From positions 1 through 45,841 of the IMG/VR virus record IMGVR_UViG_3300034159_000028: 45,841 nt of DNA. One strand, written 5' to 3'. The translations under genes were made by a program, and so were the position numbers. This document shows positions 1-45,841 of this stretch, piece by piece (position 1 is the stretch's first letter; each line of letters opens with the position of its first letter). The stretch is from a virus. Below the pieces are notes generated by a model that saw nothing but the letters and a program-made list of their open reading frames with translations, did no database searches and was not told where the DNA came from.

Positions 1-127
1 GCTAGACGCATCTTCGCCATGGACTCCCTGACCGAGACAGCTAACGCTGCCATGAAGATGCAGATCGGTTCCCGCCCGATGGCTTCCCCAGGGGACTACG
101 GCGTGGCGCAGAATAATCTGATGAACT
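1..127. repeat. Terminal direct repeat, copy 1 (circular assembly overlap)
   Basis: Bases 1-127 are identical to 45715-45841. The reading frame of the ATPase gene runs through the repeat without interruption, so joining the ends restores one intact gene. A 127-base overlap equals a common maximum assembly k-mer and most likely marks a circular or circularly permuted genome rather than true physical ends. Confidence 0.9.
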
Positions 128-438
128 TCCTCCGCCTGTGTACACAAGGCATGAACTGCCCCTTCGTGATGACCGCGCACGTAGACCGGGAGACTGATGG
201 CGTGACGCAGACAACGAAGATCATGATCAAGGCGATCGGGAAGGCACTCGCTACCGAAATCCCCACACTGTTCAGTGATATCATCTACACCACACGGGAA
301 GCGGCGACGTTCTGGTGGGACACTGCCGCCTATGGCGTGGACACGAAGACGCGATCGCTGGGCTACAAGTCCAAGATCACTCCGGATTTCGCACAGATCA
401 TGGACGTTTGGGCGAAACGGGCAGGAGGTGTGCTGTGA
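1..438 (+). CDS. RecA-like phage ATPase (AAA_24/Sak4-like), C-terminal part across the circular junction
   Basis: This is the 3' part of the gene that begins at 45121; joined across the 127-bp terminal repeat it encodes 343 residues. The part here starts in frame just before a Walker B-like strand (IFAMDSLTE). Further on it has a strand ending in TAHVD and a basic C-terminal region. The Walker A motif lies in the other part. The family is the phage nucleotide-binding AAA_24 group, which includes Sak4-type single-strand annealing or recombination ATPases. A role in recombination or replication is inferred from that family and from the neighbouring nuclease, methyltransferase and polymerase. 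The stop overlaps a GTG start at 435, so the genes are probably translationally coupled. Confidence 0.8.
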   Translation, partial: ARRIFAMDSLTETANAAMKMQIGSRPMASPGDYGVAQNNLMNFLRLCTQGMNCPFVMTAHVDRETDGVTQTTKIMIKAIGKALATEIPTLFSDIIYTTREAATFWWDTAAYGVDTKTRSLGYKSKITPDFAQIMDVWAKRAGGVL

Positions 439-698
439 GTCTCGTGCTAATCGGCGACGCTTGCGCTCACATCCCTGCTCACGCGAACGGAGGCAAGGCA
501 GCCTACCGTCAGATAGGCAAGGCGTTCAAGGACGGGGACGGGGACGGGGACCGTATCTCGATCAAGATCGACACGCTCCCGCTGCCCGGCAGTGGCTGGG
601 AAGGCTGGATCAACGTGTTCCCGCCGAAGCAAGACCTCGATCCTGCGCCAGACTCTTCGGAGCCTATCGCAGGAACCAGACGAATCATTAAGTTCTAG
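435..698 (+). CDS. Small conserved-looking phage protein, unknown function
   Basis: An 87-residue protein starting at GTG 435, which overlaps the ATPase stop codon (GTGA). The sequence has a DGDGDGD stretch encoded by a threefold GACGGG tandem repeat (about 533-554), followed by a strand-rich segment ending PLPGSGWEGWINVFPPK. I do not recognise a catalytic motif. The coupling to the recombination ATPase suggests a role in DNA metabolism. The hexanucleotide repeat could vary in copy number by slippage without breaking the frame. Confidence 0.65.
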   Translation: MSLVLIGDACAHIPAHANGGKAAYRQIGKAFKDGDGDGDRISIKIDTLPLPGSGWEGWINVFPPKQDLDPAPDSSEPIAGTRRIIKF

Positions 699-708
699 GA
701 GAATACCC

Positions 709-879
709 ATGGAAATAAAACGTGAAGTAACCACCGTCACTACCCTCGTGCTGACTGAAGCTGAAGTCGCCTGGCTCCGGGCCTGGCTGCAGGTTTCTTT
801 GCCGAACGAAGCACCTTCCGACATGGTGCAGCGTGGAGCGTTCTTTGCCGCACTTACTCCTCCGAAGGTGGGAGCATGA
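709..879 (+). CDS. Small hypothetical protein (56 aa)
   Basis: The ATG at 709 is preceded by AGGAGAA at about 697-703, a good ribosome-binding site. The product is 56 residues with a Thr/Val-rich N-terminal strand and one amphipathic helix (AEVAWLRAWLQ). A longer reading frame exists upstream but would overlap the preceding gene and lacks a comparable ribosome-binding site. The stop overlaps the next start. I do not recognise the family. Confidence 0.6.
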   Translation: MEIKREVTTVTTLVLTEAEVAWLRAWLQVSLPNEAPSDMVQRGAFFAALTPPKVGA

Positions 880-1058
880 GTCGCAAGCAATTCACCACTC
901 TCGTCGTGGAAGTTAAGGTGCCGCAGGCTCCGGGCAAGACCCAGAAGGAAATCCTCAACTGGCTCAAGGGCGCTATGCTGCAGGAAGGTTCTCCTTTCGC
1001 CAGTTACGCTCATCAAGTCCAGGTGAAGCTCACGGGCCACCAAACGACCTATCTCTAA
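876..1058 (+). CDS. Small hypothetical protein (60 aa)
   Basis: ATG at 876 overlaps the preceding TGA (ATGA), indicating translational coupling. The predicted 60-residue protein has a beta strand (TLVVEVKVPQ), a helix and a final strand. No motif is recognised. It lies in the replication arm between the recombination ATPase and a possible ssDNA-binding protein. Confidence 0.65.
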   Translation: MSRKQFTTLVVEVKVPQAPGKTQKEILNWLKGAMLQEGSPFASYAHQVQVKLTGHQTTYL

Positions 1059-1066
1059 ACGTGTCC

Positions 1067-1086
1067 GGGGCGACGTTAACAGCCCC
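1067..1086 (+). promoter_or_regulatory. Leader hairpin upstream of the 1114 gene
   Basis: A perfect 5-bp stem GGGGC/GCCCC encloses a 10-nt loop in the gap between the gene ending at 1058 and the start at 1114. A T-rich stretch and TTATAAGG follow. It could be a weak terminator or a leader structure like those before other genes in the plus arm. Confidence 0.45.
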
Positions 1087-1113
1087 TATTTTGTGTTATA
1101 AGGAAATTAAACT

Positions 1114-1596
1114 ATGTCATCAGCATTCGATCCCTCAGTGTTCCTGGACGCGCAAGTCAACGAGGTGAATGAAAAGCGTCCGCCCCTGCCAGTGGAAAAT
1201 CCCGACGACGCCAACGGCCTCTACACGGCAGTGATCGGGGAAATCAAAGCCGACTCCGGCATCGTCGGCAAAGGCGATAACGCAGGCAAGCCTTGGGTTT
1301 CTATGATCATCCCGCTGCGGATTCAAGTCCCCCCAGTGGTCCAAGCCCTCGGCGTTCCTGCCGAAATCACCTTGACCGATCGAGCTTTCCTGGACCTTAC
1401 CCCCACCGGGGGCCTAGACAACAGCAAGGGCAAGAACCGTCGGCAGAAGGACTACCGCGACGCGACTGGCACCAACGTGGCGGGTGTACCGTTCGCCTGG
1501 CGCCAGCTGCAGAGTAAGGTGGTTAAGGTGAAAGTGAACCACGAACTTTACCAAGACCAGATTCAAGAACGTCCGGGCCTGATCCTGCCGAGCTAA
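1114..1596 (+). CDS. Putative ssDNA-binding-like replication protein
   Basis: A 160-residue, strand-rich protein with an acidic N-terminal half (VNEKRPPLPVENPDDANG), a central PWVSMIIPLRIQVPP segment and a basic loop (KGKNRRQKDYRDATG). It ends with short strands rather than an acidic SSB-type tail. Size, composition and position next to the recombination ATPase, nuclease and polymerase resemble phage proteins annotated as DUF669- or SSB-like, but I cannot identify an OB fold from sequence alone. Function is therefore inference. An AAGGAAAT ribosome-binding site precedes the ATG. Confidence 0.65.
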   Translation: MSSAFDPSVFLDAQVNEVNEKRPPLPVENPDDANGLYTAVIGEIKADSGIVGKGDNAGKPWVSMIIPLRIQVPPVVQALGVPAEITLTDRAFLDLTPTGGLDNSKGKNRRQKDYRDATGTNVAGVPFAWRQLQSKVVKVKVNHELYQDQIQERPGLILPS

Positions 1597-1692
1597 TCAA
1601 CCAAGGGGGAAAGCGGATGCTGGAGTGCTAGGGGTTCCTGACACGGGCCAACCAGACGCAGCGAGTACCCTTAACTTTTCAAAGGAGTTTAT

Positions 1693-1800
1693 ATGGGTCG
1701 TTCTTTTTCAGGTAGTACGGTCGGCTATGGCGTTAACGAAGCACAGGGTATTGCCGCACAAGCCATCTCCCGTGAGGATCGCAACGCAATGGATTATTAG
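1693..1800 (+). CDS. Very small hypothetical protein (35 aa)
   Basis: ATG at 1693 follows a strong AAAGGAG at 1681-1687. The 35-residue product is Gly/Ser-rich at its start and ends in EDRNAMDY, with a TAG stop at 1798-1800. The next gene starts 4 bases later. The ribosome-binding site and tight spacing are the main support; no family is recognised. Confidence 0.55.
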   Translation: MGRSFSGSTVGYGVNEAQGIAAQAISREDRNAMDY

Positions 1801-1803
1801 CCT

Positions 1804-2013
1804 ATGCAATCTCGCCTTCAATCTTTATTCGAGGCCATCGCCAATGTGGTGCTTGGCTACGGAGTAGCTTTGGGGGCGCAATTGATTGTGTTCCCTTGGT
1901 TCTCCATCAACATTCCCCTGGCGAGTAACATCGCCATCGGAGTGATTTTCACTGCCGTCTCCCTGGTAAGGTCCTACCTGCTGCGGAGACTTTTCAACTG
2001 GTGGCATAAGTAA
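1804..2013 (+). CDS. Small two-helix membrane protein (DUF7220-like)
   Basis: A 69-residue protein with two probable membrane helices: about residues 12-32 (ANVVLGYGVALGAQLIVFPWF) and 40-60 (NIAIGVIFTAVSLVRSYLL). It has a basic C-terminal end (RRLFNWWHK). This arrangement matches a small membrane protein common in phages of Proteobacteria, catalogued as DUF7220. The function is unknown; it probably sits in the inner membrane. It starts four bases after the preceding stop. Confidence 0.7.
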   Translation: MQSRLQSLFEAIANVVLGYGVALGAQLIVFPWFSINIPLASNIAIGVIFTAVSLVRSYLLRRLFNWWHK

Positions 2014-2042
2014 GCGCGGATTATCCCGCAATAACTCGCACG
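2013..2042. repeat. Intergenic palindrome, copy 1
   Basis: A GCGGATTAT arm, the 6-base spacer CCCGCA and an ATAACTCGC arm form an imperfect inverted repeat directly after the membrane-protein gene. An extra half-site (CGGATTATT) follows at 2041. It is one of seven genome copies, all intergenic. No matching ECF-type promoter accompanies this copy. Confidence 0.75.
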
Positions 2043-2050
2043 GATTATTC

Positions 2051-2401
2051 ATGAAGATAAAACCTTTCATTCCCGTCTCCGAACAGATGTGTACGCTCAA
2101 ACGACATTCCTGGAGTGTAGCGCGTTTGTTTCAGCTGTCCAAGGAACTCCCCGTGATGGACGTTCCGCTGGAGCACTTGAACCTTTACATCGTGTATGAG
2201 AAGCTGACCTTGCGCGAAATGGTCATGCACATAAAGGCCGTGGCCGACGCAGACCTTTCCTTCCCGATTATTCTTGATGAAGACGGAGAACTCATGGACG
2301 GATGCCACCGAATTATGAGAGCTCTTCTCGAAGGCGCGCCTACAATCAAGGCTGTCCGCTTTGAATCAAATCCCCCTCCGTGCCAAATTAAAGATATTTA
2401 A
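2051..2401 (+). CDS. ParB/sulfiredoxin-fold protein
   Basis: A 116-residue protein whose C-terminal half has the ParB-like pattern: a strand (SFPIILDEDGELMDG) followed by CHRIMRALLEG, matching the G(x)HR box seen in ParB/Srx-type nuclease folds. It has no obvious DNA-binding helix-turn-helix. It stands directly before a ParB-methyltransferase fusion, which suggests a joint role in DNA marking or genome handling. The ATG follows the palindrome at 2013-2042. Confidence 0.65.
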   Translation: MKIKPFIPVSEQMCTLKRHSWSVARLFQLSKELPVMDVPLEHLNLYIVYEKLTLREMVMHIKAVADADLSFPIILDEDGELMDGCHRIMRALLEGAPTIKAVRFESNPPPCQIKDI

Positions 2402-2411
2402 GGACTCTCTC

Positions 2412-3752
2412 ATGACAAGAAAACTCGCCTCAACCGCCTCAATCAAGATCGCCCCTGATCGTCAACGCAAACACTTCGACCCCGCCAAGCTCCACGAATT
2501 CGGTGACGCCGTGGAAGCACAAGGGCTACTTAACGCAATTGTTTTAAGGATTGTTGGAGATGACTACTACCTCGTCGCCGGAGAACGAAGACTCCGTACC
2601 ACCAAAGACCTTCACGCCCTCGGGCGTACTTACTCCTACGATGGAGAGGTGGTTCCTCTTGGATTTATCCCGTACACGCTCCTCTCCGACCTCGATCCCC
2701 TCGCGGCGGAAGAAGCTGAACTCTCCGAAAACATCAACCGGGAAGACCTCACGTGGCAAGAACGCGCCGCGGCCCACGCAAGACTCTCCGCCCTCCGAGC
2801 TAAGCAAGCAACCGTCGCAGGCCAAGCTCCCCCGACTGTTGCAGCCCTCGCCGTTGAAGTCCGCGGGTCGAGCGAAGGGGTTAACCAAGAAACCACGCGA
2901 CGGGAGTTGATCGTCGCGAAGCACCTGGATAATCCCGCCGTCCGCGCTGCGAAGTCCGTGGATGAAGCGTTCAAGGTGTTGAAGAAAGAGGAAGCGCAAG
3001 CGAAGAACCAGGCACTTGGCGTGAGTGTTGGACGGAACTTTACGGCGAATGTGCACCAGTTAATCAACGCGAATTCCCTCGAGTGGATGCAGTTGGCACC
3101 CGACGCTCAGTTCGACTGCATCCTCACCGACCCTCCCTACGGCATGAACGCAGATGAGTTCGGGGACTCCGGTGGCCTCGCTGCGGGCGGCCACGGCTAC
3201 GAAGACTCCGCTGCGAACTTCCTCAAGATCCTGGAAGTCCTCGCTCCCGAGTCCTACCGCCTCGCCAAGGGCCAAGCGCACCTGTACTGCTTCTGCGACA
3301 TTGATTGGTTCCATACTATGAAGACTGCATTCTCCGCCGCAGGCTGGAACGTCTTTCGTACTCCGTGGTTCTGGTATAAGAAGGCCGGAATGCGTGCACC
3401 TTGGCCGGAGTGGGGTCCGCAGCGGAAGTACGAAACGATTCTCTACGCGGTGAAGGGGAAGCGTCCAGTGCTCAAGATGCTCGGGGACGTGCTGGAGTAT
3501 CCCGCCGACGCGAACCTTGGCCACGCAGCGCAGAAGCCGGTGGCCCTGTACGCCGACTTGCTCTCCCGGACGTGCCTCCCTGGCCAGCGCGTTCTCGACG
3601 CGTTCTGTGGCAGCGGCCCAATCTTCGCGGCAGCGCAGGAGCTGAAGGTAATCGCCACCGGGGTGGAGATGGATACAGCTTCTTATGGAATAGCAGTGCA
3701 GCGGATTCAGCACCTGAAGACTTCGTCGGACGACTTACTTGAAGGGATTTGA
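2412..3752 (+). CDS. ParB-like domain fused to DNA methyltransferase
   Basis: A 446-residue fusion. Residues about 5-130 are ParB-like: LNAIVLRI, LVAGERRLR and ENINREDLTWQERA, the classic box II and following helix. Residues about 215-440 are an N6-adenine or N4-cytosine methyltransferase of the beta order. The catalytic DPPYGM is at 240-245 before the AdoMet-binding FCGSGP at 398-403, and HAAQKP is near 371. Such fusions are common in phages and probably protect DNA from host restriction. The ATG at 2412 avoids the long overlap required by an upstream start. Target specificity cannot be read from sequence. Confidence 0.9.
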   Translation: MTRKLASTASIKIAPDRQRKHFDPAKLHEFGDAVEAQGLLNAIVLRIVGDDYYLVAGERRLRTTKDLHALGRTYSYDGEVVPLGFIPYTLLSDLDPLAAEEAELSENINREDLTWQERAAAHARLSALRAKQATVAGQAPPTVAALAVEVRGSSEGVNQETTRRELIVAKHLDNPAVRAAKSVDEAFKVLKKEEAQAKNQALGVSVGRNFTANVHQLINANSLEWMQLAPDAQFDCILTDPPYGMNADEFGDSGGLAAGGHGYEDSAANFLKILEVLAPESYRLAKGQAHLYCFCDIDWFHTMKTAFSAAGWNVFRTPWFWYKKAGMRAPWPEWGPQRKYETILYAVKGKRPVLKMLGDVLEYPADANLGHAAQKPVALYADLLSRTCLPGQRVLDAFCGSGPIFAAAQELKVIATGVEMDTASYGIAVQRIQHLKTSSDDLLEGI

Positions 3753-3753
3753 T

Positions 3754-3927
3754 GTGGACAAATTCCGTGGAATCCTCTGCATCTTTCGCTGCGCCTTTTA
3801 CATCAGCTGGAGAATCTTCCACGCCAAGACCTGGAATATGCTTTGGGCCGACTTGGAGGAACTCGACGGAACTCGTAGTCGCTTGACCTACAGGCGCACT
3901 GCAACTGGATACACAATAAATAAGTAG
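3754..3927 (+). CDS. Small hypothetical protein (57 aa)
   Basis: I chose GTG at 3754 because GAAGGG at 3741-3746 lies 7 bases upstream; a TTG at 3739 is the alternative. The product is about 57 residues with an aromatic, hydrophobic N-terminal segment (GILCIFRCAFYISWRIF) that could be a membrane or amphipathic helix, then a polar tail. No family is recognised. Base composition becomes more AT-rich from here through the HNH gene. Confidence 0.5.
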   Translation: MDKFRGILCIFRCAFYISWRIFHAKTWNMLWADLEELDGTRSRLTYRRTATGYTINK

Positions 3928-3934
3928 GAGCTAT

Positions 3935-4171
3935 ATGTCTAATTTTGGTTTAGCTCACGCTAAAATTCAGGGAAAAGCAATAGTTGTAGACTCAGACTAT
4001 CCGGGCCGCTTCCCCGAAGTTCAGCGCAAAGACTCTTCCAGCTACTTAGAAATACCACTAACCGTAGCGCAATACACACACTTAGCCTTTCTGCTGGAAT
4101 CAAGCTCTGAGCTGTTTTTCAGGGAACTTGCAGCGGACTGTCGGGCAGCTATAAAACAACTGGAGTTATAA
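3935..4171 (+). CDS. Hypothetical protein (78 aa)
   Basis: A 78-residue protein preceded by TAGGAG. It has an N-terminal strand segment (KIQGKAIVVDSDYPG) and a C-terminal helix (LLESSSELFFRELAADCRAAIKQLEL). No family is recognised. Its stop overlaps the start of a relic of the DNA polymerase 5' end (TAATG at 4169-4173), so before the HNH gene arrived this gene probably sat directly upstream of the polymerase. Confidence 0.65.
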   Translation: MSNFGLAHAKIQGKAIVVDSDYPGRFPEVQRKDSSSYLEIPLTVAQYTHLAFLLESSSELFFRELAADCRAAIKQLEL

Positions 4172-4272
4172 TGCAAATCAATGGCGAAGGCCCAATCCCT
4201 ACACGAGTAATGATCGTAGGAAAAGTATTTAACATAGGCTTTAGACGGGAGGCTAATTATGCCTGCGCGTAA
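4171..4272 (+). pseudogene. Relic duplicate of the DNA polymerase 5' end
   Basis: A 33-codon reading frame starting MQINGEGPIPTRVMIVG, against MIINGEGPIPARILIVG at the start of the real polymerase gene (4717): 13 of 17 residues agree. After that the similarity stops and the frame ends inside the HNH gene. The HNH gene therefore lies between a dead and a live copy of the polymerase 5' end. This is best read as a footprint of HNH gene insertion with replacement of the polymerase start. Confidence 0.8.
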
Positions 4273-4720
4273 GTCTCGCTGGGATTTTTGGGGGCGTGTA
4301 AGTAAAGCGGGCTATAACGAATGCTGGGAATGGCAAGGGGCTAAGTCTGCGTCAGGCCACGGCCGCGTCATGGCGGAGGGAAAAATTTGGTACACGCACC
4401 GACTTGCTTATGAGTTCTCAAAGGGTACTTTACCTGCGTGGAGCTTTGACGCAGAGGTACAGCACAGCTGTAATAATCCTGCTTGTTGTAATCCCTTACA
4501 TCTTTGGCTAGGAACACGCAAAGATAACATGAAAACGGCAGGGGAGCAGGGCAAGTTATCGCGTAAAGGTTGCGCAAATGGAAACAGTAAGCTATCGGAT
4601 GAAGCTATTAAAGCTATACGAAGTGACCCAAGAACTTCAAGAGTGATAGGAGCAGACTATGGAATATCGCATCGGCAAGTTCTCAACATTCGTAACGGAA
4701 TTAACTGGAGTGTTACATGA
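4259..4720 (+). CDS. HNH homing endonuclease (HNH_3 type)
   Basis: A 153-residue protein. The HNH_3 core is clear: NECWEWQGAK near residue 20, then VQHSCNNPACCNPLHLWLGT (about 70-89) followed by RKDNM. The C-terminal part (DEAIKAIRSDP, IGADYGISHRQVLNIRNG) looks like a helix-turn-helix DNA-binding region as in group I intron and free-standing homing enzymes. It overlaps the polymerase start (ATGA at 4717) and is flanked upstream by a relic polymerase 5' end. The gene is more AT-rich than the core genome, consistent with mobility. GGGAGG precedes the start. Confidence 0.9.
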   Translation: MPARKSRWDFWGRVSKAGYNECWEWQGAKSASGHGRVMAEGKIWYTHRLAYEFSKGTLPAWSFDAEVQHSCNNPACCNPLHLWLGTRKDNMKTAGEQGKLSRKGCANGNSKLSDEAIKAIRSDPRTSRVIGADYGISHRQVLNIRNGINWSVT

Positions 4721-7179
4721 TAATAAATGGCGAGGGACCTATACCAGCACGTATATTAATCGTAGGGGAATTCCCCGGTGCCCAGGACCGAGTTCCTTTT
4801 GACGGGGCAGCCGGGATGGAGTTGAATCGGATGCTTCATGAGGTGGGCATCATGCGGAGCGAATGCTACACCACCTACGCTTGTAAAGAGCGCCCACCCG
4901 GCGGGCAGATCGGGGAGTTCGTAGCGCTGAAGAAGAAGGACATTGGTCCATACCATCAAGCTATCCGCGGCCTGTACTGCACGCCCCAGATCCATCACGG
5001 CATCCGCTCCTTGGAAACGGAGATTGAGATGGTCCAGCCGAACATCATCATAGCTATGGGCAACCTGGCCATGTGGGCGCTGACGGGTCACTGGAGCGTG
5101 CTGAAGTGGAGGGGATCACAGCTGATGACGGATAAGGGCGTGAAGGTAATTCCGACTCTCACCCCTGGCGCAGTCATACGCGAGTGGCCGCAACGTGCAG
5201 TCGTCCTCTCCGACCTCCGTCGTGTTAAGCGCCACATGACTACGCGCGGGTACTCCAACAAGCCGGAGTGGAGATTCATCGTCCGTCCCAGCTTCGATAC
5301 AACAATAAACACCTTGGGGAAGTTGCTTATCCAGGCCGAGACTTCCGCCGACCCCCTCTGGATCGACTTCGACATTGAAACTCGCAGTGGGCACATCGAC
5401 TGCATCGGGCTCAGCTGGACGCTCGAGGACGCCATCTGCATTCCCTTCATGGCTCGCGGGAAGCCCCTTGGCTACTGGGAAGCCGAGCAAGAAACCCACA
5501 TCGTCTACCGCCTGTATAAGCTCCTTACCCACAAACGCGTGAAGGTACGCTGGCAGAACGGTCTCTACGATGCGCAGTACGTTCACCGGCACTGGCACTT
5601 CATCCCTCACGGCGGCCAGGACACTATGATCACACAGCACAGCGTCTTCTGCGCGCTGCCGAAGGGCCTGGCCTTCATCGCCTCCATGTACGCTGATTGG
5701 TATGTGTACTGGAAAGACGAAGGGAAGATCGCCTCCGACGTACCGGAAGAGCAACGCTGGACATACAACCTCCAGGATTGCGTCTACACGCGGGAGTCCG
5801 GGGAGGTCCTGCAAATTACTGCAGAAGCAATGAAGCTCAAGGAGGTCGACTACCATCAGCAGAAGCTCTTCTACCCAGTGCTCAACGCAATGATCCGAGG
5901 CGTTCGTATCCGCCCGGAGGTCAAAGCTCAAATGGTCCTTGACATTCAGGAAGAGCTCTCCCATCGCGAAGCTTTCCTCCACAACATTCTTGGCCACTCG
6001 ATCAATCCCGGATCATCCAAGCAAATGCAGGCCCTCTTCTACGACGACTTGCAGCAACCCGTGATATACCAGCGCAAAGTCGTCCAGGGTCGCACCGTCA
6101 TGGCGCCAACCTGCAACGATGAAGCGCTCACCAAGCTCGCGGCCAAGGAACCTTTAATCAAACCCATCTGTAACTGCATCGCGGACATTCGTACCTTACA
6201 CAAGTTCCTCAACGACTTCGTCATGATGCCCCTGGACGAAGACGGCCGGATGCGTTGCTCATTCAACATTGCTGGAGACGCTGGTGGAAAATCTGCACCT
6301 TACTCATACCGACTCTCGTCGTCCAAAAACCCTTTCGGAAGTGGAGGAAATCTGCAGACCATACCTTCGGAGAAATCTAAGTCCAGCGGTAAGGCAGCTG
6401 CTCGTGGATCTATGGACTTCACCCTCCCTAACATACGAGCAATGTATGGCCCAGACCCAGGCTTTACTTTCTTCGACATGGACCTTGACCGAGCCGACCT
6501 CCAAATTGTAGTGAGGGAAGCGGGGGAGCCCGACTGGATCGCCGCCATGAAGTCCGGCGTGGATATGCACTTGATGAATGCTTTCATGATCGCGAAGAAG
6601 CCGATGCCTCCACTGGAGGAACTGGTTGAGTCCCATCCGCGCTATGCAGATCACAGAATGCCGCTGAAGCATGCACGTGAGTTTGCCAAGGTGTTCTGCC
6701 ATGCGACGAACTACGGAGGTGGCGCGAAGACAGTTGCGGCTCACACAGGCAAGTCTGTACACGAGATCGACCAAGCGCAGAAGTACTGGTTCTCCGCGCA
6801 CCCGGGTATCCATCAGTGGCACCAACGGACTTTCGAGCAGATCAACAAGTACCGCTACGTAGAAAACAAATGGGGGTATAGATGGTATATATTCGACCGG
6901 CTCGAGGCACTGCTTCCTGAAGCACTAGCCTGGGTTCCTCAGTCAACCGTGGGGATTCTGATAAATCGCATCTGGACTTCCTTCTACGAGAACATCCCCG
7001 AGGTGCAAGTGTTACTCCAAGTACATGATAGTTTGGCCGGGCAACTTCCTACTCACAGGGCCTCCGTCCTAATTCCTCTCATGGAGAAGTACTCCCGTAT
7101 CGAGATTCCTTACGAAGTTCCGTTGATCATTCCAACGGGAGTTAAGACTTCGACCATATCCTGGGGAGATGTAGCGTAA
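4717..7179 (+). CDS. Uracil-DNA glycosylase / family A DNA polymerase fusion
   Basis: An 820-residue fusion. Residues about 10-175 match family 4/5 uracil-DNA glycosylase (GEFPGAQDRVPFDGAAG at 17-33, IIIAMGNLA at 110-118, TLTPGAVIR). Residues about 210-360 carry a 3'-5' exonuclease: WIDFDIET, NGLYDAQYV and YNLQDCVYT. Residues about 530-815 are a family A polymerase: motif A DMDLDRADLQ, motif B RMPLKHAREF...NYGGG, and motif C VHDSL. The usual glutamate of HDE is serine here, and motif A has DLQ for the common ELR. There is no 5'-3' exonuclease domain. It is the genome's replicative polymerase. Coupled by overlap to the next gene. Confidence 0.92.
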   Translation: MIINGEGPIPARILIVGEFPGAQDRVPFDGAAGMELNRMLHEVGIMRSECYTTYACKERPPGGQIGEFVALKKKDIGPYHQAIRGLYCTPQIHHGIRSLETEIEMVQPNIIIAMGNLAMWALTGHWSVLKWRGSQLMTDKGVKVIPTLTPGAVIREWPQRAVVLSDLRRVKRHMTTRGYSNKPEWRFIVRPSFDTTINTLGKLLIQAETSADPLWIDFDIETRSGHIDCIGLSWTLEDAICIPFMARGKPLGYWEAEQETHIVYRLYKLLTHKRVKVRWQNGLYDAQYVHRHWHFIPHGGQDTMITQHSVFCALPKGLAFIASMYADWYVYWKDEGKIASDVPEEQRWTYNLQDCVYTRESGEVLQITAEAMKLKEVDYHQQKLFYPVLNAMIRGVRIRPEVKAQMVLDIQEELSHREAFLHNILGHSINPGSSKQMQALFYDDLQQPVIYQRKVVQGRTVMAPTCNDEALTKLAAKEPLIKPICNCIADIRTLHKFLNDFVMMPLDEDGRMRCSFNIAGDAGGKSAPYSYRLSSSKNPFGSGGNLQTIPSEKSKSSGKAAARGSMDFTLPNIRAMYGPDPGFTFFDMDLDRADLQIVVREAGEPDWIAAMKSGVDMHLMNAFMIAKKPMPPLEELVESHPRYADHRMPLKHAREFAKVFCHATNYGGGAKTVAAHTGKSVHEIDQAQKYWFSAHPGIHQWHQRTFEQINKYRYVENKWGYRWYIFDRLEALLPEALAWVPQSTVGILINRIWTSFYENIPEVQVLLQVHDSLAGQLPTHRASVLIPLMEKYSRIEIPYEVPLIIPTGVKTSTISWGDVA

Positions 7180-8417
7180 TGACTAACAGACACTATCCTG
7201 ACTGGATCAAGCAGTACACGGAGTACGCTTCGGTCACGGAAGCTCCCAAGCGAATGCACTTCTGGTCAGCGATCGGCACGGTAGCGGGGTGTCTCCGCCG
7301 CCGAGTCTGGCTGGACCAGAAGCGGTTCTGTTGGTATCCGTCGTTCTATATTATTTTCGTTGCACCACCGGGAATCGTAGCCAAGTCCACGACCATCGAC
7401 ATCTCTACCGACCTGCTCAAGCAAGTCCCTGGGATCAAGTTCGGCCCGAACGCCATCACTTGGCAAGCCCTGGTCGCTGCGTTCGCTGCCGCATCGGAAG
7501 CGTTCGAGTACGAAGGGGAGTGGCATCCAATGTCGCCACTGACTCTCGTAGCATCGGAGCTGGGTTCCCTCCTCAACCTGCAAGACAAGGACATGGTTAA
7601 CTTGCTGATCGAACTCTGGGACGGCAAGCGGTCCTATGAGAAGATCACGAAGATGAGCGGCAACGATACAGTAGAAGCTCCTTGGATCAACATCCAAGCC
7701 GGTACGACGCCGCATTGGATTGCAGATAACATGCCGCAGGCAATGATTGGAGGTGGCCTGTCCTCTCGCTGCATCTTCGTTTACGCGGACAAGAAAGACA
7801 AGTACGTTGCCTACGTGGACGAGGCGGTAAGCAGCGGGGATGCGATCGTGCGCGAGAAGTTAATCCACGACCTCGAGCAGATCAGTATGATGACGGGACC
7901 ATTCTCCCTCGCACCGGACGCACGCGCCTGGGGTTCCGACTGGTACCGCCGGTTCTGGGAAGACTCGGTATCCCGTATGGATGATCAGATGGCGGAAGGC
8001 TACGCCGCCCGGAAGCAGACTCACATGCATAAGGTGGCTATGGTGCTGAGCGCTTCCCGCGGAGACTCTCGCGTGATCTCTCTCGAGGACCTTCAGCTCG
8101 CCAACATGATGCTGGAAGATCTCGAGGTCGACATGCCGAAGGTCTTCTCCCGCATCGGTCGTAGTGAGATTTCTATGCAAGCTGAGCGCTTCATCGAGTT
8201 CATTCAGCGGAAAGGGGAGCTACCTTACGCCGATGCTTACCGTATGATCCACATGTACTTCCCCGACTTTCGCGACTTCGAGGGGATCTTGACCGGGGCG
8301 ATTCAGTCCGGGCAGGTGAAGATGGTAAACACTACGCGAGGGATAATGCTGCAGCCAGTGGCGCAGAGTGTGCCTGCTACGACTCCTGTGAGCATCACTC
8401 CTGATACGCAGTTCTGA
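7179..8417 (+). CDS. DUF3987-type ATPase, probable replicative helicase/primase-helicase
   Basis: A 412-residue P-loop protein. APPGIVAKSTT at about 62-72 is a Walker A variant and LTLVASELGSLL near 121-132 fits the Walker B position. The central part (WINIQAGTTPHWI, GGGLSSRCIFVY) matches DUF3987/YfjI-type ATPases found beside family A polymerases in phages. It probably acts as the replication helicase or loader. The start overlaps the polymerase stop by one base. It is the last gene of the plus arm and is followed by a convergent palindrome. Confidence 0.75.
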   Translation: MTNRHYPDWIKQYTEYASVTEAPKRMHFWSAIGTVAGCLRRRVWLDQKRFCWYPSFYIIFVAPPGIVAKSTTIDISTDLLKQVPGIKFGPNAITWQALVAAFAAASEAFEYEGEWHPMSPLTLVASELGSLLNLQDKDMVNLLIELWDGKRSYEKITKMSGNDTVEAPWINIQAGTTPHWIADNMPQAMIGGGLSSRCIFVYADKKDKYVAYVDEAVSSGDAIVREKLIHDLEQISMMTGPFSLAPDARAWGSDWYRRFWEDSVSRMDDQMAEGYAARKQTHMHKVAMVLSASRGDSRVISLEDLQLANMMLEDLEVDMPKVFSRIGRSEISMQAERFIEFIQRKGELPYADAYRMIHMYFPDFRDFEGILTGAIQSGQVKMVNTTRGIMLQPVAQSVPATTPVSITPDTQF

Positions 8418-8418
8418 T

Positions 8419-8456
8419 AATTCACGCGGGTTATCCTAAAATAATCCGGGTGAATT
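8419..8456. terminator. Convergent-end palindrome, copy 2 of the intergenic repeat (possible bidirectional terminator)
   Basis: Sixteen-base arms (AATTCACGCGGGTTAT and ATAATCCGGGTGAATT) flank the spacer CCTAAA; they pair with few mismatches. The element lies exactly between the converging arms, after the plus-strand ATPase and the minus-strand holin. Short T and A runs at each side fit a bidirectional terminator. The core is the same palindrome as six other intergenic sites. Confidence 0.7.
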
Positions 8457-8463
8457 TTCCGTC

Positions 8464-8967
8464 TTACTTCGACAGGTTCTCAATGGTCACATCTTTTGCC
8501 TTGTTCGCGCGGGTAGTGCCGAATTCAAAGTTGTAGATGTTATCCAAGTAGCCAAGAAAGCGCCCGAGTACAAGGGTCACAATCCCCTTAGCATACTCAT
8601 CCATCTGCGACTGAAGGGTAACCCATACCAGCGCGGCTATCAGCAGCACCGCCAGGATGTACATCGAATCTGCCCTGTAGTTGTGCGTCGACAGTGCAGT
8701 GTCACGTTTCCGCGCATCTGCCACATCGGCCAGATACAGCGCATCCATCTGCAGCTCATTCGCCATCACGGACTTACGGAACTCCAGTACCAGGGAGGGG
8801 TCTGCCTTGAGCGCGTCGATAACCTGGTCCGCGGGTTTACCGGTAATCTGTGCAGCCACGTCCACTACCTTCTGCGCAGCGTCTCCCGCTTTGTCACTCC
8901 CACTGATCCAGCGAATGATCGCCGGGGCAAATTGCGACAGCCCCATTGCAATTGAGATTGGGTCCAT
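8464..8967 (-). CDS. Holin-like membrane protein (3TM holin superfamily)
   Basis: A 167-residue protein. The N-terminal half contains short amphipathic helices (DPISIAMGLSQFAPAIIRWI). The C-terminal half has two hydrophobic segments: MYILAVLLIAALVWVTL at about 107-123, and IVTLVLGRFLGYLDNIYNF around 135-153, ending in FGTTRANK. This pattern resembles the GTA_holin_3TM family, and the gene stands immediately downstream of the endolysin in the same operon. It probably forms the inner-membrane lesion for lysis. The ATG lies just after the endolysin stop. Confidence 0.75.
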   Translation of the reverse strand: MDPISIAMGLSQFAPAIIRWISGSDKAGDAAQKVVDVAAQITGKPADQVIDALKADPSLVLEFRKSVMANELQMDALYLADVADARKRDTALSTHNYRADSMYILAVLLIAALVWVTLQSQMDEYAKGIVTLVLGRFLGYLDNIYNFEFGTTRANKAKDVTIENLSK

Positions 8968-8968
8968 A

Positions 8969-9445
8969 TCAGTTATCCTCCGTTGCGTACATAAGTTGCT
9001 TGGCGATCCGCCGCGCCCATCCCTTGCCAGCGTGTTCCCAGTTAGCCAGGTCCGTCATGAACTGAAGTCGTAACCCGATGTACTTCAGCAGCACGTCGTT
9101 TAGCTCCATACCCGCAAGCGCAACGGCGCTCCGCGGACCCCAGTGCCCATCATCCGCCGCGCCTACTGCTTGCTGAAGTTTCCGAGTGGCTGTTTGTATC
9201 CCCGAGTTGACCGCGAAATCAAACGCTTGATACCGCACGGCAGGATGCGCTTCGGCAAGGGGCTGCCAGAAGTCTCGCATGTAGATCTCCTTTGCGCCTT
9301 CCTTGGTTAGGTTTTTAATATCCACGTGAGGGTAGCTACGCTTACTAATCCCCCAGTTGGTTTCACCACCAGGGTCTTTCGGATCGTTGGAGTAACGCCC
9401 CTCGTTACCGAGTAGGCGGGTGAAGGCTTCTTCAAAGGTGATCAT
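8969..9445 (-). CDS. Endolysin, GH108-type lysozyme
   Basis: A 158-residue peptidoglycan hydrolase. The N-terminal EGRYSNDPKDPGGETNWGIS (from E15) is the signature of glycoside hydrolase family 108, with E15 the expected catalytic acid. YPHVDIKNLTKEGAKEIY and a peptidoglycan-binding-like C-terminal half (AFDFAVNSGIQTATRKLQQ, DGHWGP) follow. There is no signal peptide, so release should depend on the neighbouring holin. No spanin pair was recognised nearby. Confidence 0.92.
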   Translation of the reverse strand: MITFEEAFTRLLGNEGRYSNDPKDPGGETNWGISKRSYPHVDIKNLTKEGAKEIYMRDFWQPLAEAHPAVRYQAFDFAVNSGIQTATRKLQQAVGAADDGHWGPRSAVALAGMELNDVLLKYIGLRLQFMTDLANWEHAGKGWARRIAKQLMYATEDN

Positions 9446-9471
9446 TGGAATTGCTCCTAAGTGTGGATCAG

Positions 9472-10986
9472 TTACGCATTCACTGTGTATGTTATGCTAC
9501 CAACCAGCTGAAAACCATTTCCGGCAGGATAAGTACCATCATAATTCAGCACGACCAGAGTAGAGTTAAGCGAACTAATAGCAACCTGCAACATTTTGTT
9601 ATTCGTCAAGCACTTACCCGCTCCATAGGCAGCGGTTGCCGATGGTAGAACTAATCCCGCAATATTTATCTGTCCAGCCCCTGTGCCATTTGTAGTAATG
9701 ATTACGTTAAACTGTACTGTAACTAACTGTCCGACTTTCTTCTGGTACCCCGAGACGATGCCGACTGTAGTTATCGCTCCCGTCGAAGCAGTAACCACTG
9801 GAGTAAACAAATCGTAAAAGGCCGCGGAGCCACCTAGCAGTGGTACTGGTACGTTTGAGCCTAGCCAGATATCTGCGCCAGTAAGCCGAAGCGCGCTGAC
9901 GTTAGTTGTCCCCGCGATCATTGACACAGTGGCGGTACTAGCGTCTTCCCGGAACTTCATCCCTTCAAAGGTGACGGTTTGCACGGAAAGCGCAGTAACG
10001 TTAAGTTGGTTGGTTATATTAGCTTCGCAGTGGGCTAAGAAAGCCAAGTTAGAAAACACTGTTTGCCCTGCGCCCGCCAGGAATTGAATCGCATCCGTCC
10101 CTGTAGCGTACAGATAGCCAGTAATGCTCAGTTGATTTACGTTCGACAAAAACAATGGAGAGCCGCCGGCGGTCTTCAGCAAGTTGCAGTTGATAATCTC
10201 ATGCTGGCGGCAGCTGTCAGAGGAGTTCTGCGGACGAGTCGTTTGAGTAAAGATGGTAACAGGAACTATATGATGCAGCCCATCAATTGCCAAGCAGTAA
10301 GACGTACCACTTGAATCGTCATTCTGGATGGACAAGTTCAGGTAAGTGTTCCCCTCACCCGAAGCGTTTAAAATCCCGGCGGTAGTGAAGAAACCTACCA
10401 TACGCACGTTGTCAAAGACGTGGCCACCCGCGGCATGGGCTGTGAGGTTTATGCGCCCAACTTGAATTCCAACTGCCGGGCGTAGGGTAGAATCTCCGAT
10501 GATAGTAACATCCCGGAAAACTCCGGCCACGCTACCCAGGCAGTCAAATACGGTCTGCCCGGTCATTGCGGCTATGATTAAAGAGCCGGTGGCGAGTATC
10601 CCCCAGCCGCCGAGAGAGCCGAGGCCAAGGCAGATAGACTGCAGATCGATAGAACCCTTCAAAAGATACGCATGTCCTGGGGGAAATAGTAAGTACATCG
10701 GATTAGCTGCATACCCACTAAGTGTTTGCGCGAAAGTTTTTAAGTACGCAGCAGCCCTGCGAACCGCTGCCGTGTCGTCCGTTACCCCGTCGCCGACAGC
10801 GCCGAAGTCCATGACGGACACCATCTCGCCAAGTTTGCTGCGTACTGTTCGCGTCACAGCTCCCGTTCCGGGGGGAGTGTACGTTACCAGCGCCGAGCCT
10901 GTAGGGTCAAACCGCAGAGCGTTGACCTCATTCAGCCAGCTCGCTTCGATAACAGTTGTCTTGTCAGTAAAATTTGTAGAAGGCAT
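9472..10986 (-). CDS. Tail spike / pectate-lyase-fold receptor-binding protein
   Basis: A 504-residue protein. The N-terminus has the typical phage tail-spike anchor (IEASWLNEVNAL, GSKLGEM-like RSKLGEMVSV). It leads into DFGAVGDGVTDDTAAVRRAA at about 58-77, the standard entry to a right-handed beta-helix of the Pectate_lyase_3 type. Repetitive short strands and a beta-rich C-terminus follow. It should bind and perhaps degrade host surface polysaccharide. Local composition is more AT-rich than the neighbours, as expected for exchangeable receptor-binding genes. Confidence 0.88.
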   Translation of the reverse strand: MPSTNFTDKTTVIEASWLNEVNALRFDPTGSALVTYTPPGTGAVTRTVRSKLGEMVSVMDFGAVGDGVTDDTAAVRRAAAYLKTFAQTLSGYAANPMYLLFPPGHAYLLKGSIDLQSICLGLGSLGGWGILATGSLIIAAMTGQTVFDCLGSVAGVFRDVTIIGDSTLRPAVGIQVGRINLTAHAAGGHVFDNVRMVGFFTTAGILNASGEGNTYLNLSIQNDDSSGTSYCLAIDGLHHIVPVTIFTQTTRPQNSSDSCRQHEIINCNLLKTAGGSPLFLSNVNQLSITGYLYATGTDAIQFLAGAGQTVFSNLAFLAHCEANITNQLNVTALSVQTVTFEGMKFREDASTATVSMIAGTTNVSALRLTGADIWLGSNVPVPLLGGSAAFYDLFTPVVTASTGAITTVGIVSGYQKKVGQLVTVQFNVIITTNGTGAGQINIAGLVLPSATAAYGAGKCLTNNKMLQVAISSLNSTLVVLNYDGTYPAGNGFQLVGSITYTVNA

Positions 10987-11004
10987 GAAGATTTCCTTTA
11001 GAAG

Positions 11005-11313
11005 TTAGCGCAAACCAAGATCAAGACCAGCTGTGGCGCAGCCAGCAATTGCGAGCCCCGCAACCGCCTGCCGCCCTTCGATCGAGCAAGTCGGGCGAAA
11101 GTGATCAGCAGGCATCGGTTGCGTCCACGGAGGCGTGATAACGTCCGGCACTGCCCGTACGAAGTCTTGTGGCTGCCGGGGCTCCCAGTGCTCGAGGCAA
11201 ACGAAGTACCCTTGCCAGTTCTTTTTAAGGTCGGAGGCCTTACGCTTGCGTCCGCACTCAAAACAAGTGGCGTTCCAATTACCAAGGTCTAAGAAATCTG
11301 CGCGTCCAGTCAT
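11005..11313 (-). CDS. Zinc-ribbon phage protein of the tail region
   Basis: A 102-residue protein with CFECGRKRKASDLKKNW followed by YFVCLEHWEPRQPQDFVR, giving a CxxC...CxxH metal site, and PPWTQP near residue 62. This is a recurrent small protein next to tail and internal-protein genes in podoviruses and siphoviruses of Proteobacteria; its exact role is not established. Its start overlaps the stop of the large internal virion protein. Confidence 0.7.
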   Translation of the reverse strand: MTGRADFLDLGNWNATCFECGRKRKASDLKKNWQGYFVCLEHWEPRQPQDFVRAVPDVITPPWTQPMPADHFRPTCSIEGRQAVAGLAIAGCATAGLDLGLR

Positions 11314-14300
11314 TGTGTACTCCTTGCTTTAAGTGCCGCCTTGCGCTTACGTAATTCATCCCGTTGGAGACGCTTTAGCTTAAGCGCCGGGTTACGAGCT
11401 TCCAGTGCGTTCCGGCGATCCAAGCGCTCCTGGCTGGCCTTGGACTGCGCGGCCTTTTCGTTCCCCCCAAGCTCCCTGTTGTAGATCGCCCGGCCAGCTA
11501 GCGGAACCAGCGGAACCAGCTTCTTCGGATTGCTCATCCCTTCGCCCAGGGTCTGCGCCACACTGTATGCTGGAGGAGTTAGCATAGCCCCAGCAGCGGA
11601 GATCAGCTCTTTCCCCGGAGCCGTGCTGCGTGGGACCTTGTCCAGTGTATAGCGACTAAGGCCAAAGTTCTGCGCGAAGTTGGAGATGTAATCAATCTTA
11701 TCCAGCTCAAGCGGACGGCCCATAATCCAATTCTTTACAGCATTCGCAGGCACCGCTACGAGGGACAGGGCTGTTGCGTACAGGGCCAAGTTCTTCAGCC
11801 CAATCGCCACCTTCTTCGGGTCACCTGTCTTGATCTTATCCCAAGAGTCCCGGCGGATCACGTCCGCTTGGGTGAGCATGAATTGCTTCAGGTGGTATGC
11901 CATCCGCGCGTCTGGGTGAGCGTTGTAGAGCTGCGGCGCTTCCGAGCGGGAAGTCGGGCGAACGTCGGACAGTTCCTGGTACAGTAACGAATCGACTAGG
12001 GGTGTGCGGCTTGTCCGAGTGGAAGCTTGCAACTCCTTCAACAGTTGCGGGAAGTCCGGGCCATAGTCGGCTGCCCACTTTTCTGTCAGCTTGGCAATAC
12101 CCGCCGGCGTCTCGACTAGCCGCTTGTTCTTCAGGAAACTCGCGGTCAGATTCTGCGAGATGCCTACCTGATCAAGTGTGGCCAGCAGATTCACTTTGAG
12201 CAAAGTACTGAGCAGCTGCCCCGTCGGCCGCTTGCCAATCACCTCTTCAATCACGTGATTCGCCAGACCAAACTCCGAGGGCTTAATCCCCCGGCGCGTA
12301 AGAACCATCCCGAGAGCATCTGCAGCTGGCTTGATTCCGTGGTGGTAAGCCGACAACAGCGCTTCGGAAGTCTGGATGAGGCCGGAACCGACTTGGCCAA
12401 GCAGTGCCGCCCCGCTGAGATTACGCACGTCCTGCAGCCAGGGTTGCGGGGACATTTCCCCTTCGATGAAACGAGCGCGAAGGATGTTCTTGACCTCAAC
12501 TGCTTGCTCCGGCGTCATACGTTTTTCAGTCAACGCTCTATTGACCAGTGCTCCGATAGAATTCTCCACGTTCGTGTACTTGCCGCCGCCAGCTCCCTCA
12601 CTCGTGCGAATGTCCTTGCCGAAGAACTTCGCCGTCTGGATATCCGACACAGCCGCATGACCGTAGTGAATCAGCGCATCTTCCAGCGTGTGGTAGAAAG
12701 GTCGAGTTTCGTCAGTTATGCGCAGACGTCTGCTCTTGGCATAGCCTGGCTGGAAGGAAGTAGCCGGATCGCGCAGGAGGTAGTCGTTCATGAGCAGGGA
12801 GTTTTCCGTTTCCGTCAATTCCCTGCCACGCTCCTTGAGCATCTTCACGTTCGCCTTGTGCAGCATGTTCTGCAACCCTTCCCGCACCGGCGTATCCAGC
12901 GTAGCCATAAGGCCCTTGTAGTCCTTCACCAGTAGCGGGAGGTAGTCGGGTAGACCTTCCTTGAATCGCCCGAAGTCCTTCAGCGTGCTCTCCACACCGC
13001 CGAGGAACTCACGTACCTTCGCGTAACCGGCAGCGAGTTCTGGGTGCTTCTGCACAAGCGCTTTCATGCCCGCACCATCCGCCGCGACATAGGCCCGATC
13101 CAGCGCCATGCGCTCTGGCACGGAAAGCTTTTTCACTGGTTTTGTAAATGCGCTGATAGCATCACTAGCCGCCGAGATCTCCTTCGACGCTGCCATCTCC
13201 ATATCCCGTACACCCCGGCGAAGCTCTGGGTCAATGTGCATCAACCGCGTAGTGCTACGGCCCAGTGCAGAGTCTACCGCTTTCGTGCCAAGGGCAATGC
13301 CGCCCAGGCCAAGGATACCCCCGATGATTGCGCCCTTCTGCGGATCGTCAGCCAGGGCCGCTCCGAGCAGTGCGCCACCTCCGGCCAGCCCAGCTCCCTT
13401 GAGCAAGTCCTGATCCACGCGTCCTGCTTGCAGGTCCTTGTACTCCCGTAGCGATCCTTGCAGATTCTCCTTCGCACGGGAGAACCCCGACCGCACGGTG
13501 CCGATAGGGATATTTAACTTCGCGGCGGTCTCCTCATAGCTCAGTCCTTCCATCTCCAGCGACTCGAAGATAGCGCGTTGGTGTTCAGGGAGTTTATCCA
13601 GCGCAGTCTGCATCCGGCGGCCAAGATCGTTTGTCGCTGCCACATCCTCCGCGGAGCGATACAGCTCAGGATTCTGCTGCATGGTGTACGCTTCCGGCGC
13701 GGAAGTCCCTCCGGTTTCAGGGTCCACCGTCATGGATTCCGTCTGCGGACTCCGCTTGGCACTGTCCCATTTGTTCAGCGCTTCGTTCTTAGCGATCGTG
13801 TGCAGATAGGTGGAGATGGACGAGTCCCCCCGGAAGGCCAGCTCGTTGTCCGCCGGCAGCTTCATTTTCTGAAACGCCTTCTCGTAAGTGCGCTGGACGA
13901 TATCTTCCACCGGGAGTTTACCTTCTCCCTTATCCCAGCTGCTTACAGTACGGAGTAACTGTCTGTGCGTGTCTTCGTAGATCTTCGCCGCGGCCGCTTC
14001 ACCCTCACGCCCGCCTTGGCGGAAAACCTCCAGCAACTTCGGCTCTGGTACGCCCTCGAATTTTCCCTTCAGCATACCCGCAGCTCCCAGTCCCATTAGG
14101 CCTAGTCCAACATCGCTCGCTTTATCCGGGGATAACGCGCTCGGAGATTGATACCAGTTATAAAGCGCCGTACCCGCTACGGCACCAAGGCCCATGAGTC
14201 CGAGCACCTTCAGCAACGCCGGATCAGCGGCACCGCGCTGGAAGTACGGTTTCCCTTCTGCGTTGACGATAGCCTCCTGACCGGGAAGGGGTTTGAGCTG

Positions 14301-15323
14301 GCGAATGGCCTTCGCCTCTTTCGCGGAGATCAACTCCCCCGCACGCAGCTTGGCGATGCCCGACTGTGCGTAGTCCGGAGCTTCCCCCAGTACCGTCGGC
14401 TCTTCTATCCGCACCTTCGGAGTCAGGCCGGGCCCCTGCGGCGCTTCCATCTTCGGCGGTTCCACCAGTCCGCGGACCATGTTATCCCACTGCGCGCTGC
14501 TGCCCACTTCCGGCTCAGCTTTCTTTTTCGCAAACGCTTCATCCAGGGGGTGGCGCTTTGCCAGCGCTTCCTTCACCACAGCGTCAACGGCCTCGGCCTT
14601 CGCGGTTCCTGCCGCCACGTCAGCGATCTGCTTATCCACGGCAGCCTGGGCAATACGCGCCTTCGATTCCCGGATAGCTTGATCAGCAGTCAGCGCTTCC
14701 CCCGTAGCATTCCCGCGAGCCTTCGGCACCTTCCCGAGTCCCTTCACGCCCAGGGAATTAAGCAACGTATCTCGCACGGACTGCATAGTTTCCAGCGAGA
14801 CCAGTCCTCCCGTAGCGGACTCCGCCTTCGTTCCGGCCACATCTGACAACTCCATTCCCTTCGTCATCAGTTCATCAATCTTCGAGCCGCTTGCATCCCG
14901 CTGCAGCCCGAGCGCCGACGTCACCTTGCCCCAGTCCGCATTCACCTGATCCGCGACGGAGCGAGCGTTACGCCCTGCTTGCTTCGCGGGTACGCCCCGG
15001 ACTATGTCACTCACACGAGACGCTGCGTCCATACCCACGCCAGCGATCCCGCCCGGCATCCCTACGAGCATGTTTGTAGCAGCCTTAGCTTCTTGCTCGA
15101 GCTGCTTCGTGCCTTGCTGAAGTGAATTCTCCACGGGAGCCATCACGTCGGAGACTTTACGGTACGCCGTCTTAACCCGCTCCCATAAGGAGGGCGCTGG
15201 AGCCTGCCCGCCCATCTGCTCCCAGCTCACGCCACCTTGCGTAGTCGCCGCGGTGGGGGCTTCCGGCGTCGCAGCACCTAACCCCGTCATCTGTTCCCAG
15301 GAGCTTGTATTACTCGTCGGCAT
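11310..15323 (-). CDS. Large internal virion protein with an embedded RpoE-type ECF sigma factor
   Basis: A 1337-residue protein, the largest in the genome, in the position of podovirus ejection proteins. The N-terminus has two SWEQM repeats. Residues about 428-632 (nucleotides about 13428-14042) form a full ECF sigma unit. Region 2 is EDIVQRTYEKAFQKM, then FRGDSSISTYLHTIAKNEAL. A linker containing NPELYRSAED follows. Region 4 is LDKLPEHQRAIFESL, GLSYEETAAKLNIPIGTVRS and SRAKE. E. coli RpoE has FRGDS, GLSYEE and GTVRS at equivalent places. Glycine-rich hydrophobic segments flank the unit (about 370-420 and 640-685), as in membrane-penetrating ejection proteins. The rest is largely helical. 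Delivery into the host as a sigma factor is inference, supported by six RpoE-like promoters in this genome. Confidence 0.85.
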   Translation of the reverse strand: MPTSNTSSWEQMTGLGAATPEAPTAATTQGGVSWEQMGGQAPAPSLWERVKTAYRKVSDVMAPVENSLQQGTKQLEQEAKAATNMLVGMPGGIAGVGMDAASRVSDIVRGVPAKQAGRNARSVADQVNADWGKVTSALGLQRDASGSKIDELMTKGMELSDVAGTKAESATGGLVSLETMQSVRDTLLNSLGVKGLGKVPKARGNATGEALTADQAIRESKARIAQAAVDKQIADVAAGTAKAEAVDAVVKEALAKRHPLDEAFAKKKAEPEVGSSAQWDNMVRGLVEPPKMEAPQGPGLTPKVRIEEPTVLGEAPDYAQSGIAKLRAGELISAKEAKAIRQLKPLPGQEAIVNAEGKPYFQRGAADPALLKVLGLMGLGAVAGTALYNWYQSPSALSPDKASDVGLGLMGLGAAGMLKGKFEGVPEPKLLEVFRQGGREGEAAAAKIYEDTHRQLLRTVSSWDKGEGKLPVEDIVQRTYEKAFQKMKLPADNELAFRGDSSISTYLHTIAKNEALNKWDSAKRSPQTESMTVDPETGGTSAPEAYTMQQNPELYRSAEDVAATNDLGRRMQTALDKLPEHQRAIFESLEMEGLSYEETAAKLNIPIGTVRSGFSRAKENLQGSLREYKDLQAGRVDQDLLKGAGLAGGGALLGAALADDPQKGAIIGGILGLGGIALGTKAVDSALGRSTTRLMHIDPELRRGVRDMEMAASKEISAASDAISAFTKPVKKLSVPERMALDRAYVAADGAGMKALVQKHPELAAGYAKVREFLGGVESTLKDFGRFKEGLPDYLPLLVKDYKGLMATLDTPVREGLQNMLHKANVKMLKERGRELTETENSLLMNDYLLRDPATSFQPGYAKSRRLRITDETRPFYHTLEDALIHYGHAAVSDIQTAKFFGKDIRTSEGAGGGKYTNVENSIGALVNRALTEKRMTPEQAVEVKNILRARFIEGEMSPQPWLQDVRNLSGAALLGQVGSGLIQTSEALLSAYHHGIKPAADALGMVLTRRGIKPSEFGLANHVIEEVIGKRPTGQLLSTLLKVNLLATLDQVGISQNLTASFLKNKRLVETPAGIAKLTEKWAADYGPDFPQLLKELQASTRTSRTPLVDSLLYQELSDVRPTSRSEAPQLYNAHPDARMAYHLKQFMLTQADVIRRDSWDKIKTGDPKKVAIGLKNLALYATALSLVAVPANAVKNWIMGRPLELDKIDYISNFAQNFGLSRYTLDKVPRSTAPGKELISAAGAMLTPPAYSVAQTLGEGMSNPKKLVPLVPLAGRAIYNRELGGNEKAAQSKASQERLDRRNALEARNPALKLKRLQRDELRKRKAALKARSTQ

Positions 15324-16422
15324 CGTCGTCTCCTTCGCCGGTTAAGTCTTCGTCCGTGGCAGGAGCGCTCGGGGCTGTGTAAGCTGCCTGCACGTGAGGC
15401 CGCCCAATCGGATTCCCCTTCGCATCCAGCCCGATGATGTCGTACTTCACGCCACCAGCTCCCGTGTAAGTCTTTCCAACTTCAACTAAAGCCGGATCAA
15501 GCGGCATGGGCGGAGCCGTCTTCAGCGCAAGAGCTTCCATCCGCGCTTGCGTCAGGGCGGTCTGCGCCTTCTTCAAATCCGCAGCTTCCTGGCTTGTCGC
15601 CCCGCCGTACTTGGCGCGAAGTGTCCGATCTTCCTTCAGCGCGGTTGCCCGTGTCTTAATCAGATCAATCGCTGCGTCCGCCTTGGAAATCTGAGCATTA
15701 TTCAGCCGCCGCTTCGATTCCGAATCCGCCTGCTCCCGTGCGAGGTTGGCACGCTTGATGGAATCCTGGCTTGCCTGTTCAATCGCCCGTAGCACCGGAA
15801 CGTCCGTGCGGTAGTTTCCTGTTAGCTCTTGCGGCAACAGCTTCCGCGTTTGCGGGTCCATCAGTATCGCCGCGTAGTTCGCAGGACTCAGCGCAGCCGA
15901 CCCTGCCACGTTCCCGATCTGCTCAAACTGCGCGATCTGGCCCTTCGTAGCTTCCAGCGAAGCCTTGGAGTTATTTGCCGCCGCTGCCGCTTCCTTCTGA
16001 TGAATGTCGGCAACCTGCTTGCTCAGCCCAGCTGTAGCAGAAGGAGGTAATCTCCCGTTAGAGAATTGCAGCAACCGCTCCAGTGAATCCGCTGCCGAAG
16101 CGCGCATGATGGAGCCGCCGCTCGGCAAGTCCTTCACTGTCATCACCGTTCCCTGGGCCACTCCTGAGTCCGACACCTGCTTCCGTGCATCAGCTTCTGA
16201 CTGCATGAACTGCGACTCCAGATCCGCCATACGTTGCGCTTGCGCGTTCGTCGCTTCCTTCGCGCCCGCCTCCGCCGCGTACAACCGCGCCTGGGCTTGC
16301 TTCGTCTGCAACTCCGCTGGCTGCATCGCGATATCTCCCATCAACCGCTGCGCCTGCAGCCCTTGGTTCTGATAGTCCTGCTTAGCGATGATCCCGTTAG
16401 GGGCTCCGAAAAGTTCAGGCAT
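15310..16422 (-). CDS. Internal virion protein, helical
   Basis: A protein of about 370 residues, alanine- and glutamine-rich with long coiled-coil or helical stretches (TKQAQARLYAAEAGAKEATNA, AREQADSESKRRLNN). It ends in an acidic tail (EDLTGEGDDDADE). I chose the ATG at 16422 because GGGGAG lies 8 bases upstream; an in-frame ATG at 16443 has no ribosome-binding site and would lengthen the overlap with the preceding gene. By position it corresponds to podovirus internal or ejection proteins that form the trans-envelope channel. Confidence 0.75.
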   Translation of the reverse strand: MPELFGAPNGIIAKQDYQNQGLQAQRLMGDIAMQPAELQTKQAQARLYAAEAGAKEATNAQAQRMADLESQFMQSEADARKQVSDSGVAQGTVMTVKDLPSGGSIMRASAADSLERLLQFSNGRLPPSATAGLSKQVADIHQKEAAAAANNSKASLEATKGQIAQFEQIGNVAGSAALSPANYAAILMDPQTRKLLPQELTGNYRTDVPVLRAIEQASQDSIKRANLAREQADSESKRRLNNAQISKADAAIDLIKTRATALKEDRTLRAKYGGATSQEAADLKKAQTALTQARMEALALKTAPPMPLDPALVEVGKTYTGAGGVKYDIIGLDAKGNPIGRPHVQAAYTAPSAPATDEDLTGEGDDDADE

Positions 16423-17662
16423 TTGAAGCACTCCCCAAGCCATTCTTAATCATGTAGGATTGCAACCACGCGGGCATCTGCGTACCGGAGGACGTGCCGA
16501 AACCAAGCGACCCGAGACTCGCCGACGCCAGGGAGTTCGCTGAATTATTCCCAGTCAACGCCGTAGACACTCCGCTGTTTGTCGCCCCGCTCAACGTAGC
16601 GATCCGGTCATTCTGGTATTTCAGAGCTGCCTGCGCCGCTGCCGATGCTGCGTAGCCTCCGGGCTGCTGTGACCCAGAGCGAGCTGCTGCTTTCATCGCG
16701 GCTTCATACCCGGCATCCCCGGTAAAGTCTCCATTCACCACCTTCTGCAACTGGGCGCTGGCAGCTGCGGAAGGGGCAGAGGCTACGCTGGCCAAGTCCC
16801 GCTGCGCCCCCGCTTGCTTCATGCCGTAAATCCCCGACGCCAGTGACATAGCCGTGTCAGTCCAGTTACGTTCTGGACTACTTGTTGGCGCGAATCCCGT
16901 GGAGCCTGCCGCAACTCGCCCAAGCGTATCATTCACAGCACTGCCGGACCCATACGCACCGTAGCTAGGATTACTCGCGGAAGCTGTACGCAAGGCATTC
17001 CCGAGAACGTTGGAACCAATACTAGCTCCCTGTGAACCCGCCAGCGCCCCGCCGAGTTGTCCCCCGACCAGCGCTCCGCCAACACCAAGACCGGTGGAAA
17101 GAGGGTCACGCGAAGTTGCTACGTTGTAGCCCGTATTCGCGATCTGCCCGGCCGTTCCGCCAAACTTACCAAGTAGTCCCTGAATCGCTGCTTTAACCGG
17201 GTCTTGCGAATTCAGCGCACTTGCGCCCGCATTAATCAGCGAGGTCACCGGATTCATATTCGCAAAGAAGCTCATTATCTTCTGGGCCTTCGAGCCCCAG
17301 AAGCCACCTTCATCTTGCGAGGAGAACCCGTTCTTGTTAGGATCAAAACCCAGCGAGGAAGGGCTCTGCGATGGGACCGCGGTTAAGCCTACCCCTGAAG
17401 CATCTCCGTAGCCCGCATCGTTAAGATTCCAGAGGGACGACAAGCTGTAGTCCGTCGGAGTGTAGCTATCGTTCCAGGAGCCTAAACTACTCCCAAGCCC
17501 GCCTCCAATGTCGTAGCCGCTTGGAGCCGTCAGACCCGGCGACGTACCGCTGAAGCCATAACCATCAGTCCCTGATTGATCCGGCGCGGACAGCCCAGGA
17601 CTTGTTCCGTTTCCAAAACTGTAATTACCGCCGGAGAAACCCCCGCCTAATTCGTCTGCCAT
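16415..17662 (-). CDS. Glycine/serine-rich internal virion protein
   Basis: A 415-residue protein of strongly biased composition. The N-terminal 110 residues are Gly/Ser/Tyr-rich with repeats such as GTSPGLSAPDQSG and GTSPGLTAPSG. A central glycine-rich hydrophobic region follows (GLGVGGALVGGQLGGALAGSQ, about 190-210) that could insert into membranes. The C-terminal third is Ala/Ser-rich and helical (ASAPSAAASAQLQKVVNG). It is probably one of three ejection proteins together with the two genes downstream. No enzymatic motif is seen. Confidence 0.7.
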   Translation of the reverse strand: MADELGGGFSGGNYSFGNGTSPGLSAPDQSGTDGYGFSGTSPGLTAPSGYDIGGGLGSSLGSWNDSYTPTDYSLSSLWNLNDAGYGDASGVGLTAVPSQSPSSLGFDPNKNGFSSQDEGGFWGSKAQKIMSFFANMNPVTSLINAGASALNSQDPVKAAIQGLLGKFGGTAGQIANTGYNVATSRDPLSTGLGVGGALVGGQLGGALAGSQGASIGSNVLGNALRTASASNPSYGAYGSGSAVNDTLGRVAAGSTGFAPTSSPERNWTDTAMSLASGIYGMKQAGAQRDLASVASAPSAAASAQLQKVVNGDFTGDAGYEAAMKAAARSGSQQPGGYAASAAAQAALKYQNDRIATLSGATNSGVSTALTGNNSANSLASASLGSLGFGTSSGTQMPAWLQSYMIKNGLGSASNA

Positions 17663-17671
17663 AGAAGCTCC

Positions 17672-17971
17672 TTATTTGTAAGTTCCAGTTTTAAACCAAG
17701 CTGCCACGCCTGCAATCGTACCTATGATCAGAATGAGCGGTTTCAGCACCCCGCCGAGCCAGCCAAGCACGCGGAAGAATGAACGGCCCAGACTGACGAT
17801 TTCCAGCACTTCCGCGGTGTTACGACTATTAGTCTCAAGCATTTGTTTCAGTGTCACGAGTTCCTCCGCATGGCTGTTAACCCTGCGCTCCAAGATATAG
17901 ATTGTTTCACAATGCGGTCCGCAGAGATCTGCATCACTGGTAACATTAGTCGCGCGTCTGTCGTTGTCCAT
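17672..17971 (-). CDS. Small coiled-coil protein with C-terminal membrane helix
   Basis: A 99-residue protein. Residues about 22-55 form a helix (YILERRVNSHAEELVTLKQML). A hydrophobic C-terminal segment (LGGVLKPLILIIGTIAGVAAWF) is a likely membrane anchor. The start is preceded by GAGGCTCAAA, the same ribosome-binding leader used by several plus-arm genes and the only minus-strand copy I found. It could be an auxiliary holin or a tail-assembly membrane protein. Confidence 0.65.
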   Translation of the reverse strand: MDNDRRATNVTSDADLCGPHCETIYILERRVNSHAEELVTLKQMLETNSRNTAEVLEIVSLGRSFFRVLGWLGGVLKPLILIIGTIAGVAAWFKTGTYK

Positions 17972-17984
17972 TTTGAGCCTCAGG

Positions 17985-18338
17985 TTAAGTTGCAGGAGTC
18001 TGCGCGGTGAGCAGACCTTTAGTGAAAGTCATCGAACCGTTAGTGCCGCCAGCAGTGAGCTTCGCCGTCGTGATCGTAGCGGTGAGTCCTTGCAGGTTAG
18101 CTGTAGGAACCAGCCCAAGAGCAATTGTCCCGCTGGTCGTGATAGTTCCGCCCGTAAGTCCGGTACCTGCAGTGATGCTCGTCACGCTTCCAGAACCGGC
18201 GCCTCCGGAACCCAGATTGCTACTTAAGTCAATGAACCAACGAAGCCAGATTGGGTTGAATACCGACTTCCCGGTCAGTTCATCCACGACCACCGGCAAC
18301 GCGTAGGTGGGCGGCGGCTGAAACGACGTAATACTCAT
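17985..18338 (-). CDS. Small structural protein with fibre-type repeat
   Basis: A 117-residue protein. The N-terminal half (SITSFQPPPTYALPVVVDE, NPIWLRWFIDLSS) matches a recurrent phage protein beside the tail hub. The second half is a Ser/Thr/Gly-rich repeat (VTSITAGTGLTGGTITTSG) typical of fibre or needle tips. It starts by overlapping the tail-hub stop (ATGA at 18335-18338). A tail-needle or fibre-adaptor role is inference. Confidence 0.6.
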   Translation of the reverse strand: MSITSFQPPPTYALPVVVDELTGKSVFNPIWLRWFIDLSSNLGSGGAGSGSVTSITAGTGLTGGTITTSGTIALGLVPTANLQGLTATITTAKLTAGGTNGSMTFTKGLLTAQTPAT

Positions 18339-19762
18339 AGCGTTCCCAGATCAAGCTGCAGTTCAATCGCTTCTAGGCGCATACGCGTATCGCACTGATG
18401 GCGGATGTGAATAGCCCGCCGGCGGAAACTTCCGCAATTAGCCAGAAATGCACGGGCTACACTCAGGTCAACGTGGCGGAAAGCGCTCCAGCCCTCGAGC
18501 TTATAGTCCAAGTCGTTCACGCGAACCTGCAAGGAACTTCCAATAACTTGATCCCCGATGAACTCCATGAAGTTCAGCTGCTTCTTCCGCCGCACCCCTC
18601 CGTCGAAGTTTGGCGTGTACAGGTCAACCGTGATCATAGCCCCGTCATCGTTAGTGTATATAGCATCAAACCGATACAACTTACCATTCGTCTCATGCTG
18701 CAACACACGTCCAGTTCCCGGCAGATACGTGCTAGCCACGATCTTGAAGTAATTCCCGTTCTCATCAGTCCACTGCGCCCACATCTTATCCGTCAGGTCG
18801 TAGACGAGCGTGAGGTTACTATTCTTCAGCGTGAACACGTAGAAACGATGGCCCTCGAACTTGATGCTGAAGGAATACACCGAGCTAAAATCAGCATCCC
18901 CGAGCAGACGCTCAACGGCCTTCGTAGATACCACACTTGCTTTCAGGTTATCGACCATCAGCACTTGTACAGCAGACGAGCGATTCGTAGCCAGCCACAG
19001 CAGTGTCCCATCGATCTCCTGCACGGAATCTGCACTAACGCAACCGTAGTTAATCTTAGCACCTTGCACGGGAGCAAGGGGAAGTGCCCCTACAGGATTC
19101 TGTGCGTCGTAGAAAACTTCCGTCGACCACTCCTTCAGCGCTAGGACGTACACAAGCTGCTTCGCCAGGGCGATTCCGCGGTCAGGCTCGATCTGCGCGC
19201 CGAGCAGGTTAAGCACATCAGTCCACTGGTCCGGCGCGTTCATCCCCGCCACGGTGTCGCTGCCATGAATGTACGCCTTCACGTCCATGCAGTACGTCGT
19301 ACCGTCCAGATACGCCCAGCCTTTCACTCCCGCATCTGCGTAGGTGTTACCGGGAAAGTTTGCTCCCGCGATCTGTGCGAGTGTTGTTCCATCCCAGTTA
19401 TATGCTGCAATTCCATTCCCGAGCTGCAAGCGTGGTGTAGCGCCGAGACTGGAAGCGAAACGGTAGACTCCTCCGGCAGCATTGACCGTTCCAATACCTG
19501 CACCGTTCTTGTAGAGCGTGGACCCGAAGATTGCATAAATATCCCCTCGCCAGTTGTAGACGCCTGCCCCTGCGTCTGGAGGCACGTTGTTGTAAGGAGA
19601 CAGGCCAGGACGCTTGTATACCCAATACTCACCTTCGCCCTTACCCCTCTCCATGTAGCCGTTTACCAGCTTGGCGTCCTTGTCCGCGGTCTCACTCCGA
19701 TTCTCCGGTTCGAGGACCAGAGGAAGACGCTTCGGCAGAACGACAGTGTCGGCTTGTCCCAT
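18335..19762 (-). CDS. P22 gp10-like tail hub / packaged-DNA stabilisation protein
   Basis: A 475-residue beta-rich protein. It starts LPLVLEPENRSETADKDAK and continues NGYMERGKGEGEYWVYKRPG, as in P22 gp10-like hub proteins, followed by repeated strands with W/Y-rich turns (VYNWRGDIYAIFGSTLY, LVYDLTDKMWAQW) that fit a beta-propeller. It should close the portal channel and connect to the tail needle or spikes. Location directly after the gp4-like adaptor supports this. The start overlaps the adaptor stop by one base (TAATG). Confidence 0.78.
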   Translation of the reverse strand: MGQADTVVLPKRLPLVLEPENRSETADKDAKLVNGYMERGKGEGEYWVYKRPGLSPYNNVPPDAGAGVYNWRGDIYAIFGSTLYKNGAGIGTVNAAGGVYRFASSLGATPRLQLGNGIAAYNWDGTTLAQIAGANFPGNTYADAGVKGWAYLDGTTYCMDVKAYIHGSDTVAGMNAPDQWTDVLNLLGAQIEPDRGIALAKQLVYVLALKEWSTEVFYDAQNPVGALPLAPVQGAKINYGCVSADSVQEIDGTLLWLATNRSSAVQVLMVDNLKASVVSTKAVERLLGDADFSSVYSFSIKFEGHRFYVFTLKNSNLTLVYDLTDKMWAQWTDENGNYFKIVASTYLPGTGRVLQHETNGKLYRFDAIYTNDDGAMITVDLYTPNFDGGVRRKKQLNFMEFIGDQVIGSSLQVRVNDLDYKLEGWSAFRHVDLSVARAFLANCGSFRRRAIHIRHQCDTRMRLEAIELQLDLGTL

Positions 19763-20475
19763 TATCTAAAGCTCCGAGTTGCGTGGCCACCTTGGGAATC
19801 TGGAGTGAACCTCGTCGGAGCATCTTCCACATCCCAGTCTTCCAGCATTGTGCGATAGGCTTGCGCACGTTGCTGGCAGCGGTCCATGATCGCCTGGGGC
19901 TGGCCAGTAGCCAGCTCATCTGCCAGTCCCCAGCGCAACGCAATTCGCCACTCCATTGGGAAGTTCATCGTCTCCGTAAGGGAGATGAAGTTCGTCACCT
20001 GCTTCTGCACGATCACGTGGGCAGTGCCCGTTGCCGCCTCCGCGTCCGGTACGAGCCAGAAGAACACGGGCAGCGACGTTTGCTGCTTGTTGACGAAGTA
20101 CGAATTAATCTGACCTTGCTGGTTGATCTGGCTCAGCCTCACGTAGTCATTCCAGCTCATCACGTTAAGCGGTCGACGGATACCCTGGCTGCTCCGGTAG
20201 TACGCGTCAATGATTCGCGTAGGCTTCGGCATCACTACGTCACCCGTGGGAGACAAGGTGTAAGTCCCTTGCCCCGCCACCAGCGTAATGGCCAAATCTT
20301 CCAGCAGCCAAAGCTTCAACCCCTGCGTCTGCCAGAGATTAATGATGTCAGTCAGCTTCCGCATTCCGACCACGAATTGCTCTGAGTCTGGAATCTGCCC
20401 CTGCTGAGTCAACCCTGCGTCAAAGTACGCATCGGCGATTATCGAAACAGGGGTGTTATCGTTAGGGGCAGTCAT
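19762..20475 (-). CDS. Head-tail adaptor, P22 gp4-like
   Basis: A 237-residue protein. The N-terminal helices (VSIIADAYFDAGLTQQGQ, FVVGMRKLTDIINLWQTQGLKLW) and the following beta part (TLVAGQGTYTLSPTGD, KPTRIIDAYYR) are characteristic of P22 gp4-like tail accessory factors that bind under the portal ring. The C-terminal portion is helical (WRIALRWGLADELATG). It lies between a head protein and the gp10-like hub, the expected order. Confidence 0.8.
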   Translation of the reverse strand: MTAPNDNTPVSIIADAYFDAGLTQQGQIPDSEQFVVGMRKLTDIINLWQTQGLKLWLLEDLAITLVAGQGTYTLSPTGDVVMPKPTRIIDAYYRSSQGIRRPLNVMSWNDYVRLSQINQQGQINSYFVNKQQTSLPVFFWLVPDAEAATGTAHVIVQKQVTNFISLTETMNFPMEWRIALRWGLADELATGQPQAIMDRCQQRAQAYRTMLEDWDVEDAPTRFTPDSQGGHATRSFR

Positions 20476-20484
20476 GAAGAAATC

Positions 20485-20886
20485 CTACGAATAAAGCTTG
20501 ATCATTTTCACCGTCAGTGTGAAGGACTGTACAGTCGCAACCCAGTTCAACGAGCGCACGAGGATGTTCCCAGTGTAGCCGGCCGCAGCAGAATCGGGCA
20601 CCAGGCCGGGACTCCAACAAACCTCGTTTGAGTCATGGAAGGTCCCAATCATTTGCGGAGTAGTTGCTTCCCACTCCAGCACAGCGATGTTACCGGCGGA
20701 TACGGTGAACTCCACTTCCCGAACACGAAAGCCAGTGAAAGTCTTCAATGGCTCGTTATTGGTGAACAGAGCCTTCGTGATCAGCGCGGTCGAGGCAAGG
20801 TTGGATGTATCCAGCACTGCCGTAACTCGCGCGATCGCGTTCCGAGGACCGTCTGAGATAACTTGCACATAAGTTGTGTTAGCCAT
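20485..20886 (-). CDS. Structural protein, beta-rich, unknown
   Basis: A 133-residue strand-rich protein (TYVQVISDGPRNAIARVTAVL, FTGFRVREVEFTVSAGNIAVLEW). It fits a small head or connector protein. A similar protein is often found between capsid and adaptor genes in podoviruses, but I cannot name its fold. Ribosome-binding and operon context are normal. Confidence 0.65.
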   Translation of the reverse strand: MANTTYVQVISDGPRNAIARVTAVLDTSNLASTALITKALFTNNEPLKTFTGFRVREVEFTVSAGNIAVLEWEATTPQMIGTFHDSNEVCWSPGLVPDSAAAGYTGNILVRSLNWVATVQSFTLTVKMIKLYS

Positions 20887-20899
20887 GAGTTACTCCAGC

Positions 20900-21583
20900 T
20901 TAGCGAGCTTTAACCGCATAGATGTAATCCACCGTCATCGTCTTCACAGCCGCCGCACCGTTCACGAAGCCAAAGCTGATCGTCAAGTTACTCGTAGGCA
21001 ACGCCGCTGGGGTCAGTCGCCCGAGCAGCACGCCGTCCTTGAAGTACTGAATCTCCGACCTGCCGTCGTAGTACCAGGCCAGTTCAACCATAGTCGCGTT
21101 GACTAGCGTACCAACGGCACTCGCTGTCGTGCCGACCGAGCCGGAGTAACTCGCTACGTCAAAAGTTGCGGCACCGGAAGCCTTGCTGAAAAAGATGCCA
21201 TCGCTAACTGCGGCGGGGGTAGTGTCCGTCACTTGCAAGCCCATGACGAAACCGGCCAGGGTCACATCGCTCATCTGGAACATTGCCTTGAACCAGGCGG
21301 GCTTTCCGGCGGTCATAGTGAAAGAACTTGCGACCTTCTGCAGATAGGTCGAGTCCGTCGCGCCTGCGGTAGTAGTCAGCAGCAGCAATCCACCATCACC
21401 CGCAGCTAATGCCTGTGTCGGTGTCGTACCTACGTTCGTGACAGTCCAGTCTGCCGCCGTGTAAGTGTCAAAGTCATTCCAGTAAGTATGGAACTCGCTC
21501 GCGTCCGGCTGCCCCATCATGCCCATTGGAGCATTGACTGCCGAATTAGTAACGCCGTATTTAAACCTGGTTGGTGCACCCAT
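20900..21583 (-). CDS. Head decoration-like protein with concanavalin-like fold
   Basis: A 227-residue protein. After a short N-terminal segment it reads like a jelly-roll lectin domain: YWNDFDTYTAADWTVTNVG, GKPAWFKAMFQMSDVTLAGF, ELAWYYDGRSEIQYFKDG and LTISFGFVNGAA. It sits directly downstream of the capsid gene across a large palindrome. A role as capsid decoration or surface adhesion protein is inferred. Confidence 0.6.
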   Translation of the reverse strand: MGAPTRFKYGVTNSAVNAPMGMMGQPDASEFHTYWNDFDTYTAADWTVTNVGTTPTQALAAGDGGLLLLTTTAGATDSTYLQKVASSFTMTAGKPAWFKAMFQMSDVTLAGFVMGLQVTDTTPAAVSDGIFFSKASGAATFDVASYSGSVGTTASAVGTLVNATMVELAWYYDGRSEIQYFKDGVLLGRLTPAALPTSNLTISFGFVNGAAAVKTMTVDYIYAVKAR

Positions 21584-21654
21584 ATCAACTCCTAGTTACG
21601 TTCTTGCGAACGGGAGGGAACTCCCGTAACTGCTGGAACCGCCAGCCCGGCGCA

Positions 21655-21726
21655 GGCTAAGCCCTTGGTGATATCCACGCGCATTATATTGGAATAACCC
21701 GCGTGGATATGGTCAAGACCTTAGCC
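21655..21726. repeat. 72-base near-perfect palindrome, copy 3 of the intergenic repeat
   Basis: The central ATATCCACGCGCATTAT / ATAACCCGCGTGGATAT pair has a 6-base spacer ATTGGA. The pairing extends outward through CTTG/CAAG to GGCTAAG/CTTAGCC. The centre lies at 21690.5. It separates the capsid gene from the decoration-like gene. As RNA it would form a long hairpin, able to terminate, slow or process the late transcript after the capsid gene. Confidence 0.85.
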
Positions 21727-21730
21727 CTGT

Positions 21731-22651
21731 TTACGGACCGTTGCTGCCGAAGACCCCTCGAGGATCCGTACAGCCCACACTGAGACGCATGTACGAAGCG
21801 GCTTTCGCGTTCTTGGTATCGAAGTCATTGTCCTGGTCGAACATCGGACGATCGCGCCAGAAGAAGGTCATGCCGTTCGGAGCATTAGTGCGGACGAACC
21901 ACGCGTGCGGGGCAGTGAAGTAGTGATTCATCTTGATGCCGTCGGGGAACGCATTCGTCGCCTTCAGCACGTTAATATCATTATTCGCTGTACCAGACTG
22001 CAGCACCGATTGCAGAATCCGGTTCGCGTTATACCACTCGTTGCGGGAGATATGCAGCGACTTCGGCATGATGTTGATCAGCAAGCCTGTGTCATTCTGC
22101 GCACCCATGATCTGAATGGTCAGATCTTCCAGCGACGCTTCGGCCAAGTCAGCTGGAGGATTCAGCGCGTTGCTGAATGTCCCGCCGGTAGCGTTAACGT
22201 GGCTGGTCGACACCAGCGAGGCGCCGTCGGCGGTAGCGAAGTACGTAGTTGAAAACGCGTTGTTGTAAGGGAAGGCTGCGATATTCTCCACGGTTTGATT
22301 CATGGAGAAAGCATTCGCCTCCGCGCGCCGGGTAGCGACTTCCTTGTACAGATTGTCCCGCATTTCTTCAAACGTGACGATGAAGCCAAGGGCGTATGCC
22401 ACGTGGGTGTAGGTCGAAACCACACCCTGCAGTTCCCCGTCGTAAGTCACCGGGGCGCCCTGCGCTTTCACCGGAGCCAGTCCGAACGGAGTGATCTGCA
22501 CGCCTTGTTCGTACGCTTTGTCGGAATCCTTGACCTCGTAGAGATCCGTATATTCCACCGCGTGTTGGTCGTAGACCTGGCCCCAGGTCGTGAAGACGCC
22601 GGGCCACAGAAGTTTCGGGTGCGAGCCCGTATTGATTACACCACCAGCCAT
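21731..22651 (-). CDS. Major capsid protein (HK97-fold type)
   Basis: A 306-residue protein in the canonical position after scaffold and small head genes. Features seen in podovirus major capsids include the N-terminal LLWPGVFTTWGQVYDQH, the E-loop-like TPFGLAPVKAQGAPVTYDGE, VAYALGFIVTFEEMRDNLY, and IMPKSLHISRNEWYNANRIL. HAWFVRTNAPNGMTFFWRDR near the C-terminus matches the Mu gpT-like head family. There is no fused protease, and the scaffold is separate. Confidence 0.85.
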   Translation of the reverse strand: MAGGVINTGSHPKLLWPGVFTTWGQVYDQHAVEYTDLYEVKDSDKAYEQGVQITPFGLAPVKAQGAPVTYDGELQGVVSTYTHVAYALGFIVTFEEMRDNLYKEVATRRAEANAFSMNQTVENIAAFPYNNAFSTTYFATADGASLVSTSHVNATGGTFSNALNPPADLAEASLEDLTIQIMGAQNDTGLLINIMPKSLHISRNEWYNANRILQSVLQSGTANNDINVLKATNAFPDGIKMNHYFTAPHAWFVRTNAPNGMTFFWRDRPMFDQDNDFDTKNAKAASYMRLSVGCTDPRGVFGSNGP

Positions 22652-22665
22652 GTTGGTTCTCCTTG

Positions 22666-23274
22666 TTAGACGCCAGCGGCGCCAGTACCCGTGCCGAGTT
22701 CATGCACGTTGATTTTGACGAGATGCTTGGCGTACGCGCCGAAGGCGTTATCCAGGCGGCGAACCAGGCCCATGAGACGCAGTTGCAAGGTTGCAGTAGT
22801 CGCCGGAGTGCCGCCGGTTGCGGAAGCCAGCTGCCAGCCCGAGACGAAACCGTTGCCAGTTCCTGCGATAGGAGCGGTATTCATGCCGATGTCCGTAGCT
22901 GCCAGCGCAGTGCCGTTGGATTGTTCCTGGAGTTCGAAGAGCACCATCGGATCATCCACCACCATTGCGTACCAGTCGGTCGTTTGCGCTGCCGCAGGAC
23001 GATAGGTGATATCCAGGTTCGACGGATTGCCAATCAGGCCTTCCCGCGTACCCAGGCCAACGATCACGCCGCGAAGCGCGCCGGTTACAGTGCCGAGGAT
23101 AATCCCTGGCACGCCGTTGGCGTCAGCCGTCCCGCTGGACTTGACCGGGTCGCCAATGTAGAGGGCAGTGGTGTAAGCCGCTGCGATAGAGTAGAGCCGA
23201 GCTTGGCCATTCCAGGGAGCACCGTTGAGGTACTGCACCGGAGTGAACCCAGTCGGACGATTTGCATTTGCCAT
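22666..23274 (-). CDS. Minor head protein
   Basis: A 202-residue beta-rich protein (RPTGFTPVQYLNGAPWNGQARLY, LYIGDPVKSSG, GVPGIILGTVTGALRGVIVGLG). This is a recurrent protein encoded next to the capsid gene in podoviruses and is usually found in virions, probably as a head-stabilising or decoration component. The name is by context and similarity of pattern. Confidence 0.68.
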   Translation of the reverse strand: MANANRPTGFTPVQYLNGAPWNGQARLYSIAAAYTTALYIGDPVKSSGTADANGVPGIILGTVTGALRGVIVGLGTREGLIGNPSNLDITYRPAAAQTTDWYAMVVDDPMVLFELQEQSNGTALAATDIGMNTAPIAGTGNGFVSGWQLASATGGTPATTATLQLRLMGLVRRLDNAFGAYAKHLVKINVHELGTGTGAAGV

Positions 23275-23289
23275 GTGAATCTCCGTTGG

Positions 23290-23805
23290 TTAAGATTGTT
23301 TCCGTTTAAAGAAGTCGGGAATTTGCGTCCGCGCCTTATCCACGTAGCGATGTTGAGTGTCGCCGCGAGCATCGTTCTCAGCGCCAATCATCCCGCCCAC
23401 GAGGGCGTCACGAACTTGCGTATTGCGTGCCTCGATCAGTTTCTGGTCGTCTTCCCACCAATCTTGGCGGATCTTCATGAGAATTAAACGAACTGGCTGA
23501 CCATCTTTTCCTACCTCTTGCCCAGCGACAATGCTTACTCGGGAGCCCATGTCAGTGCTGCCCGACAGGGCTGAATCCCCGCCCAGCGACACGTTGTTCA
23601 CAAGCGATTCTCTCTCATCCACGTACTCATATCCAGCGTCAATGGCACGGGCCAAGCGCTCTGCGGTGCCGAGGAACCAGTGAAGATGGTAGCCGGGAAT
23701 GTCCGCGACCTCCAACTTCTGCACTGGGACGCTCATGGGAACGCGCTTGCGTTCAGCTGCAGTTGCCGCTTGGCGGCTTGCGGGATTCAGTTCTTGCAGT
23801 GCCAT
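23290..23805 (-). CDS. Conserved structural protein of the head module
   Basis: A 171-residue protein. ATG 23805 is used because GGAGAA lies 8 bases upstream; longer versions overlap the scaffold gene. The sequence contains VPVQKLEVADIPGYHLHWFLGTAERLARAIDAGYEYVDE and a C-terminal basic tail (DFFKRKQS). A similar small protein is regularly encoded between scaffold and capsid; its role is not known. Confidence 0.68.
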   Translation of the reverse strand: MALQELNPASRQAATAAERKRVPMSVPVQKLEVADIPGYHLHWFLGTAERLARAIDAGYEYVDERESLVNNVSLGGDSALSGSTDMGSRVSIVAGQEVGKDGQPVRLILMKIRQDWWEDDQKLIEARNTQVRDALVGGMIGAENDARGDTQHRYVDKARTQIPDFFKRKQS

Positions 23806-23806
23806 A

Positions 23807-24676
23807 TCATTCTCCAAAATATAACTCAGCGTACCGATTACGCCAATCTTCAACCTTTGCGTACTTCTTACCCGGACCGACGAAGCGCTTGGAGTCTTGG
23901 TCACAAGCAGCCCGTGCTTCCGAAGGCATGGCAGCGTAGCCCTTTCCGCGCGGGGCGGAACTTCCCGCACTACCCCCGCGGCCAGCTCCACCTTCAACCT
24001 TGTCCTCCCGCGGAGCGAGGGCGCCGCCGAGTTCTTTCTGCATCTCCCGCGTTACGAGTTCGAAGAATCCGCGGCCCTGGGAGGTTTCGCCCTGGGAGCG
24101 AAGGTCATCAGCTATGGCGAGAGCCAAGGCAGTCTTACGCTTGTCAGTCCCAAACCAAGGATTCTCGCGATTCCACTCCACCAGTTCGGGAGGAGGGACG
24201 AAAGGTTGCTGCTGGACTTCGGCCGGTTTCACCGGAGTCGGCACCGTTGGAGTAACCGTAGTCGCTTCCCGCAGTTCGATCAACTGCTCCGTCAGCTCTG
24301 CCACGCCTTGGTGATCCCCAGCTTCCGAGGCCGCCGCCAACTGCGCCCGGACTTCCTTCCGCGCAGTCTCCACCGCCTTCTGTGTAGCGACAGTGTGGCG
24401 TTCCTCCATCTGCGCGATAGCGTTCTGCGCCTGGGCCAGTGCCTGGGCAATCTGCCCCGACTGTGCCTTCACCGCGTCTAGCTCCGTATGCAGCCGCTTG
24501 TTCTGTTCGCGGACAATCGGAAGCACTTCATTCCCGCGACGGATGTATTCATCTGCGTCGACGAAACGCTCTGGGTCAGCGCGAAAACGCGAAGGCGGAA
24601 TCCAGCCCATTGCCTCAGCTTCCCGCTGAACTTCCGGAGTTGCCTGACTTTCTACAAGTTGTTCTGCGTTAGGCAT
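23807..24676 (-). CDS. Scaffolding protein
   Basis: A 289-residue acidic, charged protein with a long coiled-coil centre (about 60-165: EQNKRLHTELDAVKAQ, EERHTVATQKAVETARKEV). The C-terminal part (KYAKVEDWRNRYAELYFGE) fits a capsid-binding tail. ATG 24676 follows a strong GAGGAGG. Position between the portal and capsid genes supports assembly-scaffold function. Confidence 0.8.
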   Translation of the reverse strand: MPNAEQLVESQATPEVQREAEAMGWIPPSRFRADPERFVDADEYIRRGNEVLPIVREQNKRLHTELDAVKAQSGQIAQALAQAQNAIAQMEERHTVATQKAVETARKEVRAQLAAASEAGDHQGVAELTEQLIELREATTVTPTVPTPVKPAEVQQQPFVPPPELVEWNRENPWFGTDKRKTALALAIADDLRSQGETSQGRGFFELVTREMQKELGGALAPREDKVEGGAGRGGSAGSSAPRGKGYAAMPSEARAACDQDSKRFVGPGKKYAKVEDWRNRYAELYFGE

Positions 24677-24998
24677 TTTCCACCTCCTCATGCGTGATTG
24701 CGCAGAAGATATCCCGGTCATTCACCAGACGATAGGTCTGGCCATCCGACGGTCCCTTGGCCACGAACCCGGCGAACTTCGTCACCAGCACGCGATCACC
24801 CACCTTCGCCCGCGGGCAAGGCTCATCATGCCAAGCGCTCGGACCGACTTCCACCACCACCGCGCGGTTGTCCACCATATTCATCCGCCCCTGGACAGAT
24901 TCCGGCAGCACGATCTGCGCTCCCCGGCGTTCAGGTTCGTACAGTTTAATCAACACAGCCACGCCCAACGGCGCGAGCCCCGAAGTATTTTCATTCAT
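24669..24998 (-). CDS. GroES-like co-chaperonin
   Basis: A 109-residue protein matching the Cpn10 fold: LAPLGVAVLIKLYEPERRGAQIVLPES, a mobile-loop-like segment after it, then VVVEVGP, KVGDRVLVTKFAG and YRLVNDRDIFCAI. T4 gp31 is the functional precedent: a phage co-chaperonin that lets host GroEL fold the capsid protein. Position directly upstream of scaffold and capsid fits. No phage GroEL is present. Confidence 0.78.
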   Translation of the reverse strand: MNENTSGLAPLGVAVLIKLYEPERRGAQIVLPESVQGRMNMVDNRAVVVEVGPSAWHDEPCPRAKVGDRVLVTKFAGFVAKGPSDGQTYRLVNDRDIFCAITHEEVENA

Positions 24999-25236
24999 CC
25001 TGCTCTCCTATAAATTGCTCGTAATCAAGCCCTTGGACAAAGGCATAGCCCTTGCAAGTACCAATATTCCCCACGTTCACAAGCGCCATTGTTGCCGCTT
25101 CGTAATCCGTGAAGCTACCACCTTCCCACAGTTGGCGCAATTCCTCACGCTTCTTAGAGAGGATTTCCATCACAGCCCGTGTAACTGGGTGCGACTTCCA
25201 TTCGAGAAACTCTTCTTCGCTGAAGGTCCTACTCAT
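24991..25236 (-). CDS. Small head-module protein (81 aa)
   Basis: An 81-residue helical acidic protein (SEEEFLEWKSHPVTRAVMEILSKKREELRQLWEGG, FVQGLDYEQFIGEQDE). It overlaps both the portal stop and the co-chaperonin start, showing tight translational coupling. Similar small proteins follow portal genes in related podoviruses; the function is unknown. Confidence 0.7.
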   Translation of the reverse strand: MSRTFSEEEFLEWKSHPVTRAVMEILSKKREELRQLWEGGSFTDYEAATMALVNVGNIGTCKGYAFVQGLDYEQFIGEQDE

Positions 25237-27296
25237 TTCTTATCTCCATGTTGCGAGGTCGCGGCGCCTTGCATCCCAATATGATGATCCGATTGGATCT
25301 TGGTAGCTTTCAGCAACTGCTCCACTCGCGTGTTAATCTGTTCGTTCTCGGACCGAACGCGGGAAATCTCCGCGTTTATGATGGCCACTTGAGCGTAAGC
25401 TTGTTCTGTCTGCGCATTCGCAGCTTCGTTCTGAGCTTTCGCCTCCATTTCCGTAATCTTCGCATTGTTGACCCGCATTTCTTCCTGCAAGGTAATCGCG
25501 AATTTCTGCATCTCCGCCTGCAAGATCTTGTCTTGTTCAGCCAGACGCCCTTGGATCTTCGTCTCTTCAATAACCAGTTTCGGGTCCTTCGCCGGAGGCT
25601 GGCCTTGCGTGCCCGGGAACACCTCAAGAATATTATCCACTCGCAGGGCCTTCAAGAACCGTGTCTCCACTGCGTCCCGGTTGTACCCTGGAGTAGACGC
25701 GGCGGCTTGCTTCAAAGTGCCCGCCAGTTGTAGCCGCATTGAGTCGCTGGTCACGCTTGGGTCCGCTACAGGGGAGATCACATCGAGCGTACCTTTGTAA
25801 TCTTCCCGCGTGACCCCGAATGCCTGGGGCTTATCCAGCGGCAGGAACATGCTGTTGAGCTTGTAGAGTTTCGTGAACTCCGCTTTGCTCGACCGCCAGA
25901 TGCGCTTGAAGATCGCAGTGTAGATTTTCTGCCCCATCTCCACCATAGTTTGCATGGAAGATGCGGGAGTGTTCTGGCCCGGATTCTCCCCTACGCTGAT
26001 ATCCGTAGTCCCGCTGATGCGCGAGGTGTAGTTGATCAGGAGGTTGAGCAGCTGAAACAGCACATCCGACGGAGCATTCACCGGCAGCGGGAATATCGAC
26101 TTGCGCAGATCATCGCCAGTAGAGTCCACTCGCTTCCATTCAAACGGAGCAATTGTGTACACTCCACCGTGTATCTTCGCACCGCGCCCGAGGAATCCTC
26201 CCGCTGTCGTCTGCATAGTCCCGGCATCCAGGAGCATATTGACCAGGGAATTCACCGATTCATTCAGCGGCCCGAGGAACACGCCGAAGCCAATATCGTA
26301 GATTCCGCCATCCGGGCTTGGAATGAAAGTCTTCTTGGTGAAGTATTCCATCGCCTGAATGCGGATGATTTTGCCCTTGCGTGCGCCAGAGGCCACTCGT
26401 TCAATAGCTTCCTCCGAATCGAAACGCGTGACTATGCGCAGGATATAACCTGAATTTTCCTCGAAAGTAATAATATACGGTTCGGCGTATCCGTCCTGGT
26501 CCAGGTCCAGATTCACGTGCTGCTCCAGCAACGTCAGCGGAGTCGTATCATCCGCTTGCGGGGGCGTCACACCTTGTCGCTGGTCCTGCTCGACTTGCTG
26601 CGTAGTGCGTCGTGGCGTCACCGCTTGGGAGTACCAAGCTTCCTCCAAGCAATCTCGGAATACTTCGCGGAGGACTTTCTCATACACTTCATTCCGAAAC
26701 ATCGGGAGCTTGTGAGTCTTCCGGGGGCAATCTTCCAGGGACTTAGCCCAGTAATCCAGCACTAGATCTTTCGCCAGGACCAGCTCACTCACGTTGTGGC
26801 CGAAGCTGTGGGAATAGTACGACTTCTTAAAGTTAGTCCCTACGATGCTGAGATTCAGAATGGCTTTATCTTCTTGTTCCTCCCAGGCCTGGTCTTGGTA
26901 CAGCAACTGCCAGGACATATGCTGCGACACCCGTTCAGCGCGAGCAGAAGCTTCAGGCGTAGACTCAAACACAGTGCACTTCACAATGTCTGCCCCGTTC
27001 ACGATCGCAGGATAGGCCCGTGCATGGAACTGCATAGCGGCAATCGTCACCAGCGGAAACGCTACGTTCGAGCACCCCGGCCAGGGGAAGTTCTTGTCCT
27101 TAGAAATCTGCAGGGCCAGGTCCATACCGGCCTCATTCCGCTTGAGCCAAGTCACGCGAGACTGTTCATCAGCCTTGTACCCATGCAAGCACTCCGAACC
27201 GATCTGCGCCAGATCCGCGTCGCTGAAACGCTCGCAGAGGTTCGCGGCCATAATCGCCTTACGGTCCAGGGTGAATTCTGTTTCAAGATTAAGCAT
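25233..27296 (-). CDS. Portal protein
   Basis: A 687-residue protein of P22-type portal length. Recognisable segments include FPWPGCSNVAFPLVTIAAMQFHARA, the wing/stem region SIVGTNFKKSYYS, and SISG-like RISGTTDISVGENPGQNTPASSMQTMVEMG. A long C-terminal coiled coil (about 590-670) resembles a portal barrel. It begins 3 bases after an HNH gene whose last codons provide the ribosome-binding site. Confidence 0.88.
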   Translation of the reverse strand: MLNLETEFTLDRKAIMAANLCERFSDADLAQIGSECLHGYKADEQSRVTWLKRNEAGMDLALQISKDKNFPWPGCSNVAFPLVTIAAMQFHARAYPAIVNGADIVKCTVFESTPEASARAERVSQHMSWQLLYQDQAWEEQEDKAILNLSIVGTNFKKSYYSHSFGHNVSELVLAKDLVLDYWAKSLEDCPRKTHKLPMFRNEVYEKVLREVFRDCLEEAWYSQAVTPRRTTQQVEQDQRQGVTPPQADDTTPLTLLEQHVNLDLDQDGYAEPYIITFEENSGYILRIVTRFDSEEAIERVASGARKGKIIRIQAMEYFTKKTFIPSPDGGIYDIGFGVFLGPLNESVNSLVNMLLDAGTMQTTAGGFLGRGAKIHGGVYTIAPFEWKRVDSTGDDLRKSIFPLPVNAPSDVLFQLLNLLINYTSRISGTTDISVGENPGQNTPASSMQTMVEMGQKIYTAIFKRIWRSSKAEFTKLYKLNSMFLPLDKPQAFGVTREDYKGTLDVISPVADPSVTSDSMRLQLAGTLKQAAASTPGYNRDAVETRFLKALRVDNILEVFPGTQGQPPAKDPKLVIEETKIQGRLAEQDKILQAEMQKFAITLQEEMRVNNAKITEMEAKAQNEAANAQTEQAYAQVAIINAEISRVRSENEQINTRVEQLLKATKIQSDHHIGMQGAATSQHGDKK

Positions 27297-27298
27297 TA

Positions 27299-27745
27299 CT
27301 AAACCTTCATTAAATCACTAATAAGTGCATCAACTACGGTAGCACTTAATAGATCATTTTCGCCGTGCACTTTAAGGCCAGTATTTGCAACTTTTAAATA
27401 AACCGCAGCAGCTTGTAGTGTTGCTACATTATCTTTAGCATGTCCAAGCATGTGATTGCAGTGATCACATAGCAAACCGCGTACGATCCCTGTAGCATGG
27501 CAGTGATCAAGTGACAGACTTTTTATCTTACCATCCTTGCCCTTAACCGTCTCAGCATTTCCACAAATAGCACAGCTGCCTTGCTGCTTTTCAACCAGCG
27601 CCATTACATCCTTAGTTTCCAGTCCGTACGAAGAAGCCACTCGCGAACAACGGTCAAACTCAGGATTAGCAGCGCGCCAACGCCGTGAAGCTTCTAGTAT
27701 CTTATCTTTATTAGCGTCTTTCCAAGCTTGCGTAGAACCTGACAT
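27299..27745 (-). CDS. HNH endonuclease VII-type homing endonuclease between TerL and portal
   Basis: A 148-residue protein starting at ATG 27745 (MSGSTQAWKDANKDK), two bases after the terminase stop. The core is GSCAICGNAETVKGKDGK, SLSLDHCHATGIVRGLLCDHCNHMLGHAKDN: the two CxxC zinc pairs and the DHCHATG..RGLLC motif of the T4 endonuclease VII fold. It is more AT-rich than the flanking terminase and portal genes. A second, related gene lies at 31756-32193. Homing function is inferred. Confidence 0.85.
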   Translation of the reverse strand: MSGSTQAWKDANKDKILEASRRWRAANPEFDRCSRVASSYGLETKDVMALVEKQQGSCAICGNAETVKGKDGKIKSLSLDHCHATGIVRGLLCDHCNHMLGHAKDNVATLQAAAVYLKVANTGLKVHGENDLLSATVVDALISDLMKV

Positions 27746-27746
27746 T

Positions 27747-29216
27747 TTAGTATCCTGTAACAGTAGAGCGGCCATCTGAACCACCTTTAGGTCTATTCCA
27801 AAAGCCTCTTTCGAGTTCCCACTCGTCTTCAGTAAAGAAATCTTCCTTCTCCACGATCGCCAGCTCGTCAAAACCCCTATTGAGCAAGGCTGCAGAGTCG
27901 AACTGATCATCCAGCGTCGCCTGGGCAGTCCCCGTGAACCGCAGATTTTCTTGCTCAAAATCCGCGTACCACTCCGCCTGCTTGTCGAACCGGCATTGTC
28001 CTGCGCGCATCCGGCGCTGGTAAGGCCGCCCGCGCGTGCCCTTATCCTTCACGGGCAGAATCGCCTCAATGTTGATGCGGATATCCCGCACTTGCATCTC
28101 CCGATACACCATCGACTTCACTGATTTCCAGATCACTCCATCTTCGACCCAGAAGACTTCCGGGTTCCAGCGAGTTTGGATATTGAACATCTCATCAATC
28201 CACTCAACCGGGTCCCAGCGGCCCTTGCGCACATCGATGTGGTGAACCAAGTGGTTAACGTCCTTACCTCCAACAACGAAAGCGGTTCGGTTGGCTGCGT
28301 CAGCTCGGGACACGGCGAAGTCGGCAGCGGCGCAGATGATCTTGTCAGTGTCATAGTCATCCTCGGACATGGGGATAAAGTCGGCTTGGCGAAGGAACGC
28401 TTCGGAGTTGTCGAGGGGATTGTTCAAGAACTCTTGCGAGTAACCCGCAGAATCCCCATCCTCGATGAACTCCTGCCGACGTCCGCGTAGCCGTTCTTCC
28501 GGCCACTGCTCCGGCCAGAGGATGTTGCTGAAGTCGTCGAAGGACTCGTGCGCCTTGTAGAACAAGTGCTTCCAGGAGCGATTCTTCCGCAGGCGGGACA
28601 ACAGCGAGTCATCATGCAAGATTGTCCCGTGCACCCGCGTCTTCCCGTAGCGTCCGAGCGCCTGCTTCGCTGCGCGGAAGAACCAGATCCGAAACTTCTT
28701 CCGGCGATCCGGATTCTCCACCTGCTCATCATCTTCCATGTCGTCGCAGACGAGGAGGTTTGGCCGCTTGCCCTTCCACAGCCGTCCCCGGATGCGCTGC
28801 CCGGCGCCCCGGCACAGCACCCGAAACCGATGCCCGTCATTCATCACGACTATCATATCCGTCCGAGCTTCCGACTCGAAGCATTTAACTCCGAACTCCC
28901 TGCGCAGGTCGTCATTTTCGTGCAACTCTTCCGCGATGTTGGAGAGCTGTTCCGCTGCGAGATCTTCCGTGGAGGAAATCAGGATCACATAATCCGCTTG
29001 GCGGAAGAGGGTCGCGGCCAGTATGTAGACTGTTGTCAGCGCAGTCGACTTTGCATGCTCCCGCGGAGCAATCACCATAGCATTTGGTTCGTCAGAAGTA
29101 TAAAGCTTCCACGCGTCCCGGTGCAGCTGCGGAGTCGGCGCCCGATTGTCGTAGCGAGGCGAGATGAAAGCTCCAGCGAAGCTCTCAATCACGTCTGCGT
29201 TGAAGGGTATTGCCAT
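27747..29216 (-). CDS. Terminase large subunit
   Basis: A 489-residue packaging ATPase and nuclease. The ATG at 29216 follows the preceding stop. Walker A-like APREHAKST is at about 50-58, Walker B NLLVCDDMEDDE is at 153-164, and a nuclease domain of RNase H fold has D299 (AADFAVS), VEDG near 357 and DDQFDSAAL near 436. The gene is separated from TerS by five other genes, which is unusual, and it is directly followed by a homing HNH gene. Confidence 0.9.
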   Translation of the reverse strand: MAIPFNADVIESFAGAFISPRYDNRAPTPQLHRDAWKLYTSDEPNAMVIAPREHAKSTALTTVYILAATLFRQADYVILISSTEDLAAEQLSNIAEELHENDDLRREFGVKCFESEARTDMIVVMNDGHRFRVLCRGAGQRIRGRLWKGKRPNLLVCDDMEDDEQVENPDRRKKFRIWFFRAAKQALGRYGKTRVHGTILHDDSLLSRLRKNRSWKHLFYKAHESFDDFSNILWPEQWPEERLRGRRQEFIEDGDSAGYSQEFLNNPLDNSEAFLRQADFIPMSEDDYDTDKIICAAADFAVSRADAANRTAFVVGGKDVNHLVHHIDVRKGRWDPVEWIDEMFNIQTRWNPEVFWVEDGVIWKSVKSMVYREMQVRDIRINIEAILPVKDKGTRGRPYQRRMRAGQCRFDKQAEWYADFEQENLRFTGTAQATLDDQFDSAALLNRGFDELAIVEKEDFFTEDEWELERGFWNRPKGGSDGRSTVTGY

Positions 29217-29217
29217 A

Positions 29218-29526
29218 TCAGCCAAGCACCGAAAGATATCCCGACACGCTGCGGGTAGCGCCAAGTGAGCTAACAGCTGTCGCCACGAGCAGATACGTCA
29301 CGCCGGCCACTCCACCTACTAGCGTCTGCGTAGCGACTTTACCACTGAAGCCAGGACTGCCGCTCCGGATCGCGCCGGGGGACGGGTCGACCCCAGAATA
29401 GACAGTCGCTGTAACGGTGACGCTGGTGATGCTTTCTCCCGCATTGGTAAACTGCGACGAGAAGTCGAAGGGGACCGAGCTGGTTTCGCTGGTGGTTTTG
29501 GCATCGAAGATACTCCGGTAGGACAT
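29218..29526 (-). CDS. Small beta-rich structural protein
   Basis: A 102-residue Ser/Thr/Gly-rich strand protein (DAKTTSETSSVPFDFSSQFTN, SVTVTATVYSGVDPS, GVAGVTYLLVATAVSS) with an Ig-like or fibre-domain look. It is encoded between the SGNH tail protein and TerL. Similar proteins occur as virion components in other phages. Function inferred only as structural. Confidence 0.6.
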   Translation of the reverse strand: MSYRSIFDAKTTSETSSVPFDFSSQFTNAGESITSVTVTATVYSGVDPSPGAIRSGSPGFSGKVATQTLVGGVAGVTYLLVATAVSSLGATRSVSGYLSVLG

Positions 29527-29543
29527 AGTGCAGCTGATATAAG

Positions 29544-30746
29544 TTACGCGATGTAAGGCTTGAACGCGCTAGCTAGCGCAGAATAGCCTGCCGCCAGATA
29601 ATGTTTGCTGTCGCGGTAATACCCAAGTGCCACGGCAGTTGCGTAATCGCCAGTCAGATTGCGAACATCAAGCACGGGGATGCTATTGGACACGCCCAAG
29701 CTAGTGTAAATGTCCCGGTAAATCTGCTGCTGTGCATCCGGCGTAGACACTGGATTTGTAGGAATTCCACAGAGAAGAATTACATCACCAGACAACTTGG
29801 CTGCCGTGATGACAACCTGCGTGTTGTTAGTGAACGCCGTTACGTCTGTCGCCGCCGCCCAGTCATTGATAGTCATCATAATAATGGTCAGCTTTGGCGC
29901 AAAGGCTTTCAGCGCATTGGTGTAGGCCCATGCGCCGATGACATTCGCCGCTTGTGCAATGTTGCCGGAACTCCAGCCACCAGACAACACGGTTACTTCT
30001 TTTTGAGCAGAGTTGTAAGCACGGATAAGGCCAAAGTTAATTGGCCCAACAGGCTTTGAACCATTTCCAGTCCGGGCCAGAGATAAAGTGTGCATACCCA
30101 ATGATCCGCAAGGAATCACCGTCTTCACAAAGGCGCTTGTTCCAGCAGTGTCAACCTCTGTCACCGCCCCGCCATCAACTGTCCAGCCGAAATTGCCGTT
30201 ATTGGTGCTACGCTGCCACCACACGTCCATGTAGTCGCAAGGTGTTTTCGGCGTAAAGGTCAGCACATCCGTGTTAGGCGTGTTGCTTGTCCACATATTG
30301 CCGCCGTAAGTGGCAACCACTGTAGATACCCAGTTTGGTCCTACATTGAGCCGGTAATCATGGTCGTTTGTAACGGTACAGAGTTGAGAACCAGAGTACG
30401 CGCCATTCATGCCGTGAGTGCTTGAGAAGTTCTCAGACGATCCGCGATTCAGAAGCGCGGCAAGAAACGCTGTCCAGTTGGAGTTGAAACCGTCAAGACC
30501 GTAACCAAATGTTAGCCCTGTGTTTGCTTGGCAACCCATCGAAGTACTATCACCAACCACGCAAATTGTGGCATCAGCCGTTTGCGCATTCACGGCCGCC
30601 CGAGCTGCCGCCCAGATCGGCAGTTGAGCGTCAAGCGATCCGCCCCCCGACCCGAGCAGTGACTGCGTACCCAAGTATGCAGCAGACAGCTGCGTGCTGC
30701 CTCGATACATTTTGGAGATAGCCGTCAAGCCAAGATTCAGCCCCAT
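29544..30746 (-). CDS. SGNH/GDSL-type hydrolase tail protein
   Basis: A 400-residue protein. The N-terminal repeats (KMYRGSTQLSAAYLGTQ) are of a type that joins tail parts. A catalytic domain follows with block I GDSTSMG (S67), an asparagine block (TINDW), and block V D379-S-K-H382 (RDSKHYLAAGY). These are the Ser, Asp and His of SGNH hydrolases, which in phage tails deacetylate or de-esterify host polysaccharides. It probably works with the tail spike at 9472-10986 on the host surface. It is placed between TerS and TerL, unusual for a tail gene. ATG 30746 is preferred over an upstream TTG. Confidence 0.82.
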   Translation of the reverse strand: MGLNLGLTAISKMYRGSTQLSAAYLGTQSLLGSGGGSLDAQLPIWAAARAAVNAQTADATICVVGDSTSMGCQANTGLTFGYGLDGFNSNWTAFLAALLNRGSSENFSSTHGMNGAYSGSQLCTVTNDHDYRLNVGPNWVSTVVATYGGNMWTSNTPNTDVLTFTPKTPCDYMDVWWQRSTNNGNFGWTVDGGAVTEVDTAGTSAFVKTVIPCGSLGMHTLSLARTGNGSKPVGPINFGLIRAYNSAQKEVTVLSGGWSSGNIAQAANVIGAWAYTNALKAFAPKLTIIMMTINDWAAATDVTAFTNNTQVVITAAKLSGDVILLCGIPTNPVSTPDAQQQIYRDIYTSLGVSNSIPVLDVRNLTGDYATAVALGYYRDSKHYLAAGYSALASAFKPYIA

Positions 30747-30748
30747 AA

Positions 30749-30952
30749 TCAACCTACAATCACATAGAGGGTTGTGTCAACCTTGGTGCCCAGCGCGTCA
30801 TACTGCGCCTGTGTCACTACAGCAATCGTTAACACGGCTTTTCCGGTGGTTGCGTCTGGGTTACTCACAGGCACGTTAACGGTCGTGCCCGTGCCACTGA
30901 TGAACCCTACGAGAGCTCGCACGGGACTTTTTGCGTAAGTCGTGATTCCCAT
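30749..30952 (-). CDS. Small tail-associated protein (67 aa)
   Basis: A 67-residue protein (GITTYAKSPVRALVGFISGTGTTVNVPVSNPDATTGKAVLTIAVV, VDTTLYVIVG). The strands and Thr/Val/Gly composition fit a small baseplate or fibre component. It directly precedes the SGNH protein. The start follows the stop of the preceding basic protein without gap. Confidence 0.6.
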   Translation of the reverse strand: MGITTYAKSPVRALVGFISGTGTTVNVPVSNPDATTGKAVLTIAVVTQAQYDALGTKVDTTLYVIVG

Positions 30953-31084
30953 CTAGCGCCCCTTAGCTCTAGTACCCGGAGCGCGCTTCAGCACAGCCCG
31001 GGGAGTGGAAGGTAAAGGGCTCTGACGCCCGCGAGATTTCCCTGGTGCCCGGAAGGGCGCGCGGGAGCGGGGAGTTACTGCCAC
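30953..31084 (-). CDS. Very basic small protein (43 aa)
   Basis: Starts with GTG at 31084, immediately after the preceding TAG. The 43-residue product is Arg/Pro-rich (AVTPRSRAPFRAPGKSRGRQS, VLKRAPGTRAKGR) with no acidic residues. Such a protein could bind nucleic acid. Support is the exact head-to-tail spacing with genes on both sides (TAG/GTG and TAG followed by ATG); no family is recognised. Confidence 0.5.
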   Translation of the reverse strand: MAVTPRSRAPFRAPGKSRGRQSPLPSTPRAVLKRAPGTRAKGR

Positions 31085-31255
31085 CTAGCACCCACCGGCC
31101 ATCTTGTAGTGCATGCGCACGGGCTCCGCCGGAGTGGGTACGAAAGCCGCTTCGGTCTTCACGGGCACGAGATTTCGCTGCACCAGCTTCGTCGGCACGC
31201 CATTACGGTAGCCGCCTTCTTTCCCGCCGGAATTTTTTGGAACAGACTTAGACAT
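31085..31255 (-). CDS. Small hypothetical protein (56 aa)
   Basis: ATG at 31255 overlaps the TerS stop. The 56-residue protein reads MSKSVPKNSGGKEGGYRNG and ends RMHYKMAGGC; it is basic and Gly-rich in its first half. No motif is recognised. It is held in place by tight coupling to TerS and the next gene. Confidence 0.55.
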   Translation of the reverse strand: MSKSVPKNSGGKEGGYRNGVPTKLVQRNLVPVKTEAAFVPTPAEPVRMHYKMAGGC

Positions 31256-31772
31256 CTATCACTCCTTGGTTAGCCACAACTCCACGAACCTTCGACTGCA
31301 AATCAATCAACCGATTGGCCAAGATGGCCAGGTGATCCTGCGCATTCACTTGCGGCGCCGGGGCATTCCCGCCGACCCCGATGGCCTTGGCCCCCAGCTC
31401 CACTGCCCGAAGCACCACGTTATCACTGACCTGAGGAGCTTCCAGCTTCTCCTGCAACCGCTGCAGGGAGAGCAGGGTGACTCCCCGAAACCGCTCCTCC
31501 ATTGTGGCCACGAGCGTTGGATCACAGATCTCTGCCCGCCTGGCTGCCATCGCGGCCTGCCAAGCATCACTGGCCATAACATTACACACCCAGCTCTGCG
31601 AGTACCCGTAGCGAATGGCCAACTGCCCCTGGCTAATCCCTGGATTCGCGAGAATAAAGTCAATCATATCCGTGTGGGTATAGTTAACTTTCGCGAGCTT
31701 CCCCGTCGTGGGAGCTCGCTCGCTCGCCTGCGCTTCCAGAATCTCCACAAATCCATCAGCCAAATCGGTCAT
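31248..31772 (-). CDS. Terminase small subunit-like protein
   Basis: A 174-residue protein. An N-terminal helix-turn-helix (YTHTDMIDFILANPGISQGQLAIRYGYSQSWVCNVMASDAW) fits the DNA-recognition domain of small terminases. A helical oligomerisation part (LLSLQRLQEKLEAPQVS) and a C-terminal extension (LAILANRLIDLQSKVRGVV) follow. Position at the start of the packaging/structural arm supports this. Its first 17 bases overlap the end of the HNH gene. Confidence 0.75.
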   Translation of the reverse strand: MTDLADGFVEILEAQASERAPTTGKLAKVNYTHTDMIDFILANPGISQGQLAIRYGYSQSWVCNVMASDAWQAAMAARRAEICDPTLVATMEERFRGVTLLSLQRLQEKLEAPQVSDNVVLRAVELGAKAIGVGGNAPAPQVNAQDHLAILANRLIDLQSKVRGVVANQGVIDV

Positions 31773-32193
31773 AGTTTACTCCGTTAATCTCTGCTAATAA
31801 TTCAGCTGTTTGGCCCTGAGCTTCAACTAGCGTATTTTGCAAATACGTGATGCCCTTAGCTAAGCGTTCTGCGCTATCTTGCGCAAAGCCAATCATAGAA
31901 TTGCAACTGCCGCACAGTAAGCCTCTAACAACTCCAGTCGCGTGACAATGATCTACAAATAAAGCCGCAACCGTTTTACTGCCGCGTGAAGCTTCTCCAC
32001 ATATTGCACAAACTCCGCCTTGCTTGGCGAGAAGTCTTTGGTAAGCTGGCACGGTCAGCCCGTAATGAAACTCTAAACGCTCTTGCCGGGTTTGCTCTGG
32101 ACTTACCTTGGATCTATCCCAGAGCGCGGAAATCCTACCTTGCATTTCGGCAATGGCTATATTTGAAGGTTTTGCCCTAGATTCCTGTTTCAT
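31756..32193 (-). CDS. HNH endonuclease VII-type homing endonuclease upstream of TerS
   Basis: A 145-residue protein related to the one at 27299-27745: GGVCAICGEASRG, LFVDHCHATGVVRGLLCGSCNSMIGFAQD. Cys pairs and the DHCHATG..RGLLC core are conserved. It is first in the minus arm. The -10 element of an RpoE-type promoter ends only 5 bases before this ATG, so the transcript would start at or near the start codon (leaderless); a start at M17 has no ribosome-binding site. AT-rich base use suggests recent acquisition. Confidence 0.82.
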   Translation of the reverse strand: MKQESRAKPSNIAIAEMQGRISALWDRSKVSPEQTRQERLEFHYGLTVPAYQRLLAKQGGVCAICGEASRGSKTVAALFVDHCHATGVVRGLLCGSCNSMIGFAQDSAERLAKGITYLQNTLVEAQGQTAELLAEINGVNYDRFG

Positions 32194-32198
32194 AATCG

Positions 32199-32226
32199 TT
32201 AGACGCTTTTCCTAAAAAAAAGTTCC
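32199..32226 (-). promoter_or_regulatory. RpoE-type promoter of the structural operon
   Basis: On the minus strand: GGAACTT (32226-32220), 15 bases, GTCTAA (32204-32199). This is an exact match to the consensus shared by five plus-strand sites. It is the only such promoter I found on the minus strand and sits at the head of all 26 or so structural and lysis genes. The predicted start site coincides with the first codon of the HNH gene. Confidence 0.85.
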
Positions 32227-32274
32227 CTCGAATCCCCGGAGCGTCTCCGATCCACCCCCGCGTCTACCCACATC

Positions 32275-32304
32275 CGAGCGCATTATGCTGGAATAATCCG
32301 CGCG
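32275..32304. repeat. Intergenic palindrome, copy 4
   Basis: Arms CGAGCGCATTAT and ATAATCCGCGCG flank the spacer GCTGGA; ten of twelve positions pair. It lies about 50 bases upstream of the minus-strand promoter and could be an operator. Confidence 0.75.
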
Positions 32305-32508
32305 AAATTCAATTAAGCTCGTAAAATTACTGGGTGCATTTGTGATTTTTGCGGCTAGATCTTTTTTGCCCCCACCCGGCCTTAAATAACGGGCAGGCGT
32401 CGGGGGCGGAGGGGCGCACGGTTCTGGTGCGGCACGCTGCAGGTGCACGGCGCTCCATCGTGGTGCGTTAATGGACCAGATTTATTTTGATTGATTGTGC
32501 AAATTGAT

Positions 32509-32536
32509 GGAACTAATGGGACGGACCATTGTCCAA
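32509..32536 (+). promoter_or_regulatory. RpoE-type promoter of the first early gene, with overlapping operator
   Basis: GGAACTA (32509-32515), 15 bases, GTCCAA (32531-32536). The -10 lies inside a perfect palindrome CCATTGTCCAATGG (32526-32539), a likely operator. The predicted start is near 32542 and the leader ends in GAGGCTCAACC before ATG 32587. Confidence 0.8.
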
Positions 32537-32586
32537 TGGATACCAGACGTGATCTGGGTTATCAATCAACCATATGAGGCTCAACC

Positions 32587-33021
32587 ATGAAGAAGATTAT
32601 CAATGCGGCAACGCGGACCGTGACGTTCACGTTTGATGGGTGGAAGGACAAGGACGGTACGGTCATTGACCCGACGCTGGCTCCGGTTACCCTAGACTTG
32701 AACAAGGTTAGTGCGGCTAACATCACATATGCCACGTTGCATGGCTTCGCGGCGCGGGTGGGGGATAATGCAGCGATTGCGAAAACGGCTGAGAATGGGT
32801 TCCGCGTGACGGAGGGGATGCGCCGGGCGGAGGTCGATGCCATGGTGCGATTCTATGAGAACGCGGCCAACGCGGACTGGAACATGCGGGTTGCGGCGGC
32901 CCCGAAGGTGGCGTTCAATCCGGCCATTCAAGCCATCGCGGCCAAGCTCGGGAAGTCCTACGACGAAGCCCTCGCGTGGTATAACGCGAAGCTGATGGCG
33001 GAGCTGGATGGGATGGTGTGA
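32587..33021 (+). CDS. Early protein, unknown (144 aa)
   Basis: A 144-residue protein, first gene of the plus arm, with its own ECF-type promoter and GAGGCTCAA leader. The N-terminal part has strands (RTVTFTFDGWKDKDG) followed by DLNKVSAANITYATLHGFAARVGDNAAIAKT, and a C-terminal helix (IAAKLGKSYDEALAWYNAKLMAEL). It has no recognised motif. An early host-takeover function is possible from position only. Confidence 0.75.
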   Translation: MKKIINAATRTVTFTFDGWKDKDGTVIDPTLAPVTLDLNKVSAANITYATLHGFAARVGDNAAIAKTAENGFRVTEGMRRAEVDAMVRFYENAANADWNMRVAAAPKVAFNPAIQAIAAKLGKSYDEALAWYNAKLMAELDGMV

Positions 33022-33161
33022 TCGGGCGGATGTGGGGCGTGGGCAAAATGAGCGTGCCGAATCCCCGTGGATGCCCCAAATCGGGCCGTGGCGGGCCGAA
33101 TGGGGGTGAGGATGTGTCGGTGTGCCCCGCCGCGTACGTACGCGTTAGAACGCCATTAAAT

Positions 33162-33196
33162 CCCGCGCGAGTTATCCCGGCATAATCTGCGCTGGC
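33162..33196. repeat. Intergenic palindrome, copy 5
   Basis: Arms CCCGCGCGAGTTAT and ATAATCTGCGCTGG with spacer CCCGGC; ten of fourteen positions pair. No matching ECF-type promoter lies upstream. It is followed by two CCGAGCTA direct repeats (33201-33208 and 33236-33243) flanking a hairpin. Confidence 0.65.
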
Positions 33197-33213
33197 GTAA
33201 CCGAGCTAGGCCG

Positions 33214-33232
33214 AGGGGCGTGACAGGCCCCT
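33214..33232 (+). promoter_or_regulatory. Leader hairpin with GTGACAG loop, copy 1
   Basis: Stem AGGGGC/GCCCCT with loop GTGACAG, in the leader of the gene at 33267. A second hairpin (CGAG...CTCG, about 33236-33252) follows, then GGAGGCTCAA directly before the ATG. The hairpin at 35603-35623 has the same loop on a different stem. Confidence 0.6.
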
Positions 33233-33266
33233 CCACCGAGCTATGTTGCTCGAATAGGAGGCTCAA

Positions 33267-33362
33267 ATGGAGTATTTCGTAGAACCCTGGGTATAGTGGG
33301 TTGTCGGCGCGCTGGTCTTGATCTGGCTGATCGCGGAGTTCGGTGAAGGAGGTACGCCATGA
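33267..33362 (+). pseudogene. Small membrane protein gene interrupted by an in-frame TAG
   Basis: ATG 33267 follows GGAGGCTCAA directly. The frame gives MEYFVEPWV, then TAG (33294-33296), then WVVGALVLIWLIAEFGEGGTP and a TGA at 33360-33362. The segment after the amber codon is a plausible membrane helix, and the final TGA overlaps the ATG of the next gene. So the full frame looks like a real gene either broken or read through. TAG is used as a normal stop elsewhere (for example 1798-1800), arguing against genome-wide recoding. Confidence 0.6.
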
Positions 33363-33463
33363 GCTACCTCGAACACGTGGCGCGGTGTGGGCGGGCAGGG
33401 GCGCGGCCTCTGGGCTACGTCCGGTGGTTGCGGCTGAGGGACTTCCTCGCGCAAGGGCGGTGA
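33359..33463 (+). CDS. Small basic protein (34 aa)
   Basis: ATG 33359 is preceded by a strong GAAGGAGG and overlaps the preceding TGA. The 34-residue product (SYLEHVARCGRAGARPLGY, RLRDFLAQGR) is Arg-rich. It is too short to place in a family, but the ribosome-binding site is among the best in the region. Confidence 0.5.
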   Translation: MSYLEHVARCGRAGARPLGYVRWLRLRDFLAQGR

Positions 33464-33531
33464 CGTGAACGGCGGGCTGGATTACGTCTAGCTCCGCCTT
33501 CCCGCGTCTGTCTCTATCTTCCACCTAACTG

Positions 33532-33666
33532 GCCGCTATCACTCATGGGGGGTTATGGGTAAAAAGGGTGTGTAGTAAGGTTAGTTATTTTTTTATATTT
33601 TTTTTCTTTTTAAACCCTTAAACTAACCTTCCCATTTTCCCCGAACCGGGGTTGAGTGATAGCGGC
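33532..33666. other. Nested inverted repeat around a T-rich core, candidate replication origin
   Basis: Outer arms GCCGCTATCACTCA (33532-33545) and its exact complement (33653-33666). Inner arms AAGGTTAGTTA (33577-33587) and TAAACTAACCTT (33619-33630). Both pairs share nearly the same centre, about 33600. Between them lies an extremely T-rich stretch (about 33588-33612) in an otherwise GC-rich genome. Symmetry plus easily melted DNA suggests an origin; a regulatory structure is the alternative. Confidence 0.6.
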
Positions 33667-33739
33667 TAGCTAGGAGATAGAAGACGGATGATGGCGGGGG
33701 ATGGTGGGTGAAGACCGTGGAAATAGATTGAAAGACTGT

Positions 33740-33767
33740 GGAACTTTGAGGTAAGTCCTCGGTCTAA
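33740..33767 (+). promoter_or_regulatory. RpoE-type promoter of the HTH gene
   Basis: GGAACTT (33740-33746), 15 bases, GTCTAA (33762-33767). The spacer contains a GAGG...CCTC hairpin, and GGCCGGATTGGCC follows the -10. It drives the cluster from 33816. Confidence 0.85.
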
Positions 33768-33815
33768 TGGTGTGTGGCCGGATTGGCCGGCTGCGATGAT
33801 TTAAGGAGAGAGCTT

Positions 33816-34202
33816 ATGGGGAAAGTGTTGAATCCAGCGCAGGTTGCGCAGATTTTTAAGCTTCGAGAGGAGCTGGATGATTGGGGTGATCCGAAGTATA
33901 GTGGAGCGTACATCGCGGAGCAGCTGGGTGTGTCGGAAGCGACCGTCTGGCGGGTGTTGAAGAAGCGCGCTGCATATACGGTGAAGAAGGGAGGGAAACA
34001 AGCAGCGGAAGATGCGCGGTGGAATGCGCTTAATACGGAGGCCTTCGGGACGGGGGCGGATGCTGCGGAGCTTGCGCGGAAGGCCGCGGAGAGTGAAGCG
34101 CGGATGCTAGCGCTTATGAACGGCGCCCCCAAGGCCGGGCTGATGGAAGTTCCTCCTGAGATCGCGGCGAGGGCGAGGGAGTTGCTGGGAGAGCGGGAAT
34201 GA
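33816..34202 (+). CDS. Helix-turn-helix DNA-binding protein
   Basis: A 128-residue protein; ATG 33816 follows AAGGAGAG. Residues about 10-45 read NPAQVAQIFKLREELDDWG, then YSGAYIAEQLGVSEATVWRVLKKRAAY, a resolvase- or transposase-type helix-turn-helix. The remainder is helical, Ala/Glu-rich, with EIAARARELLGERE at the end. It is the only clear regulator-like protein in the plus arm and a candidate ligand for the repeated palindromes or the operator at 32526-32539. That link is untested inference. Confidence 0.75.
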   Translation: MGKVLNPAQVAQIFKLREELDDWGDPKYSGAYIAEQLGVSEATVWRVLKKRAAYTVKKGGKQAAEDARWNALNTEAFGTGADAAELARKAAESEARMLALMNGAPKAGLMEVPPEIAARARELLGERE

Positions 34203-34528
34203 GCGGCGGGATGGAAGGGGTAGTCCCCACGCAACTCTCCGCGGTGGTGACCAAGCACGGACGAGACATGGTTGCGCTGGTCTATGGCGCAGGGATGGCC
34301 GGGGAAGCGACGAAGGTGCTTGGCGTGGAGGTGCGAAGCGCGAAGACGTTCAAGGCACTCACAGTGCTTACGGAGGCGTACAATCAAATCTCCACCAGCT
34401 ACGCGGCCCAGCGCGGGTGGACGGAGGAGATGCTGCTCGCGTGTGAGCGGGATGTGGAGCTAGCGTTTGCTGGCGCAGTGGTCGGGGAAGCTCCGCTGCC
34501 GAAGATTATCTTAACTGGAGAAGCGTGA
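34199..34528 (+). CDS. Hypothetical early protein (109 aa)
   Basis: ATG 34199 overlaps the preceding TGA. The 109-residue protein is largely helical (GRDMVALVYGAGMAGEATKVLG, AKTFKALTVLTEAYNQISTSYAAQ) with a C-terminal ELAFAGAVVGEAPLPKIILTG. No motif is recognised. It is coupled to the HTH gene, so it may share its function. Confidence 0.65.
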   Translation: MSGGMEGVVPTQLSAVVTKHGRDMVALVYGAGMAGEATKVLGVEVRSAKTFKALTVLTEAYNQISTSYAAQRGWTEEMLLACERDVELAFAGAVVGEAPLPKIILTGEA

Positions 34529-34761
34529 TGGATGAAACGACGAAGTTAAAGTTACAGGCGAGCGCAGCCGCACTGGTAGAGTTGCTTGAAGACCTGTTCG
34601 GAGAGCCTTGCCCGTTCACCTTGAGCGTTTACGTGGACGAGCATCTCCACGTGCTGGGGAATATGGAGATTGGAGAATCCTTCCGAATGCTCGAAGATGC
34701 GGTGAGGCTGCAGAACGCTACCATCGCGCTCGCGGTTCCAGCTCCTACAACCCTCCAATAA
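34528..34761 (+). CDS. Hypothetical early protein (77 aa)
   Basis: ATG 34528 overlaps the preceding TGA and follows GGAG. The 77-residue protein is acidic (LVELLEDLFGEPCPFTLSVYVDEH, MEIGESFRMLEDAVRL). No family is recognised. Confidence 0.6.
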   Translation: MDETTKLKLQASAAALVELLEDLFGEPCPFTLSVYVDEHLHVLGNMEIGESFRMLEDAVRLQNATIALAVPAPTTLQ

Positions 34762-34768
34762 TCCCTGC

Positions 34769-34796
34769 GGAACTTTTCGGCGCAGATTTTGTCTAA
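34769..34796 (+). promoter_or_regulatory. RpoE-type promoter before the 34852 gene
   Basis: GGAACTT (34769-34775), 15 bases, GTCTAA (34791-34796). A palindrome copy begins at the -10, at the same distance as in the promoter at 41566-41593, so these are two copies of one promoter-operator cassette. Confidence 0.88.
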
Positions 34797-34830
34797 TACG
34801 TGCGGATTATCCGACAATAATGCGCGCATT
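34795..34830. repeat. Intergenic palindrome, copy 6 (at promoter start site)
   Basis: Arm GTGCGGATTAT, spacer CCGACA, arm ATAATGCGCGC. The predicted transcription start falls in its left arm, so it could act as an operator or as a 5' hairpin of the transcript. Confidence 0.75.
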
Positions 34831-34851
34831 CAATCAACCAAGGCTCAAATC

Positions 34852-35022
34852 ATGAACAAAGAAAAAAATCCTTCCGCTAACGGCGCGTGTAACTGGGAGA
34901 ATCGCGTCCCAGCTCCGTGGAGTAAAGCTCCACAACCAAGCGTCCGTCCAAGCGCGCCTACGGGACTGCGTTACCACCAAGCCAAGCTGCGGGAAGCTGG
35001 CGTGCAAGCGAAGGCGGTGTGA
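34852..35022 (+). CDS. Small hypothetical protein (56 aa)
   Basis: ATG 34852 with the leader AGGCTCAAATC. The 56-residue product is Pro- and Lys-rich and probably disordered (NKEKNPSANGACNWENRV, APQPSVRPSAPTG), with a final helix (YHQAKLREAGVQAK). It is the first gene after the promoter cassette at 34769. Confidence 0.55.
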   Translation: MNKEKNPSANGACNWENRVPAPWSKAPQPSVRPSAPTGLRYHQAKLREAGVQAKAV

Positions 35023-35023
35023 G

Positions 35024-35227
35024 ATGCGAGAATCTAACGCTACCTTAGCGCAAGCTGCCTGGCGTATGAAGCCTACAGCTGCTGATACTTGGCTGCTTTA
35101 CGGGATTTCTTTCGGGGCACTAGCCGTGCTGGAGCGCTATCTAGGCAAGGGGGATTTTCTCCTTGACGCGGACGCAACGCAGCAGTTCACTTTCCTTCTT
35201 CTTGTTCTGGAAGCAGAAGCATCATGA
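35024..35227 (+). CDS. Small hypothetical protein (67 aa)
   Basis: A 67-residue protein starting just after the preceding stop. It has a hydrophobic centre (WLLYGISFGALAVLERYL) and C-terminal segment (FTFLLLVLEAEAS), so it may be membrane-associated. It is coupled to the DenV-like gene by an overlap of four bases. Confidence 0.55.
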   Translation: MRESNATLAQAAWRMKPTAADTWLLYGISFGALAVLERYLGKGDFLLDADATQQFTFLLLVLEAEAS

Positions 35228-35592
35228 CCCGCATCAACTGCGTTCCTCCTTCCGAACTCTCCGACGCGCACCTGGGGGCGGAGTACCGGGAACTCCCGCG
35301 AGTGTTTGCGCTGGCGGAAGCAGCGTGGCTGCGTGGGGAGGCTACAGACAAGTACCCCAGCGAGTACGTCCTCGGCCCGGGTCATGTGAAGTTCTTCTAC
35401 ACGCGTCTGTGGTATCTGTATCAGCGATTCCACCAAATCGTGCTCGAGTGCCAACGGCGCGGGAGAAAAACAACGTTCACCCAAGCTCCTGCCACGGGTC
35501 TTCCTGATAGGTACTATCAGAACTGGACTCCTACTCCCGAAGCTCTCGCGCTGAATCGTCAGCGCATCACGGAGCGTTCACCGAAGCAATAG
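35224..35592 (+). CDS. denV: Pyrimidine dimer DNA glycosylase (T4 endonuclease V-like)
   Basis: A 122-residue protein closely following the T4 DenV pattern: TRINCVPPSELSDAHL at the start, then GAEYRELPRVF, YVLGPGHVKFFYTRLWYL and ECQRRGRKTTF. T2, the catalytic amine after methionine removal, and E23, the catalytic glutamate, are present, as are R22 and R26. It should cut DNA at UV-induced pyrimidine dimers. Together with the uracil glycosylase on the polymerase, the phage carries two base-repair activities. The C-terminus is a little shorter than T4's. Confidence 0.88.
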   Translation: MTRINCVPPSELSDAHLGAEYRELPRVFALAEAAWLRGEATDKYPSEYVLGPGHVKFFYTRLWYLYQRFHQIVLECQRRGRKTTFTQAPATGLPDRYYQNWTPTPEALALNRQRITERSPKQ

Positions 35593-35602
35593 CGCCCTTG
35601 TC

Positions 35603-35623
35603 GAAGGGAGTGACAGTCCCTTC
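35603..35623 (+). promoter_or_regulatory. Leader hairpin with GTGACAG loop, copy 2
   Basis: Perfect stem GAAGGGA/TCCCTTC with loop GTGACAG, in the gap before the gene at 35660. The loop is identical to that at 33220-33226 although the stem sequence differs. A second stem (GCAG...CTGTGC) and the variant leader GAGGTTCAAC follow. Confidence 0.65.
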
Positions 35624-35659
35624 CGCAGCTGGCACTGTGCGAGTAACTGAGGTTCAACT

Positions 35660-35992
35660 ATGAAAAAACTCAACGAAGTCCCGTTCGTCTCCAAGCTCCG
35701 GTACGCTCCCCGCGAACCGCTGGATTGTTTTCAGGGCAGTTACGCCAACGGGCAGACTGTGCTGCTCCTGCGCGATGCGATCACTGGAGAGCCTGCGTGC
35801 AAGGCCACGGTGGCGGTGGAGCCCTGGCAGAAGATCCCAGCGGACTGTGTCGTGATCAAGAACTGGAGCGAGAATGAAGGCGTGGAAGAGACTCTGCTTG
35901 CTGCCGGGATCATCGAACCGCTGAACTACCCGCGCAGCATTCCTTGCGGCCACGTGACAGCCAACGTCTACCGCCTCAAGGAGCAAGTATGA
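35660..35992 (+). CDS. Conserved-looking phage protein (110 aa)
   Basis: A 110-residue protein (NEVPFVSKLRYAPREPLDCFQGSYANGQTVLL, EPACKATVAVEPWQKIPADCVVIKNWSENEGVEETLLAAGII). DUF-type proteins of this look recur in phage early regions, with no known function. It has the structured leader with a GTGACAG hairpin. Confidence 0.65.
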   Translation: MKKLNEVPFVSKLRYAPREPLDCFQGSYANGQTVLLLRDAITGEPACKATVAVEPWQKIPADCVVIKNWSENEGVEETLLAAGIIEPLNYPRSIPCGHVTANVYRLKEQV

Positions 35993-36150
35993 CCACTCCC
36001 TACACCACGAGCACCGGCGTCCAGATCGGGTTGCTCTACACTCCACCAGCTCCGCTGATCCAGGGAGACATGCTGCGGCTGCAGTCAGCCCTGCTGGCCA
36101 AGCGCTACTCGACTCCCTTGTGGCTGCGACTGATCTGGAGGTGGCTGTGA
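35989..36150 (+). CDS. Small hypothetical protein (53 aa)
   Basis: ATG 35989 overlaps the preceding TGA. The 53-residue protein (TTSTGVQIGLLYTPPAPLIQGDM, YSTPLWLRLIWRWL) has a hydrophobic, Trp-rich C-terminus that may associate with the membrane. Its stop overlaps the next start. Confidence 0.55.
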   Translation: MTTPYTTSTGVQIGLLYTPPAPLIQGDMLRLQSALLAKRYSTPLWLRLIWRWL

Positions 36151-36395
36151 TGCTAACCCGAATCCACGGAATACCCTGCGAGGTGGAACTCCTCCACGTC
36201 AGCGGTCAGGCTCGTCCCGCGATCACCCAGGCAGAGCCCGACTACTGCGCCGAGGAGGAACACTTGGAGGTCTCCTTCGCCATCCTCGACCGCCGGGGGA
36301 GACCGGCCGACTGGCTGGAGGAGAAGTTGTCCCCGGCAGAGCGGAAGCGCATCGTGCGGGAGTTGCTGGCGGAAGACGAAAGGAGCAGAGCGTGA
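36150..36395 (+). CDS. Small hypothetical protein (81 aa)
   Basis: ATG 36150 overlaps the preceding TGA, with GGAGGTGG upstream. The 81-residue protein has a strand N-terminal half (TRIHGIPCEVELLHVSG) and an acidic helical C-terminus (ERKRIVRELLAEDERSRA). This resembles small phage proteins of unknown function. Confidence 0.6.
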   Translation: MLTRIHGIPCEVELLHVSGQARPAITQAEPDYCAEEEHLEVSFAILDRRGRPADWLEEKLSPAERKRIVRELLAEDERSRA

Positions 36396-36646
36396 GTACT
36401 CCTAGCGTTCTGTGGGGGTTTTTCCACACTACTTGCATATACGAGTCAGCTGCTGCTCTTATAAGCTTGCATTTAACGAAAGCTACCGCATGGCGCGCTA
36501 TGCACAAAGCTCAATGGGAGGCTTGGGTTGCATTGCAACAACGCCAAGGTACTCCACGAAACTGGCGAGTTGGCTCTCGCGAACGTGGCCGTAAAGCTTA
36601 CGTCTACGAAAGATCTTTTATTAACTCAGTCGAGGTACTGCCATGA
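36392..36646 (+). CDS. Hypothetical protein (84 aa), atypical composition
   Basis: GTG 36392 overlaps the preceding stop. The 84-residue protein has a hydrophobic N-terminal segment (VLWGFFHTTCIYESAAALISL) and a basic C-terminal part (RNWRVGSRERGRKAYVYERS). Codon use is visibly more AT-rich than the neighbours, suggesting a recent arrival. No family is recognised. Confidence 0.55.
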   Translation: MSTPSVLWGFFHTTCIYESAAALISLHLTKATAWRAMHKAQWEAWVALQQRQGTPRNWRVGSRERGRKAYVYERSFINSVEVLP

Positions 36647-37104
36647 CCCAAGAATCCTGGATCGCTGAATTCTACCCCACTCCTGCGTGGAAGGTCGACA
36701 AGCCTGACGCGCTCGCGCACTCTCTCCGCAAGTGGCGAGGGTTGACGAAGGAGTCCTACGCGAAGCACTTCCCTTGCGCGCCGAAGAATCCTCCAATCCC
36801 CGTCGACAACAGCACGTGTGCGCTGTGTAAGCAACATTTCGACACCAGGCAGGAAGAGCTTAAAGTCGTAGTATTGTGCACTGCTTGCCCGCTCTCCCAG
36901 TCGCGCTACGGCACTCCTTGCGACTCCCGCATGCCGCATGAGCACACTTCCCCTTGGTCCGAGTGGAAGTCCCGGCAGAACCCGCTCCCTATGATCGCCG
37001 CGTTGGAGAAGGCAGTCCGCTTCGTCGAGGCTTCGCGCGTAATTGCCGTAGCATCGAAAATAATTACAAATCCTGCGGAACTAAATCCCAGAGAACCCGT
37101 CTAA
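36643..37104 (+). CDS. Cysteine-rich hypothetical protein (153 aa)
   Basis: A 153-residue protein. STCALCKQHF and VLCTACPLSQSRYGTPC give a zinc-finger-like set of cysteines (about residues 59-92). A WSEWKSRQNPLPMIAALEKAVRF segment follows. The 3' end overlaps the ECF-type promoter at 37077-37104, so the stop codon and -10 element share sequence. Confidence 0.65.
   Translation: MTQESWIAEFYPTPAWKVDKPDALAHSLRKWRGLTKESYAKHFPCAPKNPPIPVDNSTCALCKQHFDTRQEELKVVVLCTACPLSQSRYGTPCDSRMPHEHTSPWSEWKSRQNPLPMIAALEKAVRFVEASRVIAVASKIITNPAELNPREPV
37077..37104 (+). promoter_or_regulatory. RpoE-type promoter before the 37134 gene
   Basis: GGAACTA (37077-37083), 15 bases, GTCTAA (37099-37104). The promoter lies inside the end of the upstream gene. 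No palindrome follows; the leader is short, with AGGCTCAACC before ATG 37134. Confidence 0.82.
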
Positions 37105-37133
37105 TCATTTCACCAAACGAAAGGCTCAACCGC

Positions 37134-37361
37134 ATGTTAGACTCAACAAAATCCGCGCTGATTCCCCTCTTCGCGCAGCTCGGGGGGATCGCAGCGAAGC
37201 TCGCGGAACTCAAGGAAATTGAACGCACTGCCTGGGAGGACGGACGGGAAGAATCCTCTGAAACCTGGGAATCCTTGGAAGAACTGGAAGAACTGCTTAT
37301 CTCCCTGGCCGACTGGTTCAGCGACAGCGAGCCCGAAGACGAAGACTCTCACGGACTGTGA
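37134..37361 (+). CDS. Small acidic protein (75 aa)
   Basis: A 75-residue very acidic helical protein (SALIPLFAQLGGIAAKLAELKEIERTAWEDG, SEPEDEDSHGL). The acidic C-terminus and small size recall DNA-mimic or host-inhibitor proteins, but no specific match is recognised. It has its own promoter and GGCTCAA leader. Confidence 0.6.
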   Translation: MLDSTKSALIPLFAQLGGIAAKLAELKEIERTAWEDGREESSETWESLEELEELLISLADWFSDSEPEDEDSHGL

Positions 37362-37372
37362 ACCTACCGCAA

Positions 37373-37391
37373 GAGGGAGCGTGTCCCCCTC
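37373..37391 (+). promoter_or_regulatory. Leader hairpin before the 37464 gene
   Basis: Stem GAGGGAG/CCCCCTC (one mismatch) with loop CGTGT in the 102-base gap 37362-37463. It is one of a group of purine-rich leader hairpins in the plus arm. The remaining gap sequence contains CATAAT at about 37420 but no convincing -35 element. Confidence 0.5.
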
Positions 37392-37463
37392 CTCCAGTGG
37401 GCTCAACCCCTACTTGGGCATAATCACGCAGTGGCCCGCTGCATACAACCTGGAGTATTTGAG

Positions 37464-38111
37464 ATGACTGAAGAAACACAAGCAACCCCCGCGAAGAGCA
37501 AGACGGAGTACGCTGAGGTGACCCTGACTGATGGCCGCAAGGCAACCTTTGCGGGCAAGCGCAAGGTGAACAAGGAAACGGTGATTGACGAGTCGAAGAT
37601 CGTGGTCGAAGGCGACGTGATGCAGATCAGTGCTGGCGCCATCTCCCTCCGCATGGACTTCCGCAACGGCGAGACCCGCCTGATCTCCCTGCCTCTCGCA
37701 CTCCTGGCCCGTTTCGCTGGCCACGGCGCAGAGCAGAAGTTCGGCGACGAGCTGGCTACCACCGCGGACAAGCCCCTGAGCGAAGACGACATGGTCCTGG
37801 CAATCGACGATCTGAGCGCTTTGATCCAGTCCGGCAAGTGGGGCGCAGGCCGCGCAACTGGCGGCGGTGGCGTCTCCGGTGCGAGCGTGGTGGTCCAAGC
37901 CATCGTGGAAGCAACCGGCAAGGACCTGGCTACCGTCAAGGCCTTCCTGCAGAAGAAACTCGACGCAGACCCTGGCCTCACTCGCCGTGCGCTGTACGAT
38001 TCCTTCCGCGTGGCAGGCACCAAAACAGGCGTGATTATTAAAAGGTTGGAAGAAGCCAAGCTGGCCAAGGTGGCCAAGGTCGACGCCGACGCAGAACTGG
38101 CGAATATCTAA
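37464..38111 (+). CDS. Conserved early phage protein, unknown function (215 aa)
   Basis: A 215-residue protein. The N-terminal half is strand-rich (TEYAEVTLTDGRKATFAGKRKVN, GAISLRMDFRNGETRLISLPLALLARFAGHG). A glycine-rich hinge (RATGGGGVSGAS) follows, then a helical C-terminal domain (DLATVKAFLQKKL, ALYDSFRVAGTKTGVIIKRLEEAKLAKV) that looks like a winged or helical DNA-binding unit. Codon use is strong and regular, suggesting high expression. Function unknown. Confidence 0.7.
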   Translation: MTEETQATPAKSKTEYAEVTLTDGRKATFAGKRKVNKETVIDESKIVVEGDVMQISAGAISLRMDFRNGETRLISLPLALLARFAGHGAEQKFGDELATTADKPLSEDDMVLAIDDLSALIQSGKWGAGRATGGGGVSGASVVVQAIVEATGKDLATVKAFLQKKLDADPGLTRRALYDSFRVAGTKTGVIIKRLEEAKLAKVAKVDADAELANI

Positions 38112-38289
38112 CCAACTGCGTTAACTCTGTGAAGGGGGCTGGCCTGTAAACAGCCCCCTTTGCAGAGGGAACACATTTCCCTTTACTGGTGCGACTGATT
38201 GAGCCTCGTTGCACCAGGGCTGGACGGGTGGAGGTACTTAACAGGCTTCCACCCCACAGTTTCCTCAAGAGGCTCTCGAGGCTCAAACT
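38112..38289 (+). ncRNA. Structured leader with anti-ribosome-binding-site loop
   Basis: Four hairpins in 178 bases. First: AAGGGGGCTG/CAGCCCCCTT (38132-38160), terminator-like. Second: AGGGAA/TTCCCT (38166-38182). Third: CTGGTGCGAC/GTTGCACCAG (38186-38217). Fourth: a 9-bp GGGTGGAGG stem (38226-38254). The loop of the third hairpin contains TTGAGCCTCG (38199-38208), exactly complementary over 10 bases to the leader CGAGGCTCAA at 38277-38286 before the next gene and over 8-9 bases to similar leaders elsewhere. It could be a cis switch, a trans-acting RNA, or both. Confidence 0.6.
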
Positions 38290-38439
38290 ATGAAACGAAT
38301 CAGTAGGTTCCTGCGAGCACTTGGAGTAGACGTAGTTCTCCCCGTAGTGCTGTTAATGGCAGCTCCCCTCATCGTGCTGTTCTACTGCTTGCTCACTGTA
38401 GCATACGCAGTCGGCACGGCCTGGAAGGAGTCCAAATGA
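38290..38439 (+). CDS. Small membrane protein (49 aa)
   Basis: ATG 38290 follows CGAGGCTCAAACT. The 49-residue protein has a single clear membrane helix (VVLPVVLLMAAPLIVLFYCLL, about residues 15-35) with a basic N-terminus (MKRISRFLRALG). Its stop overlaps the next start. Its translation is a candidate target of the structured leader upstream. Confidence 0.65.
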   Translation: MKRISRFLRALGVDVVLPVVLLMAAPLIVLFYCLLTVAYAVGTAWKESK

Positions 38440-38663
38440 CTACCGAAGCACACGCAGCATTCATGGGCGCTGAATCCATCGGCAAGCACTTCGGCCAGCA
38501 TATCCAGCCGCTGCCATTCGCCAAGTATGCGCCGGACCCGGGAGTCAAAACATACCCCAATGGCGCACCCATGTACAGCACTACCACCTTCAAAGACAAC
38601 GGTGAGCCCATCATGCTTGATCCACAAGGCAAGCGCAGTGTCTTTTGCGACATTGCCGATTGA
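38436..38663 (+). CDS. Hypothetical protein (75 aa)
   Basis: ATG 38436 overlaps the membrane-protein stop. The 75-residue protein (TEAHAAFMGAESIGKHFGQHIQPLPFAKYAP, YSTTTFKDNGEPIMLDPQGKRSVFCDIAD) is soluble-looking with a strand-rich C-terminus. No family is recognised. A 135-base gap follows (38664-38798) in which I see no gene; GTTCTAA near 38748 lacks a -35 element. Confidence 0.6.
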   Translation: MTTEAHAAFMGAESIGKHFGQHIQPLPFAKYAPDPGVKTYPNGAPMYSTTTFKDNGEPIMLDPQGKRSVFCDIAD

Positions 38664-38798
38664 CGACTACGGGGAGCATGGCGCAAGCGGGCGGCGTGAG
38701 GACGCAGGCCACTTTAAGCGAATCGATCCTCCGGGATAACCGACTAGTTCTAACGCGAACGCAACCCTCCCCACCTTTAACCCAAACGAAAGAGCAGC

Positions 38799-40019
38799 AT
38801 GCAAGTAATCAAAGACGAAGGATCGCACCCAATCAAGGCGTGGGTGAACACCAAGACATCGGAATTTGAGCGCCTAGGCCAAGTACCCGACATCGAAGAC
38901 TCGGCGCTGACCCAGCTCAAAAACCTGGCTCGCCTGCCCTTCATTCACAGCAATGGTGTGGCAGTGATGCCTGACGTTCATGCTGGTAAGGGTTCGACCA
39001 TCGGCACGGTGATTGCGACCGACAAGGCCATCATTCCAGCCGCAGTTGGCGTGGACATCGGATGCGGGATGAATGCTGTGCGTTTGACACTTCGCGCTGA
39101 CCAGTTGCCCGACAACCTCAGTGCCATTCGTAATGCGATTGAAAAGTCGGTTCCGCTTGGTCGTGCCGGACACGCTGACACAGTTTTGGGTGCAGACTTA
39201 GAAGACATTCCATACCCTGTTTTGCAGGGACTATTTGCGGGCGACCGCGTAAAGGCATACCTGAAATATGCACCCCAAGTGGGCACGCTGGGCGGAGGCA
39301 ACCACTTCATTGAAATCTGTGTGGATGAAGCCGATCAGGTGTGGGTCATGCTGCACTCAGGAAGTCGCGGCATCGGCAACATGATCGGGTCGCACTTCAT
39401 TGACAAAGCCAAGCGCAACATGGAGAAGTTCTTCATCAGCTTACCCGACGCGGACCTGGCGTACTTTCCCGAAGATACCGACGACTTCAAAGAGTACATG
39501 GAGGCGGTCCAGTGGGCGCAAGACTACGCGCTGGAGAATCGCAAGGTGATGATGGCGGCTGTGATCCAGGCGCTGCATGACTCGGTGCCCACCGCATTCC
39601 TGTCAACTACTGAGGCCGTCGCCTGCCATCACAACTACGTCGAGCGCGAGAACCACTTTGGCCGCAACCTGTGGGTTACCCGCAAAGGCGCTGTACGTGC
39701 GCGCGAGGGTGACTTGGGCATCATTCCTGGGTCGATGGGGCAAAAGAGCTACATCGTGCGCGGCAAGGGCAACCTAGAGTCGTATTGCAGTTGCAGCCAC
39801 GGTGCAGGGCGCACGATGTCGCGGGCCGAAGCCAAGCGCCGCTTCAGCCTGACTGACTTGGTGAACCAAACCGCTGGCGTCGAGTGTCGTAAAGATACAG
39901 ATGTGATTGATGAAATCCCCGGAGCCTACAAGTCCCTCGACTTGGTTATGGAGAACCAGAAGGATTTGGTCGAGGTAGTGCATACCTTAAAAGCAGTTTT
40001 GTGCGTCAAAGGAAATTAA
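38799..40019 (+). CDS. rtcB: RtcB-type RNA ligase
   Basis: A 406-residue protein of full family length. All signature motifs are present: PDVHAGKGSTIGT, VGVDIGCGM (metal-binding C89), GGGNHFIEI, LHSGSRGIGN, CHHNYVERE and SHGAGRTMSR, in which H334 corresponds to the histidine that carries GMP. It should join RNA 2',3'-cyclic phosphate (or 3'-phosphate) ends to 5'-OH ends. In a phage a likely role is repair of tRNAs cut by host anticodon nucleases during defence. Its CCAAACGAAAG leader resembles that of the 37134 gene. Codon use differs from neighbouring small genes, suggesting capture. Confidence 0.93.
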   Translation: MQVIKDEGSHPIKAWVNTKTSEFERLGQVPDIEDSALTQLKNLARLPFIHSNGVAVMPDVHAGKGSTIGTVIATDKAIIPAAVGVDIGCGMNAVRLTLRADQLPDNLSAIRNAIEKSVPLGRAGHADTVLGADLEDIPYPVLQGLFAGDRVKAYLKYAPQVGTLGGGNHFIEICVDEADQVWVMLHSGSRGIGNMIGSHFIDKAKRNMEKFFISLPDADLAYFPEDTDDFKEYMEAVQWAQDYALENRKVMMAAVIQALHDSVPTAFLSTTEAVACHHNYVERENHFGRNLWVTRKGAVRAREGDLGIIPGSMGQKSYIVRGKGNLESYCSCSHGAGRTMSRAEAKRRFSLTDLVNQTAGVECRKDTDVIDEIPGAYKSLDLVMENQKDLVEVVHTLKAVLCVKGN

Positions 40020-40028
40020 GGAACAACC

Positions 40029-40418
40029 ATGGCATCCGTAAACAAAGTGATCCTAGTCGGCAACCTTGGCCGCGACCCCGAAGTCCGTTATCTCCCCAAT
40101 GGTGATCCAGTTGCCAACGTCACTATCGCCACCAGCAGCAAGTACAAAGACAAGTCTGGAAATGCAGCCGATGAAATCGACCGCCTGACAGCACAGGTAG
40201 AGCCGTACAAGGCTGATGCGGAGCGGTATCGATGGCTGCGCGACACATCAACTGATGTAGCTCTTGTGCTCGATAAGCGAATCAAATGGGTGCCAGAGAA
40301 TGAAAACGTTCCAGGTGTTGGCGGATATTGGATATATGAGTATCGCGCAGGGGAAGAGCTTGACGCGGCAATTGATGCAGCAATGAAAGGCCAGCCATGC
40401 CAAACAGAACAGAATTGA
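40029..40418 (+). CDS. Chimeric protein: truncated SSB N-terminus fused to a phage small-protein domain
   Basis: A 129-residue chimera. Residues 1-44 ([41 protein letters not shown]) are the first OB-fold strands of a bacterial single-stranded DNA-binding protein. They stop before the EWHRVV strand that completes the fold. Residues about 48-129 ([37 protein letters not shown]) belong to a phage protein also seen in the next gene. It cannot form a normal SSB; it is probably a recombination product, maybe expressed using the SSB start. Confidence 0.85.
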
Positions 40419-40738
40419 ATGAGCTGTATTCGGCGGCTCATGAACTCAAGCAAGTGAAAGCACAACTCAAAAACGCTCTGTCTAACCTGCGCGTGGTAAA
40501 TGCCGCAGTGGCGAGAGTTTGCTCTGAGCGCGACTCATACAAGGCTGATGCGGAGTTGTGGCGCTGGTGGAGTGAGCACAAAGCGGTCGAGCGCGAGTAC
40601 GGGTATGACTGCGAGGATGTGCCCGTGACGCTGCACCGGGTTGAAGGGTCTGTCAACGACCGCGAGTGGGTCAAGATTGCTGAGGGTGAAACGCTTGAGC
40701 AGGCTGTTCGTGCTGCAATGAAAGGAGATCAGCCATGA
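40397..40738 (+). CDS. Phage small protein paralogous to the preceding gene's C-terminus
   Basis: A 113-residue protein. An N-terminal coiled-coil ([20 protein letters not shown]) leads to [15 protein letters not shown] and a C-terminal [18 protein letters not shown]. The YKADAE.(Y/W)RW and (L/A)..A..AAMKG blocks match the preceding protein, so the pair arose by duplication or repeated capture. The function is unknown. It overlaps both neighbours by short coupled junctions. Confidence 0.7.
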
Positions 40739-41235
40739 GCAATATCAAAATTTGGCAGGAGCGCTCCCTAGAGCGCGGCATCGGATCATGCGAAGCGCGT
40801 GACGAAGAACTAATTGAACTCCGCGCAGCCCTTGTGAAAGCAGAGGAGGAGCTTGCAGAATTAAAGGGGCATTTTAAAAACCTTGAGATAGAGCAAGAAA
40901 TGCTCTATCAAGACATGCTTAATCAACGTGACGCAGCACTGGCAGAGCTTGCGGCGCTGCAAGCCGCCCTAGATGCACCAGAGCCCAAGCCTGAGCCTGA
41001 GCCTTACGCCTGGGCATATGTACAGCCCGGGGGAAAACCCTTAATTACGCAGCAACCACCAAGCAGCATGGAGCAAGAGGGCATGTCCGAGTATGAGGTG
41101 TCTGTTACCCCGCTCTACACCCGCCCAGCACCAGCCAAGCCGCTGACGGAGCACTTTACGGCTCTCTTTAAAGAACGCCGTGCAAGCGTTACAAGTGCTA
41201 TTGAGTTTACAGAAAGTTTAGGAGCAACTAAATGA
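40735..41235 (+). CDS. Coiled-coil protein (166 aa)
   Basis: A 166-residue protein. Residues about 20-85 form a strong coiled coil (ELIELRAALVKAEEELAELKG, QRDAALAELAALQAALDAPE). A Pro/Glu-rich hinge (EPKPEPEPYAWAYVQPGG) follows, with a C-terminal part containing TRPAPAKPL. This matches host-phage small proteins of Burkholderiales phages of unknown function. It is coupled to both neighbours by overlapping start and stop codons. Confidence 0.7.
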   Translation: MSNIKIWQERSLERGIGSCEARDEELIELRAALVKAEEELAELKGHFKNLEIEQEMLYQDMLNQRDAALAELAALQAALDAPEPKPEPEPYAWAYVQPGGKPLITQQPPSSMEQEGMSEYEVSVTPLYTRPAPAKPLTEHFTALFKERRASVTSAIEFTESLGATK

Positions 41236-41528
41236 AGCGTTTCATACTCCCCTTCCTCCTCGCATCCACCGCAGCCCTGGCCGACCCGCTCATCTCCGTC
41301 AGCACTATCGAGCAGCTCTCCAACGGCCCGGCGGAGCAGTCCAGCCTCGCCTACGGATTCCTCCTCGGCGCAGTGGAGGCAGTGAACGGCTCCCGCATCT
41401 GTCCGCCTCCCGGCACGGGCGTTTGGAGCATCGTGAAGCTCGTCGCAGTCGGCCTGGATCAGCTCCCTCCCGGCGCCCCGGCGGCTCGGACGGTCATCCA
41501 GCTCCTGGAGAAACGCTACCCCTGCTAA
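41232..41528 (+). CDS. Periplasmic Rap1a/Tai-like immunity-fold protein
   Basis: A 98-residue protein with a signal peptide (MKRFILPFLLASTAALADP, cleavage probably after ALA). The mature part (SSLAYGFLLGAVEAVNGSRICPPPGTGV, and C-terminal YPC) fits the small helical Rap1a/Tai family that neutralises type VI secreted amidases in bacteria; phage homologues are common and their role is unclear. Two cysteines may form a disulphide in the periplasm. Confidence 0.7.
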   Translation: MKRFILPFLLASTAALADPLISVSTIEQLSNGPAEQSSLAYGFLLGAVEAVNGSRICPPPGTGVWSIVKLVAVGLDQLPPGAPAARTVIQLLEKRYPC

Positions 41529-41534
41529 CTCTCT

Positions 41535-41567
41535 CCACCCCTGCGAAAATAAATTCGTAAGGGGTGG
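41535..41567 (+). terminator. Hairpin at the end of the Rap1a-like gene
   Basis: CCACCCCT and GCGAA pair with TTCGT and AAGGGGTGG around AATAAA. The hairpin's 3' side overlaps the -35 element of the next promoter. There is no U run, so it is either a factor-dependent terminator or an RNA-stabilising end. Confidence 0.5.
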
Positions 41568-41593
41568 AACTTTCGCGCGAAGCGCGTGTCTAA
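41566..41593 (+). promoter_or_regulatory. RpoE-type promoter before the 41653 gene
   Basis: GGAACTT (41566-41572), 15 bases, GTCTAA (41588-41593). It is followed by a palindrome, an AACCAACC stretch and GAGGCTCAAACC before ATG 41653: the same sequence of elements and spacing as at 34769-34852. Confidence 0.88.
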
Positions 41594-41627
41594 TTCACGT
41601 GGATTATGTCGGAATAACCCGCACGGA
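41594..41627. repeat. Intergenic palindrome, copy 7 (at promoter start site)
   Basis: Arm CACGTGGATTAT, spacer GTCGGA, arm ATAACCCGCACGG. It begins immediately after the -10 element and so covers the predicted transcription start. The paralogous cassette is at 34795-34830. Confidence 0.78.
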
Positions 41628-41652
41628 TTAACCAACCACTGAGGCTCAAACC

Positions 41653-42252
41653 ATGCAAGATAATCTTGATCAAACATCTCTCGACGATCTTTTTCGTGAG
41701 GCTCGCCGGGCTCTCCACGGGCAGACGGTAGGGGTAGCAAAGGCCAAGGCCGCTACTCCAGTCACGCCCGAAGACCCCTATCACTCCTCCGCTTGGGTGA
41801 AGACCCGCGGTGTGGCGCTGGTACATGAGGAAACGCGCACAGTCCTGGGTAACTTCACCGAGTACACCAATCGCTTCATCCCCGGCGCTCGTCGGCTCGT
41901 GCGGGAGCTGGAAGTCTCCGAGGTCCGCGTCGTGGAGTACGTGACGGGAACTTGGGGAGAGCCTACGGTGGAACCTGTTCGCGGGACAAAGATAATCGGC
42001 GCTTGGAGACTCTGTACTATTAACGTCGAACTACCCTGCATGGGGGTACAGGTGCGCAGCGTGGAGCTAAAAGCTTACTTCGGTGACGGCACGCTTGAGC
42101 GGGTAGAACTAACTCAAGACACTACCTTCGCGGGGCTTAGCAACGAAGGTTATTTCAACCTCATTTGCATCCCCGCAGGCGCAAACATTTTTTCACAGAT
42201 GTCGCAGCCGTCAATCAACCTCCTCCTCACAACCCTGGGACAACCAACATGA
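41653..42252 (+). CDS. Hypothetical protein (199 aa)
   Basis: A 199-residue protein headed by its own promoter cassette. The central part is strand-rich (GVALVHEETRTVLGNFTEYTN, VSEVRVVEYVTGTWGEP, GAWRLCTINVELPCMGVQVR) and the N-terminus helical (SLDDLFREARRALHG). No motif is recognised. Its position before the nuclease/recombination cluster suggests an early DNA-metabolism role. Confidence 0.65.
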   Translation: MQDNLDQTSLDDLFREARRALHGQTVGVAKAKAATPVTPEDPYHSSAWVKTRGVALVHEETRTVLGNFTEYTNRFIPGARRLVRELEVSEVRVVEYVTGTWGEPTVEPVRGTKIIGAWRLCTINVELPCMGVQVRSVELKAYFGDGTLERVELTQDTTFAGLSNEGYFNLICIPAGANIFSQMSQPSINLLLTTLGQPT

Positions 42253-42455
42253 CTATCAAATTACTCGCACGACCGCTCGTGCAGCTCTGGGAGGACACTC
42301 CCGAGTGGACTTCCCTCACCTTCGAGGGCGACGACGAGGAGACCGTGGCGAATATAGTCACAGCTTCCCTGCTTATGGCCCGGCACGAAGTGCAGCTGGA
42401 TGAGGAAGACGAAGCACTTGAACCAATGGAGGTGGATGATGGCGAAGCATCCTAA
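42249..42455 (+). CDS. Small acidic protein (68 aa)
   Basis: ATG 42249 overlaps the preceding TGA. The 68-residue protein is very acidic (VQLWEDTPEWTSLTFEGDDEE, LDEEDEALEPMEVDDGEAS). An upstream in-frame ATG exists but adds no ribosome-binding support. No family is recognised; the charge pattern could suggest a DNA-mimic or regulator but this is speculative. Confidence 0.58.
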   Translation: MTIKLLARPLVQLWEDTPEWTSLTFEGDDEETVANIVTASLLMARHEVQLDEEDEALEPMEVDDGEAS

Positions 42456-42723
42456 CTTAATCCCCTCGCAGCAGCTCAATGTGGCCTTGCCCCTGCCTGT
42501 GTACACGCAACTCAGCGCGCATCTGTACAGCGAGCTGGAAGGCCGTATCCCTCACGGAGCGTACTCGCGGCATTTGACCGACATGCTGCGGAACCAGTTC
42601 TCCGGGAAGTCTCTCGACCTCGCGCCGTGGGTGGGAAGTGCCCCCGGCGCGTTCGTGGTGCAAGGGAGCGCGGAAGCTATTCGGGAGTTAGAGTTATGCC
42701 TGACGGCGGGGAGAGGCGTGTGA
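42439..42723 (+). CDS. Hypothetical protein (94 aa)
   Basis: The second ATG of a double ATG at 42436 has the better distance from GGAGGTGG. The 94-residue protein (SQQLNVALPLPVYTQLSAHLYSELEGRIPHGAYSRHLTDML) resembles a ribbon-helix-helix-like fold with an N-terminal strand and two helices. If so it could be a small DNA-binding regulator. Confidence in that fold is low. Confidence 0.6.
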   Translation: MAKHPNLIPSQQLNVALPLPVYTQLSAHLYSELEGRIPHGAYSRHLTDMLRNQFSGKSLDLAPWVGSAPGAFVVQGSAEAIRELELCLTAGRGV

Positions 42724-42851
42724 ACAAGTTCCTCTCCTACGTTGGCGGTTTCGCTATCGCTCTGACTATCATCTACGGCGCGCAGCGATTGCTCGCTTCC
42801 CTCAACCCTCCATCCCCTGCGTGTGCAGTGTCGAAAGGAATCATACTATGA
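42720..42851 (+). CDS. Small membrane protein (43 aa)
   Basis: GTG 42720 is preceded by GGGGAGAGG and overlaps the preceding stop. The product is one membrane helix (YVGGFAIALTIIYGAQRLL) with a short tail (NPPSPACAVSKGIIL). An ATG at 42696 would add 8 residues and overlap the preceding gene more. It could be a small inner-membrane early protein. Confidence 0.55.
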   Translation: MNKFLSYVGGFAIALTIIYGAQRLLASLNPPSPACAVSKGIIL

Positions 42852-43081
42852 GCGGCCCAATCTCCTTGGAGTTACAATCCAAAATCGCCTCCTGGCGCCT
42901 TCGCGCTGCAACTAACGAGCTAACCATCGACGAGATGCGGGAGGGGGTAGTTCACCTCCGCGCAGGCCGCCTATCCGCCGCGAACGCAGCTGCAGCGACC
43001 AAGCGCTCCACTGCCGCCGGGGCGAAGAAGTCTGCCGCTCCGAGCCAGGACGATCTGCTGTCTGAGCTGGAGGGACTGTGA
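42848..43081 (+). CDS. Hypothetical protein (77 aa), basic/alanine-rich
   Basis: ATG 42848 overlaps the preceding TGA. The first half is helical (LELQSKIASWRLRAATNELTID, MREGVVHLRAGRLSAA), the second is Ala/Lys/Ser-rich (AAAATKRSTAAGAKKSAAPSQ), reading like a nucleic-acid-binding tail, with a final acidic helix. No family is recognised. Confidence 0.6.
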   Translation: MSGPISLELQSKIASWRLRAATNELTIDEMREGVVHLRAGRLSAANAAAATKRSTAAGAKKSAAPSQDDLLSELEGL

Positions 43082-43296
43082 CCCAGCTTAAGAAGTTCAT
43101 CGCGGCGCCCGTAGCCATACCTCGTGTTGACTGGATGGCCATGTTGGAACGCTTCGCGGTGGGAGATAAGCAGCTGTTCAAAGATTACACTCAGGCAGGC
43201 GTAGCCTCCCGCGTAGCCCACCGAAATCGCAAGGGTGACAAACGCTTCGTGACTAAGGGGACGGAGCAAGGCGTCTACGTGATTCGGGTTAAGTAA
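43078..43296 (+). CDS. Hypothetical protein (72 aa)
   Basis: GTG 43078 overlaps the preceding TGA (GTGA). A 72-residue basic protein (PRVDWMAMLERFAVGDKQLFKDYTQAG, HRNRKGDKRFVTKGTEQGVYVIRVK) with a plausible DNA-binding C-terminus. No family is recognised. Confidence 0.6.
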   Translation: MTQLKKFIAAPVAIPRVDWMAMLERFAVGDKQLFKDYTQAGVASRVAHRNRKGDKRFVTKGTEQGVYVIRVK

Positions 43297-43304
43297 GTTT
43301 CTGT

Positions 43305-43322
43305 GACGAGCAGTTTCTCGTC
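43305..43322 (+). promoter_or_regulatory. Leader hairpin before the 43341 gene
   Basis: Perfect stem GACGAG/CTCGTC with loop CAGTTT, directly upstream of AAGGAGAAGAG and ATG 43341. It is another member of the plus-arm leader hairpins. Confidence 0.5.
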
Positions 43323-43340
43323 GAATTAAGGAGAAGAGAG

Positions 43341-43583
43341 ATGGCTTCAAACGTAAAAGCAGTTTACATTCAGCGCGAAGAGTGGGGTGCTGATAAGGGC
43401 AAGCTCAATGGGTCTATCACCTTTGAAGGCGCCCTGGGAGAAGTTAAGGTACGCCTTAATAATACCAAGGCACAGGCAATTATTGCATTGCTTGCTGATG
43501 AGCTGGTTGCCTGCGCACAAGATACAGCAGCCTTGATGCGTAGCGAATTACTAGAACTTCCAGCTCCGGCGGTGGAAGTATGA
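43341..43583 (+). CDS. Hypothetical protein (80 aa)
   Basis: An 80-residue protein with a strand-rich first half (VKAVYIQREEWG, GSITFEGALGEVKVRLNN) and a helical second half (AQAIIALLADELVACAQDTAALMRSELL). Composition is more AT-rich than its neighbours. This pattern recurs in phage replication clusters, with no assigned function. Confidence 0.65.
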   Translation: MASNVKAVYIQREEWGADKGKLNGSITFEGALGEVKVRLNNTKAQAIIALLADELVACAQDTAALMRSELLELPAPAVEV

Positions 43584-43861
43584 ACCCCCGCGTATTAATC
43601 ACAGGCTGCGGTCTGACCGTCAGCGAAGACTTTCGCATCTGGGGGGATCTCTGGATCGTGGGAGAATGCTATGTCTTCAACGCTTGCGGGCCGGAGGAAG
43701 GTTTGCCGGAGCCTTTTGCAGAGTCGCAGCGGCAGCTAATCATCCACGCCCCTACCGTGGAAGACGCTTTCTTCGAGCGCCGTAACGTTTTCGTAGTTGC
43801 GCGGGGGAATGCCACGCTGAATCAAGCGGCACGGGATTACTTGGCTAAGGAGCCGACATGA
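43580..43861 (+). CDS. Hypothetical protein (93 aa)
   Basis: ATG 43580 overlaps the preceding stop. A 93-residue protein (RVLITGCGLTVSEDFRIWGDLWIVGECYVFNACG, QLIIHAPTVEDAFFERRNVFVVARGNATLNQAARDYLA). Strand-rich; no motif is recognised. It is coupled to the nuclease gene downstream. Confidence 0.62.
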   Translation: MNPRVLITGCGLTVSEDFRIWGDLWIVGECYVFNACGPEEGLPEPFAESQRQLIIHAPTVEDAFFERRNVFVVARGNATLNQAARDYLAKEPT

Positions 43862-44772
43862 GCGAACGCCCTCCCTTCCCTTCCGTGATCGACTCTTCCC
43901 TGATGGCGTCGTTCAAGTCCTGCCAGCAGAAGTCGTACCTCGAGTCCTTCCTCAACTGGAAGCCCCGTAACCAGTCCGTCCACCTCCACGCAGGGGCGGC
44001 TTACGCCCACGGGCTGGAGAAGGGTCGCGTAGCGTACTACGTTGACGGGCACTCCCCAGACGACTCAATCGCCATCGGGCTCAAAGCGCTGCTGGAAGCC
44101 TACGGCGACTTCGAGTGCCCGGCAGATTCGCCCAAGTCCGCTGAACGCATGGCGGGGGCGCTGGAATACTACTTCGCCGCGTATCCCCTGGGCGAGGACA
44201 AGGCCATTCCCATGACCCTTCCGTCCGGGAAGCGCGGGATTGAGTTCTCCTTCCTCGAGCCTATAGATATCGTCCACCCAGTGACAGGGGACCCTATCCT
44301 CTACAGCGGGCGCATGGACATGATGGTTGACTACGAAGGGATGAAACTCGGTGAAGACGATAAAACTACCTCCCAACTCGGCGCTTCGTGGCCTCGCCAG
44401 TGGGACTTGCGCAGTCAGTTCACTAGCTACGTCTGGGGGGCGGGTCGCGCTGGCATTAAGCTCGATGGTTTTCTGGTGCGCGGCGTCTCGATTCTTAAGA
44501 CTAAGTACGACACTTTGCAAGCGATTACGTATCGGCCGCAGTGGTTGATTGCTCGCTGGTACGACCAGTTGCTCCGTGACGTGGAAGTGATGATCCAGGC
44601 CTGGGAGTCCGGCCACTGGGGCTGGAACCTCGACCACGCTTGCGCGGAGTACGGCGGCTGTGTGTTTAAGTCAGTTTGCCAGATGCGTTCGCCGGAAGCG
44701 CTGTTGGAGCAGCAGTTCCAGCGCCGCCGTTGGGACCCGGTCACGCGGACGGAAACTGTCCTGGAGGAGTGA
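43858..44772 (+). CDS. PD-(D/E)XK exonuclease, Cas4/RecB-like, with probable Fe-S cluster
   Basis: A 304-residue nuclease. The N-terminal helix carries C22 (SFKSCQQKSYLE). GAAYAHGLEKGR is the motif before the core. D154 (SGRMDMMVDYEG), D167 and K169 (GEDDKTTS) and Q187 (LRSQFTSYVWG) form the catalytic centre. The C-terminal HACAEYGGCVFKSVCQM adds three cysteines, so with C22 it has the four-cysteine pattern of AddB/Cas4-type iron-sulphur nucleases. It probably processes DNA ends with the neighbouring RecA-like ATPase in recombination or genome repair. Confidence 0.88.
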   Translation: MSERPPFPSVIDSSLMASFKSCQQKSYLESFLNWKPRNQSVHLHAGAAYAHGLEKGRVAYYVDGHSPDDSIAIGLKALLEAYGDFECPADSPKSAERMAGALEYYFAAYPLGEDKAIPMTLPSGKRGIEFSFLEPIDIVHPVTGDPILYSGRMDMMVDYEGMKLGEDDKTTSQLGASWPRQWDLRSQFTSYVWGAGRAGIKLDGFLVRGVSILKTKYDTLQAITYRPQWLIARWYDQLLRDVEVMIQAWESGHWGWNLDHACAEYGGCVFKSVCQMRSPEALLEQQFQRRRWDPVTRTETVLEE

Positions 44773-44779
44773 TTGCATT

Positions 44780-45124
44780 ATGTCTTATTCCTACCAAGGC
44801 AATGCTACCGTGCAGTATTTCGAGCACGGTCGCTTGGTTGGTTCACGAAGACTGTACTGCTGCGGTGCAATGCAAGCAGGAGAAAGCTTTTCTGCTTATT
44901 GGCCACATGTTGCTTACGTGTGCCCTTACTGCGGGGAGATTTGGGCGCGGGAAGTTTATATCTATGAGTTCGAGTATGCACCACGAATACCAGAACCCTG
45001 GCAGATTCGTACGCAACCCTGTGCAGAACACGGGGGGGATATCTACCAGTGTTTGCGATTAGAGTCAGCTTCTCCTGAACTAGTCCGCCATATTTTTACA
45101 ACTTTACTGAAAGGCTACCCATGA
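44780..45124 (+). CDS. Zinc-finger-like hypothetical protein (114 aa)
   Basis: ATG 44780 gives 114 residues. YVCPYCGEIW (Cys 48 and 51) with further cysteines at 27, 28, 81 and 91 suggests a zinc-binding fold. The region is strand-rich (NATVQYFEHGRLVGSRRLYCC, REVYIYEFEYAPRIPEPW). It is coupled to the ATPase at 45121. Composition is lower in GC than flanking genes. Confidence 0.65.
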   Translation: MSYSYQGNATVQYFEHGRLVGSRRLYCCGAMQAGESFSAYWPHVAYVCPYCGEIWAREVYIYEFEYAPRIPEPWQIRTQPCAEHGGDIYQCLRLESASPELVRHIFTTLLKGYP

Positions 45125-45841
45125 CTGAACCAATCACCCCTGCAACCACCGTCACGCAGGACCAACAACAACTCGTCGGACCTAAGATCTGCCTCATGGG
45201 CCTTGGCGGAACGGGGAAAACGTATGCCTTGGGAACCCTTGCCGACTGGGCAGACCGCAACGGCTTCGAGCTAGCGATCCTGTTCACGGAGAACGGGCTG
45301 GAGTCCTTTCTCGGATACTACCGGGATAAGGGCAAGGAACCCCCAGCCTGCATCTACTGGCACCAGCAGAATACACGGCCGATTTCCCTGAAGACCCTGA
45401 TGGCCACCGCCGACAACGTAGGGAAGCTGTCCTACGAGGCCCTGGCCAAGTCCATTGACGGCAATCGTGGCGGGGAGAACAATGCGTTCTTCAAGATCTT
45501 GCAGTCGTGCATGAATTTTAAAGATGACAGAACAGGCAAGAGTCTGGGTCCTATTGATTTGTGGGGTAATACGGGAAGTCAGTTTCTGGAAAGGCCAGTA
45601 ACGCTTACAGGAGAGCTACTCCCCCTGCAAGTGATTGCAGGGAGACATGCTGAGTACGCTGAATGGCAACGTCTAACAGCCTTGCACGGACTGACTGAGA
45701 AGAATAAATTCGGAGCTAGACGCATCTTCGCCATGGACTCCCTGACCGAGACAGCTAACGCTGCCATGAAGATGCAGATCGGTTCCCGCCCGATGGCTTC
45801 CCCAGGGGACTACGGCGTGGCGCAGAATAATCTGATGAACT
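45121..45841 (+). CDS. RecA-like phage ATPase (AAA_24/Sak4-like), N-terminal part up to the window end
   Basis: ATG 45121 overlaps the preceding TGA. The protein continues across the circular junction into 1-438. Walker A GLGGTGKT is near residues 26-33. ENGLESF follows near 60. The stretch between LGPIDLWG and ARRIFAMDSLTE (about 45568-45711, 48 codons) separates the glycine-rich turn from Walker B and may be an insertion. Family and role are described in the entry for 1-438. The upstream nuclease gene suggests a recombination pair. Confidence 0.85.
   Translation, partial: MTEPITPATTVTQDQQQLVGPKICLMGLGGTGKTYALGTLADWADRNGFELAILFTENGLESFLGYYRDKGKEPPACIYWHQQNTRPISLKTLMATADNVGKLSYEALAKSIDGNRGGENNAFFKILQSCMNFKDDRTGKSLGPIDLWGNTGSQFLERPVTLTGELLPLQVIAGRHAEYAEWQRLTALHGLTEKNKFGARRIFAMDSLTETANAAMKMQIGSRPMASPGDYGVAQNNLMN
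45715..45841. repeat. Terminal direct repeat, copy 2
   Basis: Identical to 1-127. It is the overlap that closes the circle; the true unique genome is 45,714 bp. Confidence 0.9.

Follow-up and report, generated by a model that had tools for sequence, protein, structure and literature searches.

The locus described here raises the question of why a giant protein of the virion type should contain a complete sigma factor, and whether that factor might enter the host cell together with the phage genome. We analyzed the whole stretch of viral DNA (45,841 nucleotides of IMG/VR record IMGVR_UViG_3300034159_000028, hereafter the window), for which a first-pass annotation made from the sequence alone had proposed that an RpoE-type ECF sigma factor embedded in an internal virion protein is packaged, injected and used to switch the host RNA polymerase to phage promoters. 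The parts of that interpretation that sequence analysis can reach were supported, and suggest that a transcription switch of the phage's own enters the cell with the particle.

The open reading frame in question (11310..15323, minus strand) encodes 1337 residues, and the annotation had placed a complete RpoE-type ECF sigma factor at residues 428-632 (13428..14042, minus strand). The coordinates were right, and the assignment was borne out by profile and PDB matches. Sigma70_r4_2 of Pfam was found in the full protein at an E-value of 1.5e-13, and the NCBIfam sigma70-ECF superfamily model TIGR02937 scored 66.6 bits in the full protein (range 66.6-71.8; cut-off 42.9). The Sigma70_r2 match of Pfam fell below its 24-bit cut-off in the full protein (3e-4) and rose above it when the domain alone was scanned (7e-6, 26.1 bits). 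The top PDB sequence match was E. coli RpoE (1or7, 5.5e-13). The score against the RpoE equivalog model TIGR02939 was 75.6 bits, far under the cut-off of 236.15, so the domain is not an RpoE orthologue. The likeness to E. coli RpoE also held in structure: an AlphaFold model of the sigma domain (23 sequences; mean pLDDT 77.7, with the relative placement of the two halves uncertain) gave E. coli sigma-E as its best Foldseek match (1or7, 8e-7), and the top matches were nearly all sigma factors. Modeled region 2 (residues 449-524 by the Pfam match range; 13752..13979, minus strand) matched sigma-E bound to the -10 strand (4lup) with a Z of 12.2 and an rmsd of 2.2 over 90 residues, and region 4 (residues 570-621 by the Pfam match; 13461..13616, minus strand) matched sigma-E bound to the -35 element (2h27) with a Z of 10.8 and an rmsd of 1.9 over 69 residues.

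The FRGDS, GLSYEE and GTVRS segments singled out in the annotation were all found in the domain, and the asparagine of the -10-reading helix proved to be N513, which aligns with RpoE N80. In our residue table, F497 of region 2 aligns with RpoE F64, and R611, S612 and R616 of region 4 align with RpoE R171, S172 and R176. These RpoE residues are promoter-reading (DNA-contact) residues; the aligned positions are largely retained in the embedded sigma factors, those of L132 and L153 excepted. Residues 428-632 are a complete ECF (group IV) sigma factor, made of regions 2 and 4 only and with the fold of E. coli RpoE.

The sigma domain is also the part of the protein under the strongest purifying selection. 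Comparison with a full-length homologue on contig L001 (93% identical), at a synonymous divergence of about 1 per site, yielded dN/dS ratios of 0.011 for the sigma domain, 0.031 for the C-terminal part and 0.073 for the first 380 residues, with zero replacements in region 4 and in the linker. Among remoter relatives, identity was 51-58% in the sigma domain compared to 35-39% in the C-terminal module for most of the first set.

The glycine-rich hydrophobic segments said to bracket the sigma unit were confirmed in the translation at about residues 361-427 (14043..14243, minus strand), on the 5' side of the domain, and 633-690 (13254..13427, minus strand), past it. The same kind of unit is repeated at other module junctions in homologous proteins, in which it gives weak glycine-zipper Pfam matches. 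The remainder of the protein is a putative ejection module (residues 640-1337; 11313..13406, minus strand) that we recognized from alignments A4/A6, Foldseek and VIA-align, and its model had a pLDDT of 75 and a pTM of 0.71. A Foldseek search of viral predicted structures matched this model to the internal virion protein of Vibrio phage VP2 (E 3e-6), with further matches to internal virion protein D, structural proteins and large polyvalent proteins; the PDB search gave no match under E 0.1. In VIA-align the module was closest to the phiM1 ejectosome (Z 7.1), the T7 core (6.6 and 5.9) and phage E1004 (5.3), the next and unrelated match being at 4.6. These Z values are modest, and a Z of 7 can be reached by a helical protein in VIA-align without kinship; what we find telling is that a single family, the T7-type core/ejection proteins, fills all four top places. 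In its modeled form, this part of the protein is similar to internal virion proteins of the T7-type gp16 / internal virion protein D kind.

The placement of the gene had been likened to that of podovirus ejection proteins, and gene order as well as the resemblance of the C-terminal module to internal virion proteins agrees with this. The sigma-carrying gene occupies a gp16-like slot towards the end of the structural genes, behind two proteins without family match that stand in the place of internal virion proteins: a 415-aa glycine-rich protein (16415..17662, minus strand) and a 377-aa protein (15310..16443, minus strand), by position probably the first and the second internal virion protein. 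Tail-spike-like and lysozyme-like genes come after the sigma-carrying gene in the series. From structural resemblance and gene order, we infer that the host protein of the sigma domain is of the ejection type and would be present in the virion and injected. Zincin peptidases have been proposed to process polyvalent proteins (Iyer et al., PMC5512222); no protease or peptidase domain was seen in the 1337-aa protein of the window.

We looked for the same insertion in related ejection-type proteins by searching IMG/VR contigs, at first via the capsid protein of related phages and then with the C-terminal module and the sigma domain. Twenty-one further contigs carried the sigma domain within a giant ORF (22 contigs in all with the window), the ORFs being about 1340-2465 aa long, some of them cut by contig ends. 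About 60 more contigs carried the C-terminal module without the sigma domain, in ORFs mostly of 930-1110 aa. The homologues have the polyvalent layout, with several unlike domains including PcfJ and LPD23, and the protein of the window has the sigma domain as its only recognized cargo. A PcfJ-like cargo (PF14284, Pfam) was found in the proteins of G004 and G002, and the L209 protein contains LPD23 ('large polyvalent protein associated domain') and an HExxH-like motif. The sigma domain lies ahead of other cargo in L120 (residues 511-692 of 2465), and in L196/L197 and L209 it is joined, by our reading, to an unlike C-terminal module of the P0010 type. When the presence of sigma was mapped as a label on the tree of the C-terminal module, it required 3 changes, compared to a mean of 9.7 when shuffled. 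Judged from these sequences, the sigma domain is apparently an optional cargo on a modular chassis, alongside PcfJ-like and LPD cargo. A second cargo block between linkers, with a conserved HVVE(I/L)QSDL motif and no Pfam match, was observed in L110, L112 and L113 and also in the sigma-less G019. Stand-alone ECF sigma ORFs were seen on other viral contigs (L210:7821-8447, L211:7962-8561 and L212:7524-8435).

The close relatives are all uncultured. Searches of annotated phages with the protein of the window gave no sequence homologue except through the sigma domain itself, and those with the homologous proteins of the other contigs gave nothing or cargo matches only. No close DNA relative of the window was found in the phage collection, and the sole match of the C-terminal module among bacterial genomes was one metagenomic contig labeled Verrucomicrobiales.

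The annotation had noted no separate anti-sigma or RNA polymerase gene, and our scans agree. PHROG scans of about 30 window proteins (small ORFs in part) detected no RNA polymerase, anti-sigma or second sigma. T7-type RNA polymerase, sought with a T7-type rather than an N4-specific model (PF00940), was absent from the window and eight relatives, and the control phage was positive. The ejection proteins covered by Pfam or PHROG scans had no polymerase match. A search of the window for further sigma genes gave only a sub-threshold HTH match. The window does encode an 820-aa ORF that joins an N-terminal uracil-DNA glycosylase domain to a family A DNA polymerase (4717-7179, plus strand), a ParB-like domain fused to a DNA methyltransferase in a single ORF (2361-3752, plus strand), an RtcB-type RNA ligase (38799-40019, plus strand), an endonuclease V-type repair enzyme (35224-35592, plus strand) and a GroES-like co-chaperonin (24669-24998, minus strand).

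The RpoE promoter consensus of enterobacteria has the -35 element GGAACTTTT and the -10 element GTCAAA (PMC1804206), and the -35 box GGAACTT is also given in PMC8103513. The first such site, GGAACTTTGAGGTAAGTCCTCGGTCTAA at 33740, was spotted in the divergent intergenic region at 31.7-34.6 kb. The pattern GGAAC-N17..19-TCTRA occurs 5 times in the window compared to 0.39 expected, and none of 100 shuffles reached 5. When all 5+5 spaced pairs were counted de novo and without bias, GGAAC-N18-TCTAA ranked first in each of the window, G004, G052 and G056.

Six RpoE-type sites were found in the window, all of them outside the structural series; they may be the six candidate promoters to which the annotation referred. 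The GGAACTT-N15-GTCTAA site at 32199..32226 (minus strand) stands at the head of the leftward structural series, with the endonuclease VII ATG 5 nt past the -10 element. The other sites are on the plus strand. A variant, GGAACTA-N15-GTCCAA (32509..32536), is 50 bp ahead of the gene at 32587, and the similar genes of G052, G064 and G071 likewise have sites in front. GGAACTT-N15-GTCTAA recurs at 33740..33767, 48 bp ahead of the HTH-protein gene at 33816 (with a site before similar genes in G004 and G056), at 34769..34796, 55 bp ahead of a 56-aa gene (similar gene in G052), and at 41566..41593, 59 bp ahead of a 199-aa gene (similar genes in G004, G022, G056 and G064). GGAACTA-N15-GTCTAA is found at 37077..37104, 29 bp ahead of a 75-aa gene (similar genes in G052 and G064). 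Across phages, the sites lie mostly in the early/replication half, 0-78 bp before the start codon, and are kept at similar genes; G004, G056, G006, G002 and G052 have an extra site just past the ejection-protein gene, ahead of the next structural gene. Sigma-70-like promoters showed no excess in the window at 31.7-45.8 kb, with 6 found and 5.9 expected.

Two further observations concern the starts of these genes. A shared leader, AGGCTCAA, stands directly before ATG codons in 7 copies, compared to 0.21 expected (32577-32589, 33259-33269, 34841-34854, 37122-37136, 38279-38292 and 41642-41655 on the plus strand; 17969-17980 on the minus strand), and 4 of the 7 copies are downstream of RpoE-type sites. 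At some sites the -10 element ends 0-5 nt ahead of an ATG, namely at 32193-32226 in the window, 29739 in G004, 31772 in G056, 33169 and 34553 in G022 and 26332 in G064, and such elements would yield leaderless mRNAs.

We compared the number of sites in phages with and without the embedded sigma factor. By weighted scan, the seven sigma-bearing phages with a large contig have 6, 6, 6, 9, 6, 5 and 6 sites, with 0.2-0.8 expected in each, and 11 sigma-less relatives have 0-2; a first pass with the strict pattern gave the same contrast. The difference between the sigma phages and the others, with G071 and G058 taken as negatives, had a Mann-Whitney p of 3e-4, a value that is not a count of independent events since promoters and sigma share ancestry. 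Two phages depart from the general pattern. In the embedded sigma factors of G058 (L132) and L153, the positions equivalent to the RpoE residues are altered (F64 to Y, N80 to K, R171 to A, S172 to K and R176 to T), and the number of sites in G058, 2, is close to background. A count this low is what one would expect if the sites are read by the embedded sigma rather than by that of the host. Searching G058 for motifs de novo brought up no clear promoter pair. A palindromic TGTCCCAA(A/T)TTGGGACA-like element was observed in this phage (L267-L269), with 9-mers occurring 8-10 times compared to 0.3 expected, and may be a regulator site, in a phage whose embedded sigma has diverged. The second phage, G071 (L136), has 5 RpoE-type sites and no embedded sigma, and no other sigma was detected on its 38-kb contig. 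On the tree of the C-terminal module, the ejection protein of G071 falls inside the sigma clade, and secondary loss of sigma is therefore likely; its sites are perhaps read by something else, such as host sigma-E, or by a sigma in the missing part of the genome. A strict confinement of the promoters to phages with the embedded sigma is ruled out by G071. For the most part, the promoter sites go together with an embedded sigma factor that has kept its DNA-reading residues.

In the reading we propose, the giant protein of 1337 aa belongs to the polyvalent ejection proteins of podoviruses and has an ECF sigma factor of RpoE-like specificity as its cargo. The protein would be made late, packaged in the head and delivered along with the phage DNA. 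Once in the cytoplasm, the sigma domain, cleaved free or still part of the chain, would bind the host core RNA polymerase and direct it to the GGAACTT-N15-GTCTAA promoters that precede early genes and open the leftward structural series. Packaging, injection, core binding, promoter use and timing are steps that we infer, and we think it likely that an injected sigma factor steers the host core RNA polymerase to the phage promoters. The sigma would be needed already at entry, because the one sigma gene that we found is among the last of the structural series, a series itself headed by the RpoE-type site at 32199, and because the early region is without sigma-70-like promoters above chance. On balance we also favor, with less assurance, the fuller proposal that the virion sigma runs phage transcription from the first minutes and that most units, including the sigma's own series, start at RpoE-type promoters.

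Other explanations were weighed against the injected sigma factor. Host sigma-E, which infection could induce through envelope stress, might read the sites, with the embedded sigma auxiliary or otherwise employed. The sites do fit the enterobacterial sigma-E consensus (PMC1804206), and G071 retains them with no sigma gene detected, which leaves room for a role of host sigma-E; we nevertheless consider this explanation unlikely, given the sites at or near background in the 11 sigma-less relatives and in G058, whose reading residues are lost, and the extreme constraint on a sigma domain that keeps its DNA-contact residues. We give little credence to a sigma that acts only in the producing cell, late in infection, its location in a virion protein being incidental. 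Most sites are in the early/replication half, the structural series starts at such a site, so that the sigma would be required before its own gene is read, and nearly all phages found by sequence keep the sigma in a giant ejection-type protein; these points speak against a late-only role, for which the position of the gene towards the end of the structural genes and the site just after it in the five phages named above could be cited.

It is very improbable, in our judgement, that the domain binds core polymerase without specific initiation, either as an inhibitor of host transcription or as a tether by which the polymerase pulls the genome in. Neither role requires the conserved promoter-reading residues of both regions or the matching promoter-like sites, even though injected proteins that act on the host polymerase do exist, such as T4 Alt (discussed in PMC5512222). 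A chance similarity, an assembly chimera or a decaying relic can be given virtually no weight: the sub-threshold score of region 2 in the full-length Pfam scan might hint at one of these, and E-values of 1e-13 to 1e-26, recurrence in 22 contigs and the dN/dS of 0.011 refute them.

Several known systems come close to the injected sigma factor that we favor. The N4 virion RNA polymerase (gp50) of Schitoviridae is injected, lies within a giant ejection protein and starts early transcription (PMC12633501). The window, read from its genes alone, likewise has a putative giant ejection protein with a transcription component; unlike N4, which injects a single-subunit polymerase, it would supply a sigma only, which would need the host core polymerase. 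Polyvalent proteins, which occur in phages and conjugative elements, are giant and multi-domain and are predicted to enter the cell with the DNA (Iyer et al. 2017, PMC5512222), and the LPD23 and PcfJ-like domains found beside sigma in homologues are a point of likeness; the main text of that paper does not contain the word 'sigma' and describes no sigma domain. Nor is sigma mentioned in a review devoted to ejection proteins (PMC8954989). The position of the gene as the last internal-virion-protein gene and the T7-type core proteins as best structural matches recall T7-type gp16, but gp16 bears a lysozyme domain and the protein of the window a sigma factor. E. coli RpoE is alike in fold, in the signature residues of regions 2 and 4 and in promoter consensus, and differs in that the sigma described here is embedded in a virion-type protein and has no anti-sigma partner that we could see. 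The sigma of phage 7-11/phiEco32 is stand-alone and related to bacterial sigma (PMC8948821), and the ECF-type genes of crAss-like phages are separate. Such stand-alone phage sigmas are separate genes, with no virion delivery described in the literature we found, whereas the sigma of the window is embedded. A search of open-licence papers found no report of a virion-borne or injected sigma factor. To our knowledge, it would be the first injected sigma factor.

Injection of the specificity subunit alone would be a further and cheaper route to transcription takeover at entry, beside the N4 polymerase and T4 Alt, an injected enzyme that modifies the host polymerase. The sigma is accompanied by a definite set of promoters that can be put to the test, and the family, in which one chassis bears sigma, PcfJ-like or LPD cargo, is a natural modular swap series for testing ejection-protein function in the cell. 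If the proposal is true, each generation of particles carries the sigma factor that boots the next infection.
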